Source: Verrucomicrobiota bacterium
GTDB lineage: Bacteria; Verrucomicrobiota; Verrucomicrobiia; CAIQCK01
Reading direction: 5' to 3'
Assembly (NCBI GenBank): GCA_016219905.1
Contig: JACRKA010000115.1
Coordinates: 1 to 34,842, forward strand
DNA length: 34,842 bases
In this document: positions 1 to 34,842 of the stretch, piece after piece
How the letters are laid out: the number at the start of each line of letters is the position of its first letter
Position numbering within the stretch: the first letter of the stretch is position 1
The notes under the pieces: model-generated
Database searches by the model: none
Told to the model about the DNA's origin: nothing
What the model saw: the letters and a program-made list of their open reading frames with translations, nothing else
Program-made: the position numbers and the translations under genes

Positions 1-2435
1 AAAGGCTGGCTGACCGGCTCGCCGGTCCGTGCATCCCAGACCCGCGCCGTGTGATCGTCCGACGCGGTGACCACGAGCGTCCCATCGGGGCTGAACGCAG
101 CCGAGTAAACCGGGCCGCTGTGCCGCAGGGGCGCGCCGACGGGGCGCCCTGTCGCCGCATCCCAAATCTGCGCGAAGCGGTCCCACGACGCCGTGACGAC
201 CTGGCGTCCGTCCGGGCTGAACTGGGCGGCATAAAGCGGCTGCGGATCTTTCAGCGGGCTGCCGATGGGCTGGCCGGTTGCCGCGTCCCAAATCCGCGCC
301 GTGTGGTCCCACGAACAAGTGACCACCCGTTTCCCGTCGCGGCTGAATCCAGCGTCAGCCACCGTGTCCTGATGGAGCATCAGTTCGCCGACCGGCCGGC
401 CACTCTCAGTATCCCAAACCCGCGCGCTGCGGTCGGCCGACGCGGTCACGATCCGCTTCCCATCAGCACTGAAATGGGCGCTCTTGACCTTGTCGCCGTG
501 AAGCATCGGTTTGCCGACTGGCCGGCCGGTTTCCCAATCCCAGACGCGGGCGGCACGGTCGTCGCACGCGGTGACGACGCGTCGGCCATCCGGACTGAAC
601 ACGGCGAAGTTGACCGCGTTGGTGTGGCACAAGGGCAGCCCCGCGGGCCGGCCGGTCGCCGCGTGCCAGACCCGGACCGTGTTGTCCGCCGATGCCGATA
701 CGATGCTCCGCCCATCGGGACTGAACTCGGCGGAATGAACCACGCCGTTGTGCCGCAGCGGGGAGCCGATCGGCTGGCGCGTGGCCACGTCCCAAATCCT
801 CACCGCCTCATCCCTGCAAGCCGTCACGATGCACCGTTCATCCGGGCTGAACGCGGCCCACCGGACCCCGCCTCCGTGCTGCAACGGCGGGCCGTCCTGT
901 TTGCACGTCTTCGCGTCCCAGAGACGCGCGGTCTTGTCGAGGGAACAGGTCAGCACATGCCGCCCGTCGAGACTGAACCGCGCGCCATTGACCACATCAT
1001 CGTGCTGCAACGGCTGGCCCTGAAGCTCGCCCGTCCCGGCGTCCCAGATGCGCGCGGCGAAATCCCAGCACGACGTGACGATGTAGCGCCCGTCATGGCT
1101 GTAGGCCGCATGGCGCACCTTCTTCGGGTGCGGCAACGGCCGGCCGACCTGCTGCCCCGTCTGCGCGTCCCAGATCCGGGCGGCGTTCTCGCCCCACGCC
1201 GCCGTCACCACGTGGCGCCCGTCGGGACTGAACGCCGCTCCATACACCGCGTCGGCATGTTCCAACGGCCGCCCCACTCGTTGGCTGGTCTGCGCGTCCC
1301 AAACCTGCGCCGTGTGGTCCGTGGACGCCGTCACCACGCGGTGCCCATCCGGGCTGAACGCGGCCGACCAGAGGCGGTTGCTGTGTTGCAGCGGGACGCC
1401 GACAGGCCGGCCGCTCGCCGCGTCCCAAATCCGCGCCGTGCCGTCAAACGACGCCGTCACGACCCAACGCCCGTCCGGGCTGAACGAGGCACAGGTAAAG
1501 TCATTGCTCTGGACGATGCTGGTTCGTTCCCGCGGAATCGTCTGCTGCCCGATGCACGACAAGCCCATCGTCGCGGCGACCTTGTTGTCGGGGTCCAGCC
1601 GCAACGCGTAGGCCAGTCGCGCGTAAGCTTCCCGGTTCTCGCCCAGGTCAATCAACTTGCAGGCCAGGCTGAACTCCGCCTGGCTGGCCGCCTTGCGCGC
1701 CCGCAGCTCGCTGGCGTCGGCCCGGAACCATTGCGACACCGCAAACGTGGCCAACCCCGCGAACGCCACCAGCAGCGAGGACACCGTCGCGAGCACGACC
1801 CGCTGCCGGTGGCGGCGGCGTTCGTCATCGCGGCGCTTCAGGTCGTCGTAATTGACGCCGAGCACCCCGGCCAGCAGCTTGAGCAGCGCGTTTTGCTTCC
1901 CGTCCTTGTCGGGCCGCGCATCGGCGGCAATCGGCTCCCGCTGCTGGGTCTTGTCCAACTGTCCATCCGGCCCCACAGGATGCTTGAGCGCCTCCGGGAA
2001 GCATTCCATCTCCGCCGTAAAACCGGGCTTGCCGTCGGACGCGTTGGGTTCACCGTCCACAATCAGCGCCAGGATGCGGCCTTCCCGGCCCAGCTTCTTG
2101 TATTCCAAAATCTCCTGGTTGGTCCAACGCGACTGCGCAGCGCGCGGCGAACAGATGGCGATCAAGTAGCGGGATTGCCGGAGCGCCTCGGCAATGACGG
2201 AGCCGAGGTCGGCGCTGGTGGGCAGTTCCTCGCGGTCGCGGAAAATCGGAAAGATTCTTCCCGGAACCGGCTCACCGTGCCGTGCTGCCTTGCCCACCAA
2301 GGTCTTGGGCACCTTGTAGGTCTCCAGCGCCTTGTGCAGCCAGTCGCCCCACTTCTTGTCCGCGTGGCTGTAGCTGATGAAGGCCCAATACTTGAACGCG
2401 CTTCCCGCCCCGGCTTGTTGGCCCCCGTCGGACAT
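1..2435 (-). CDS. TIR domain - transmembrane - WD40 repeat protein (3' end outside window)
   Basis: The frame is open from an ATG at 2435 to the window edge (811 codons), so the C-terminus is missing. Residues about 15-125 form a TIR domain: FISYSH at 19-24, the FRDREELPTS stretch near 65-74 and a candidate catalytic Glu108 in RWTNQE. A hydrophobic segment at about 211-233 looks like one membrane pass. From about 305 onward I count twelve WD40 repeats of about 42 residues, each ending in a version of ARIWDA, so the beta-propeller part probably continues past the edge. The start is supported by AAGGAG just upstream, and it lies 2 bases after the stop of the cyclase gene. Bacterial TIR domains are often NAD-consuming effectors and WD40 propellers are binding or sensing platforms. 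An effector role here is inferred from that and from the neighbouring nucleotide-signalling genes; a protein-scaffold role is equally possible. Confidence 0.9.
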   Translation of the reverse strand, partial: MSDGGQQAGAGSAFKYWAFISYSHADKKWGDWLHKALETYKVPKTLVGKAARHGEPVPGRIFPIFRDREELPTSADLGSVIAEALRQSRYLIAICSPRAAQSRWTNQEILEYKKLGREGRILALIVDGEPNASDGKPGFTAEMECFPEALKHPVGPDGQLDKTQQREPIAADARPDKDGKQNALLKLLAGVLGVNYDDLKRRDDERRRHRQRVVLATVSSLLVAFAGLATFAVSQWFRADASELRARKAASQAEFSLACKLIDLGENREAYARLAYALRLDPDNKVAATMGLSCIGQQTIPRERTSIVQSNDFTCASFSPDGRWVVTASFDGTARIWDAASGRPVGVPLQHSNRLWSAAFSPDGHRVVTASTDHTAQVWDAQTSQRVGRPLEHADAVYGAAFSPDGRHVVTAAWGENAARIWDAQTGQQVGRPLPHPKKVRHAAYSHDGRYIVTSCWDFAARIWDAGTGELQGQPLQHDDVVNGARFSLDGRHVLTCSLDKTARLWDAKTCKQDGPPLQHGGGVRWAAFSPDERCIVTACRDEAVRIWDVATRQPIGSPLRHNGVVHSAEFSPDGRSIVSASADNTVRVWHAATGRPAGLPLCHTNAVNFAVFSPDGRRVVTACDDRAARVWDWETGRPVGKPMLHGDKVKSAHFSADGKRIVTASADRSARVWDTESGRPVGELMLHQDTVADAGFSRDGKRVVTCSWDHTARIWDAATGQPIGSPLKDPQPLYAAQFSPDGRQVVTASWDRFAQIWDAATGRPVGAPLRHSGPVYSAAFSPDGTLVVTASDDHTARVWDARTGEPVSQP

Positions 2436-2437
2436 GG

Positions 2438-4543
2438 TCACTCCTTGCGCCGGCGAAGATGGTAGGTCGGCAGCATCCCGTAGCCTTTCGGCAACGGCGT
2501 TTGCCCGGCGTAATCACACGCGAAACCCGCCGCGCCTTCCGCCGCCGCCAGCGCCGCGAACGCCTGGCTCGCATATACCTCGCCGGGCGGCGCGATCGGC
2601 TCCATCCGTGCTGCGCGCGTCACGTGATTGCCCGTGAAGTTTGTCTGGCCGGCCACCGGGTCGCGGCACTCGTAAACCGGCCCGGCATGGAGCGCGATCC
2701 GCAGGCTCAACCCTGCCGGTAGCCCGTGCGCGGCCCAGTCCGTCTCTCCAACCAGCCCGGACAGGTCCAGCGCGAAAAGCCCCGCGTCGCTCACCGAATT
2801 GAACACGAAGTAGAGGCCGTCGCCCCACGTCGCCTTCAACACTGGCGCATCGGGCGACCGCGCAATCAGCCCGGCCACCGCGCCGAGGAAGTGACGGACG
2901 AATTTCGGGATCTCCGGCTCGCCCAGCTTGCTGAACCCGACCGCGTCCGCGAACAGCATCGCCATGATCCGCGCGCCGGATCGTTTCGCGCGTCCCGACG
3001 AGCGCGCGGCAGTCTTGCCGGACGCCACCGGGGCCATCGTCGTGCCGAGTTGTTCGGCGCGGATGGCCGCCAGCCCGCTCACCAACCGGCCCGCGTAGTC
3101 CTGTGCGATGTCGCCGATGGCCAGCTTGTGCTCCGAGGCCGTGACCACTTGCGCCGCGCGGTCGAGCGCCCGCTCCAGCCGCGCGGCCCACCGCGCGCCG
3201 TCAGCAGACGCCATCGCGTCGCGCAGGAAATCCTCCCGCCGATATGGCAGCACCACGCACAGCTCGTCGCCCCGCTCCAGCACCGCCTCCGCGAAGAGCA
3301 CGTTCAGGCCGCAGCCGGCCGTGACGTAGCCGAACCCGCACTGGAGTTGCTCGAGCTGCTCCTGCATGGCCCGCAAAGCCGCCCGCTCTGCATCCGCCCT
3401 CAACGGCCCGCCCGCGCCCGCTCCGGCAAAGGCCGCGACAGTCGGAATCCGCAGCCAGTTCTCGACGAGGCCACGATTCAGGCCCAGGCTCTCGACGATC
3501 AACTGCGCGTTCCGGCGCGTGGATTGCAGGTCGCCGTAACGGCCGTGGCTGGTCGCGAGGGCTTGCCCATACCAGTCCTCCGCCTCGGCGAGTTCGCGCC
3601 GGACCAACGCCGCTTCGCCCAGCGTCGCCAAGGTCCAATACGCGTCGCCGCCCGCGCCCTTCAGCCGCTCCAACTCCTGCACGCACTTGCCGCGCACTTC
3701 CAGCGCGAGCGCCGCGGCCTTGTCCCTGTCGCCGACCAGCAACGCCATCGTCGCCGCGTTGATGCCCGTCCAGTAATCGCCCGTGCCCTCGTAGGCCCGG
3801 CCATAAACCTCCGCCGCTTTGCCGAGATGCGCCTTGCGCGTTTTCTTGTCGGAGGCGGCCAGCCCCAAATCCTTGCAGGTGCGGGCCAGGATGCCGAGCG
3901 TCTCCGCGTCGCGATGGCCTTCCTTCTCCAGCTCGCGCAGGATCGCGTTGGCTTTTTCCGAGGCGCCGCTGCGGGCCAGCGCGAGCGCCTGGAGCTGGCG
4001 CAGCCGCGCGTCGCGCGTCGCGCTCTTCAAGCCCGCGGCGATGACATCGTAGGCGAGCAACGGCTCGCCGAGCCGCAGGATGCGGCCGCCCAACTGCGCA
4101 TAAACCTCCGGCGCGCCCGACCACACCTGCTCGTCGCGTGAGTGAAAGAGTTTGAGCAGTTCCACCAGCGTGAGCGACCGGGAGGTTTGAAGATGGCGGA
4201 GGACCCTCGTTGCCTGATTGTCCTCCGTCGTCAGCGGGCGGGGCGGCAGGACGGCCCGCCCCGGCGGCTGGAGGGTGAAGCCCAGGGCCAGGATGGCCCT
4301 GAGGGTCTCCATCGCGGTGTTGCGGTCGTATTGCTTCTCCGATTCCGACAGCGCCTCGTAGGGGATGAGGCTGGGATGTTCCTTCTTCTTGTCGTCACGC
4401 CGCGGGCCAAGCTTCCACCCCTCGGCCATGCGCAGCCGCGCCCAAGTCTCGTGCGCGTTGCGGGCCAGCAGTTCCGTGAGCCGGGCAACGGTGTCGTCCA
4501 AGGCGATCTTGGAAGTGTCTATGGGTTGCGGTTCGTAGGGCAT
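2438..4543 (-). CDS. RyR - TPR/DUF4071-like - SLOG-like - class III nucleotide cyclase fusion protein
   Basis: 701 residues, no signal peptide. Residues 15-95 match the prokaryotic RyR domain (NAHETWARLRMAEGW, HPSLIPYEALSESEKQYDR). Residues about 145-350 are helical TPR-like repeats of the DUF4071 (TRAFs-binding-like) type. Residues about 395-475 (FGYVTAGCGLNVLFAEA, LCVVLPYRREDF) resemble the Rossmann-like SLOG ligand-sensing fold. Residues 525-700 form a class III adenylate/guanylate cyclase domain with metal Asp533 (FADAVGF) and Asp575 (WGDG), Lys570 at the usual adenine-contact position and Arg646. The usual transition-state Asn is Thr642. The likely reaction is NTP to a cyclic nucleotide, switched by the sensor domains. 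The start at 4543 has GAGGGG upstream; earlier in-frame starts would run through the cyclic-nucleotide-binding gene. The product base and the triggering signal cannot be told from sequence. Confidence 0.88.
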   Translation of the reverse strand: MPYEPQPIDTSKIALDDTVARLTELLARNAHETWARLRMAEGWKLGPRRDDKKKEHPSLIPYEALSESEKQYDRNTAMETLRAILALGFTLQPPGRAVLPPRPLTTEDNQATRVLRHLQTSRSLTLVELLKLFHSRDEQVWSGAPEVYAQLGGRILRLGEPLLAYDVIAAGLKSATRDARLRQLQALALARSGASEKANAILRELEKEGHRDAETLGILARTCKDLGLAASDKKTRKAHLGKAAEVYGRAYEGTGDYWTGINAATMALLVGDRDKAAALALEVRGKCVQELERLKGAGGDAYWTLATLGEAALVRRELAEAEDWYGQALATSHGRYGDLQSTRRNAQLIVESLGLNRGLVENWLRIPTVAAFAGAGAGGPLRADAERAALRAMQEQLEQLQCGFGYVTAGCGLNVLFAEAVLERGDELCVVLPYRREDFLRDAMASADGARWAARLERALDRAAQVVTASEHKLAIGDIAQDYAGRLVSGLAAIRAEQLGTTMAPVASGKTAARSSGRAKRSGARIMAMLFADAVGFSKLGEPEIPKFVRHFLGAVAGLIARSPDAPVLKATWGDGLYFVFNSVSDAGLFALDLSGLVGETDWAAHGLPAGLSLRIALHAGPVYECRDPVAGQTNFTGNHVTRAARMEPIAPPGEVYASQAFAALAAAEGAAGFACDYAGQTPLPKGYGMLPTYHLRRRKE

Positions 4544-4616
4544 GGCCCCTCGTGTTCGGGCTGGCCGGCCAATCCGGCCGCGCCGAGTATAGGACAGCCC
4601 CGGCTTTGCTGCCACC

Positions 4617-5072
4617 TCAAGTCTGCGCGCTGCCGCGCGCGCGGGTCTCGGCGGCGACGAGGCGTTCGACGGCGGTGCGGAGCAACACCAGCGCGGCCTC
4701 GGGGAACCGGAGGAGGAACGACCGGAAGCGGGTGTAGTCGAGCGATACGAGCGCAGCGTCGGTCTCGGCTTTGAGGGTCGCGCTGCGGCCACGGTTCAGG
4801 AACATCCCATACTCGCCGATGATGTCGCCGGGGCCGAGCGTGCGCACGGGCTGTGTCTCGTCCGGCAGGAACACGGCCAGCCGGCCCTCGCCCACGACAT
4901 AGACCCGGTCGGAGGGGTCGCCCGCCTGGAAGAGTGTCTCGCCGGCGCGCAGCCGCTCGGTCTCCATCATCTCGGCGAGCAGCGCGCGGTCGGCGGGGGG
5001 AATGCCCGCGAAGAGCGGACAGGTGCTCAGGGTGCGCGTCCGCGCAGCGACGGTGAGGGCGGTGGTTTTCAT
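4617..5072 (-). CDS. Stand-alone cyclic-nucleotide-binding domain protein
   Basis: 151 residues of Crp/Fnr-type cyclic-nucleotide-binding (cNMP) domain and nothing else: no HTH and no membrane segment. The beta-roll runs over about 18-115 (CPLFAGIPPADRALLAEMM, DRVYVVGEGRLAVF). The phosphate-binding cassette at 86-100 keeps the two ligand-contact residues, Glu87 (GEYG) and Arg96 (RGRSATL), so binding of a cyclic nucleotide is credible. Its ATG overlaps the TGA of the ABC transporter gene by 4 bases (ATGA), which suggests translational coupling. The cyclase gene begins 73 bases downstream. The simplest reading is a receptor for the neighbouring cyclase's product, acting on the ABC protein or on the TIR protein. 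That link is inferred from position. It is not a transcription factor in the usual sense because a DNA-binding domain is missing. Confidence 0.9.
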   Translation of the reverse strand: MKTTALTVAARTRTLSTCPLFAGIPPADRALLAEMMETERLRAGETLFQAGDPSDRVYVVGEGRLAVFLPDETQPVRTLGPGDIIGEYGMFLNRGRSATLKAETDAALVSLDYTRFRSFLLRFPEAALVLLRTAVERLVAAETRARGSAQT

Positions 5073-7633
5073 GCGTGCTTGATCGTCCTGCGGAAGGTCT
5101 CCGAGGTCTGTTGGAGTTCCTTGAACGTGCCCGCGGCCACCAGCCGGCCGCCTTCAATCAGCCGGATCTCGTCGGCGGCCTGGATGAACTCCACGTCGTG
5201 GCTGACGGCGATGACGATGCGATCCTTCTTCCACTCTTGCAGCAGCACCGCCACGGCCGCGCGGCTGGCCGGGTCGAGCGCCGAGGTCGGTTCGTCAATC
5301 ACCAGCACGGGTGTGCGCCGCAGCAGCGCGCGGCAGAGGGCCACGAGCTGGCCCTGGCCGCCGGAGAGGTTGCCGCCGAGCCGGCCGATCTTGAACTCCA
5401 GCCCCAGTTGCGTGAACGCGTCCTTCAGGCCCTCTTGCTCGACGAAGTCCAGGACGGCCCGGTCCGCCAGCCGACTGCTGCGGCTGTTGCGGACGTCCAC
5501 GACGCCGAAGATGAGGTTCTCGCGCCACGTGAGGTGCGGATGCACGCGGTCGCTGGCAAACGGCAGGCACGCATCGCCGAGCATCTGCTTCAAGTGTTCC
5601 GCTTCCGCCGCGAAAAGATGCCTGCCATCGGGCTTGAGCAAAGCGGCTGTCTCTTTATCGTCGGCCAGCTCGACCGCTGAGGCTGTCAGCGCCACGATGC
5701 ACAGCGACAGCGCCTGGTCGGGTGACAGCGCGGTCTGCTGGAGGGCTTCCAAGTTCGACGAGCGCAGACGCCAGAGGCCCTCGTCGAGGGGATACGGGGA
5801 CAGTTGGCAATAGACGTGGTAGTTCGCGATGCCGAGGAGCTGGCGGTTTCCTTCGAGGAGTCCCCGCGCCAGCGCGACCAGCGCGCTGCCCAGCGGCGTC
5901 TGCGGCAGCGAGTGGAGTTTCCGCCGGCCCGCCTTGCCGAGCAACAAGGCCGCCACCCGCTCGCGGTCGCACCGGCCGGCGAGCAGGCTTTCCAGCACCC
6001 AATGCCCGCGGTCGGCGTGTCCTTCTTCGAGGGGCAGGACGACGACCTCGCAGGCCTCGCGCAGCCGTTCGCGCAGACGATGTCGCGCGGCGACGATGGC
6101 TTGCGCGATGGCCGCATGGCCGTCCGGCGTTCCCGGCGACATGTCGAGCGCCTTGAGGCGGCAGACGCGGCCCAAGCCGGTCCGCTCGATCACGCTCATG
6201 TCTTCCTCAGCCAGCGGCGCGCCTTCGGCGGCGGCCCCGTCGGCGGCGGGCCGGCCGAAGAAAAGGTTCTGGCGGATGCTCGCGTCGAGCAACGCGATGG
6301 ATTGCGGCATGAGGGAGAAGATCGCCGCGCGGTCGGTCCCCGTCATGGCGTCGAGCGGCGTCTGGCCGTAACGGGCGCTGCCGGCCTGCGGTTTCAACCG
6401 GCCGAGCAGGAGTTTCAGGAGCGTGGACTTGCCCGAGCCTGCGCCGCCGACGATGGCGGTCCATCGTCCGGGGGCGAAACTCGCGCTGACATCCACCACG
6501 CCGCCCTGCTGGGTTCCGTCGGGGCTGGTGTATCGGTAGGTCGCGCGCTCGATGTCAATCGCCACCGCCGGTTTCGCGGACGCGGCCGCCACGGGGCCGC
6601 CGCTCACGGTTTCCTGCGCCTCGTATTCGAGCAGGCGATTCATGCTGGCCCGCGCGATCTGGAACTCGAGCCGGAGGAAGACCAGTTCGGACGCGTCGCG
6701 GAACAACTCCGGCAATGCCCAGACCACGACGGGCACGAGCGCGAGGGCGGCGCTGGCGTTGGCGTTGGCGGCCTTGCGCATGTAAACGACGACGAGGATC
6801 ATCGCGATGAATGCGAGCAGGTAGGCGATGACGTTGGCGAGCCGCAGGCTGCTGTTCAGCCGGATATACTTCAAGAACGTCTCGCTCCTCCTGCCCAGCA
6901 GGCCCGTGAAGTGGTCCCGGATCTTCTGGTAGAGATGGCCCACCTGCACCTCCGGCGCGGCCCGCAGGAAATCCTCGAAGCGCGACTTGATGCGGTCATC
7001 CTGCTCCAGGTAATGCTCGTCCATCTCCTTCACCGGCCGCGTCGCGCGCATCGTCCAGAGCGCGCCGGCGACGCAGGCCACCACGCCCACGACGGCCAGG
7101 CGCCAATCCCGGATGAAGAAGAACGTGAGATTGCCGGCGAGCAGCAGCGCGCTCCACCAGACCTTCATGAGATTGGAGCGCCGGTCGCTGACGCGGTAGA
7201 GGTCCACGGCGAGCCGGTTGACCGTCTCTGCGGGCGAATGCCGGCTGAAGAACGAATCGTCCTTGTTCAGGAGGTTCAGCAGGATTTCCGTCTCCAGATC
7301 GTCCCGCGCCCGGATGCCGAGCCGGCCCGTGGCGAATGTCTTCCAATACTCCACAAAGCCCGAGACCAGCCGCACCGTGATGAAGGAGACCAACGCCAGC
7401 AGCGGCAGGCCGAGGTGGAATTGCTCCGCAAGTTTCGTCAACAACGCGGCCGCGCCCTCGCCGCCATGCTCCGATTTCTCGCCGCCGCCGAGCGACAGCG
7501 TCAGCAGGCCCAGCAGGTCGTTCTGCGCATACGTCAGGGCCGAGGCGAGCGTGCCGGCGACCATGAGTTCCGCGAGGCAGGCGCGGTAGCGCGAGTGCCA
7601 CATCGCAAACCAGGAATCGAGCCGTGATTTCAT
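5069..7633 (-). CDS. ABC exporter, fused membrane and ATPase domains, ATPase domain divided by a long insert
   Basis: 854 residues. Membrane segments spread over about 20-310 are followed by an ATPase domain with Walker A GGAGSGKST (396-404), Q-loop Gln444 (LMPQS), signature LSGGQ (756-760), Walker B LVIDEP (777-782) and switch His812. From Walker A to signature there are about 350 residues against about 100 in ordinary exporters. The extra stretch, roughly 461-700, ends in a second copy of a post-Q-loop motif (IRQNLFFG at 453-460, LTWRENLIFG at 701-710). It therefore looks like two merged ATPase halves or a duplication that gained an insert. The gene overlaps the upstream radical SAM gene and the downstream cyclic-nucleotide-binding gene by 4 bases each. 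I saw no N-terminal C39 peptidase domain, so it probably exports an already processed product. The cargo is unknown; the neighbouring peptide is the natural candidate. Confidence 0.92.
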   Translation of the reverse strand: MKSRLDSWFAMWHSRYRACLAELMVAGTLASALTYAQNDLLGLLTLSLGGGEKSEHGGEGAAALLTKLAEQFHLGLPLLALVSFITVRLVSGFVEYWKTFATGRLGIRARDDLETEILLNLLNKDDSFFSRHSPAETVNRLAVDLYRVSDRRSNLMKVWWSALLLAGNLTFFFIRDWRLAVVGVVACVAGALWTMRATRPVKEMDEHYLEQDDRIKSRFEDFLRAAPEVQVGHLYQKIRDHFTGLLGRRSETFLKYIRLNSSLRLANVIAYLLAFIAMILVVVYMRKAANANASAALALVPVVVWALPELFRDASELVFLRLEFQIARASMNRLLEYEAQETVSGGPVAAASAKPAVAIDIERATYRYTSPDGTQQGGVVDVSASFAPGRWTAIVGGAGSGKSTLLKLLLGRLKPQAGSARYGQTPLDAMTGTDRAAIFSLMPQSIALLDASIRQNLFFGRPAADGAAAEGAPLAEEDMSVIERTGLGRVCRLKALDMSPGTPDGHAAIAQAIVAARHRLRERLREACEVVVLPLEEGHADRGHWVLESLLAGRCDRERVAALLLGKAGRRKLHSLPQTPLGSALVALARGLLEGNRQLLGIANYHVYCQLSPYPLDEGLWRLRSSNLEALQQTALSPDQALSLCIVALTASAVELADDKETAALLKPDGRHLFAAEAEHLKQMLGDACLPFASDRVHPHLTWRENLIFGVVDVRNSRSSRLADRAVLDFVEQEGLKDAFTQLGLEFKIGRLGGNLSGGQGQLVALCRALLRRTPVLVIDEPTSALDPASRAAVAVLLQEWKKDRIVIAVSHDVEFIQAADEIRLIEGGRLVAAGTFKELQQTSETFRRTIKHA

Positions 7634-9030
7634 CCGACGAGCGCGGCCTCCCTGCCGGTCAGTTCAACCACCGCGGCGGCGCGGCGGCCATTGCGTTTGA
7701 CGTTGTGGGTCGCCCATTCGCGGATGCGGTCTTTGATTTCCTGGAGATGGCCCTCGCAATAACGCATCGCTTCAAATTGTCCCGGCTGGAACAGCCGGAT
7801 GTGGGGACAGCCGCCATCGCATTCCGGCAGGACCGGACACTGGATGCATCGCGGGTCCTGCAACCAGTCATAGACCAGCCACGGCACCAGGTTCGCGAGT
7901 TTCACCGGGCTGCCCGGCTCGATGGAGCCGTAGGCCCGTTCCGCCATGCCCACGTCTTCGGTGCATTTGAAAAGCCGGCCGTCCGGGCCGATCACCATGT
8001 TGAAGCGCGTGGTGGCGATGCAGCCCACCTGCGTCGGCCGGAAATCGGTCCCCACGGGCAGGCCCAATGCCCGCGCTTTCGGCCGTTCCCGCGCCACGAT
8101 CCGCGCATAGGCCGGGTAAGTCATCGCCGCAAAGCGCCCGCGCCCGCCACATTCCGGGTCGAACACATACGCGAAGAAGACCGTTTTCAGATGACGGTGC
8201 AGCCCGCGCCGGAGCAACTGGCCGTAAAGCGCATCGAACCCGGCCTTGTCATCGCGGACGACGTTGACGCGCAGATACACCGCCAGCCGCTGCGCGGCGA
8301 ACGCCAGGTTGTCCAACACCTGCTCTGCCGTCTCGCGGCCCTGCCGGTCGCGTTTCTCCGACGCGGGGATGTCCACCGTCACCTGCATGAACTTCAGCCG
8401 GCACTTGCGGAGCAAGCGGACGACATCCCGGCTCAACAGCATCCCGTTGCTGACGAGGACGGCCGAGTATTTCACGCCGGCCTGGTCGCACGCCGGGATC
8501 AGCCGCGCGCTGATGCGGGCGATGGCCTCGGCGGTCAGCAACGGCTCGCCGCCAAACCAACACATCTCCAAAGCCCGCTTGCCTCGCGCAGCCATGGCGA
8601 TGTGGCGGACGATCTCCTCCTCGCGGTCGCGCGTCAGCGTCTTGCCATGCCCGGCCGCTTGGACGCCGCTTTCAAAACAGTAGCGGCAGCTCAGGTTGCA
8701 GGCCAGCGTGGGCACGACGGTCACCCCCAACTTCCCGGCATCGAAACGCGCCGCCTGGTCGCGCAACCGGACCATATCGAGTTCATTGACTGCCTTGGAC
8801 ACCAACAAGCCCTTCGAGCACAGGAGGCTCAAGTCTTCGGAGGAAGTTTCGGGACGTGTCGGAATCGCGCAGCCCGCCTTCAGGTAACGACGCCATGTCG
8901 GGGCATTGACGACGACCAAGGAGCCGGTGAAGGTGTTGAACACCGCCTTGCGGCCGCGCGGAAGGTCCACCGCCATGTTGAACCGCGACGGAACCCATCC
9001 GTCCGCGGAAGATTCAAACCCCTTGCTCAT
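7630..9030 (-). CDS. Radical SAM/SPASM peptide maturase (copy 1)
   Basis: 466 residues from the ATG at 9030; a TTG at 9036 is an alternative start. The N-terminal ~95 residues (WVPSRFN, FNTFTGSLVVVN) resemble the lead-in of peptide-modifying SPASM enzymes. The radical SAM cluster motif CNLSCRYC gives Cys111, Cys115 and Cys118, followed by FGGEPLL. The C-terminus carries SPASM cysteines for auxiliary Fe-S clusters (VGCIATTRFN, FKCTED, CIQCPVLPECDGGCPH). Such enzymes use S-adenosylmethionine to install thioether, C-C or similar crosslinks in ribosomal peptides. The gene lies directly downstream of a small precursor-like gene and overlaps the ABC transporter gene by 4 bases. It is clearly paralogous to the enzyme at 12714-14153: the two align along their whole length, down to PSRFN, FNTFTG/HNTFTG and GGCPH. 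There is no convincing Shine-Dalgarno. Substrate assignment is inferred from position. Confidence 0.92.
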   Translation of the reverse strand: MSKGFESSADGWVPSRFNMAVDLPRGRKAVFNTFTGSLVVVNAPTWRRYLKAGCAIPTRPETSSEDLSLLCSKGLLVSKAVNELDMVRLRDQAARFDAGKLGVTVVPTLACNLSCRYCFESGVQAAGHGKTLTRDREEEIVRHIAMAARGKRALEMCWFGGEPLLTAEAIARISARLIPACDQAGVKYSAVLVSNGMLLSRDVVRLLRKCRLKFMQVTVDIPASEKRDRQGRETAEQVLDNLAFAAQRLAVYLRVNVVRDDKAGFDALYGQLLRRGLHRHLKTVFFAYVFDPECGGRGRFAAMTYPAYARIVARERPKARALGLPVGTDFRPTQVGCIATTRFNMVIGPDGRLFKCTEDVGMAERAYGSIEPGSPVKLANLVPWLVYDWLQDPRCIQCPVLPECDGGCPHIRLFQPGQFEAMRYCEGHLQEIKDRIREWATHNVKRNGRRAAAVVELTGREAALVG

Positions 9031-9110
9031 CGTCAATCTTGCAGCAACCCATCACCCCGCGCACCACCACGACAGCCATGCTCGGATCCGGCCCGGCCCA
9101 GCCTCATCAC

Positions 9111-9132
9111 GCCGGGCGGAGCGAAGTCCGGC
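9111..9132 (-). promoter_or_regulatory. Hairpin downstream of precursor 1, possible attenuator or partial terminator
   Basis: GCCGG and CCGGC pair around a 12-base loop, about 28 bases after the precursor stop and before the maturase gene. The same hairpin with a nearly identical loop follows precursor 2 at 14213-14234. A partial terminator or processing stem here would keep precursor mRNA in excess over maturase mRNA. There is no U-tract, so the function is inferred. Confidence 0.45.
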
Positions 9133-9160
9133 CTCGGACGCCATTCCGTTCAACCCACGA

Positions 9161-9388
9161 TCAACCGCGCACGCCGCCAATCGCGCTCGGGCTGCAATAG
9201 CGATGCCCCCAGCACTGCCCCTCGACCTCATCGGTCCCGACGGCGCTCAGGACTTTGGCCACGTCCTTGATTGAAAGCTTCTTCTTGCCCTTCAGGACCG
9301 TTCCCTCAGGGAATACCAGTGTGACGCAGTTCGATCCGTCCGCGACAACCCGGACCGATGTTGTTTTTTTGATGGCTTTCTTGCTCAT
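9161..9388 (-). CDS. RiPP precursor-like peptide 1
   Basis: 75 residues: a lysine-rich N-terminus, a beta-like stretch (VTLVFPEGTVLKG), a helix-like stretch (LSIKDVAKVLSAV), then a cysteine-containing C-terminus. It shares 55 of the first 60 residues with the peptide at 14263-14499 and the last seven (AIGGVRG), but residues 61-68 (GHRYCSPS) replace an unrelated 11-residue stretch. A conserved leader with a diverged core is the hallmark of RiPP precursors. GAAGGAG lies upstream of the ATG at good distance, and a radical SAM/SPASM enzyme follows about 130 bases downstream on the same strand. Cys59 (GQCW) and Cys65 are candidate modification sites. Leader cleavage may fall near VEGQ. No family name is recognised; the RiPP role is inferred from pattern and context. 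Confidence 0.85.
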   Translation of the reverse strand: MSKKAIKKTTSVRVVADGSNCVTLVFPEGTVLKGKKKLSIKDVAKVLSAVGTDEVEGQCWGHRYCSPSAIGGVRG

Positions 9389-9517
9389 AGCTCGGACTCC
9401 TTCAAGGCCAGACTCGCTACGCCCGGTGACCGGAGGATGCGGCGCGCAGGCGGCATGGCCATGCGTTGTTATTCGTCACCACATCTATTGCTCCGATTCT
9501 CCAAGAGCGCACACAGC

Positions 9518-9546
9518 CAACTATGCCGACGCCCATCGTGCGTCAA
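9518..9546 (-). promoter_or_regulatory. Candidate sigma-70-type promoter for the precursor 1 operon
   Basis: On the minus strand TTGACG (9546-9541) and TAGTTG (9523-9518) are separated by exactly 17 bases. Transcription would begin near 9511, giving a leader of about 120 bases before the precursor ATG. The -35 is good and the -10 mediocre. The rest of 9389-9629, between this gene and the divergent methyltransferase gene, shows no further recognisable signal. Confidence 0.45.
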
Positions 9547-9629
9547 GCACGAAGTGACGCGGGAACATTCTGCTTGAAGCGACCCCGCGGCAGGCTAGCA
9601 TCGCAACCGATGTTGAACAGAGTCCTGGA

Positions 9630-10370
9630 ATGAAGCGTTCTCCCAAACTGAAGCTGGACCCGAAAAACTACTTTCGCCTCTCCAACGGACTCCTGCTGGC
9701 TGCTCCGCCGGAAGTCCCCTTCCGGGACATGTTCTCCGAGGTCTTCGAATCCGGCTGCTACCGGCCTTCTGCTGAGTTCCGAATCAGGCCACGCGATACC
9801 GTGCTTGATGTGGGCGCGAACGTCGGACTGTTCTCGATCTGGGTGGCATCGAACGTCCCTTCGGCGCGCATCTTCGCGTTCGAGGCCGCGTCGGACAATT
9901 TCCGGGCGTTGGCCGGGAACATCCGGAGCAATCGGCTCAAAGGCATCTCGGTTCACCATTACGCGGTGTCGGATGGCAGCAGCAAGCATGTGACCCTCTA
10001 CCGCGGGTTCCACGGCGGGATTCATTCCATCCGGCCGGAATACCGGAATTGGGATTCCCCGGCGGGAAGGCCCCGCAGGACCGAGAGGGTCCGCGCGATC
10101 ACGCTGGAGCGGATCTTCTCCCGGTTCAGAATCAAGACGGTGGATTTCCTGAAACTCGATTGCGAAGGCGCCGAATACGACATCCTGCTTTCCACACCGG
10201 GCAGAACTCTCTCCCGGATCCGAAAGATCGTCGGGGAATACCACGACCTCAGCGCGAAGCGGCACGGGGGCGTGTTGAAAGAGTTCCTGACAAGAAACGG
10301 GTTTCGGACCGAGTTCAGGGCCGCGGGGCGGGACACGCCGTGGGGAATGTTCGTTGCGACTTTCCGCTGA
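9630..10370 (+). CDS. FkbM-family S-adenosylmethionine-dependent methyltransferase
   Basis: 246 residues, no signal peptide. The SAM-binding motif is VLDVGANVGLFSI (58-70), followed by an acidic strand end (FAFEA), and the family-typical VDFLKLDCEGAEYDILL lies in the second half. The C-terminus ends in a WGMFVATFR strand, so the domain appears complete. FkbM enzymes mostly O-methylate hydroxyl groups of natural products, sugars or lipids. The gene is divergent from precursor 1 and is followed 28 bases later by the unusual radical SAM gene, so the pair is probably one operon. A tailoring role on the local peptide is inferred from position only; a role in surface sugars would fit the family equally well. 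There is no clear Shine-Dalgarno. Confidence 0.85.
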   Translation: MKRSPKLKLDPKNYFRLSNGLLLAAPPEVPFRDMFSEVFESGCYRPSAEFRIRPRDTVLDVGANVGLFSIWVASNVPSARIFAFEAASDNFRALAGNIRSNRLKGISVHHYAVSDGSSKHVTLYRGFHGGIHSIRPEYRNWDSPAGRPRRTERVRAITLERIFSRFRIKTVDFLKLDCEGAEYDILLSTPGRTLSRIRKIVGEYHDLSAKRHGGVLKEFLTRNGFRTEFRAAGRDTPWGMFVATFR

Positions 10371-10398
10371 GCCGCCGCGCGTAAGCCCCCAAAAATCC

Positions 10399-12162
10399 AT
10401 GATCCAATCCATCGTATTGCCGGGCCGGTTTCCGACCACCTTCTACGCCTACCCGGAGTTCACGCTGCTCAACCGGAGGATTCAGGATAAGGTCCGGTTC
10501 GAGAACCTCAACCTGCTTTTCTGGGAGTATCTATTCTCCACGGACTTCCTCGGGTTTCTGCGGAAGCAACTTGGCAGGGCTGCATCCCCGCAGATCAAGT
10601 TCCTCTCGACCGTTGTGGACTCGGGCACCATCGCCACGCTCCGGGACCGGAAATGTTTCTACGACCCGGAGCGATACCTCTCCGCCATCTCCTGCCTCGG
10701 CGGATATTTGGCCGTGGCCTCCAACCTCTTGCGGCAATTCAGCGGCCGGAATCTGGAGGGACTCTCGGTTTACGGCCTGAGCTACGACATGCGGCGTCCC
10801 TTCGGGGAGGTCTTGGCCTACGCGCGGAGCGAACGGAGTCCGGTCATGGATTTCTACCGGACGCGCTCGAAGCTGATTCGAAAACTCTTCGCCACCGATA
10901 TCGTCAGCGCCGTGACCTACAGCTACACCGATATCCTGCACCTCGGCATCCTGTGCGACCGATATCGGCGGCCCGGCGCCACCGTGCTCATCCACGGCCA
11001 CAGTTGGGAGAACAACGCCATTGATTACCTGATCGAGCACAGCGGCCAGTATGCCGACCTGCTCCGGCAAATTGACGGGATCGTCATTGCGGAGGAGGGC
11101 TTGGCCGAGACGTTCAACCAGCTTGCTGAAACAGGAACGACGGCGGGGATTCAGAATCTGCACCGGTTCGGCGACGGGGCCGTATCCGGCGGCGGCAAGC
11201 AGAGTCGCCGACGCAACGCCGTTGATGACCTAAACTTCGCGCGCCTGCGCCAGGAGGCGGAGCGTCAACGCCCGAAGATATTCTCTCCTGAACTGGTGAC
11301 TCTGCACCGGCTCTCCTCGCGAGGTTGCTACTGGAGCCGGTGCGCCTTCTGCCGGCACAACAGCCGGCACAGCGGTCGAGCCAGCGATCCGGACGAGGAG
11401 CCAGAGAATCCGTCCCAGTGGACAGCCAGCCTGCGCCAGCTTTCGAAGATTTCCCCGGTCCTCGTCTTCTGCGACCAGGGGATTGACCCGGAAGCCGCGG
11501 CGGCGTTGGCCGCCTCGGCGCGCGACGCCGGCATCACGGCCAAGTGGTCGCTTCGGACGCGGATGGATCCGCGCTGGGATGCCCGGCGCATCGCGGCGGT
11601 GGCCCGCGGAGGGTGCGCTGAGCTGATCTTCGGCTTGGAATCCATCAACAACGCCACCCTGCGCCGGATGAACAAGACGCCACTGACCGGCAAGGCTTAC
11701 CGTTCACTGGCGGAGCAGATTCATCGCGATGCCGCGGCCCGCGGCATCTACAACCACTACTGCATGATCTACGGCTACCCGGGCGAGACGTATACAGAAT
11801 GCCGGCGAACCCTCAACTTCCTGGCGGACCTCATCCGCGACGTCCCCAAGACGACCTTCAGCTTGAACCGATTCCAGCTCCTCTATAAGTCGGACGTCTT
11901 CAACTCGCCAAGAACTTACGGCATGCGTTCAGTGACCAAGGCGCCGATGCTGTCCAACATGTTCTGGTATGACGAACCGAAGAGCCAGCGCAGCATCGAG
12001 CGGGTGGAGAACGGACTCGCCGGCTTCTATCGGGCCATAGGCTACCGCGAGGACATCGTTGCAAACCCGATACTCATGCAGACACTGCCGGGTTTCATCA
12101 ACGACAGCGGCCATGCGCCGTTGCTCAAGGCAGGTCATCGGGGAAATCCATTCATGGCGTGA
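10399..12162 (+). CDS. Radical SAM enzyme with cobalamin-domain-like N-terminus and CX4CX2C cluster
   Basis: 587 residues from the ATG at 10399. Residues about 165-245 (DIVSAVTYSYTDILHLGIL, ATVLIHGHSW, IDGIVIAEEGLAETF) follow the layout of the B12-binding Rossmann domain of class B radical SAM enzymes, though no DxHxxG motif is present. The radical SAM domain starts at SSRGCYWSRCAFC: Cys310, Cys315 and Cys318 are spaced CX4CX2C rather than CX3CX2C. It continues with WSLRTRMDP, LIFGLESIN and YGYPGET. The style recalls the RiPP maturation radical SAM proteins that carry a longer first cluster spacing (RGCWWG type). The likely chemistry is methylation or rearrangement at unactivated carbon. It follows the FkbM gene by 28 bases. 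The 3' neighbour is the convergent small gene at 12355-12525. The substrate is unknown. Confidence 0.85.
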   Translation: MIQSIVLPGRFPTTFYAYPEFTLLNRRIQDKVRFENLNLLFWEYLFSTDFLGFLRKQLGRAASPQIKFLSTVVDSGTIATLRDRKCFYDPERYLSAISCLGGYLAVASNLLRQFSGRNLEGLSVYGLSYDMRRPFGEVLAYARSERSPVMDFYRTRSKLIRKLFATDIVSAVTYSYTDILHLGILCDRYRRPGATVLIHGHSWENNAIDYLIEHSGQYADLLRQIDGIVIAEEGLAETFNQLAETGTTAGIQNLHRFGDGAVSGGGKQSRRRNAVDDLNFARLRQEAERQRPKIFSPELVTLHRLSSRGCYWSRCAFCRHNSRHSGRASDPDEEPENPSQWTASLRQLSKISPVLVFCDQGIDPEAAAALAASARDAGITAKWSLRTRMDPRWDARRIAAVARGGCAELIFGLESINNATLRRMNKTPLTGKAYRSLAEQIHRDAAARGIYNHYCMIYGYPGETYTECRRTLNFLADLIRDVPKTTFSLNRFQLLYKSDVFNSPRTYGMRSVTKAPMLSNMFWYDEPKSQRSIERVENGLAGFYRAIGYREDIVANPILMQTLPGFINDSGHAPLLKAGHRGNPFMA

Positions 12163-12354
12163 CCGGACGTCACCCATTTCGGCGAGCAACCGGTTTCGAC
12201 ATCCGCGCTGCCGGTCTCGCAACTATGCTGCAGGTGTCGCGCTGGCAGAGCACGAATCGCCGCCAGCGCGGGAACCGTCTCTGCCGGGCCAGGCCCTGAT
12301 CCCGTTCTGCAACCTCAGGCGACAGCCCTCTCTACCAAACTCAACCCGACTTTC

Positions 12355-12525
12355 CTACAGGCAGCTTGCCCAAAGGGATTTCTTGGACATGCAGATTTGG
12401 CCCGCCACGTCTGCTGGCGCTTTCTTAGAGCCTTTTTCAAACTGCTTCTTCGTGATCTTGTATTTCTTCAACACGGTTGCCGGGATCTCGTAGTATGTGT
12501 TTTTTGACTTTATGAGAATTGACAT
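12355..12525 (-). CDS. Short AT-rich precursor-like peptide 3
   Basis: 56 residues: MSILIKSKNTYYEIPATVLK opens a lysine-rich leader, then come KKYKITKKQFEKGSKK, ADVAGQIC and a short C-terminus with two cysteines and a tryptophan (LWASCL). AAGGA sits upstream of the ATG, and a near-consensus promoter is 51 bases further up. Its GC content is far below its surroundings (23 of 60 bases GC over 12421-12480). It shares with precursors 1 and 2 a TVLK element in the leader and a V-x-G-Q motif directly before the first core cysteine. It is divergent from the radical SAM/SPASM gene at 12714, the probable partner. No known family is recognised. Promoter, Shine-Dalgarno, leader/core layout and context together make a real gene likely; its modified product is inferred. 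Confidence 0.8.
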   Translation of the reverse strand: MSILIKSKNTYYEIPATVLKKYKITKKQFEKGSKKAPADVAGQICMSKKSLWASCL

Positions 12526-12575
12526 GATTCTTCCTTCACAAGTTTTTCCAGTTGCCAGTTCCTATCACGACAAGG

Positions 12576-12604
12576 TAGTTATGATTTCTTGGGTGCCATG
12601 TCAA
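12576..12604 (-). promoter_or_regulatory. Strong sigma-70-type promoter for precursor 3
   Basis: On the minus strand TTGACA (12604-12599), a 17-base spacer and TAACTA (12581-12576). Transcription would start near 12569, leaving a leader of about 44 bases with a good Shine-Dalgarno. It is the best promoter match in the peptide region. The remaining bases up to 12713 show no clear promoter for the divergent enzyme gene. Confidence 0.65.
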
Positions 12605-12713
12605 GAACTGAGCGACGCAGGGCCGGGTAACAGCGCGCTGCTTGCGAATAAATGCCGAGTGAAGTTCGCGAGTGGACAGTTTTGCGCGCTTGCAGATGGA
12701 CGGAGAAAACAAA

Positions 12714-14153
12714 ATGCGACAGAAAGAGACGCCCACCGCCGTTTTCGAGGTTGCAGGCAGGAATTCTGCGATCTCACTACCACCGCCTGCCACAATCTCA
12801 AAGGCACTTGAAGCGCTTGGGGAAACGTGGATTCCTTCCCGGTTCAATGTCACGACAGCGCTGCGGGGCAGCCGAAAGGCGATCCATAACACGTTCACTG
12901 GCGCGACGGCAGTTCTGAACCACCGTAGTTGGCAACGATACCTTCGGTCTGGTTTTGAATACCGTCTTTCTGGACAGCCAGTCCCGGAACAACTGCAGGC
13001 TCTTTACTCAAGAGGCTTCCTCGTATCGAAGGACGTGGATGAGGTTGAACTGGCTCGATTCCACTACCTCGCGTCACGTTTTGACAGGGACACTCTCAAC
13101 GTGACCATGCTTTGCACGTTGGCCTGCAATCTGTGTTGCGCCTACTGTTTCGAAGGTCAAGCACAAGCAGACCATCGCGGCACCACGATGTCCAAGGAGA
13201 CAGAGGAGGCGGTCGTTGCCCACCTGAGCAGAGCAGTTCGCGGCAAAAAGGGGCTGTCCATCTGGTGGTTCGGAGGAGAACCGCTTCTCACGATGGGGCC
13301 TATGGAAAGAATCAGCTCCCGACTCATCCGGATCTGCAAGAAAGGCGGCATTCATTATACCGCCATGATCGCAACCAACGGCACGTTGCTGACGCGCGAT
13401 GTCATAAAACAACTGCGCCGATGGAAGGTCGCATCTGCTCAAGTGACGCTGGACATTCCCAGAGCAGCGAAGCGGGATAAGCATGGCCGTGAGACTCAGG
13501 AGAAAGTATTGGACAACCTGTGCCTCGCCGCTGGGAAACTCAAGGTTCATCTCCGAATCAACCTATCAAAGGACAACGAAGCAGAGTTTGACCGATTGTA
13601 TCGCGGGCTGATCCGAAGAAAGCTTCACAAAACCTTGGATATGGTGATGGGTATTGCCCACGTCTTTGCGCCAGAGCGCGGCCGCCTTGGTTGCACAGTT
13701 TGTCCGGTTGGACACCAATCATACGTGCATGTCTTGGCGCGCGAGCACGCCAAGGCGGCAGCGTTGGGCCTGCCTCTCAGAGAATCTCTCGTGTCGTCGC
13801 CGGGCGGCGGTTGCTCGGCGACTCGCGAGTCGGCCGTGGTGATCGGTCCTGACGGACTATTGTATAAATGTGTCGAGGACGTTGGGCTGGCCAACCGTGC
13901 GTATGGCTCTGTGTTCCTTGAAGACTTTGTGAAGCCCGGCAATCTGCTTCCGTGGTTGACATACGATTGGTTCCAACACGCCATGTGCAAGGGCTGCCCT
14001 GTGTTGCCGCAATGCGCGGGTGGCTGTCCGCACAGGCGGCTGTTTCAATCTGGCAGTCTCAAGGATGAGGATTTCTGCTATTGGGACATGCGGGGCGATT
14101 TGGAGGACCGAATTCGTAAACACGCCCTCGAAAAGGAGGCGTCAGGGGTCTAA
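12714..14153 (+). CDS. Radical SAM/SPASM peptide maturase (copy 2)
   Basis: 479 residues from the ATG at 12714, chosen because GGAG stands 8 bases upstream; in-frame ATGs at 12672 and 12696 lack such a site. After a ~125-residue N-terminal part (WIPSRFN, HNTFTGATAVLN), the cluster motif CNLCCAYC gives Cys138, Cys142 and Cys145, followed by FGGEPLL. The SPASM region has GGGCSATRES, YKCVEDVG and CKGCPVLPQCAGGCPH. It is paralogous to the enzyme at 7630-9030 over the full length. It has an insertion with two extra cysteines (GCTVCPVG) where copy 1 has CGG. GC content is lower than in copy 1 (for example 31 of 60 over 13321-13380). It lies between the divergent precursor 3 and the convergent precursor 2, so either peptide may be its substrate. 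Confidence 0.92.
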   Translation: MRQKETPTAVFEVAGRNSAISLPPPATISKALEALGETWIPSRFNVTTALRGSRKAIHNTFTGATAVLNHRSWQRYLRSGFEYRLSGQPVPEQLQALYSRGFLVSKDVDEVELARFHYLASRFDRDTLNVTMLCTLACNLCCAYCFEGQAQADHRGTTMSKETEEAVVAHLSRAVRGKKGLSIWWFGGEPLLTMGPMERISSRLIRICKKGGIHYTAMIATNGTLLTRDVIKQLRRWKVASAQVTLDIPRAAKRDKHGRETQEKVLDNLCLAAGKLKVHLRINLSKDNEAEFDRLYRGLIRRKLHKTLDMVMGIAHVFAPERGRLGCTVCPVGHQSYVHVLAREHAKAAALGLPLRESLVSSPGGGCSATRESAVVIGPDGLLYKCVEDVGLANRAYGSVFLEDFVKPGNLLPWLTYDWFQHAMCKGCPVLPQCAGGCPHRRLFQSGSLKDEDFCYWDMRGDLEDRIRKHALEKEASGV

Positions 14154-14212
14154 GAGATCTGTGGGCGTCGCTGCTTGAGCGCATTCGTCTGAATGATTGG
14201 CCCGCTGGCCAT

Positions 14213-14234
14213 GCCGGGCAAAGCGAAGTCCGGC
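14213..14234 (-). promoter_or_regulatory. Hairpin downstream of precursor 2, also between convergent genes
   Basis: GCCGG and CCGGC around a 12-base loop, the counterpart of the hairpin at 9111-9132. Here no maturase gene follows on the minus strand; the convergent radical SAM gene ends at 14153. It may end or stabilise the precursor 2 transcript. There is no U-tract. Confidence 0.4.
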
Positions 14235-14262
14235 CTCGGATGTTGTTCAGTTCAACCCACGA

Positions 14263-14499
14263 TCAACCGCGCACGCCTCCAATCGCGGTTGGCGTGCGCA
14301 CAGATCCAGATCTATGTAGCCAGCACTGCCCCTCGACCTCATCGGTCGCCACGGCGCTCAAGACTTTGGCCACGTCCTTGACCGAAAGCTTCTTCTTGCC
14401 CTTCAGGACCGTTCCCTCGGGGAACACCAGCGTGACACGGTTTGATCCGTCCGCGACGACCTTGACCGACGTTGTTTTCTTGATGGTTTTCTTGCTCAT
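14263..14499 (-). CDS. RiPP precursor-like peptide 2
   Basis: 78 residues. The first 60 differ from precursor 1 at only five positions (A5T, R13K, C21R, I40V, G51A), and both end in AIGGVRG. Residues 61-71 are LHRSGSVRTPT instead of GHRYCSPS, so this copy has a single cysteine, Cys59 in GQCW. It follows the radical SAM/SPASM gene at 14598-15878 by 98 bases on the same strand, whereas precursor 1 precedes its enzyme. GGAAGGA stands about 14 bases upstream of the ATG and a second AAGGAA is immediately adjacent to it. The gene looks like a duplicate of precursor 1 with a new core. It could be made by either the adjacent enzyme or by copy 2 at 12714-14153. Function inferred. Confidence 0.85.
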   Translation of the reverse strand: MSKKTIKKTTSVKVVADGSNRVTLVFPEGTVLKGKKKLSVKDVAKVLSAVATDEVEGQCWLHRSGSVRTPTAIGGVRG

Positions 14500-14597
14500 T
14501 TCCTTGGGGGTCCTTCCTGTTGGGCTTGGTTGGTGTTATCGCTACCAAATCAAGAGGCCCGAAACAACACCAATCCTCGCAACGCGCAACCTGCTCC

Positions 14598-15878
14598 TCA
14601 CGCGACCTCATCGCTGAAGAGCGCCTGGATTGACTTCAGGCACTTCGGGTGGGACTGCCGCAGCAGCCGATGCGTGATCGCCGCGCGCGCGAATTGGGCG
14701 CGCATCAGGTTGCACCAGAGTTTCTGCGTGACGCCGGTGCGTCCCGATGGCATCAGCGCGCACTTCTGGCATTGGAACGAGCAGCCGCCACCGCACCACT
14801 CGTATGCCCAGCACTGCGCGCACTCCGGGTCCGGCGGTTGCGCGGGCCGGAGAATACGCAGCGGCGCGGCGGGATCGAGCGTGGCGCAGTTGCCAAGCGG
14901 CGGGACGGCGGCCTGCCCGTAAAGTTTCGGGCACGGGTAGATGTCGCCCCGCGCGTCAATGTAGATTTCGCGCGATCCGCACGCGCAAAGGCCGTCGGGG
15001 CCTTCGGGCTGCGAGGCGACCAGGCGGGCGAAGCCCATGTCCACCTCCGGGTGGCCGTTGATGGCCGACTGGAGGTAATACCCGTAAAACTTCTCGTGCT
15101 CCCGCGCCAACCGCCGCACATCCGCCGCCGACCAGTCACTCCCACGGCCCTCGCTGTCGGTGAGGTGGAGAAACTTGATCCGGCGGAACCCTGCCGCCAT
15201 CAAGCTCTCCGCGATGCCGGTCAGGTTCGTGTTGCCGGGCGTGAGCACCACTTGCGCGTCCACTTTGGCTTTCGGGCTGGCCGCGCGCAACACCTGCAGC
15301 CCGCGAAGCGCAGCCTGATGCGACCCCGCCCCGCCGGGATAGCGCCGATGGCGGTCATGGCCCCGTTGGGACCCGTCCATGCTGATCTGCACGGTGATGT
15401 CGTCGGCCACCAGTTCGGGCGCCAGCCGCGGCGTGACCAACGTGCCGTTGGTGATGATGTTGAAGTAGGGGTCCTTGCCCCGCGCGCGGCCTTCGCGGCG
15501 GAGGGTCTCGATGAGAAACCGGCCGGACTTCCAGTTGACGAGCGGTTCGCCGCCGAGAAATGAGATCAAAGGCTTCAAGCCGGGGACCCACAGAATGTAG
15601 TTGGCGATCTGCCGCGCCGCCGGCAAATCCAGGTCCTGCCGCGGCGCGCAGTTGGCAGCGTCGAAGCAGTAGGTGCACGCGAGATTGCAGCGGCCGGACA
15701 GCCGCACCATGAAGCACTGCGGCCACTGCTGCGGGCGGCAACCGCAGGCGCGTGCGCGCCGCCGCGGACGCGCGGTGTCCGGGAGCTGAAAAAACAACTC
15801 CTCCGGCTGCTTCGCAACGAGGCCGATGACGGCTTCGCTCAACTTCCCGGCGATTTTCCCCGCGCTTGTCTTTGCCAT
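14598..15878 (-). CDS. Radical SAM/SPASM enzyme of a second type
   Basis: 426 residues. The cluster motif CNLACTYC gives Cys64, Cys68 and Cys71; FLGGEPL follows. The C-terminal SPASM part is cysteine-rich (CACGSREIYIDARGDIYPC, CAQCWAYEWCGGGC, CQKC) and ends with a further LWC. The cysteine pattern and the short N-terminus set it apart from the paralogous pair at 7630 and 12714; it looks closer to anaerobic-sulfatase-maturase and peptide-maturase SPASM enzymes. It lies upstream of precursor 2 on the same strand and is divergent from the GAF-subtilase operon, with only 74 bases between starts. The likely role is a second modification of the same peptides, or a separate one of precursor 2. No Shine-Dalgarno is visible. 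Confidence 0.9.
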   Translation of the reverse strand: MAKTSAGKIAGKLSEAVIGLVAKQPEELFFQLPDTARPRRRARACGCRPQQWPQCFMVRLSGRCNLACTYCFDAANCAPRQDLDLPAARQIANYILWVPGLKPLISFLGGEPLVNWKSGRFLIETLRREGRARGKDPYFNIITNGTLVTPRLAPELVADDITVQISMDGSQRGHDRHRRYPGGAGSHQAALRGLQVLRAASPKAKVDAQVVLTPGNTNLTGIAESLMAAGFRRIKFLHLTDSEGRGSDWSAADVRRLAREHEKFYGYYLQSAINGHPEVDMGFARLVASQPEGPDGLCACGSREIYIDARGDIYPCPKLYGQAAVPPLGNCATLDPAAPLRILRPAQPPDPECAQCWAYEWCGGGCSFQCQKCALMPSGRTGVTQKLWCNLMRAQFARAAITHRLLRQSHPKCLKSIQALFSDEVA

Positions 15879-15886
15879 CGTCTGGT

Positions 15887-15916
15887 GATAAACGGCTGTG
15901 CGGCATATGATGTCAA
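15887..15916 (-). promoter_or_regulatory. Possible promoter giving a nearly leaderless radical SAM transcript
   Basis: Minus strand TTGACA (15916-15911), an 18-base spacer and TTTATC (15892-15887). The start of transcription would lie within a few bases of the ATG at 15878, and that ATG has no Shine-Dalgarno. Two similar CATATGATG / CATATCATC half-sites at about 15904 and 15929 could be operator sites in this divergent region. Confidence 0.35.
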
Positions 15917-15952
15917 TCGGAAAGTCTCATATCATCTGAAAGACGAGGATCT

Positions 15953-16618
15953 ATGGCGAAGTCAAATCCAGTCCTTGACGCGTATCTGGGCATCTCCTCC
16001 AAGACCCCGGAAGAAGCCGTGCTCCGCCTGCTCATCGAGGTGGGCGCGCAATTCGTTGGCGCCGAGGAAGGGTCGCTCCTTGTCTTCGACGAGAGGAAGA
16101 AAGACTTGGTCTTCGCCATGACCATCGGCAGCGCGGCGTCGGAGAAGACCCTGGTCGGCCAGCGCGTCCCCATAGGCAAGGGCATCACGGGACTCGCCGC
16201 GCAGACCCGCGAGGTCCAGATCGGCGCGCCCACTTTCGGCACCCGCCAGGCAAAACGCCGCGGCGCCAAGGCTGAGCCTCCCAAGTCGGTCCTCGCCGCG
16301 CCCATGCTGATCGGCGACCGGCTCGTCGGCGTGCTGACGGCGGTGAGTTTCCGGCCGGGGAAACTGTTCAGCAGCGACGACGCCCTGCTCTACGCGCGCG
16401 TGGCGGCGGTCGCCGGCGTCGTCGTGGAGCAATCCCGGCGGCTCGCGGCCGTGGAGGCTGCCCGGAAAGATGCCCGCCGCCCCCGTGCCGTCAGCGAGGA
16501 GGAACGCTGCGAACAGCAACTGGTGGACGCCGTCGCCCGTCTCGCCCGGAGCCGGCCGCAGGCGAAAGCCCGCATCGCGCGCCTGCTTTCCGACATCGCC
16601 GGGTTGGTGGCGGAATGA
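15953..16618 (+). CDS. GAF domain protein
   Basis: 221 residues, no membrane segment. Residues about 18-150 form a GAF domain (LLIEVGAQFVGAEEGSLLVFD, VPIGKGITGLAAQ, SVLAAPMLIGDRLVGVLTAV). The C-terminal ~60 residues are charged and helical without a recognisable output domain. GAF domains bind small ligands, often cyclic nucleotides, so it is a candidate receptor in a window with two cyclase-type proteins; the ligand cannot be read from the sequence. It is first in a three-gene operon, with the subtilase gene beginning 20 bases after its stop. GAGG lies about 5 bases before the ATG, and the gene is divergent from the radical SAM enzyme. Confidence 0.85.
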   Translation: MAKSNPVLDAYLGISSKTPEEAVLRLLIEVGAQFVGAEEGSLLVFDERKKDLVFAMTIGSAASEKTLVGQRVPIGKGITGLAAQTREVQIGAPTFGTRQAKRRGAKAEPPKSVLAAPMLIGDRLVGVLTAVSFRPGKLFSSDDALLYARVAAVAGVVVEQSRRLAAVEAARKDARRPRAVSEEERCEQQLVDAVARLARSRPQAKARIARLLSDIAGLVAE

Positions 16619-16638
16619 CCGCGCCGGATTCCTGACCC

Positions 16639-17406
16639 ATGAGCCTCCGAGCCGCACTCAAAGTCAATCTGCAGAAACTACGCTCCAAGAAACTGCGCCC
16701 CGTCACCGTGGCGGTGGTGGACAGTGGCGTGGACGCGAAACATCGGGAGCTGGCGGGGCGCGTGGTTCGCGCCGTGCGAGTGGAGAGCAGCGCGAAAGGG
16801 GATCGAATCTTCAGGAGCGCGGTCCCGCGGAACGCCGACGTCTATGGCCACGGCACCGCCGTGGCCAGCATCATTACGCAGATCGCGCCCAACGCGCGCA
16901 TCATGGACGTGCGTGTCCTTGACGCCAACAACGTCTGCACCGGCGAGACCCTGATCGCCGGCTTCCGTCACGCCATCGAGTCCGGCGCGCGGATCATCAA
17001 CATGAGCCTGGCCGCGAGCGCCAAATTCGCCGAGCCGCTGCACGAGCTTTGCCAGACCGCGTATCGGCAGAACCAGATCGTCGTCGCGTCGAGACGCAAC
17101 GTGCCGCTGACCGACGATGGTTTCCCTGCGGAGATCGCCACCTGCATCGGCGTGGACATCGGGAAGTTTCCCTCCCCGTTTCAACTGCTCTTTGCCGAAG
17201 ACCACGTCATCGAGTTCGTGGCCCACGGCGACCAGGTGGTCGTCGCCGCGCCGGGCGGCGGCCGGACGACCGTCACCGGCACCAGCTTCGCCACGCCCGC
17301 CGTCGCCGGATTGTGCGCGTTGCTGGTCGGCGCCAACCCCGACCTGCGTCCGTTTGACCTGAAGAGCCTGCTTCGGGCCTTCTCGACCAATTGCGCCGCG
17401 CGATGA
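16639..17406 (+). CDS. Small cytoplasmic subtilisin-like (S8) serine peptidase
   Basis: 255 residues that are almost only the catalytic domain. The triad is Asp28 (VAVVDSG), His71 (YGHGTAVAS) and Ser216 (GTSFATP). Asn154 (VVASRRN) sits where the oxyanion-hole Asn is expected, though the usual AAGN context is altered. No signal peptide or inhibitor propeptide is seen, so it probably acts inside the cell. Compact S8 peptidases of this kind are used in several RiPP pathways to remove leaders. Placed in a cluster with three precursor-like genes and no C39 peptidase, it is the best candidate for leader removal. Its stop overlaps the ATG of the following membrane protein by 4 bases. A general quality-control or regulatory protease role is the alternative. 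Confidence 0.88.
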   Translation: MSLRAALKVNLQKLRSKKLRPVTVAVVDSGVDAKHRELAGRVVRAVRVESSAKGDRIFRSAVPRNADVYGHGTAVASIITQIAPNARIMDVRVLDANNVCTGETLIAGFRHAIESGARIINMSLAASAKFAEPLHELCQTAYRQNQIVVASRRNVPLTDDGFPAEIATCIGVDIGKFPSPFQLLFAEDHVIEFVAHGDQVVVAAPGGGRTTVTGTSFATPAVAGLCALLVGANPDLRPFDLKSLLRAFSTNCAAR

Positions 17407-17870
17407 AACCGCCCGTCGCTGAACCGGATGAACCTGAAGAAAGGCGGCCGGGCGATGGACGACTGGAACTGTTGAAAGCCTACTTCAGCCGGCCGTTCCC
17501 ATCCCGCGAGGGTTTTTCCGCCTATCGAAGCCCGGGGGCCGCGGTCCATGGGCCGATACTGCTCGGAAACCTGTTTCTCGCAGCAATCCTCTGCCTGCCA
17601 TATCCGGCCTTGTGGCCCTTCATCCTTGTGTATCTGGCAGCCGGACTTTATGGAGGCCGGGACGTGGCGGTGCTGTGTCATTACGCGCCGGTGCTGACAC
17701 TCGTCGTGTGGGCGCTGTTCTTTGTCCTGTTGGTTTACGGCCCACGTTTGTTTCAAGCCTTACAAACGCGGCCGATGCTCCATTTGATCGTGTCCGTGTC
17801 GGCCAGCCTGATCGTCCTGGCCGTGTTTGCGTTTCACGTCTGGAGAACGATCCGCCGCGGCGACGAATGA
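17403..17870 (+). CDS. Small membrane protein of unknown function
   Basis: 155 residues from the ATG at 17403, which shares ATGA with the subtilase stop; an ATG at 17391 is in frame but less likely. After a hydrophilic, proline- and glutamate-rich 50-residue N-terminus come about four hydrophobic segments: VHGPILLGNLFLAAILCL, WPFILVYLAAGLYG, APVLTLVVWALFFVLLVYG and LIVSVSASLIVLAVFAFHVW. It ends in a short basic tail. I recognise no family. Translational coupling to the peptidase suggests that the two work together, for example by holding the peptidase at the membrane or by giving self-protection against the processed peptide. Both ideas are inference. Confidence 0.8.
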   Translation: MKPPVAEPDEPEERRPGDGRLELLKAYFSRPFPSREGFSAYRSPGAAVHGPILLGNLFLAAILCLPYPALWPFILVYLAAGLYGGRDVAVLCHYAPVLTLVVWALFFVLLVYGPRLFQALQTRPMLHLIVSVSASLIVLAVFAFHVWRTIRRGDE

Positions 17871-17876
17871 ATTGGT

Positions 17877-17891
17877 CCGGCCATGTGCCGG
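17877..17891. terminator. Short hairpin between convergent genes
   Basis: CCGGC and GCCGG around the loop CATGT, 7 bases after the membrane-protein stop and ahead of the end of the convergent cyclase-like gene. The stem is only 5 bp and no clear T-run follows, so a terminator role is a weak guess. Confidence 0.25.
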
Positions 17892-17907
17892 CCGTGTGGT
17901 TGTTCTA

Positions 17908-18990
17908 TTAAGAAGCAGGAGTTGACCCCGCGAACTCCTCTTCAGGTATGCCGCGGCGGCGGGCTTGGAGGACGCTGCGGCGCGCCTCCTCCTTCAGGCC
18001 CAGTGAACGATAGGTGCGGGCAAGCTCCAGCCAGCCGTCGGCGAACTTCGGCCAGTGGCGGGTGAGATCCTCGTAGTAAAGGCGGGCGGTCTCGACATCG
18101 TTCCGCTCGGTCATGCCCTGCCCGGCGTGGTAAAGGGCGGCCGGATTCGTGGGGTCAATGTTGAGCACATGCTCGCAAAGGCTGAGCGCCTCGTCGCTGA
18201 TGCGGTCGCCAGCGACGGAGGCCTGATACACCTGCCAGCAGGTGTGGACCCACAAGTCAAAGGTGTTGCGCTGAAGCGCCTGGCGACCCAGGCGGACGAA
18301 GCCTTGAAGCAACTCCGGCTCGAGCCGCTTGCCGATGTTCATGAAACATTCCGCGAGTTCATGCACGCCGAGGGGAACCACCACCCCTTTCATCGGTGTG
18401 ATGCGGCGCGGCCCGAAGAGCAGGTTGCGGATGCGCCGGTTGATTTGCTTGAAAGCGGGGTCGGACACGAACACTTGATATCGGTCTCCTTCGCGCGATA
18501 CGGATTCGATCCTCTTGCCGGCGTTGATGGCGAAGCCGCACTTGACGAAACCCTTGGCCGTCCTTCGCGCCCAAACAAGGCCCGAGTTGATGCCCGCCGC
18601 GAGGCCGGTGCTGGACAGGCCCGAGAAAAGGCGCTCGGTGTTGAGCGGGGAGCCGAGCCAGCCGCACTTGAGGGTCACAGCCAGGCAGATCAACAGATAG
18701 ACGTCATTTGGCGGGCTGTCCGTGTGGAGGAAGACGACCAGTTCGTCGCCGACGAGTTCGACGTTGTAGTCCACGTGCTCGGTCTTGGAAAAGGTCTTGA
18801 AGAAGAACCGCGTTTGGCGGACGCAGAGGTCATGAAAGGCGGAGACGTAATCCGCGTAGTCCTTCAGGCCCATCACGCTGGCGAAGTCGCTGGAACTCAC
18901 CAGATCCATGAAAAGCACGGACGCTTGGAGCGGGCCGCTTTCGCCTTCCGTCCACTGCGCGGGGGGCTTGGACACGGTTTCGTCGGCCAT
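17908..18990 (-). CDS. Class III cyclase-like domain with C-terminal TPRs
   Basis: 360 residues, cytoplasmic. Residues about 22-215 read as a class III cyclase-type domain: Asp29 in VLFMDLVSSS and Asp82 in ELVGDELVVF match the two metal-binding Asp positions, with GINSGLVWA and GFAINAGKRIESVSREG at the later motif positions. The usual transition-state Asn/Arg pair may be Asn176 and Arg180, but the fit is loose, so activity is uncertain. Residues about 260-350 hold TPR-like repeats (ALSLCEHVLNIDPTNPAALYHAGQ, WPKFADGWLELARTYRSLG). It starts 3 bases after the lipoprotein gene stop, with AGGTAG upstream, so the two are an operon. It is a second possible source of, or receptor for, cyclic nucleotides here, distinct from the RyR fusion protein. 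Confidence 0.75.
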   Translation of the reverse strand: MADETVSKPPAQWTEGESGPLQASVLFMDLVSSSDFASVMGLKDYADYVSAFHDLCVRQTRFFFKTFSKTEHVDYNVELVGDELVVFLHTDSPPNDVYLLICLAVTLKCGWLGSPLNTERLFSGLSSTGLAAGINSGLVWARRTAKGFVKCGFAINAGKRIESVSREGDRYQVFVSDPAFKQINRRIRNLLFGPRRITPMKGVVVPLGVHELAECFMNIGKRLEPELLQGFVRLGRQALQRNTFDLWVHTCWQVYQASVAGDRISDEALSLCEHVLNIDPTNPAALYHAGQGMTERNDVETARLYYEDLTRHWPKFADGWLELARTYRSLGLKEEARRSVLQARRRGIPEEEFAGSTPAS

Positions 18991-18993
18991 GGC

Positions 18994-19344
18994 CTACCTG
19001 ATTTGCATGGGATCGGGAACGGCCCGCGAAGTGAGGGGATCCCCGGCCTTGTCAGGAGCGGCGGGGATGCTGGAAGGCTCGCTCATTGACGGGCGCTCCT
19101 CCAGCAGAAAAGACTTCTTCGCGCTGCTCCGCTCCATTTGCGCCCCCTCCCGCTCCCGAAGCATCCTTTGCCTTTCCGCTTCCACTTTCAGGCGCTGCAG
19201 GTTCTCAGCAGAGCTGACGGCGTTGGTGGCAGGGGGAGCAACAGGCTGCGCGGGGGTGGACGGCTTGGGCCCGCAGCTCGACAGCCCCAACGAGATAACC
19301 AGCATGGCGAGCGTCACCGCCGCGAGACGACGCAGTAATACCAT
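18994..19344 (-). CDS. Small lipoprotein
   Basis: 116 residues from the ATG at 19344, the start that gives a proper lipoprotein signal: MVLLRRLAAVTLAMLVISLG, then the lipobox LSSC. In-frame starts further up (19389, 131 residues) would put 15 odd residues ahead of the signal. The mature part is proline/alanine-rich and then a charged helix (LQRLKVEAERQRMLRERE), possibly a coiled coil. It stands 3 bases before the TPR cyclase-like gene and is probably co-transcribed with it. No family is recognised; a periplasmic or outer-membrane partner of the cyclase-like protein is only a guess. Confidence 0.7.
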   Translation of the reverse strand: MVLLRRLAAVTLAMLVISLGLSSCGPKPSTPAQPVAPPATNAVSSAENLQRLKVEAERQRMLREREGAQMERSSAKKSFLLEERPSMSEPSSIPAAPDKAGDPLTSRAVPDPMQIR

Positions 19345-19446
19345 CAGGTGCGATATGCTCGGGGCTTGAGAAAGAAGAACGGGTCTCATGCCCGACAGCT
19401 TAATTGTGCGGCGCGAGGGCGACAACGGAAATCCACCCTCGACGCT

Positions 19447-19710
19447 TCAATCGTCTGACGGCTTGCCTGACCGCATAAACTGGCCGGTCATCCATTTGCG
19501 CTCGGTCTTCTTCACATACAAGCGAACCACCGTGCCGCATGCCTGGCACAGGTCCACGTAGAGGGGCTCAGTTCCATGAAAGAGCACGCCAGCCTTGTAG
19601 GAAGGCCCCACGGATCCGACCTCTGCGGTCATGGAAATCCTTATCCCCGCAACCACGTTGGTGCTTCCACAATCGGGACAAGCGCGGGGGCTGATTGATT
19701 CCGTGGCCAT
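19447..19710 (-). CDS. Zinc-ribbon protein
   Basis: 87 residues. Two cysteine pairs, CPDCGSTN near the start and CQACGTVVRLYV in the middle, form a zinc-ribbon. Between them is a beta-rich stretch and at the end a basic VKKTERKWM. No catalytic motif. The ATG at 19710 is 20 bases after the stop of the exported cysteine-rich protein, so they are likely co-transcribed. The Shine-Dalgarno is weak. Function unknown. Confidence 0.7.
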   Translation of the reverse strand: MATESISPRACPDCGSTNVVAGIRISMTAEVGSVGPSYKAGVLFHGTEPLYVDLCQACGTVVRLYVKKTERKWMTGQFMRSGKPSDD

Positions 19711-19730
19711 GATTGGAAACGGGGGCGGCT

Positions 19731-20117
19731 TCAGTCCCACAAGCCGGGGACCCCTTCGGCAATCGTTTTGCCGCGGCACTTGGGGCAGTGCTTCATGCCC
19801 TCCACGGGCGCGAATGGACGTTTGCAGTCCGGGCACCCAAAAACATCCAAAGTCTTGCCGGTAGCCGAATCCCAGACCCGGGCGACGGGATTTGGCCCGA
19901 AGCCTTTCGAGTCTTTGTTCGGGAACGTCGCAGTGACCATCTTGCCGCAGCGCGTGCAGTAGCCGGAAACCTTGGTGACGGCATCTCCGGAACCGCAGAA
20001 CACTTTGGCTTTGAAGTTGCACTGGGTGTTCGTGCAGTTGAACGTCCGGATCTCGCCCGCAAAGGCAAGAAGCGTGAAGGCCAGCAAGAACACAAGGGTC
20101 CGCAAACAGGGTCGCAT
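19731..20117 (-). CDS. Exported cysteine-rich zinc-ribbon protein
   Basis: 128 residues from the ATG at 20117, with AAAGGAA just upstream. The N-terminus is a good Sec signal (MRPCLRTLVFLLAFTLLAFA followed by GEIR). The mature part has four cysteine pairs, CTNTQC, CTRC, CPDC and CPKC, so two zinc-ribbon or rubredoxin-like knuckles are expected. An in-frame ATG at 20189 would add a hydrophilic stretch ahead of the signal and is less likely. It is upstream of another zinc-ribbon gene on the same strand. A metal-binding or redox role outside the cytoplasm is possible; no family is recognised. Confidence 0.75.
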   Translation of the reverse strand: MRPCLRTLVFLLAFTLLAFAGEIRTFNCTNTQCNFKAKVFCGSGDAVTKVSGYCTRCGKMVTATFPNKDSKGFGPNPVARVWDSATGKTLDVFGCPDCKRPFAPVEGMKHCPKCRGKTIAEGVPGLWD

Positions 20118-20223
20118 AGTATTTCCTTTGGTTGGCAGGCCGGGCTGCCAAGCAGATTGTCTTGTGTCAAAACAATACAATCGCGTCAAGGCAGCACTTG
20201 ACGGTCAAGCGCCGCGATTCCGC

Positions 20224-22320
20224 TCACGCTGGATAATCCGGCGTCTCCGGGATCATGACAGTGGTCAGCGCGGCGGCGGCGCGGTCCTTGGCGAGGCGCG
20301 CGCCGGTGAGGCAGCCGTCGAGTTTCACGCGGAGGCGGGCGAATTCCTCCAAGCCACTGACGGCGGGGCCGTCGCGGTGGCGTTGGTAGCCATAAACCAG
20401 CTCGGCGCAGATACGGCCGGTTTCGCCGGCGGCACGGGCGGCCTGGACGTGGCAGATGTCGGTGAGGAAGTTGAGCAGGCCGGGCATCGCTTCGGCAACG
20501 ACGGCGTTGGCCGGGCCGCGGGTTTCCAGTTCGAGCACGTCGAGAATCTGGCAACGCGCGGCCAGCAACCAACAGAGCGCGTCGGCCATCGGGAAGGTCA
20601 CGCCTTGCCGCGCGCTGTTGTAGAGTTCGTCGCCGTGGGCGTCGCTCGCGTCGCGCAGATGGCGGAGCGTCCAGAGCCACAGCTCCATCGCGCTGGCCAG
20701 CGTGCAGGCGCCCGTGCCGGGTTTTTCGCCGGCGATGCGGCGCAGGCCGGTGATCCATAACCGCAACTGCGCCAGGAATAGTCCGGTCGCCATCGTCAGC
20801 GTCAACTGGCGGCGCTGCACGGCTTCGGGGCCTTCGTAGGTCGCCTCGAGTTGGGCGTCCATCCACTTGTGGCCGAGGAAGCCGGGACAGTCCTCGCTGA
20901 TGCCATAGCCGCTCATGAGGCTGACCGCCTCGCGCATCATGGTCGCGCCGTGGCCGGTGTTCCAGAGCTTGCAAGCCGGGCAGAGGACGCTGGCAAGCGA
21001 TTCGCGCCACGCGAACTGGACGAGCGGGTCGGCCGCCAGCGCGGCGTGGCGCGCGCGGTCACGCCGGGACTCGGGGAGCGCGTCGAGTTCGAGAAACTCG
21101 ACCGCCTCTTTCTCCAGTTTCATGAGCGCTCGAAATTGCGCGAGCGGGTCTTCGATGCCGCGTGCGGCGAAAACCTCGTCCTTCCGCCGCTCCAGCGGGT
21201 CGAGTTCGTCGAACAGGCGTGCGGCGGCGAAACCGAGCGACGCGGCGGCCTCGCCGGTGGCCCAGACGTCCACGAGGCGGTGCAGCGTGTCTTCCTTGAG
21301 TTGGAGGCCGAAGTCGTGGCGCGGCGTGCCGGGCGCGGTCCCGCCACCGCGGAACCGGGCGCGATGGTAGCGGATGATTGGCTCGACGGCGGAGAGCAGT
21401 TTGGCGGCGGTCATCAGAGCGACGGTGACGCGCGCGCGGCGGAAGACAGCCTCGATGATCTCGCTGTGGCTGTAGCGTGGCACGAGTGCGCCGCGCTTGA
21501 TCCTGTAGCCGCCGATGATGCGGCTGGCAGGCACGCGCAAATCGAAGACGGGATCAGTGGTCGAGGACAACTGATGCACGAGCTTCTTCGCCGGCGCGCC
21601 GCGGTCAAAGACGCCGGGGTCGGTGTCCTCGAGGAGGATCATGCAACTGCCCTTGATGCGCGGGTCGGCAGACTCCACAGCAGCGGTGACGAAGGTGGCG
21701 AAGTCCATGTTGGTGATGAACCGGCCGCGTTTCTCGACGTGAAGAATCGGCTCGCCGCCCTCGCGCCATTCGGCGATGCGGACTTTGCCGCCGAGCATGG
21801 CGGTTTCGACGCCGGCGTAGGGTAGCGGTTCGGTGAGAACAAACGCGCCACGCGCGGGAGGGCGGTTTTCGCCGGGCTGGGGAGGCGCGCTGCGGCGCAG
21901 CCAGGCGTCACGCTGCTCCGGCGTGCCGCGGGCGGCGACGGGAGCGAGGGCGAGATGGCCGGCAAGGCAGCAGGTGGCGGCGCCGGCGTCCACCCAGGAC
22001 AGCTCGAAGGCCACCAGCGCGAGGGCGAGGTTCTTCGGGCCGGCGATGAAGCCGCCGTGTTCGGGGTCGAGGAACGCGGCGGTGAGGCCGGTCTCGTCGA
22101 AGGCGCGAAGGAGGCTGGCTTTGCGCGCGGTCCACGCGTGCGAGTTGCGTTCGCCTTCGGCGACCAGCCTCGCGACAGGGCCGCGGGCAACCGCGCGGGC
22201 GGACTGGGCCAGCATCTGGAGGTCGAAGCGATCTGCGAACCGCCAGAGAATCTGGCGGGTTTCGTCGCCGGGCAGGGTGCGGAGGCTTTCCGCGGCTTTG
22301 GCTGTTCGGTCGTTGGACAA
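20224..22320 (-). CDS. Acyl-CoA dehydrogenase family flavoprotein
   Basis: 698 residues, longer than the usual 380-600, with an N-terminal helical part and a helical C-terminal extension like the larger members. Family motifs are FVLTEPLPYAGVETAM (substrate/FAD site), SHSEIIEAVFRRARVTVAL, LMSGYGISEDCPG and EATYEGPEAVQRRQL, the last with the Glu of YEG at the catalytic-base position. It would be an FAD enzyme oxidising acyl-CoA thioesters, or a relative with changed chemistry. It stands alone, divergent from pgk. No signal peptide or membrane segment was seen. No electron-transfer flavoprotein genes are nearby, so the pathway is not shown by context. Confidence 0.88.
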   Translation of the reverse strand: MSNDRTAKAAESLRTLPGDETRQILWRFADRFDLQMLAQSARAVARGPVARLVAEGERNSHAWTARKASLLRAFDETGLTAAFLDPEHGGFIAGPKNLALALVAFELSWVDAGAATCCLAGHLALAPVAARGTPEQRDAWLRRSAPPQPGENRPPARGAFVLTEPLPYAGVETAMLGGKVRIAEWREGGEPILHVEKRGRFITNMDFATFVTAAVESADPRIKGSCMILLEDTDPGVFDRGAPAKKLVHQLSSTTDPVFDLRVPASRIIGGYRIKRGALVPRYSHSEIIEAVFRRARVTVALMTAAKLLSAVEPIIRYHRARFRGGGTAPGTPRHDFGLQLKEDTLHRLVDVWATGEAAASLGFAAARLFDELDPLERRKDEVFAARGIEDPLAQFRALMKLEKEAVEFLELDALPESRRDRARHAALAADPLVQFAWRESLASVLCPACKLWNTGHGATMMREAVSLMSGYGISEDCPGFLGHKWMDAQLEATYEGPEAVQRRQLTLTMATGLFLAQLRLWITGLRRIAGEKPGTGACTLASAMELWLWTLRHLRDASDAHGDELYNSARQGVTFPMADALCWLLAARCQILDVLELETRGPANAVVAEAMPGLLNFLTDICHVQAARAAGETGRICAELVYGYQRHRDGPAVSGLEEFARLRVKLDGCLTGARLAKDRAAAALTTVMIPETPDYPA

Positions 22321-22406
22321 CAGGAGCAGATGCTAGGGATTTCGCGAAGGCAGTCAATCCCGGCCGCGACCGGCCGCCCGGCACGCAAACGAACAGGGCT
22401 TTAGCG

Positions 22407-22435
22407 TTGACGGTGGCAAGGGGCGACCCTAATAT
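22407..22435 (+). promoter_or_regulatory. Sigma-70-type promoter for pgk-tpiA-secG
   Basis: TTGACG (22407-22412), a 17-base spacer and TAATAT (22430-22435). Transcription would begin near 22442, giving a leader of about 120 bases before pgk. The rest of the intergenic region 22321-22563 holds no other clear signal. Confidence 0.65.
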
Positions 22436-22563
22436 CCCGCGCTTCAAATTCCGGGCAGACGGGCACGCCAAGCATGCGTCCAGTCCTCATGAGGCCCGAA
22501 ACCAAACCTTGAAGGCGGTTGGTTGCGCCGGTGAAACGGTGCTGCCGGTCGCCGGAGCAGTTT

Positions 22564-23796
22564 ATGAGCAAACTTTCTATCGCAGACCTGAAGGACTTGC
22601 GCGGCAAGCGCGTGCTGGTGCGCGCGGACTACAACGTCCCGCTTGACGACAAGTGCGCCATCACCGACGACACGCGCATCAAGGAAACGGTCAGGACCAT
22701 CGAGTTCCTGACCGAGCGCGGCACGAAGGTGGTCCTGACGAGCCATCTCGGCCGGCCCGACGGTAAGCGGGTGGAGAGCATGAGCCTGCGGCCCGTGGCG
22801 GCGCGGCTGGCGGAGTTGCTGAAGCGGCCCGTGGCATTCGTGGACGACTGCATCGGCGAGAAGGTCACCAAGACGGTCGGTGCGATGAAGCCCGGTGACG
22901 TGGTCTTGCTGGAGAATACCCGTTTTTATGCCGAGGAGGAGGACAACGACGCGAAGTTTGCGGAGAAGCTGGCCAGCGTCGGCGACATCTACGTCAACGA
23001 CGCGTTCGGCACGGCGCACCGCGCGCACGCCTCGACGGCGGGCGTCTGCAAGTTCATCAAGACCAGCGCGGCCGGCTTCCTGATGCAGAAGGAACTGACG
23101 TATCTCGGCGAGGAACTGGCCAGCCCGGCGCGGCCGTTCCTGGTCATCCTCGGCGGCGCGAAGGTCAGCGACAAGATCGGCGTCATCACCAACCTGCTCG
23201 CGAAGGCCGACGGCTTCATCATCGGCGGCGCGATGGCCTACACGTTCCTGAAGGCGCAGGGCATCGGCATCGGCAGGTCGCTGGTGGAGGAAGACAAGCT
23301 CGGCCTCGCGAAGCAAGTGCTCGCGAAGATCCAGGCGCTCGGCGTGAAGTTCCATCTGCCGGCCGACCACATCGTGGCGCAGAAGGTCGAGACGCCCGTC
23401 GCCGGCCAGAAAAAGCCGAAGGTTGAGTTCAAGAACCCGCACCAAAGCTCCGACGCCTCCATCGAGGTCGGTTTCTGTGGCGTGGACATCGGCCCGAAGA
23501 CGATCGAGCGGTATCGCAACGAACTGATGCAGGCCAAGACCATCGTCTGGAACGGCCCGATGGGCATTTTCGAGATCCCGGAGTATTCGGCCGGCACGTT
23601 TGAAATCGCCCGCGTCGTCGCGGCGGCGACGCAGGCTGGCGCCAAGAGCATCATCGGCGGCGGCGACAGCGTGAAGGCCGTCAAGAAGGCCAAGGTCGGC
23701 GACAAGGTGACTTTTATCAGCACCGGCGGCGGCGCCAGCCTCGAGTTCCTTGAGGGCCGCGAGCTGCCCGGAGTGGCGGCGCTCTCCGACAAGTAG
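22564..23796 (+). CDS. pgk: Phosphoglycerate kinase
   Basis: 410 residues, full length for the family. It converts 1,3-bisphosphoglycerate and ADP to 3-phosphoglycerate and ATP in the cytoplasm (glycolysis, reversible in gluconeogenesis). Recognised motifs: VRADYNVPL near the N-terminus, LTSHLGRPDGK, the GGAKVSDKIGVI hinge region, VWNGPMGIFE, and the C-terminal GGGDSV nucleotide loop. The ATG at 22564 with GGAG upstream fits the family N-terminus (LSIADLKDLRGKRVLVR); an earlier in-frame ATG at 22519 adds unrelated residues. It is first in a pgk-tpiA-secG operon behind a good promoter, with 31 bases to tpiA. Confidence 0.98.
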   Translation: MSKLSIADLKDLRGKRVLVRADYNVPLDDKCAITDDTRIKETVRTIEFLTERGTKVVLTSHLGRPDGKRVESMSLRPVAARLAELLKRPVAFVDDCIGEKVTKTVGAMKPGDVVLLENTRFYAEEEDNDAKFAEKLASVGDIYVNDAFGTAHRAHASTAGVCKFIKTSAAGFLMQKELTYLGEELASPARPFLVILGGAKVSDKIGVITNLLAKADGFIIGGAMAYTFLKAQGIGIGRSLVEEDKLGLAKQVLAKIQALGVKFHLPADHIVAQKVETPVAGQKKPKVEFKNPHQSSDASIEVGFCGVDIGPKTIERYRNELMQAKTIVWNGPMGIFEIPEYSAGTFEIARVVAAATQAGAKSIIGGGDSVKAVKKAKVGDKVTFISTGGGASLEFLEGRELPGVAALSDK

Positions 23797-23827
23797 TAAA
23801 CTGCAATCTCGTAACTGAAATTCACCC

Positions 23828-24595
23828 ATGGACAAAGCTCGCAAACTTTTCATCGCCGGCAACTGGAAGATGAACAAGACGGTCGCCGAGGGTCTGGGCC
23901 TCGCGAAAGACCTCAAGCGTGACCTCGCGCTCGTGCGCGACGTGGACGTGGCGGTCTGCCCGCCGTTCACCGGCCTCTATCCGATCGGCCAGTTCCTTGA
24001 CGGCTCCAACGTCAAGCTCGGCGCGCAGGACATGTATTGGGACAAGTTCGGCGCGTTCACCGGCGAGGTGAACGCCGCGATGCTCAAGGACGTGTATTGC
24101 ACCTACGTCATCCTCGGCCACAGCGAGCGGCGGCAGTTTTTCCACGACACCAACGAGACAGTGAATAAGAAGACCAAGGCCGCGCTGGCCGCGCGCCTGA
24201 AGCCGATCGTCTGCGTCGGCGAGACGCTCCAGGAGCGCGAGAGCGGCCGCACCGAACTGGTCGTGAAGGATCATGTCACCAGCAGCCTCGCCGGACTGAA
24301 GGCCGAGGAACTGATCGAGATCACCATCGCTTACGAGCCGGTGTGGGCCATCGGCACGGGCAAGACCGCCACGACGCAGCAGGCGCAGGAAGTGCATGCG
24401 TTCATCCGCAAATTGCTGGCCGACATGAGCGATTCGAAGACGGCCGCGCGCGTCCGCATCCAGTATGGCGGCAGCGTGAAGCCGGGCAACGCGAAGGAGC
24501 TGCTCGGCCAGCCCGACGTGGACGGCGCGCTGGTGGGTGGCGCGAGCCTGGTGGCGCGCGATTTCGTGGAAATCATCAACAACGCAAGGAGCTAG
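23828..24595 (+). CDS. tpiA: Triosephosphate isomerase
   Basis: 255 residues, standard length. It interconverts dihydroxyacetone phosphate and glyceraldehyde 3-phosphate. Active-site residues are all present: Lys in GNWKMN, His in LGHSERR, Glu in AYEPVWAIGTGKTAT (loop 6), and the phosphate-binding YGGSVKPGN and GGAS loops. The gene follows pgk by 31 bases and precedes secG by 2, the common glycolysis-plus-secG order. Nothing unusual was seen. Confidence 0.98.
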   Translation: MDKARKLFIAGNWKMNKTVAEGLGLAKDLKRDLALVRDVDVAVCPPFTGLYPIGQFLDGSNVKLGAQDMYWDKFGAFTGEVNAAMLKDVYCTYVILGHSERRQFFHDTNETVNKKTKAALAARLKPIVCVGETLQERESGRTELVVKDHVTSSLAGLKAEELIEITIAYEPVWAIGTGKTATTQQAQEVHAFIRKLLADMSDSKTAARVRIQYGGSVKPGNAKELLGQPDVDGALVGGASLVARDFVEIINNARS

Positions 24596-24597
24596 TC

Positions 24598-25011
24598 ATG
24601 GGATTTTTCATCGGACTGATGCTGACGGTGCAGGTGCTGGCGTGCCTGTTCATGATCCTGATCGTGCTGATGCAGCCGTCGAAGGCCGACGGCGGCCTCG
24701 GCGCGGCGTTCGGCAGCGGCGCCACTGACACGCTCTTCGGCGCCCGCACGGGCAACATCCTGACCAAGGCCACGGTCTGGCTGGCGGCAATCCTGTTCAT
24801 CAACTCGATTTTGCTCGGCTTCCTTTTTTCGCGGCAATCATCGGCGGTGTTGGACGCCGTCAAGAAAGCGCCGCCTGCCGCGGTGCAGAAATCCGAGCCG
24901 GCCGCGAAGGACAAGAAAACGGCCGCGCCCGCCGCGGAGTCGAAGGCGGTTGCGCCGGAGAAGCCGGCCGGGCCGGCGAAGACTCCCGCTCCCGCGCCGG
25001 CCGCGAAGTGA
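24598..25011 (+). CDS. secG: Preprotein translocase subunit SecG
   Basis: 137 residues. Two membrane segments (IGLMLTVQVLACLFMILIVL and VWLAAILFINSILLGFLF) flank the cytoplasmic loop with the family motif MQPSKADGGLGAAFGSG and TDTLFGARTGN. SecG is the auxiliary subunit of the SecYEG channel. The C-terminal ~55 residues are an alanine/proline/lysine-rich tail, longer than in enterobacterial SecG but common in this kind of bacterium. The ATG lies 2 bases after the tpiA stop, with AAGGAG upstream. Confidence 0.95.
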   Translation: MGFFIGLMLTVQVLACLFMILIVLMQPSKADGGLGAAFGSGATDTLFGARTGNILTKATVWLAAILFINSILLGFLFSRQSSAVLDAVKKAPPAAVQKSEPAAKDKKTAAPAAESKAVAPEKPAGPAKTPAPAPAAK

Positions 25012-25013
25012 AG

Positions 25014-25218
25014 CAAGGCCGAAGGCCGGGGGTCGAAGGCCGAAGGAAGTCCGAAAACCGAAATCCGCGACAGGTTTGTCAGCGACGGTTTTCGGCAGCA
25101 CAGTTTTTCGAATGGCTGCCAGCAGTTCGCCAAATGCGGATCGTCTCGCGAAGCCCTGGAGCTTCGGCCTTCGGATTTCGACCTTCCTTCGGCCTTCGGC
25201 CTTCGACCTTCGGCCTTG
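25014..25218. repeat. Palindromic repeat element between secG and oppA
   Basis: The left arm (25014-25067) and right arm (25172-25218) are imperfect inverted repeats rich in GGCCGAAGG and TCGAAGG units, about 105 bases apart. The arms themselves contain short tandem GCCGAAGG steps. The layout is that of a REP or MITE-like element. It overlaps the 5' part of the oppA reading frame. No transposase is encoded in it. Confidence 0.7.
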
Positions 25219-26998
25219 TCTCCTCTCTGCCTTTGCGATCCTCCTGCCTCTCTTCGCCGGCTGCGGCGGCGCGTCGAATCCCGCCGGCAAGCCCGGCGAG
25301 ATGGTCTATTACGGCGAAGGCGGCGACATCAAGGGCTTCGATCCCGTCAAGGCCAGCGACACTGAGACGGCCGCGCAGGTCTGCAAAGTCTATGAGGGCT
25401 TGCTCGAATACGACTATCTCGTCCGGCCCTACCGCGTCGTGCCGAGGCTCGCAGTAGCGATGCCGGACATTTCGCCCGACGGGCTGACCTATACGTTCCG
25501 CATCAAGAAGGGCGTCCGTTTCCAGGACGACCCCTGTTTCCCCGATGGCAAGGGCCGCGAACTGGTTGCCGACGATTTCATCTACGCTTTCAAGCGGGTG
25601 ATGGACGCGAAGACACTCTCGACCGGCTCGTGGATTTTTGCCGAACACGTCGTCGGTGTGGACGAGTGGGCCAAGGCGAGCGAGGACCAGTCAAAGCCGA
25701 CCGACTACTCTCGCCCCATCGCCGGCTTTGAGGCGCCCGACCGCCACACACTGCGCATCCGCGTGACGAAGCCCTATCCGCAACTGCTCTGGGTGTTGAC
25801 GATGCAATACGCCTTCGCGACGCCGCGCGAGGCGGTGGAGCATTACAAGGACGACTTCCTGAACCATCCCGTCGGCACCGGCCCGTATCGGCTCAAGGAA
25901 TGGCGGCGCAACTACCGCATGGAATACGAGCGCAACCCGACCTTCCACGGCCAGCGTTATCCGGCCGAGGGCGAGCCGGGCGACCGCGAGAAGGGTCTGC
26001 TGGAGGACGCAGGCAAGCCGCTGCCGATCATTGACCGTGTCATCCTCTACAACGTGCGCGAATACTACACGCGCTGGCAGATGTTCCTCGCGGGCCAGAT
26101 CTACTCCGCCGGCATCAGCAAGGACTACTTCAACAAGGTCATCAACCAGGACCTCGATCTGACGCCGGAGATGAGCCGGCTCGGCATCAAGCTCCACAAG
26201 ACGCCGGAGATGGACGTGTTCTACATCGGCTTCAACTGGGAAGACCCGGTCGTCGGTGGCGGCAAGACCCTGGAGGAGGCCGCGCGTCATCGCAAGCTGC
26301 GGCAGGCGTTCGCGTGCGCCATCAACCAGAAGCAACTCAGCGAGTTCAACAACGGCCGCGTCACGCCCGCCAGCGGCCCGATCACGCCCGGCATCGCCGG
26401 CTACGACCCCGCCAGACAATATCCGTGGCGGTTCAACCTCGACCTCGCCCGCGAGCTGCTCGCCGAGGCCGGCTATCCCGACGGCAAGGACGCGCGCACC
26501 GGCCAGCGGTTGCGGCTGACGCTCGATATGGGCGGCGCGGGCGACGCCGAGATGCGGCAGATGGGACAGTTGATGGTGGACTTCGCGCGGGCGATCGGCA
26601 TTGAACTGACGATGAACTTTTCGTTGCAGGCCGAGCACTGGCGGAAACTCGAACACAAGGAGTCGCAGCTTTTCACCAGCGGCTGGGTGATGGACTACCC
26701 CGACGCGCAGAACGTGCTCCAACTCTGGTATGGCCCGAACGAGTCGCCCGGCGTCAACCACTGCAACTACAAGAACCCGGAGTTCGACAAGCTCTACCAG
26801 CGCATCCTGACGATGCAGGAATCGCCGGAGCGCACCGCGCTCTCACAGCAGATGGTGGACGTGATGCTGGCGGACTGCCCGTGCGCGTTCCTCTACCACC
26901 GATTGCTCTACGGCCTGATGCAGCCCTGGGTGGCGAACTTCAAGCCGCACGACTTCCCGTATCCGAACACGAAGTTTTACCGCGTGAAGCCGCACTGA
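25112..26998 (+). CDS. oppA: Peptide ABC transporter, substrate-binding lipoprotein
   Basis: About 628 residues from the ATG at 25112. The SBP_bac_5 family is clear: FDPVKASDTETAAQVCKVYEGLLEYD, LTYTFRIKKGVRFQDD, GTGPYRLKEW, FACAINQK, and the C-terminal DYPDAQNVLQLWYG. It binds oligopeptides outside the membrane and delivers them to OppBC. The signal region ends in ILLPLFAGC, a lipobox, so it is probably a lipoprotein. The start is uncertain: the ATG chosen puts about 40 residues, encoded partly by the palindromic repeat, ahead of the hydrophobic core; a non-ATG start nearer the core is possible. It heads oppABCDF, with 4 bases to oppB. Confidence 0.93.
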   Translation: MAASSSPNADRLAKPWSFGLRISTFLRPSAFDLRPCLLSAFAILLPLFAGCGGASNPAGKPGEMVYYGEGGDIKGFDPVKASDTETAAQVCKVYEGLLEYDYLVRPYRVVPRLAVAMPDISPDGLTYTFRIKKGVRFQDDPCFPDGKGRELVADDFIYAFKRVMDAKTLSTGSWIFAEHVVGVDEWAKASEDQSKPTDYSRPIAGFEAPDRHTLRIRVTKPYPQLLWVLTMQYAFATPREAVEHYKDDFLNHPVGTGPYRLKEWRRNYRMEYERNPTFHGQRYPAEGEPGDREKGLLEDAGKPLPIIDRVILYNVREYYTRWQMFLAGQIYSAGISKDYFNKVINQDLDLTPEMSRLGIKLHKTPEMDVFYIGFNWEDPVVGGGKTLEEAARHRKLRQAFACAINQKQLSEFNNGRVTPASGPITPGIAGYDPARQYPWRFNLDLARELLAEAGYPDGKDARTGQRLRLTLDMGGAGDAEMRQMGQLMVDFARAIGIELTMNFSLQAEHWRKLEHKESQLFTSGWVMDYPDAQNVLQLWYGPNESPGVNHCNYKNPEFDKLYQRILTMQESPERTALSQQMVDVMLADCPCAFLYHRLLYGLMQPWVANFKPHDFPYPNTKFYRVKPH

Positions 26999-27002
26999 GC
27001 CG

Positions 27003-27974
27003 ATGACCGCCTACATCATCCGCCGGCTGTTGACCGTGATCCCCATCACGCTCGGCGTGTTGCTGCTGGTCTTTTTCATCTACCGCGTCATCGGCGGCGA
27101 CCCCGCGGCGCGGCTGGCGGGCAAGAACGCCACGCCACAGAAGATCGAGCAGATCCGCAAGCAGTATGGCTTCGACAAGCCGAAGTTCTTCAACTGGCAG
27201 GAGGCCGCGAAGACCGGCAGCCCGGCTGCGGCGTTCGATTCGCAGTTCTGGCATCTCGTGGGGCAGTTCGCCCAGCTCGACTTCGGCAAGTCGCTCCAGA
27301 GCAACCAGCGCATCTCGCGGATGCTGGCCGACGGTGTTGTGCCATCGCTGTGCGTGACGACGCCGATCTTCCTCGTTGAACTGAGCGTGGCCATCGCGCT
27401 GGCGTTGATCTGTGCGTTCTATCGCGGGACGCGGATAGACCGCACCTTCGTCGTCGTCTCCATCGTCGCTATGAGCATCAGCGGGCTGGTCTATATCATG
27501 ATGGGCCAGTATTTCTTCGCGTTCAGGCTGCGATGGTTCCCCGTGTGGGGCTTCGAGTCACCGGCTTTTCTCCTCCTGCCCGTCGCCATCGGCGTCATCG
27601 CCGGCATCGGTGGCAGCCTGCGGTTCTACCGCACCATCATGCTCGACGAGATGTATCAGGACTACGTGCGCACCGCGTTCGCCAAGGGCTGCTCGCAACG
27701 CGAAGTCCTTTTCAAGCACGTCCTGAAGAACGCCGCCATCCCGATCCTGACCAACGTCGTCGTCGCGATCCCGTTCCTCTACACCGGCTCGCTGATGCTG
27801 GAGAGTTTCTTCGGCATCCCCGGCCTCGGCCGCATGACCGTGGACGCCATCTATACCGGTGACGAGCCGGTGCTGTTCGCGATGGTCTTCATCGGCTCTG
27901 TCATCTTCGTCATCGCGAACCTCGTCACCGACCTGCTCTACACGTGGGCCGACCCGCGCATCCGACTGCAATGA
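27003..27974 (+). CDS. oppB: Peptide ABC transporter permease (OppB/DppB type)
   Basis: 323 residues. N-terminal MTAYIIRRLLTVIPITLGVL is the typical first membrane segment of this permease type, followed by about five more. The cytoplasmic EAA loop that contacts the ATPases reads YVRTAFAKGCSQREVLFKHVLKNA. The segment between membrane spans 1 and 2 is somewhat long (AAKTGSPAAAFDSQFW). The start follows oppA by 4 bases. It forms the channel together with OppC. A palindromic repeat separates it from oppC. Confidence 0.95.
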   Translation: MTAYIIRRLLTVIPITLGVLLLVFFIYRVIGGDPAARLAGKNATPQKIEQIRKQYGFDKPKFFNWQEAAKTGSPAAAFDSQFWHLVGQFAQLDFGKSLQSNQRISRMLADGVVPSLCVTTPIFLVELSVAIALALICAFYRGTRIDRTFVVVSIVAMSISGLVYIMMGQYFFAFRLRWFPVWGFESPAFLLLPVAIGVIAGIGGSLRFYRTIMLDEMYQDYVRTAFAKGCSQREVLFKHVLKNAAIPILTNVVVAIPFLYTGSLMLESFFGIPGLGRMTVDAIYTGDEPVLFAMVFIGSVIFVIANLVTDLLYTWADPRIRLQ

Positions 27975-27997
27975 AACTGACGCCGCCAACCAAACTC

Positions 27998-28072
27998 GTA
28001 GGAGCCGACGTAAGGAGACTCGTTGTGCGGCTCTCGGCCGGACCCGATGAGCCTCCTCACGTCGGCTCCTAC
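27998..28072. repeat. REP-like palindrome between oppB and oppC
   Basis: The left arm GTAGGAGCCGACGTAAGGAG (27998-28017) and the right arm (28053-28072) match as inverted repeats at 19 of 20 positions across a 35-base loop. It fills nearly all of the 106-base gap inside an operon. Possible roles are mRNA stabilisation of oppAB or partial transcription stop; it could also be a passive mobile repeat. Confidence 0.8.
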
Positions 28073-28080
28073 GCAAACTC

Positions 28081-29007
28081 ATGACCGCCACTGCCGCCAA
28101 CTCCGCCGCGCTTGCCGCGAAGCCCCAGACGCTCTGGAGCACGGCGTGGCGCCAATTCCGCCGCAACCGGCTCGCGGCTGCCTGCCTCTGGATCATTGTC
28201 ATCTACGTCGGCATCTGGCTCTACGCAGAATCAGTTTACTGGACGGCCTATCTCCGCGATGTCGTGCCGTCCTACAAAGTCACCGACTTTGACGCCCGCA
28301 ACGCCGCGCCGTCGTTGCGCCACTGGCTCGGCACCGACTTCACCGGCCGCGACAACGTCGCCCAGCTCATCCAGGGCGTCCGCATCGCGTTCGAGATCGC
28401 CATCCTGAGCAGTGCCATCCTCATTCCGCTCGGATTCCTGCTCGGCGCGCTGGCGGGCTACTTCGGCCGCTGGGTGGACAACGCGATCATCTGGCTCTAC
28501 TCCGTGGTGGATTCCGTGCCGAGCATCCTCTCCATCATCTCCATCAGCTACGTCGTCGGCCGCGGCATGAAAGGCATCGTCATCGGCATGGGCCTCGTCG
28601 CGTGGGTCGGCCTCTGCCGTCTCATCCGCGGCGAATACCTCAAGCACAAGCAGCGAGCCTACGTCGCCGCCGCGCGCGCCCTCGGCGCGGGCCACCTCAC
28701 TGTCATGCTGCGCCACATCGCGCCCAACGTCCTGCACATCGTCATCATCACCTTCACGCTGCTGTTCCCGCGCTTCATCCTCACCGAGGTCATCCTGAGC
28801 TACCTCGGCGTCGGCATCGCCAACGAGCCAAGCTGGGGCGTGATGATCAACGACGCCAAGCAGCGCCTCTGGCTGGGCGTCTGGTGGGAACTCGGCGGCG
28901 CCACCGCTGCGATGTTCTTCCTGGTGCTCGCCCTCAACATTGTCGGCGACGCTCTGCGCGACGCGCTTGATCCCAAACTGAAAACCGCTGAAGGATCGGC
29001 CACCTGA
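28081..29007 (+). CDS. oppC: Peptide ABC transporter permease (OppC/DppC type)
   Basis: 308 residues. A cytoplasmic N-terminus with WRQFRRNRLAAACLWIIVIY leads into the first span; HWLGTDFTGRDNVAQLIQGVRIA is the conserved family segment, and the EAA loop reads YVAAARALGAGHLTVMLRHIAPN. It pairs with OppB. The last base of its TGA is the first base of the oppD ATG, so the two are translationally coupled. No anomaly was seen apart from the repeat just before its start. Confidence 0.95.
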   Translation: MTATAANSAALAAKPQTLWSTAWRQFRRNRLAAACLWIIVIYVGIWLYAESVYWTAYLRDVVPSYKVTDFDARNAAPSLRHWLGTDFTGRDNVAQLIQGVRIAFEIAILSSAILIPLGFLLGALAGYFGRWVDNAIIWLYSVVDSVPSILSIISISYVVGRGMKGIVIGMGLVAWVGLCRLIRGEYLKHKQRAYVAAARALGAGHLTVMLRHIAPNVLHIVIITFTLLFPRFILTEVILSYLGVGIANEPSWGVMINDAKQRLWLGVWWELGGATAAMFFLVLALNIVGDALRDALDPKLKTAEGSAT

Positions 29008-29867
29008 TGGAAAATACGAATCAAACCCTGCTCGACGTCCGCGACCTGCGGATCAGCTTCTTCACCGATGAGGGCGAAGTGCGCGCGGTGGACGGCATCT
29101 CGTTCTCGATGAAGCCGGGCGAAACGCTGGCGGTGGTGGGCGAGAGCGGTAGTGGCAAGAGCGTGACGGCGATGGCGCTGACGCGGCTGGTGCCATCGCC
29201 ACCGGCGCGTTACCTCGGCGGCGAGATCATCTTCAAGGGGCGGGACACGTTGAAGCTTTCGCCGGAAGAACTGCGCCGGGTCCGTGGGGCGCAGATCAGC
29301 TACATCTTCCAGGAGCCGAGCACGTCGCTGAACCCGGTCTTCCAAATTCGCTCGCAGATCGCCGAGGCCATTGAGTTGCATCGTCGTGACGTGAAGGACG
29401 TGGATGCCGAGGCCGAGCGATTGCTGACGCTCGTGGGCATCCGCGACGCCCGGCTGCGGATGGGCGACTATCCACACCAACTCAGCGGCGGCATGCAACA
29501 GCGCGTGATGATCGCAATGGCGCTGGCGTGCAACCCGTCGTTGCTTGTGGCCGACGAGCCGACTACCGCACTGGACGTGACCATCCAGGCTCAGATCATG
29601 GAGTTGCTGAAAGAACTAAAGCAAAAGCTTGGCATGGCGATCATGCTCATCACGCACAACTTCAGCATCGTCGCCGACATCGCCGACAACATCGCCGTGA
29701 TGTTCCGTGGCAAGATCGTGGAATACGGCCCGACGCAGCGCGTGCTGCATGAGCCGCAGCATCCTTACACCAAGGCGTTGCTGGAGTGCATCCCGCGGCT
29801 CGGGGCGCACAAGCACCGACTGAAAACCATCAACCACGCCGAGATTGAAGCGGCTTTGGGACGCTGA
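29007..29867 (+). CDS. oppD: Peptide ABC transporter ATPase (OppD/DppD type)
   Basis: 286 residues. Walker [10 protein letters not shown]-loop [12 protein letters not shown], signature [15 protein letters not shown], Walker [13 protein letters not shown] and the switch His in [11 protein letters not shown]. The C-terminal [15 protein letters not shown] is diagnostic for peptide transporters. It is shorter than most OppD (about 320-335) and lacks the usual longer tail. It energises uptake at the inner membrane together with OppF, whose gene starts 5 bases downstream. Confidence 0.95.
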
Positions 29868-29872
29868 CCGCC

Positions 29873-30661
29873 ATGCCACTTCTCGAAGTCAAAAACCTGA
29901 AAGTGTATTTCCCGATCATGGGCGGCGTCATCCGCCACAAGATTGGCGAGGTGAAGGCCGTGGACGACGTGAGCTTTGCCATCGAACCGGGCGAAACCGT
30001 CGGCCTCGTCGGCGAGAGCGGCAGCGGCAAGACCACCATCGGCCGCGCCATCTTGCGCCTGTTGGAGCCGACGGCTGGCGAGGTGCGGTTTGATGGCCAC
30101 GACATCACGCACGCCTCGGAGCGCGAACTGCGCCCTCTGCGCAAACAGATGCAGATGGTGTTCCAGGATCCCTTCGGCTCGCTCAACCCGCGCATGACCA
30201 TCGCCTCCATCGTCGGCGAGGCGATGAAGATCCATTTCCGACAGATGGACCGCAACGCGCGGCGCGACCGCATCGCCGAGCTGTTGCGCCGTGTGGGCCT
30301 GAAGCCGGAGCACATGAACCGTTACCCGCACGAGTTCAGCGGCGGGCAGCGGCAGCGCATCGGCATCGCGCGGGCGCTGGCGGTGGAGCCGAAGTTCATC
30401 GTGTGCGACGAGCCGGTGAGCGCGCTGGACGTGTCGGTGCAGGCGGCGATCATCAATCTGCTGCAAGACCTGCAGGAACAGTATCGGCTGACCTACCTTT
30501 TCATCGCCCACGATCTGGCGGTGGTGGAGCACATCAGCGACCGGGTACTGGTGATGACGCAAGGCAAGATCGTCGAGGCGGCCAGCTCGGAGGAGATATA
30601 CGAGCGGCCGCAGCATCCCTACACGCAGAAGCTGATCGCGGCGGTGCCGAAGGCTTTTTGA
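29873..30661 (+). CDS. oppF: Peptide ABC transporter ATPase (OppF/DppF type)
   Basis: 262 residues. The N-terminal [21 protein letters not shown] is characteristic of OppF. Then come Walker [11 protein letters not shown]-loop [14 protein letters not shown], signature [15 protein letters not shown], Walker [13 protein letters not shown] and His in [11 protein letters not shown]. The C-terminus stops soon after [15 protein letters not shown], so the extension of longer OppF proteins is missing. It is last in oppABCDF; the following LPP20 gene begins about 97 bases later. Confidence 0.95.
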
Positions 30662-30758
30662 CGACGGGGCGTTGAATACACGGCCGTTCGGCGCGTCAAT
30701 ACGCGCACTCATGGCGGCAATCTTGACCCGTTTCTCTGTGAGCGTTACGTTAGCCGCA

Positions 30759-31259
30759 ATGTTCAGGACGGCTTGCGCAACGGTGCTCCTTGTTCTGGCG
30801 GCTTCGGGCTGGACGGCCGAAGCGCCACGCTATGCATTTCAACCCAACACGCCTGCGCCGGGCCAGGGCGTTATTCGCGTCACAGGCACGGGGCTGGCCG
30901 GTCGCTCCGGCTCGCGCGGACAGTTGCGGCTGATGGCCGAGCGCGCAGCGGTCGTGGACGCTTATCGCAACCTGGCGCTCGCGCTGGGACAGGGCACGCA
31001 GGTCGTGGCGGATGGCAGGCGCCACATCACGGCATCCGGCTATATCGTTGGTGCGCAAGTCGTCCAGACGCGCTATTATCCGAGCGGCCGCGTGGAGGTG
31101 GACATGACGATGGAAGTCCACCACCCGCCGACGGCGCCGGCCATCGAGCCGCCGCCGCGCCCGGCTGATCCGCCGCAGACGGTCGAGACGCAGAACCGAC
31201 AGATCAGCGAAGAAGAGTGGTTGAAGCTTTACAAGGATCCGCAGAGCAAGAAGCCTTAG
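30759..31259 (+). CDS. LPP20-like exported protein, single domain
   Basis: 166 residues from the ATG at 30759, which gives a signal peptide MFRTACATVLLVLAASGWTA with likely cleavage near TAEAP; an in-frame ATG at 30711 would lengthen the N-terminus. The core (LRLMAERAAVVDAYRNLALALGQGTQV, ITASGYIVGAQVVQTRYYPSGRVEVDMTMEV) matches the LPP20/FlgP-type domain of exported proteins. The tail is proline-rich and then acidic. It stands 12 bases before the three-domain paralog, so the two are an operon. The family function is poorly defined; an envelope role is expected. Confidence 0.8.
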   Translation: MFRTACATVLLVLAASGWTAEAPRYAFQPNTPAPGQGVIRVTGTGLAGRSGSRGQLRLMAERAAVVDAYRNLALALGQGTQVVADGRRHITASGYIVGAQVVQTRYYPSGRVEVDMTMEVHHPPTAPAIEPPPRPADPPQTVETQNRQISEEEWLKLYKDPQSKKP

Positions 31260-31271
31260 CGAAAGGAAATC

Positions 31272-32675
31272 ATGAAACCGAACATCCGAATCACCACGTG
31301 GCTGGCCATCGCGCTTATCTGCGCTGTCGCAACGCCCGCCTGGTCGCAATTCCATCCCGGCCAGGAAAAACTTCTGGCCAAGGAAGCGGCCCGCAAGGAC
31401 GCCCAGCGCAACCTGCTGGAGAACATCAAAGGGCTGCGTATTGACGCCGCCACCACTGTGCGCGATTTCGTCACCCAGAGTGACCAGATCAACACGGCCA
31501 TGATGGAACATCTGCGCGGCTCCCGTGTCGTGCCGGGCAGCGAGACGTGGGATGGCGAGGTTTACAGGATGGAGATGGAAGTGACCCTGCAGCAGGTCCG
31601 GGCCGCCATCGAGCAAATCCAGCGCACCTATCCCAGCGGCCGCACTTACGTCACCGAAAACATGACGACCCTCAACCAGGAAGTCGTCATCCGCGCGCAA
31701 GGCCAGGGCACCACGCGCTCAGCGAGCATGCCCGGCGCCGGCGTCCCGCAACAGGCGCCGCCCGCCTATGGTGGCACCGCCGCCATCGTCCCGCGCCAGG
31801 TTTTTCCTGGTTGGGAAAACGTCACCGCCCAAGGCCGCATGCTCGCCGAGCGCGCCGCCAAGGTGGACGGGATGCGCAAGCTCGCCGAGCGCATCCGTGG
31901 CATCCGCATTGACGCCAACACCACCGTGCGCGACTTCGTCACGCAGGCCGACATCATCAACGGCCGGCTCGAAGCCTACATGAAAGGCGCGCGGCAGATC
32001 GGCCCCACCCGTTTCCTGCCCGACCAGACCTGTGAGATGGACCTCGAAGTCACCATCCAGGACGTCGTCAAGTGGCTGCAGGAAATCCAGGAATGGGTCG
32101 TCCATCCGCCCACGCCGTTCAACCCGCCGTTCGCCTATCCGATCCGCACGTATCAGGTGGAGCGCATCATGGACTTCGGCCCGCCCCGCGAGATCCGCGA
32201 GACCGGCTCCGGCACCGTGCGCGGCGACACGATTCGTGGCGCACCGCCGGGCGGCAGCTCGATGATGCCGCCACCGCCAGGCCCCGGCATGCCCGCGTGG
32301 GCGACCGGCGGCGTTTCCGCCAAAGGCTCCGGTGTCCCTCGCGAGGGGGAGACCGGGACCGCGGCGAAGCTCAACGCCGAACGGGCCGCAGAGCTTGATG
32401 CACGCCGCAACCTGATGGAGAAGCTCCAGGGTGTGCAGATTGACGCGCAGACCACCGTCCGCGATTTCATGACCCAGAACGACCAGGTCCGCGCCCGTGT
32501 CGGCGGCCTGATGCAGGGCGCCGACATCAGCGAGCCGAAGTATCTCGAAGACGGCAGCGTCGAGGTGATGGCCTCGCTGCCGCTGGAGAAAGTCTATCGC
32601 GCCATGCAGGAAGCCGGCGGCATGCCCGGCGTCGGCGGCCAGCCCCCTGCGGTGCGCGCACAGCCGGTGCAGTGA
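31272..32675 (+). CDS. Exported protein with three tandem LPP20-like domains
   Basis: 467 residues with a signal peptide (ITTWLAIALICAVATPAWSQ). Three similar units follow, near residues 33-120, 190-280 and 370-455. Each has an alanine-rich helix (LAKEAARKDAQRNLLENI, LAERAAKVDGMRKLAERI, LNAERAAELDARRNLMEKL) and then a near-identical IDAxTTVRDFxTQxDxI element. Linkers are proline/glycine-rich. The repeats point to duplication within the gene. It is co-directional with the single-domain paralog and has AAAGGAA before the ATG. An envelope or structural role is plausible; no enzymatic motif was seen. Confidence 0.82.
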   Translation: MKPNIRITTWLAIALICAVATPAWSQFHPGQEKLLAKEAARKDAQRNLLENIKGLRIDAATTVRDFVTQSDQINTAMMEHLRGSRVVPGSETWDGEVYRMEMEVTLQQVRAAIEQIQRTYPSGRTYVTENMTTLNQEVVIRAQGQGTTRSASMPGAGVPQQAPPAYGGTAAIVPRQVFPGWENVTAQGRMLAERAAKVDGMRKLAERIRGIRIDANTTVRDFVTQADIINGRLEAYMKGARQIGPTRFLPDQTCEMDLEVTIQDVVKWLQEIQEWVVHPPTPFNPPFAYPIRTYQVERIMDFGPPREIRETGSGTVRGDTIRGAPPGGSSMMPPPPGPGMPAWATGGVSAKGSGVPREGETGTAAKLNAERAAELDARRNLMEKLQGVQIDAQTTVRDFMTQNDQVRARVGGLMQGADISEPKYLEDGSVEVMASLPLEKVYRAMQEAGGMPGVGGQPPAVRAQPVQ

Positions 32676-32733
32676 GATTCGTGATTTGTGACTCGTAATC
32701 TGTCCGCGAACCACGAGTCACGGATCACGAATC
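32676..32733. terminator. Long palindrome between convergent genes, probable two-way terminator and repeat
   Basis: The arms 32676-32696 and 32713-32733 pair at 19 of 21 positions with a 16-base loop. It begins directly after the stop of the LPP20 gene and reaches into the stop codon of the lipid kinase gene. Each arm contains repeated GTGA steps (TTCGTGAT, TTGTGACT), so it may be a dispersed repeat that also serves as terminator. Confidence 0.65.
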
Positions 32734-33613
32734 ACGGCACCAGCACCCGTAACGCTCCCGCCTCGACCGAAAACTCCGCCGGACAGTTTCCCCACAACTC
32801 CCCGTCCAGTTCCGTCGGAACTGTCTCCGCCGACTCGACGCGCACCCTCTTTGCCTTGAAGTAGCGCACGTCCGCCAGTTTCGGGTGCGAGCCGGTCAGC
32901 ACGCGCGGCAGGTAGCGCAGCACATCGAGCACACGCCCGCCCTCAAACACGCACACCGTCAGCGCGCCATCGTCCAGTTGCGCGTCGGGAAACAACGGGA
33001 ACGACCCGCCGTAGAACCGCCCGTTGCCGATGAACACAAAGCAGCCCTCGCAACGCCGGTCATCCGCCGTCACGGTCAACCGCGGCAGCCCGCGCGCCAC
33101 GGTGCGGAACCCGCTCACGACGTAGGCCAGCCAGTTGATCCGCTTCTTCAACCTCATGTCGAGCGCCGCGATCGCCAGCGCGTCGAAGCCCGCCCCTGCC
33201 AGTTGCGCGAAGTATCGCTGCTCGCCGCCCGCTGCTCGCGCGACGCCCACGTCCACGCACCGCTCGCGCCCGGCAGCCGCCACCCGCCAAGCGGCATCCA
33301 CGCTGAACGGCAAGCCCAGTTCGCGTGCATAGACGTTTGCCGTGCCGATTGGCACAACACCGAGGCGCGGGCGGGACGCCGCGGGGATTCGCATCAGGCC
33401 GTTGACCACCTCGTTGATAGTGCCGTCGCCACCCGCCGCCACCACGGTGCCGCAACCTCCGCGCGCCGCTTGCTCTGCCAGCGTAATCGCATGCCCTGCT
33501 GCATCCGTCGGCAGCAGATCGGCGTCGCCGGCCAACTCGCGCAGCCGACGCAACCGCGCCTGTGCGCGGTCGCCGCGTGCGGCGGGGTTGAAGATCACGC
33601 AGATGCGGGACAC
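32732..33613 (-). CDS. Diacylglycerol kinase family lipid kinase (YegS/DagK type)
   Basis: 293 residues from a GTG at 33613, chosen because the family N-terminus (ICVIFNPAARG) begins just there; an ATG start further up would overlap unrelated sequence. The kinase motif is VVAAGGDGTINEVVNGL, followed by LGVVPIGTANVYARELGLP, and the C-terminal domain has YGGSFPLFPDAQLDDGALTVCVF and ELDGELW. It phosphorylates a lipid such as diacylglycerol using ATP at the inner membrane. Its 3' end is convergent with the LPP20 operon. The stop lies in a palindrome. The exact lipid substrate cannot be read. Confidence 0.9.
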   Translation of the reverse strand: MSRICVIFNPAARGDRAQARLRRLRELAGDADLLPTDAAGHAITLAEQAARGGCGTVVAAGGDGTINEVVNGLMRIPAASRPRLGVVPIGTANVYARELGLPFSVDAAWRVAAAGRERCVDVGVARAAGGEQRYFAQLAGAGFDALAIAALDMRLKKRINWLAYVVSGFRTVARGLPRLTVTADDRRCEGCFVFIGNGRFYGGSFPLFPDAQLDDGALTVCVFEGGRVLDVLRYLPRVLTGSHPKLADVRYFKAKRVRVESAETVPTELDGELWGNCPAEFSVEAGALRVLVP

Positions 33614-33668
33614 GGTGCGGCCATTGTATCGCGCGCAGGCTCGATTACAACCGTCGCGAGGGGCGCGC

Positions 33669-33986
33669 TCAGCGGAGGGTGTCGAGCAACGCTTCCACTT
33701 CGCCGCGCGGGCCGACGTGGTTTTGGGCAATGGCCAGTTCCAGCGCCCGCTCGAGCGTTTGCTTTGCTTCGGGCTTGCGGTCGAGCGTGATCAGCGAGCG
33801 GCCCAGCAGGATGGTCGCGACCATCCAGTCGGGTTTCTTCGCGATGCACTGCTGCAGTTGTTCGGCAGCCTCGGCGTGCTGGTTGGCATCGAAAAGTGCT
33901 CTGGCGTAGCTGAAACGCGCCAGTTCGTTCGTAGGATGCTTTTCCACCATGGCGCGGGCGCGCGCGATTGCGTCGGGGCTGCTCAT
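33669..33986 (-). CDS. Short TPR protein
   Basis: 105 residues, two to three tetratricopeptide-like repeats (AMVEKHPTNELARFSYARALFDANQHAEAAEQLQQ, KPDWMVATILLGRSLITLDRKPEAKQTLERAL). No signal peptide or enzyme motif. It begins 1 base after the stop of nuoN and is 55 bases upstream of the lipid kinase, so it is probably read with nuoN. Function unknown; protein-protein contact is expected of the fold. Confidence 0.8.
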   Translation of the reverse strand: MSSPDAIARARAMVEKHPTNELARFSYARALFDANQHAEAAEQLQQCIAKKPDWMVATILLGRSLITLDRKPEAKQTLERALELAIAQNHVGPRGEVEALLDTLR

Positions 33987-33987
33987 G

Positions 33988-34842
33988 TCACGACGGAAGG
34001 AACTTCATGAACTGCTCGATAAGGCCGAGCATCTGTTGTGGCGCGATGCCCGTCCAGAGGACGACGGCGACGGAGACCAAAAGCGCGATGTTGAGGAACG
34101 CCGGCGCAACGATGCGGTCCGTCGCGGCGGGATTGCCGTCCACCTCGCCTGGCTCGACGACATACATCGTCTTCAGCAGGATGAGATAGTAGTAAAGGCT
34201 CACGGCGCTCATGGCGATGCCGAGGATGACAAGCCAGAGCAGGCCGAGGTTCTTCGGGTCGGCATTGAGGGCCGCGGTGAAGAGGTAGAACTTGCCGAAG
34301 AATCCGCCGAGCGGCGGCACGCCCGCCAGCGAGAGCACGAAGAGCAGCATCAGGAACGTCAGCAACGGCGCGCGCTTGTAGATGCCGGTGAAATCCTTGA
34401 AATCGTCGCCACCGACGCGGGCGCTGAGCGCCGCGACGATGCCGAACGCGCCGAGGTTGGTGAACGCATAGACGATGATGTAGAAGAACACGCTCGCCGC
34501 GCCGAGGGCGTTGGCGGCGACGAGGCCGGTGAGGATGTAGCCCGCGTGGGCGATGGACGAGTAGGCGAGCAGGCGCTTGACGTTGCGCTGGACGATGGCG
34601 GCGGTGTTGCCGACGATGAGCGTGATGGCCGCCAGCGTCGCGACGACGCCGACCCATCCGGTGCCGGGACTGCCCCACGCCGCCGCGCCTTGCGCGCCGG
34701 CAAAGCCGATAAACAGCGCCTTCACAAGGATGAAAAACGACGCGATCTTCGAGCCGGTGGCGATGAACGCAGTCGCGGGCGTCGGCGAGCCTTCGTAGGC
34801 ATCGGGCGCCCATTGGTGGAACGGCGCGACGGCGATCTTGAA
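33988..34842 (-). CDS. nuoN: NADH-quinone oxidoreductase subunit N (5' part outside window)
   Basis: The frame is open to the window edge; about 284 C-terminal residues are present. It starts at the edge inside the conserved FKIAVAPFHQWAPDAYEGSP segment and continues with NVKRLLAYSSIAHAGY, FYIIVYAFTNLGAFGIV and SLAGVPPLGGFFGKFYLF, all typical of the antiporter-like proton-pumping subunit NuoN of complex I. At least seven membrane segments remain. An internal ATG at 34725 is not the real start. It implies that a nuo operon extends to the right of the window. Confidence 0.95.
   Translation of the reverse strand, partial: FKIAVAPFHQWAPDAYEGSPTPATAFIATGSKIASFFILVKALFIGFAGAQGAAAWGSPGTGWVGVVATLAAITLIVGNTAAIVQRNVKRLLAYSSIAHAGYILTGLVAANALGAASVFFYIIVYAFTNLGAFGIVAALSARVGGDDFKDFTGIYKRAPLLTFLMLLFVLSLAGVPPLGGFFGKFYLFTAALNADPKNLGLLWLVILGIAMSAVSLYYYLILLKTMYVVEPGEVDGNPAATDRIVAPAFLNIALLVSVAVVLWTGIAPQQMLGLIEQFMKFLPS

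Follow-up and report, generated by a model that had tools for sequence, protein, structure and literature searches.

The gene P0001, on the minus strand of the window (the whole stretch of 34,842 nucleotides analyzed here, from a Verrucomicrobiota bacterium), encodes a protein in which a RyR domain, a TPR-S scaffold, a SLOG-fold domain and a class III nucleotide cyclase domain are joined, an architecture that is real, widespread and coherent. We tentatively propose, at somewhat less than an even chance, that P0001 acts as the relay enzyme in a signaling system of the conflict type that is linked to TIR. A TIR-TM-WD40 partner would sense the trigger, probably via its beta-propeller, and would use NAD+ to produce an ADP-ribose-type signal. 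The RyR domain, together with the ASK1-like TPR-S scaffold, would bind this signal and switch on the cyclase, whose active site would be formed as a homodimer, and the cyclic mononucleotide would act on separate receptors, namely the adjacent CNB protein and possibly a GAF protein paired with an S8 protease. The observations behind the proposal are the folds, the active-site residues, the conservation of the RyR ligand residues, the adjacency of the genes and the enrichment of TIR genes; from them we infer the direction from TIR to cyclase, the binding of the ligand, the product, its binding by receptors and any role in phage defense. The complete two-messenger chain, in which a TIR-made ADP-ribose signal passes through RyR/TPR-S to a second, possibly pyrimidine, cyclic nucleotide and on to CNB/GAF outputs that include the S8 protease, is a possibility we hold to be doubtful. 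The features of P0001 are as follows.

2438..4543, minus strand: P0001, RyR / TPR-S / SLOG / class III cyclase gene, 701 aa (ORF, Pfam, AlphaFold2)
4268..4537, minus strand: RyR domain, residues 3-92, with His31/Trp34/His56/Asp73 (Pfam and RyDEP spacing)
3455..4216, minus strand: scaffold resembling TPR-S and the ASK1 central regulatory region, residues 110-363 (Pfam; 5ulm, Z 22.1)
3020..3451, minus strand: predicted SLOG-fold domain with degenerate motifs, residues 365-508 (structure of the segment folded alone)
2444..2977, minus strand: class III nucleotide cyclase domain, residues 523-700 (Pfam, Rv1264 alignment, structure match)
2819..2833, minus strand: base-pocket motif A571-T-W573-G-D575, NTWGD in the family (Rv1264 and family alignment)
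2618..2620, minus strand: Thr642, in the column of the transition-state Asn (Rv1264 and family alignment)
2606..2608, minus strand: Arg646, the transition-state Arg (Rv1264 and family alignment)

The ORF runs from an ATG at 4543 to a stop at 2440-2438. Counted from the ATG, the RyR match already starts at residue 3, and a longer reading from the GTG at 4792 would run into the upstream gene, which makes that start unlikely. Pfam detects RyR at residues 3-92 (E 1e-32), TPR-S at 171-266 (E 5e-21), MAP3K_TRAF_bd at 176-319 (E 6e-8) and Guanylate_cyc at 528-696 (E 4e-5). The AlphaFold2 model, computed with 71 aligned sequences as input, has a mean pLDDT of 91.8 and a pTM of 0.83. In structure searches with this model, residues 110-403 resemble the ASK1 central regulatory region (5ulm, Z 22.1) and residues 520-701 resemble class III cyclases (Z about 22). 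A PDB sequence search with the whole of P0001 returned a list filled by ryanodine receptors, and the domains were therefore searched separately. Pfam, the predicted model and the structure matches thus agree with an earlier note on this DNA, which had joined RyR, TPR, SLOG and cyclase domains in one protein. The note had also called the protein soluble; no strongly hydrophobic stretch stands out in P0001, which is thus probably soluble. No tRNA or Rfam RNA was found within the window.

The gene that follows the cyclase is the proposed source of the signal.

1..2435, minus strand: TIR-TM-WD40 gene P0005, truncated by the contig end, with Glu108 (Pfam, TM scan, alignment)

P0005 begins 2 nt past the cyclase stop. 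Its product combines a TIR domain, with matches to TIR_2 and ThsB_TIR, a single TM segment and a set of WD40 repeats; in an alignment with the TIR domain of flax L6, Glu108 falls on the L6 glutamate, which is the catalytic Glu. When about 85,000 species genomes were scanned, 80 related loci were found in many phyla, and TIR genes recur beside them. They were found by profile, the hits being inspected by eye and partly checked with Pfam, and they lie within about 10 kb of 13 of the 21 RyR-cyclase loci against 0.32 expected (P 2e-20), where the expectation is taken from genome-wide TIR totals under a model of random placement, so that clustering in defense islands could inflate the significance. 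With close relatives removed, the count is 10/16. RyR-less relatives have a TIR gene within the same distance at 19 of 37 loci, against 0.77 expected. Two points here weigh against the relay: the enrichment could partly reflect shared defense islands, and the equal enrichment of the RyR-less relatives means that RyR is not required for the link to TIR, a part in which TPR-S could substitute for it. However, the operon-like spacing of 2-45 nt between cyclase and TIR genes, found in several phyla (the window and loci L028, L030, L040, L046, L047 and L072), argues for a direct link beyond shared defense islands. The genomes of L028, L050 and L104 each contain a single TIR_2 match, and it is situated at the cyclase locus. 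The C-terminal parts of the TIR neighbors vary (WD40, TPR, BioY-like). At L108 (10411-13797) a STAND-TPR protein lies beside a split RyR/cyclase pair, and its N-terminus is DUF4062-like by eye; DUF4062 is a TIR-like NADase family (PMC13174449).

The main rival to the relay is a Pycsar-like reverse order, in which the cyclase senses and its cyclic nucleotide activates the TIR protein, directly or via the CNB protein, the TIR then depleting NAD+. Cyclase, TIR and CNB together make up the parts list of a Pycsar system with PycTIR, the TIR gene is immediately downstream of the cyclase, the window's CNB protein (P0002) matches the CNB part of the PADLOC PycTIR models, and a PycTM gene occurs near a related cyclase in Priestia. 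On that Priestia plasmid, the informative one among five partial plasmid matches, PycTM, two proteins of no assigned function, a cyclase-TPR-S protein and RyR are encoded in one direction with a TIR gene nearby, and the cyclase shares the NTWGD motif. PycTM genes are present in only 4/50 family genomes, none shown beside the cyclase, with Priestia the single case; a search around PycTM genes found no cyclase neighbors, and no PycTM was found in the genome assembly of the window. The PADLOC PycC model matches neither P0001 nor its cyclase domain alone. It matches 16 of 30 relatives weakly, and since it also matches other, ordinary class III cyclases in many genomes, we rejected its hits as evidence of Pycsar membership. 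We favor the order from TIR to cyclase because no CNB domain was found in the TIR-WD40 protein and because the cyclase carries RyR, a type of domain for which binding of TIR products has been demonstrated in other proteins. We hold the reverse order to be unlikely.

Viral contigs contained no relative of the whole protein, and phage records gave only short RyR matches, in two unannotated records. In an Okeania genome (L100, 9338-12886) another ORF interrupts the RyR-cyclase gene; this ORF, of which Okeania has a homolog at a different place, may be a mobile element.

Candidate receptors for the cyclase product, and genes whose link to it is less direct, are found on the upstream side and farther along the window.

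4586..4615, minus strand: sigma-70-like site GTGGCA-18-TATACT, just upstream of the cyclase (promoter scan)
4617..5072, minus strand: single-domain CNB protein P0002 (intact phosphate-binding cassette GE...RSAT)
5069..7633, minus strand: ABC exporter P0003 with a long insertion in its ATPase domain (61% ortholog beside a Methylomirabilota cyclase)
7630..9036, minus strand: radical SAM/SPASM RiPP-maturase-like gene upstream of the ABC gene, its link to the cyclase uncertain
9161..9388, minus strand: 75-aa candidate RiPP precursor peptide, its link to the cyclase uncertain
15953..16618, plus strand: GAF-domain protein (family cyclase nearby in all four lineages seen)
16639..17406, plus strand: S8 (subtilisin-like) peptidase, partner of the GAF gene (triad motifs intact)

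The CNB and GAF families include known cyclic-nucleotide receptors, and the two proteins are natural candidates to read the cyclase product. In one Methylomirabilota MAG an exporter 61% identical to P0003 lies beside a RyR-cyclase, followed by homologs of the CNB, GAF and S8 genes of the window. At a cut-off of E 1e-60, neither 386 other host-phylum genomes nor 94 other Methylomirabilota genomes contain the P0003 exporter. The GAF protein was found in 2/288 host-phylum genomes, both with the cyclase and the S8 gene, and it also adjoins the cyclase in a Desulfovibrio MAG. Because the exporter and the GAF protein are rare yet recur with the cyclase across phyla, the cyclase/ABC/CNB/GAF/S8 set suggests a mobile cassette. 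An insertion of about 180 residues, to which no function was assigned, divides the ATPase domain of P0003.

The same neighborhood admits a physiological reading, in which the cyclic nucleotide acts via CNB to control the ABC exporter and the RiPP-like genes, and the TIR gene is a separate defense neighbor. The radical SAM, ABC and CNB genes overlap one another by 4 nt, and the cyclase is the next gene on that strand; cyclase, ABC and CNB genes occur together again in Methylomirabilota, and P0002 weakly matches TIGR03896, a bacteriocin-transport-associated CNB family. In contrast, most family members occur without the ABC/CNB pair and many with TIR, the Methylomirabilota locus gave no radical SAM or peptide match, and between the cyclase and the CNB gene there is a promoter-like site, the only one of its kind in 9.7 kb, where chance would give 0.6. 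We regard this reading as improbable. That the CNB protein of the window may serve the ABC/RiPP genes instead of the cyclase counts against the relay, as do the small number of CNB neighbors (6 of about 80 family loci), the scarcity of PycTM genes and the degenerate SLOG domain. The candidate precursor peptide has a second copy at 14263-14499 on the minus strand (78 aa, 87% identical), and both peptides have a radical SAM/SPASM gene close by, the two genes (7630-9036, minus strand; 12672-14153, plus strand) belonging to one family. Together they form a duplicated RiPP-like unit, and the rest of the genome showed no further copy. A B12-type radical SAM protein (10354-12162, plus strand) and a PapB-like radical SAM/SPASM protein (14598-15878, minus strand) are also encoded.

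The RyR domain is the proposed receptor of the TIR-made signal. The phage RyR enzyme RyDEP both binds the cADPR made by TIR proteins and cleaves it (PMC13232231, a 2026 preprint); its ADP-ribose-contacting residues are H75, W78, H100 and D117, of which H75 and D117 are catalytic, and 6/8 phage RyR homologs tested bound 2'/3'cADPR (PMC13232231). In P0001, which matches Pfam PF02026, all four ligand residues are present as H31, W34, H56 and D73 with identical spacing (+3, +25, +42), and the H, W, H, D set is conserved in nearly all RyR-cyclases. RyR and the cyclase are encoded by separate, adjacent genes at L028/L064 and in Priestia, which supports functional coupling of the two. Since both catalytic RyDEP residues are retained as H31 and D73, the domain could, instead of switching the cyclase, weaken the TIR signal by removing cADPR as a glycosidase or a sponge; we consider this very unlikely, as the RyR-cyclase fusion across several phyla favors sensing and most RyDEP homologs tested bound without cleaving (PMC13232231). 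Two phage records, the human-gut phage contigs MT836850.1 and MT837259.1, contain RyR ORFs 48-54% identical to the RyR of P0001, which are candidate RyDEP-type proteins.

Behind RyR, the scaffold resembles the central regulatory region of ASK1. TPR-S is described by its authors, reportedly, as a predicted sensor of NAD-derived signals, and the Aravind papers of 2015 and 2020 are said to define the SLOG/RyR networks and TPR-S. The front end of P0001 looks built to read NAD-derived TIR messages.

No Pfam family or PDB sequence was found for the SLOG segment, and its fold is identified by structure alone. When residues 358-510 were folded alone, the model (pLDDT 90.2) matched YpsA with a Z of 12.2 over 127 residues, DprA with 8.1 and LOG with 6.8, so that the structure prediction proposed in the earlier note as a check gives a predicted SLOG fold. 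Most relatives retain some form of the motifs GHMxDxPxRxxPRFP and WDG...GGT; P0001 and L040, a relative 78% identical to it, have lost both, and their SLOG domain may have turned structural. With the SLOG domain of P0001 degenerate, the term "multi-sensor" of the earlier note may overstate it.

The residue register of the cyclase domain was fixed by alignment with Rv1264. Both metal Asp residues (Asp533 and Asp575, the second metal Asp) and the class III catalytic fold are present, as is the transition-state Arg646, which bears out what had been claimed for these residues. In the alignment of 71 family members, the two metal Asp columns are conserved in 69 and 68 and the Arg646 column in 68. 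The adenine-selecting Lys of Rv1264 corresponds to Ala571 and its partner Asp to Asn635, so the canonical adenylyl cyclase pair is absent; Lys570, which the earlier note had listed as retained, is off by one. The column of the transition-state Asn holds Thr642 in P0001. This is a family trait and not the peculiarity of one protein that the earlier note had made of it, because the position is occupied by Ser in 40, Asn in 15 and Thr in 11 of the 71 relatives, so that Ser, Thr and Asn swap across the family. The replacement of Asn by Ser or Thr may slow catalysis. Position 571 is Asn in 47 and Glu in 18 members, and position 573 is Trp in 55. Relative to the metal Asps, the family base pocket has Phe at D1-2, Asn/Ala at D2-4, Trp at D2-2 and Tyr/Phe at D2+3; characterized PycC enzymes contact the base at D1-2, D2-4, D2-2, D2+1 or D2+3 (PMC11224242, the offsets being deduced from its residue numbers). 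As aligned, the pocket as a whole departs from that of canonical adenylyl cyclases. A motif control on short PycC-hit loci contained few usable canonical cyclases, with K..GD..M and Asn. The product is best left among cAMP, cGMP and a pyrimidine cyclic nucleotide, as had been suggested; a pyrimidine product is a reasonable guess, because the pocket is without the purine-selecting Lys/Asp pair and the same NTWGD occurs in the cyclase near PycTM. That the domain is catalytically dead or merely nucleotide-binding, with P0001 a scaffold, is the least probable reading, since against the replacement of two canonical residues (Thr642, Ala571) and the loss of the metal Asps in three relatives stand the metal Asps kept in nearly all members, Arg646 in 68, and an Asn/Ser/Thr interchange that fits tuned rather than abolished activity. 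Those three relatives (L031, L032 and L091, at least one from Opitutaceae) retain the rest of the protein and are probably dead cyclases. Another class III cyclase-like protein of the window carries TPR repeats (17908-18990, minus strand), the only part of it that Pfam detects; it keeps Asp, Asp, Asn and Arg and has Glu in the Lys column.

The link to nucleotide-based conflict signaling that the earlier note had drawn is strengthened by the TIR partners across phyla, the RyDEP residues, the CNB/GAF/S8 neighbors and the PycTM neighbor in Priestia. TIR genes beside relatives in many phyla suggest a little-explored two-step alarm that passes from one messenger to another. If the relay is true, RyR would be a host-side receptor for TIR signals, and NAD-derived and cyclic-nucleotide immune signaling would be joined in one pathway. 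The literature searched gave no receptor role for bacterial RyR and no biochemistry on any family member; the RyR-TPR-S-cyclase, with its TIR neighbors in many phyla, is a direct candidate for such a role. The ASK1-like scaffold bears on the origin of the animal ASK signalosome.

When compared with known systems, P0001 shares with Rv1264-type class III adenylyl cyclases the catalytic fold, the metal Asps and the transition-state Arg, and differs from them in having Ala571/Asn635 for the Lys/Asp base-selecting pair and Thr642 for Asn. With RyDEP it shares the RyR fold and the H/W/H/D ligand residues at identical spacing; RyDEP, however, is a phage counter-defense enzyme or sponge, whereas the RyR of P0001 is fused to a bacterial cyclase (PMC13232231). 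As in Thoeris, a TIR protein lies beside a protein with a predicted ADP-ribose-binding domain, but the predicted receptor here is a nucleotide cyclase and not a known Thoeris effector, and its output would be a second messenger. Pycsar has the class III cyclase, TIR and CNB components in common with the window, one relative lies near a PycTM gene, and the aromatic residue at D2+3 corresponds to F109 of AnPycC (clade D). In contrast to Pycsar, the cyclase is multi-domain (RyR, TPR-S, SLOG), TIR is carried on a TM-WD40 protein and CNB is a separate gene, so that neither an adjacent PycTIR (a CNB-TIR fusion) nor an adjacent PycTM effector was found. Because the defining adjacent effector types are absent and PADLOC gives no PycC hit for P0001, we file the system as a variant of nucleotide-based conflict signaling and not as a member of Pycsar or Thoeris. 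Cyclases fused to VMAP/vWA have been described in conflict systems (PMC7159879); RyR and TPR-S are not mentioned in that paper, and an earlier description of the exact architecture of P0001 is possible. P0001 resembles the cNMP-cyclase/TPR-S conflict systems described by Aravind and co-workers (TPR-S is Pfam PF20308), which are of the threshold type, in its TPR-S scaffold, cNMP cyclase and SLOG/TIR-type domains.

What the first reader, a model, noticed from the sequence alone, without database searches (positions are those of the whole stretch)
9161..14499. Duplicated small peptide genes with fixed leader and changed core
The peptides at 9161-9388 and 14263-14499 agree at 55 of the first 60 residues and at the last seven, but residues between GQCW and AIGGVRG are unrelated and differ in length (8 against 11). 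The 3' flank is conserved as well. This is the expected pattern of RiPP precursors with a recognised leader and a fast-changing core, next to three radical SAM/SPASM genes. I do not recognise the leader family. The conserved AIGGVRG end is unusual and may be a follower sequence.
Basis: partly seen in the sequence, partly recalled or inferred. Interest (0 to 1): 0.88.

Follow-up and report, generated by a model that had tools for sequence, protein, structure and literature searches.

The report
Two-slot radical SAM peptide gene cluster
An uncultured Verrucomicrobia bacterium and two groundwater relatives carry a previously unnamed gene cluster that appears to make small, chemically cross-linked and methylated peptides from precursors with a fixed front end, a changeable middle and a fixed tail; the general principle is known, but the precursor family, the enzyme set and probably the final chemistry are new.

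Summary
Two small ORFs (9161-9388 and 14263-14499, minus strand) share 55 of 60 leader residues and a seven-residue tail (AIGGVRG), with unrelated residues of different length between them; DNA similarity continues past the stop. Homologs were found in only two more genomes, both Verrucomicrobia of the same family. Across eight known copies, leader dN/dS is 0.05-0.16, length changes lie between the QC motif and the tail, and IGGVRG has no exception but one A/S and I/V variation before GG. Copies sit at two fixed slots in a conserved cluster: QhpD/PapB-like radical SAM, TIGR04463-like SPASM radical SAM with a probable leader-binding domain, a fourth non-SPASM radical SAM, FkbM methyltransferase, QhpE-like subtilisin, ABC exporter, cNMP-binding and GAF proteins. 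Precursors and maturases are present or absent together. I conclude that these are RiPP precursors with leader, core and follower. The cluster parallels QhpC maturation (QhpD, QhpE, QhpF), but most cores lack the Cys-X0-6-Asp/Glu motif, so ranthipeptide membership fails and the cross-link is unknown. The window also carries an inserted, lower-GC module with another SPASM gene and a 56-residue putative third precursor. New variant of a known kind; chemistry and function untested.

The parts
9161..9388 (-). Precursor peptide P1, 75 aa (SPASM-gene slot)
   Evidence: orthologous slot in L005 13326-13562 and L007 10001-10246
9185..9208 (-). Variable core segment of P1 (GHRYCSPS)
9164..9184 (-). Conserved tail (putative follower) AIGGVRG of P1
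   Evidence: [IV]GGVRG in 8/8 copies
9108..9160 (-). Conserved non-coding 3' flank of P1
   Evidence: no Rfam match, no covariation support
14263..14499 (-). Precursor peptide P2, 78 aa (QhpD/PapB-like slot)
   Evidence: orthologous slot in L005 10001-10246 and L007 6908-7150
14287..14319 (-). Variable core segment of P2 (LHRSGSVRTPT)
14266..14286 (-). Conserved tail AIGGVRG of P2
14210..14262 (-). Conserved non-coding 3' flank of P2
7630..9036 (-). SPASM1: TIGR04463/Clo7bot/geopeptide-like radical SAM/SPASM maturase, CX3CX2C intact, probable N-terminal RRE
   Evidence: TIGR04463 E 3e-54, below cut-off; motif; low-confidence model; best PDB matches CteB, also SuiB over its full length
14598..15878 (-). 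QhpD/PapB-like radical SAM/SPASM maturase
   Evidence: PapB E 1e-40, nif11 rSAM 3e-35, QhpD-type 1e-34, all below cut-offs; nearest solved structure CteB
10354..12162 (+). Fourth radical SAM protein, CX4CX2C motif, distant PhpK / RiPP C-methyltransferase similarity; likely start ATG at 10399
9630..10370 (+). FkbM-family methyltransferase
   Evidence: (TIGR01444 E 3e-29)
5069..7633 (-). ABC exporter with a 240-residue insert in its ATPase domain
4617..5072 (-). cNMP-binding-domain protein, conserved next to the exporter
15953..16618 (+). GAF-domain protein
16639..17406 (+). Subtilisin (S8), QhpE-like, catalytic Asp/His/Ser motifs intact, presumably cytoplasmic
17908..18990 (-). TPR protein with a cyclase-like N-terminal part (the latter by eye), 92-94% identical between the clusters and absent where the cluster is absent
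12672..14153 (+). SPASM2: second TIGR04463-like maturase, inserted in the window only, GC 0.56
12355..12525 (-). 56-aa ORF, putative third precursor of a different leader type (...DVAGQICMSKKSLWASCL), GC 0.46, good ribosome-binding site

Best explanation
The two peptides are paralogous RiPP precursors (leader, variable core, conserved C-terminal tail) of one dedicated cluster. Proposed order of events: (1) the fixed leader is bound by the N-terminal RRE-like domain of SPASM1 and presented to the maturases; (2) SPASM1 and/or the QhpD/PapB-like enzyme forms a radical cross-link anchored on the invariant core Cys after GQ (partner residue unknown); (3) the FkbM enzyme and the fourth radical SAM enzyme add methyl groups (backbone N- or O-methyl, and C-methyl); (4) the subtilisin cuts off the leader near the conserved EV-x-G-Q / C junction, and possibly the tail at IGGVRG; (5) the ABC exporter releases the product, with cNMP-binding and GAF proteins regulating. 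Two slots let one set of enzymes process two different cores. Shown: gene anatomy, selection on the leader, variability of the core, linkage and co-occurrence. Inferred: steps 1-5 and all chemistry.
For: Leader dN/dS 0.05-0.16 over all pairs, core dN 0.17-0.22 and repeated length changes. [IV]GGVRG is kept in 8/8 copies while its codons vary. Gene order of the cluster is the same in three genomes of two genera. Precursor, QhpD/PapB-like enzyme, SPASM1, fourth radical SAM, TPR protein and the cluster's own subtilisin are found in the same three genomes and in none of the other family members searched, including two of the same genus as the relatives. The enzymes are nearest to peptide maturases. 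The SPASM1 model best matches CteB and also SuiB, with a strand-strand-strand-helix-helix-helix N-terminus. QhpD, QhpE and QhpF do the analogous cross-link, leader-cut and export steps on QhpC (PMC7876137). An FkbM enzyme is a RiPP backbone N-methyltransferase in the ere pathway (PMC9259500).
Against: No product is known. The full-length NCBIfam peptide-maturase models are all scored below their curated cut-offs. The structure model of SPASM1 is of low confidence (mean pLDDT 57) and a sequence search with its N-terminal part found no RRE structure. One precursor copy (L006) is unlinked. There is no conserved acidic acceptor for a PapB-type thioether. The two named relatives are metagenome assemblies and the window's genome is fragmented (393 contigs).
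Confidence: 0.82

Rival explanations
1. The peptides are small subunits or cofactor-bearing proteins, as QhpC is in quinohemoprotein amine dehydrogenase: matured by a QhpD-like enzyme, trimmed by a QhpE-like protease, exported by a QhpF-like transporter, and used in a larger enzyme rather than released as a free peptide.
For: The three matching enzyme types are present together: QhpD-type hit E 1e-34, QhpE-type hit E 3e-28 and an MsbA-like exporter; parallel described in PMC7876137. The conserved tail could be a structural element.
Against: No QhpA/QhpB-like subunit or QhpG-like flavoprotein was seen among the cluster genes profiled. The segment after the Cys changes in length and sequence between copies in one genome, and it is too short (17-26 residues from the Cys) to fold like the 9-kDa gamma subunit.
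Confidence: 0.08
2. The variable segment is a neutral or decaying part of a small conserved regulatory protein. The cluster uses the folded leader part as its working element, and the C-terminus is merely a poorly constrained linker.
For: Constraint is concentrated in residues 11-60; part of the core changes freely.
Against: The very end ([IV]GGVRG) and Q(A)C are kept in all copies and C-x-x-H in most, so the C-terminus is not decaying. In L005 a tandem copy of only the C-terminal half keeps its leader-end amino acids exactly (8 of 8 changes synonymous, P about 1e-5).
Confidence: 0.06
3. An addition to, not a replacement of, the RiPP reading: core segments are exchanged by recombination between gene copies; fixed leader end, tail and 3' flank serve as homology arms, and leaderless copies such as the one at L005 10341-10580 are silent donor cassettes.
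For: Abutting tandem duplication of 231/240 bp covering leader end, core, tail and flank, without an in-frame start preceded by an evident ribosome-binding site, yet under amino-acid constraint. Non-coding 3' flank similar in all copies. The core of L007 slot 1 resembles the core of L005 slot 2 more than that of L005 slot 1.
Against: Only one such leaderless copy is known. The arms differ at many synonymous sites, so there is no sign of recent conversion; a weak GTG start cannot be excluded.
Confidence: 0.12

Closest known systems
Quinohemoprotein amine dehydrogenase gamma-subunit (QhpC) maturation by QhpD, QhpE, QhpF (PMC7876137)
   Same: Radical SAM/SPASM enzyme, subtilisin-like leader protease and ABC exporter next to a small precursor with an N-terminal leader
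   Different: No QhpA/B/G homologs seen; precursor unrelated; short variable core; several further enzymes (SPASM1, fourth radical SAM, FkbM); two precursor slots; no Cys-to-Asp/Glu pattern
Ranthipeptides (PapB, CteB/SCIFF type; PMC9413430)
   Same: One maturase is nearest to the PapB/QhpD/CteB group, and the core carries an invariant Cys
   Different: Only one of eight cores has Cys-X0-6-Asp/Glu; maturase scores are under the PapB cut-off; methyltransferases and subtilisin present
TIGR04463 / Clo7bot / geopeptide / CefB radical SAM/SPASM maturases
   Same: SPASM1 and SPASM2 align over nearly the full TIGR04463 model (E 3e-54 and 1e-61)
   Different: Scores 184-209 bits against a cut-off of 525; partner peptide not Cys-rich
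ere proteusin pathway with FkbM methyltransferase EreM (PMC9259500)
   Same: FkbM enzyme and C-methylation in one RiPP pathway; here an FkbM gene next to a methyltransferase-like radical SAM gene
   Different: Leader gives no match to any NCBIfam or Pfam leader family; core is about 17-26 residues rather than 46
Cyanobactins (PatA/PatG)
   Same: S8 proteases and fixed sequences on both sides of a variable core
   Different: No cyanobactin enzymes found; radical SAM chemistry; only one small S8 protease; tail is IGGVRG, not AYDG

Membership tests
RiPP biosynthetic gene cluster (general) | Small precursor with conserved leader and variable core | tested here: met
RiPP biosynthetic gene cluster (general) | Linked modifying enzymes, protease and exporter, co-occurring with the precursor | tested here: met
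RiPP biosynthetic gene cluster (general) | Leader-binding RRE domain (not obligatory in all classes) | tested here: inconclusive
   Secondary structure and fold matches to CteB and SuiB agree, but the model is low confidence and the sequence search found nothing
RiPP biosynthetic gene cluster (general) | Modified peptide product | not testable with these tools
   needs expression and mass spectrometry
Ranthipeptide | PapB/CteB/QhpD-type radical SAM/SPASM maturase | tested here: inconclusive
   E 1e-40 to PapB, E 6e-31 to CteB, but below the curated cut-off
Ranthipeptide | Cys-Xn-Asp/Glu cross-link motifs in the core (PapB accepts n = 0-6, not the reverse order) | tested here: not met
   1 of 8 cores has the motif (PMC9413430)
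QHNDH (qhp) operon | QhpA/QhpB structural subunits and QhpG flavoprotein beside QhpC | tested here: not met
   none among the cluster genes profiled
TIGR04463 family maturase | Score above the curated cut-off of 525 bits | tested here: not met
   184-209 bits
Cyanobactin | PatA/PatG-type protease pair with cyanobactin precursor | tested here: not met
   single S8 protease, PatA/PatG model 38 bits against 421; no precursor family match
Sactipeptide | Cys to alpha-carbon thioether | not testable with these tools
   chemistry unknown

The most novel reading that the evidence does not exclude
A new RiPP class in which a QhpD/PapB-related enzyme joins the invariant core Cys to a non-acidic partner (for instance the conserved His or aromatic neighbour, or a tail residue). 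Its cores are held between a fixed leader and a fixed tail, and the bacteria vary them by duplicating and recombining core cassettes, including leaderless donor copies.
Probability: 0.15. Interest if true: 0.8.

Novelty: new variant of a known kind. Interest (0 to 1): 0.6.

Why it matters
If right, this adds an unnamed precursor family with a dense enzyme set: two to three SPASM enzymes, a further radical SAM enzyme with an unusual CX4CX2C motif, and FkbM in one short-core pathway. The 2022 paper I read calls its FkbM enzyme the only one characterised in a RiPP cluster to that date (PMC9259500). The lack of an acidic acceptor makes the cross-link of a QhpD/PapB-like enzyme an open and directly testable question. 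Fixed ends around exchangeable cores are attractive for engineering peptides.

Tried and rejected
Known family for the leader: none in NCBIfam or Pfam. More distant leader homologs in 384 genomes of the class: only chance-level fragments inside larger frames. Related clusters by exporter insert, QhpD/PapB-like enzyme, SPASM1 or fourth radical SAM at strict thresholds: none outside the three genomes; these were samples of one phylum or class, so other phyla are untested apart from the pattern-based GTDB scan with P1. RNA element in the conserved 3' flank: no Rfam match, shuffle z-scores about -1, a hairpin over the stop codon without covariation support. Repeat family in the own genome: only these two copies. 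Structure of the precursor: poor model, pLDDT 50. PADLOC defence systems: only domain-level hits. Papers on TIGR04463 or on Verrucomicrobia FkbM RiPPs: none in the library. The RyR/TPR-S protein was dropped from the cluster because it is not conserved in the relatives.
Full report
Observation. The ORFs at 9161-9388 and 14263-14499, both on the minus strand, encode MSKKAIKKTTSVRVVADGSNCVTLVFPEGTVLKGKKKLSIKDVAKVLSAVGTDEVEGQCWGHRYCSPSAIGGVRG and the 78-residue partner. In the first 60 codons 15 differ, 10 of them synonymously. The match continues past the stop, whereas upstream the two are alike only at the GAAGGA ribosome-binding site. The pair is the only one in the genome.

Relatives. A scan of the GTDB genome set and of about 90 relatives found the peptide in two other genomes only, both Verrucomicrobia metagenome assemblies whose names say groundwater, of the same family as the window's genome. 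A profile of seven copies found no further credible copy in 384 genomes of the class. With the partial tandem copy there are eight: two in the window, three in JACRQF (L005) and three in JACRJX (L006, L007). Their ends read QCWGHRYCSPSAIGGVRG, QCWLHRSGSVRTPTAIGGVRG, QCYLHSLKERIQVRTPSAIGGVRG, QCYLHIRKLELIRDGVRTPSAIGGVRG, QACWGRIVNTPNPTSIGGVRG, QCLLHRHRHVPTAVGGVRG, QCYLHAFRHRIEVRTPTAIGGVRG and QCYLHSLKHKFEVRTPSAIGGVRG. So Cys and [IV]GGVRG are kept in all, C-x-x-H and P[ST] in nearly all, and what lies between varies in sequence and length.

Selection. Leader dN/dS is 0.05-0.16 for all 21 pairs, with dS 0.33-1.12. In alignable cores dN is 0.17-0.22, several times the leader value; other cores cannot be aligned without gaps. 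The tail's codons vary at third positions, so the constraint there is on the protein.

Cluster. TBLASTN of the window's proteins on the relatives shows one conserved order: TPR/cyclase-like protein, subtilisin, GAF protein, QhpD/PapB-like radical SAM, precursor, fourth radical SAM and FkbM, precursor, SPASM1, ABC exporter, cNMP-binding protein, at 77-94% identity. The upstream regions of precursors are alike within a slot (P1 with L005 13326 and L007 10001; P2 with L005 10001 and L007 6908), so the two slots probably predate the split of the genera. The maturases, the TPR protein and the cluster-type subtilisin occur in exactly the genomes that hold the precursor, and not in the other genomes of the family. 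All seven family members searched do hold a subtilisin about 39% identical to it that, in the window's genome, lies beside a receiver-GAF protein, so a GAF-plus-subtilisin pair seems to have been recruited into the cluster. One precursor (L006) is unlinked.

Enzymes. The 426-aa enzyme scores best with PapB, nif11-type and QhpD-type maturases and with the solved CteB. SPASM1 and SPASM2 score best with TIGR04463, Clo7bot, CefB and geopeptide maturases. All are below the curated cut-offs, hence not members of those equivalogs. The CX3CX2C motif is present in SPASM1 and the QhpD/PapB-like enzyme, and in SPASM2 inside CTLACNLCCAYC. The fourth radical SAM protein has CX4CX2C in all three genomes and distant similarity to PhpK and to RiPP C-methyltransferases; whether it binds cobalamin is not shown. 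The subtilisin keeps its Asp, His and Ser motifs and has no evident signal peptide (by eye). The SPASM1 model is weak (pLDDT 57), yet its best structural neighbours are CteB, and SuiB over 452-468 columns, and its predicted N-terminus has the order three strands then three helices, as in PqqD-like RRE domains (own knowledge). I regard an RRE as likely, not proven.

Mechanism. The closest worked-out parallel is QhpC: QhpD forms Cys-to-Asp/Glu thioethers, QhpE removes the leader before translocation, QhpF exports (PMC7876137). The present cluster has a counterpart of each. PapB accepts Cys followed by Asp/Glu within six residues and does not accept the reverse order (PMC9413430). Only one of eight cores offers that. 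The cross-link here, if there is one, must therefore mostly have another partner, and the peptides should not be filed as ranthipeptides. FkbM plus a methyltransferase-like radical SAM recalls the ere pathway, where the FkbM enzyme N-methylates the backbone (PMC9259500).

Window-specific module. Between the fourth radical SAM and P2 the window alone carries SPASM2 (about 45% identical to SPASM1) and a divergent 56-residue ORF with a good ribosome-binding site. GC falls to 0.46 in the ORF and 0.56 in SPASM2, against about 0.65 in the neighbours. Its end, DVAGQICMSKKSLWASCL, has a GQ-C junction like the other precursors (by eye, short, not tested). I read it as an acquired third precursor with its own maturase, at perhaps 60%.

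Cassette. In L005 a 231/240-bp stretch from about leader residue 38 through core, tail and 3' flank is duplicated head to tail at 82% identity. The second unit lacks the front of the leader and any start with an evident ribosome-binding site, but all eight changes in its leader end are synonymous (P about 1e-5). It is either translated from a weak start or kept as a source of core sequence. This is the most unusual lead, but rests on one case.

Verdict. RiPP precursors: well supported. Class: none of the tested known ones. Activity, targets and modification: unknown.

Noticed in passing
L005 10111-10580: Abutting tandem duplication of the C-terminal half of a precursor plus 3' flank; the second unit is leaderless yet constrained at the amino-acid level.
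   Followed up: partly
window 12160-14153: Lower-GC module (SPASM2 plus 56-aa ORF) present only in the window's copy of the cluster, a possible third precursor with its own maturase.
   Followed up: partly
L006 10001-10231: Orphan precursor copy with no radical SAM gene seen nearby, beside a phosphonate-binding/PQQ-propeller protein and a LacI/AraC-type regulator.
   Followed up: partly
window 2438-4792: Protein with RyR, TPR-S and weak guanylate cyclase domain hits, not conserved in the related clusters; its upstream end overlaps the cNMP gene in another frame.
   Followed up: no
window 1-1490: 126-bp direct repeats encoding a protein with 12 or more WD40 repeats that runs off the contig end.
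   Followed up: no
window 5534-6250: 240-residue insert inside the ABC ATPase domain of the exporter, without any Pfam match; also present in the two related clusters, and found in no other of 388 genomes sampled from the phylum.
   Followed up: partly
window 25014-25218: Imperfect 54-nt inverted repeat rich in GGCCTTCGG units.
   Followed up: no
L048 4254-6290: Receiver-GAF protein followed by a subtilisin paralog (39% identical to the cluster's); paralogs of this subtilisin occur in every family member searched, a possible sensor-protease pair.
   Followed up: partly

Follow-up and report, generated by a model that had tools for sequence, protein, structure and literature searches.

Introduction

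Among described RiPP systems, two kinds come closest to the locus analysed here: the TIGR04463 maturases with their Cys-rich precursors, and the sactipeptide and ranthipeptide systems (CteB, SkfB, PapB), in which a SPASM-type radical SAM enzyme adjoins a Cys-containing peptide (PMC8172795, PMC9413430). Because of their size, precursor genes often escape annotation, as is well documented (PMC6511847). In a 34,842-nt stretch of DNA from a Verrucomicrobiota bacterium (contig JACRKA010000115.1; hereafter, the window), an initial annotation had pointed to a 56-codon frame, here called P56, as a readily overlooked small gene that pairs with a radical SAM/SPASM maturase, here called rSAM2, and our analyses support this proposal well. 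The features at the centre of this work are as follows (coordinates are those of the window):

12355-12525, minus strand: P56, small gene of 56 codons for a proposed RiPP precursor (ORF list, codon periodicity, start-site statistics, single-sequence model)
12526-12540, minus strand: ribosome-binding region AAGGAAGAATC, immediately 5′ of the P56 ATG (sequence)
12570-12604, minus strand: putative promoter of the initial annotation (approximate extent), −35 TTGACA and −10 TAACTA, unsupported by scan
12714-14153, plus strand: rSAM2, radical SAM/SPASM peptide maturase (TIGR04463 similarity; motif residues in alignment)

The locus resembles the TIGR04463 systems in that a small Cys-containing precursor gene lies near the maturase, and TIGR04463 is the best NCBIfam model for rSAM2 (E=8.9e-62, 209.2 bits), with 403 of its 438 positions aligned. 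However, this score falls below the curated cut-off of 525 bits, and rSAM2 is thus not a member by the NCBI criterion, while the P56 leader fits no known precursor family, P56 itself matching none in an NCBIfam search. With the sactipeptide and ranthipeptide systems, the locus shares the adjacency of a SPASM-type enzyme and a Cys-containing peptide, whereas P56 has only two Cys in its core and no Cys-X3-Asp/Glu motif.

A short frame with coding-like composition

The minus-strand frame claimed in the initial annotation is present, starts with ATG and translates as MSILIKSKNTYYEIPATVLKKYKITKKQFEKGSKKAPADVAGQICMSKKSLWASCL. The good Shine-Dalgarno ascribed to it was likewise confirmed (AAGGAAG, within AAGGAAGAATC-ATG), and the C-terminal Cys/Trp segment, comprising C45, W52 and C55, is as described. 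In the layout that we propose, a leader of approximately residues 1-43, ending in DVAGQ, precedes a 13-residue core (approximately residues 44-56, ICMSKKSLWASCL). The count of 23 G+C in the 60 positions 12421-12480 is exact, and so low a value is rare: of the 34,783 60-mers that the window contains, only 56 are that low. Those with the least GC of all (starts 12484-12495) overlie the start of the frame.

The length of P56 is by itself uninformative, because, when 12165-12713 is shuffled by dinucleotides, an ATG frame of at least 56 codons arises in 67% of cases. That chance frames of this size are so common, together with the lack of a homologue in the genomes and plasmids searched and of a good promoter in a consensus scan, would suit a chance frame in an AT-rich divergent intergenic stretch, or a gene that has decayed; yet we regard this explanation as highly improbable, given the marks of coding that the frame bears. 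Its GC content by codon position (GC1 0.33, GC2 0.37, GC3 0.67) shows a third-position contrast that, among random ATG ORFs of at least 45 codons, just 0.02% attain, it alone among the six frames has a positive codon score when the neighbouring enzyme gene rSAM2 serves as reference, and a 56-codon ATG frame combined with a Shine-Dalgarno was found in 4.3% of the dinucleotide shuffles of 12165-12713. On account of this composition and the Shine-Dalgarno, P56 is probably a genuine gene.

The promoter proposed for it fared less well. The string TTGACA-N17-TAACTA is literally there, and its −35 element is a perfect match to the consensus, but TAACTA is identical to TATAAT at only two of six positions, and a consensus scan of 12100-12800 returned no sigma-70-type site; we therefore rejected this element as weak.

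A single-sequence model of P56 predicts a strand-strand element followed by short helices (residues 2-30) and a disordered C-terminus, with a pLDDT of ~76-83 in the strand-strand-helix leader (~80 over residues 1-30), an arrangement that would fit the leader/core layout of a RiPP precursor. A search of this fold against the PDB gave no match below E = 4, and an Rfam search of the P56 region returned nothing. The basic leader, the predicted strand-strand-helix element and the stretch TYYEIPATVLKKYKITKKQFE, which loosely resembles the AbrB/MazE swapped-hairpin motif, might instead indicate a small protein with another role, e.g. as a regulator or as an antitoxin-like DNA-binding protein. We consider this very unlikely: in Pfam searches with E up to 1, P56 matches no MazE/AbrB or other regulator family, the fold search is equally silent, the C-terminus bears Cys and Trp and is predicted to be disordered, and the gene adjoins that of a peptide maturase. 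In position, layout and coding statistics, P56 agrees with what is expected of a RiPP precursor gene, a short coding ORF that comprises a leader and a core and lies beside a modifying enzyme, its translation being predicted.

The neighbouring enzyme and the peptides beside its relatives

The divergent radical SAM/SPASM gene said to lie beside P56 was found at 12714-14153(+), and its product carries both CX3CX2C and the SPASM motif, as a radical SAM/SPASM peptide maturase does. The motifs CX3CX2C and CX13GX4C...CX2CX5CX3C...C are intact, with C138/C142/C145, C367, G381, C386, C425, C428, C434, C438 and C455 invariant in the alignment, and the Cys pattern of RumMC is closely similar (PMC8172795). 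After TIGR04463, the next-best models are those of the Clo7bot, CefB and geopeptide maturases. The TIGR04463 match starts at residue 44, and a Pfam search of residues 1-91 gave no match; the predicted structure places strands at residues 45-68, followed by helices, with pLDDT <50 in this region and a mean of 39, which is too poor for use. A scan of viral contigs for rSAM2 returned nothing.

Near most of the rSAM2 relatives that we inspected lies a small gene for a Cys-containing peptide, with varied leaders. These include peptides with nitrile-hydratase-like leaders in four genomes (G204, G193, G194, G463), peptides ending in CDSCTVCPCMICW in two rhizobial plasmids, and CefA in Methylomagnum; in two of the cases inspected, G632 and Methylovirgula, no obvious precursor was seen near the relative. 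Since the leaders of these peptides vary so much, a novel leader beside an rSAM2-type enzyme is not unusual. A Cys-containing small peptide gene also lies near rSAM1, a paralogue of rSAM2 described below, in three genomes.

The initial annotation had suggested searching related genomes for the 56 residues; no conserved reading frame was found, although the cassette described below is missing as a whole from relatives. No homologue of P56 was detected in 188 related genomes, in 387 genomes across the phylum or in 72,556 plasmids. Three weak matches among the related genomes (G137, G183 and G182; E 0.01-0.05) were rejected as chance, having no radical SAM motif nearby and overlapping other, longer frames. 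The plasmid tblastn gave matches at E ~8 only, nearly all within an oxidoreductase. As the search covered only seven genomes of the family to which the window belongs, the absence of P56 is weak evidence.

A two-gene cassette within an existing RiPP cluster

P56 and rSAM2 lie within a RiPP cluster. Besides genes for a cyclic-nucleotide-binding protein and a GAF protein, it comprises the following features:

5069-7633, minus strand: ABC transporter, probable exporter, conserved in the cluster
7630-9036, minus strand: rSAM1, conserved paralogue of rSAM2, 48% identical
9161-9388, minus strand: cluster precursor copy 1, MSKKAIKK...EVEGQCWGHRYCSPSAIGGVRG, with homologues in G005 and G006
9630-10370, plus strand: FkbM-family methyltransferase, conserved in the cluster
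10354-12162, plus strand: divergent radical SAM protein, whose stop forms the left edge of the cassette
12165-14209, no strand: cassette absent from the syntenic G005/G006 loci, GC ~55% (tblastn and blastn synteny; GC)
14263-14499, minus strand: cluster precursor copy 2, MSKKTIKK...EVEGQCWLHRSGSVRTPTAIGGVRG, with homologues in G005 and G006
14598-15878, minus strand: rSAM3, PapB-like radical SAM/SPASM enzyme, kept in relatives
16639-17406, plus strand: conserved subtilase (S8) protein at the edge of the cluster, possibly a leader protease

In G005 and G006, two genomes of the same family as the window, the surrounding cluster is syntenic, and the proteins encoded by the listed genes are 77-90% identical. 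The synteny around the enzyme at 12714-14153 that the initial annotation had suggested examining therefore holds for the cluster, but not for the pair itself: both genomes lack P56 and rSAM2 (tblastn, blastn) while keeping every flanking cluster gene. The distance from the stop of the 10354-12162 gene to the next precursor is at most ~100 bases in these relatives vs ~2.1 kb in the window, the gap in G005 also containing a partial extra precursor. DNA similarity to the relatives ends near 12165 and restarts near 14210, and the intervening ~2 kb hold P56 and rSAM2 only. The GC content of this segment is ~55% vs 61-67% in most flanking genes, though the precursor genes, at 58%, are low as well.

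Because the segment is missing from the syntenic loci of both relatives, P56 and rSAM2 together are, as far as synteny and composition indicate, a low-GC cassette that was either inserted or differentially retained. Gain of a precursor + enzyme cassette would be the simplest account, the alternative being its loss from both G005 and G006. The cassette ends bear no inverted or direct repeats of the mobile-element type, and a DNA search of plasmids for the cassette returned nothing.

The same comparison bears on whether the two genes are partners or merely neighbours. P56 could be a real precursor modified by rSAM1 or rSAM3, or rSAM2 could act mainly on the SKK...IGGVRG precursors of the cluster: rSAM1 and rSAM2 are paralogues, the precursor at 14263-14499 ends only 110 bases from the rSAM2 stop, and a V-x-GQ-x-C junction is common to P56 and the cluster precursors. 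That P56 and rSAM2 were gained or lost together as a cassette speaks against such an exchange of partners, as does the fact that rSAM1 and rSAM3 accompany the IGGVRG precursors in relatives without P56 and rSAM2, and we judge it distinctly unlikely.

P56 compared with the IGGVRG precursors

Besides the two copies in the window, the IGGVRG precursors are found at L025 (6427-6669, 6762-6908 and 9752-9985) and L026 (9641-9883 and 12737-12976). They are specific to the family, with a nearly invariant leader, a short hypervariable core after EVxGQC and an invariant tail, TPxAIGGVRG; the copies in G005 and G006 vary between GQC and IGGVRG. In G005, a tandem partial duplication of the precursor suggests active precursor duplication. 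An extra copy at L027 (6415-6642; G006 contig C27) lies on a separate contig, and no match to the other cluster proteins of the window was found in the 14 kb examined there.

P56 and these precursors are alike in a possible hairpin, P-TVLK, a Lys-rich helix and the V-x-GQ-(x)-C junction, as well as in being adjacent to paralogous enzymes. P56 is, however, 19-25 residues shorter, has another leader and lacks the TPxAIGGVRG tail. In a MAFFT alignment, the two match at TVLK, at several lysines and at V-x-GQ-(x)-C, where DVAGQ-I-C of P56 parallels EV[ES]GQ-C of the cluster precursors; one precursor copy of G005 (GQAC) likewise has a residue inserted between GQ and C. The strand-then-helix layout of the P56 model would fit the cluster precursors, too.

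Pairwise shuffle tests gave p ~0.08-0.25 (0.42 in one uninformative global setting), and P56 scored 1.3 bits against a profile of the IGGVRG precursors, a value reached by 3,092 of 20,000 shuffles. An ordered motif was matched by none of 200,000 shuffles, a result of little weight given that the motif was written after seeing the alignment. As the local, profile and global alignments are all non-significant against shuffles, the likeness is taken as a hint, not as homology.

Proposed role of P56

The best explanation, which we hold to be probable, is that P56 is a RiPP precursor whose core is modified by the adjacent rSAM2, the two genes forming a cassette inserted in an existing RiPP cluster. 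This assignment, the best available, rests on context rather than on conservation or experiment, and from that context we infer the enzyme-substrate pairing, the expression of P56, leader binding, the chemistry and export through the host cluster. The P56 leader (residues 1-~43) would be bound by rSAM2, which would introduce at least one radical crosslink into the core ICMSKKSLWASCL. The crosslink site would most plausibly be a Cys (a thioether at Cys45 or Cys55) and less likely Trp; a linkage at Trp52 (K48-x3-W52 or W52-A-S) is an alternative suggested by streptide and cyclophane peptides. The product may be exported via the cluster ABC transporter, with the leader perhaps removed by the S8 protease. 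P56 and rSAM2 would constitute a two-gene, low-GC cassette, present in this genome only and inserted so that a conserved gene of the existing RiPP cluster flanks it on either side.

The initial annotation had spoken of a second kind of precursor, and this stands as the best reading, considering that a different precursor is already present in the cluster in two copies and that two syntenic relatives lack the cassette. A bolder version, in which P56 founds a new precursor family, its crosslink is unlike known SPASM products, and a minimal mobile precursor + maturase cassette diversifies the cluster by insertion while borrowing its exporter and protease, strikes us as unlikely, though not far-fetched. 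P56 is best read as an orphan RiPP precursor within a known kind of system, with the cassette structure as its informative aspect.

Read in this way, the locus would be a concrete case of an unannotated small gene that provides a multi-enzyme RiPP cluster with a second substrate, unrelated in appearance, and would imply that such clusters can grow by gain or retention of a two-gene precursor/enzyme cassette. Because the paralogues rSAM1 and rSAM2 adjoin different precursors, leader specificity is directly testable by swapping.

Other features of the cluster

The ABC exporter-like protein (5069-7633, minus strand) is unusually long (854 aa), with two separate ATPase-domain matches in a single chain, and the divergent radical SAM protein encoded at 10354-12162 weakly resembles two families, the B12-type PhpK and the RiPP C-methyltransferases. 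The subtilase and the GAF-domain protein (15953-16618, plus strand) also accompany the cluster in both G005 and G006, with 85-90% identity, and, being so retained, may belong to it as leader protease and sensor. At the cluster edge, a gene at 2438-4792(-) with RyR, TPR-S and guanylate-cyclase-like domains adjoins that of the cyclic-nucleotide-binding protein (4617-5072, minus strand), and the two possibly form a nucleotide-signalling or conflict system.
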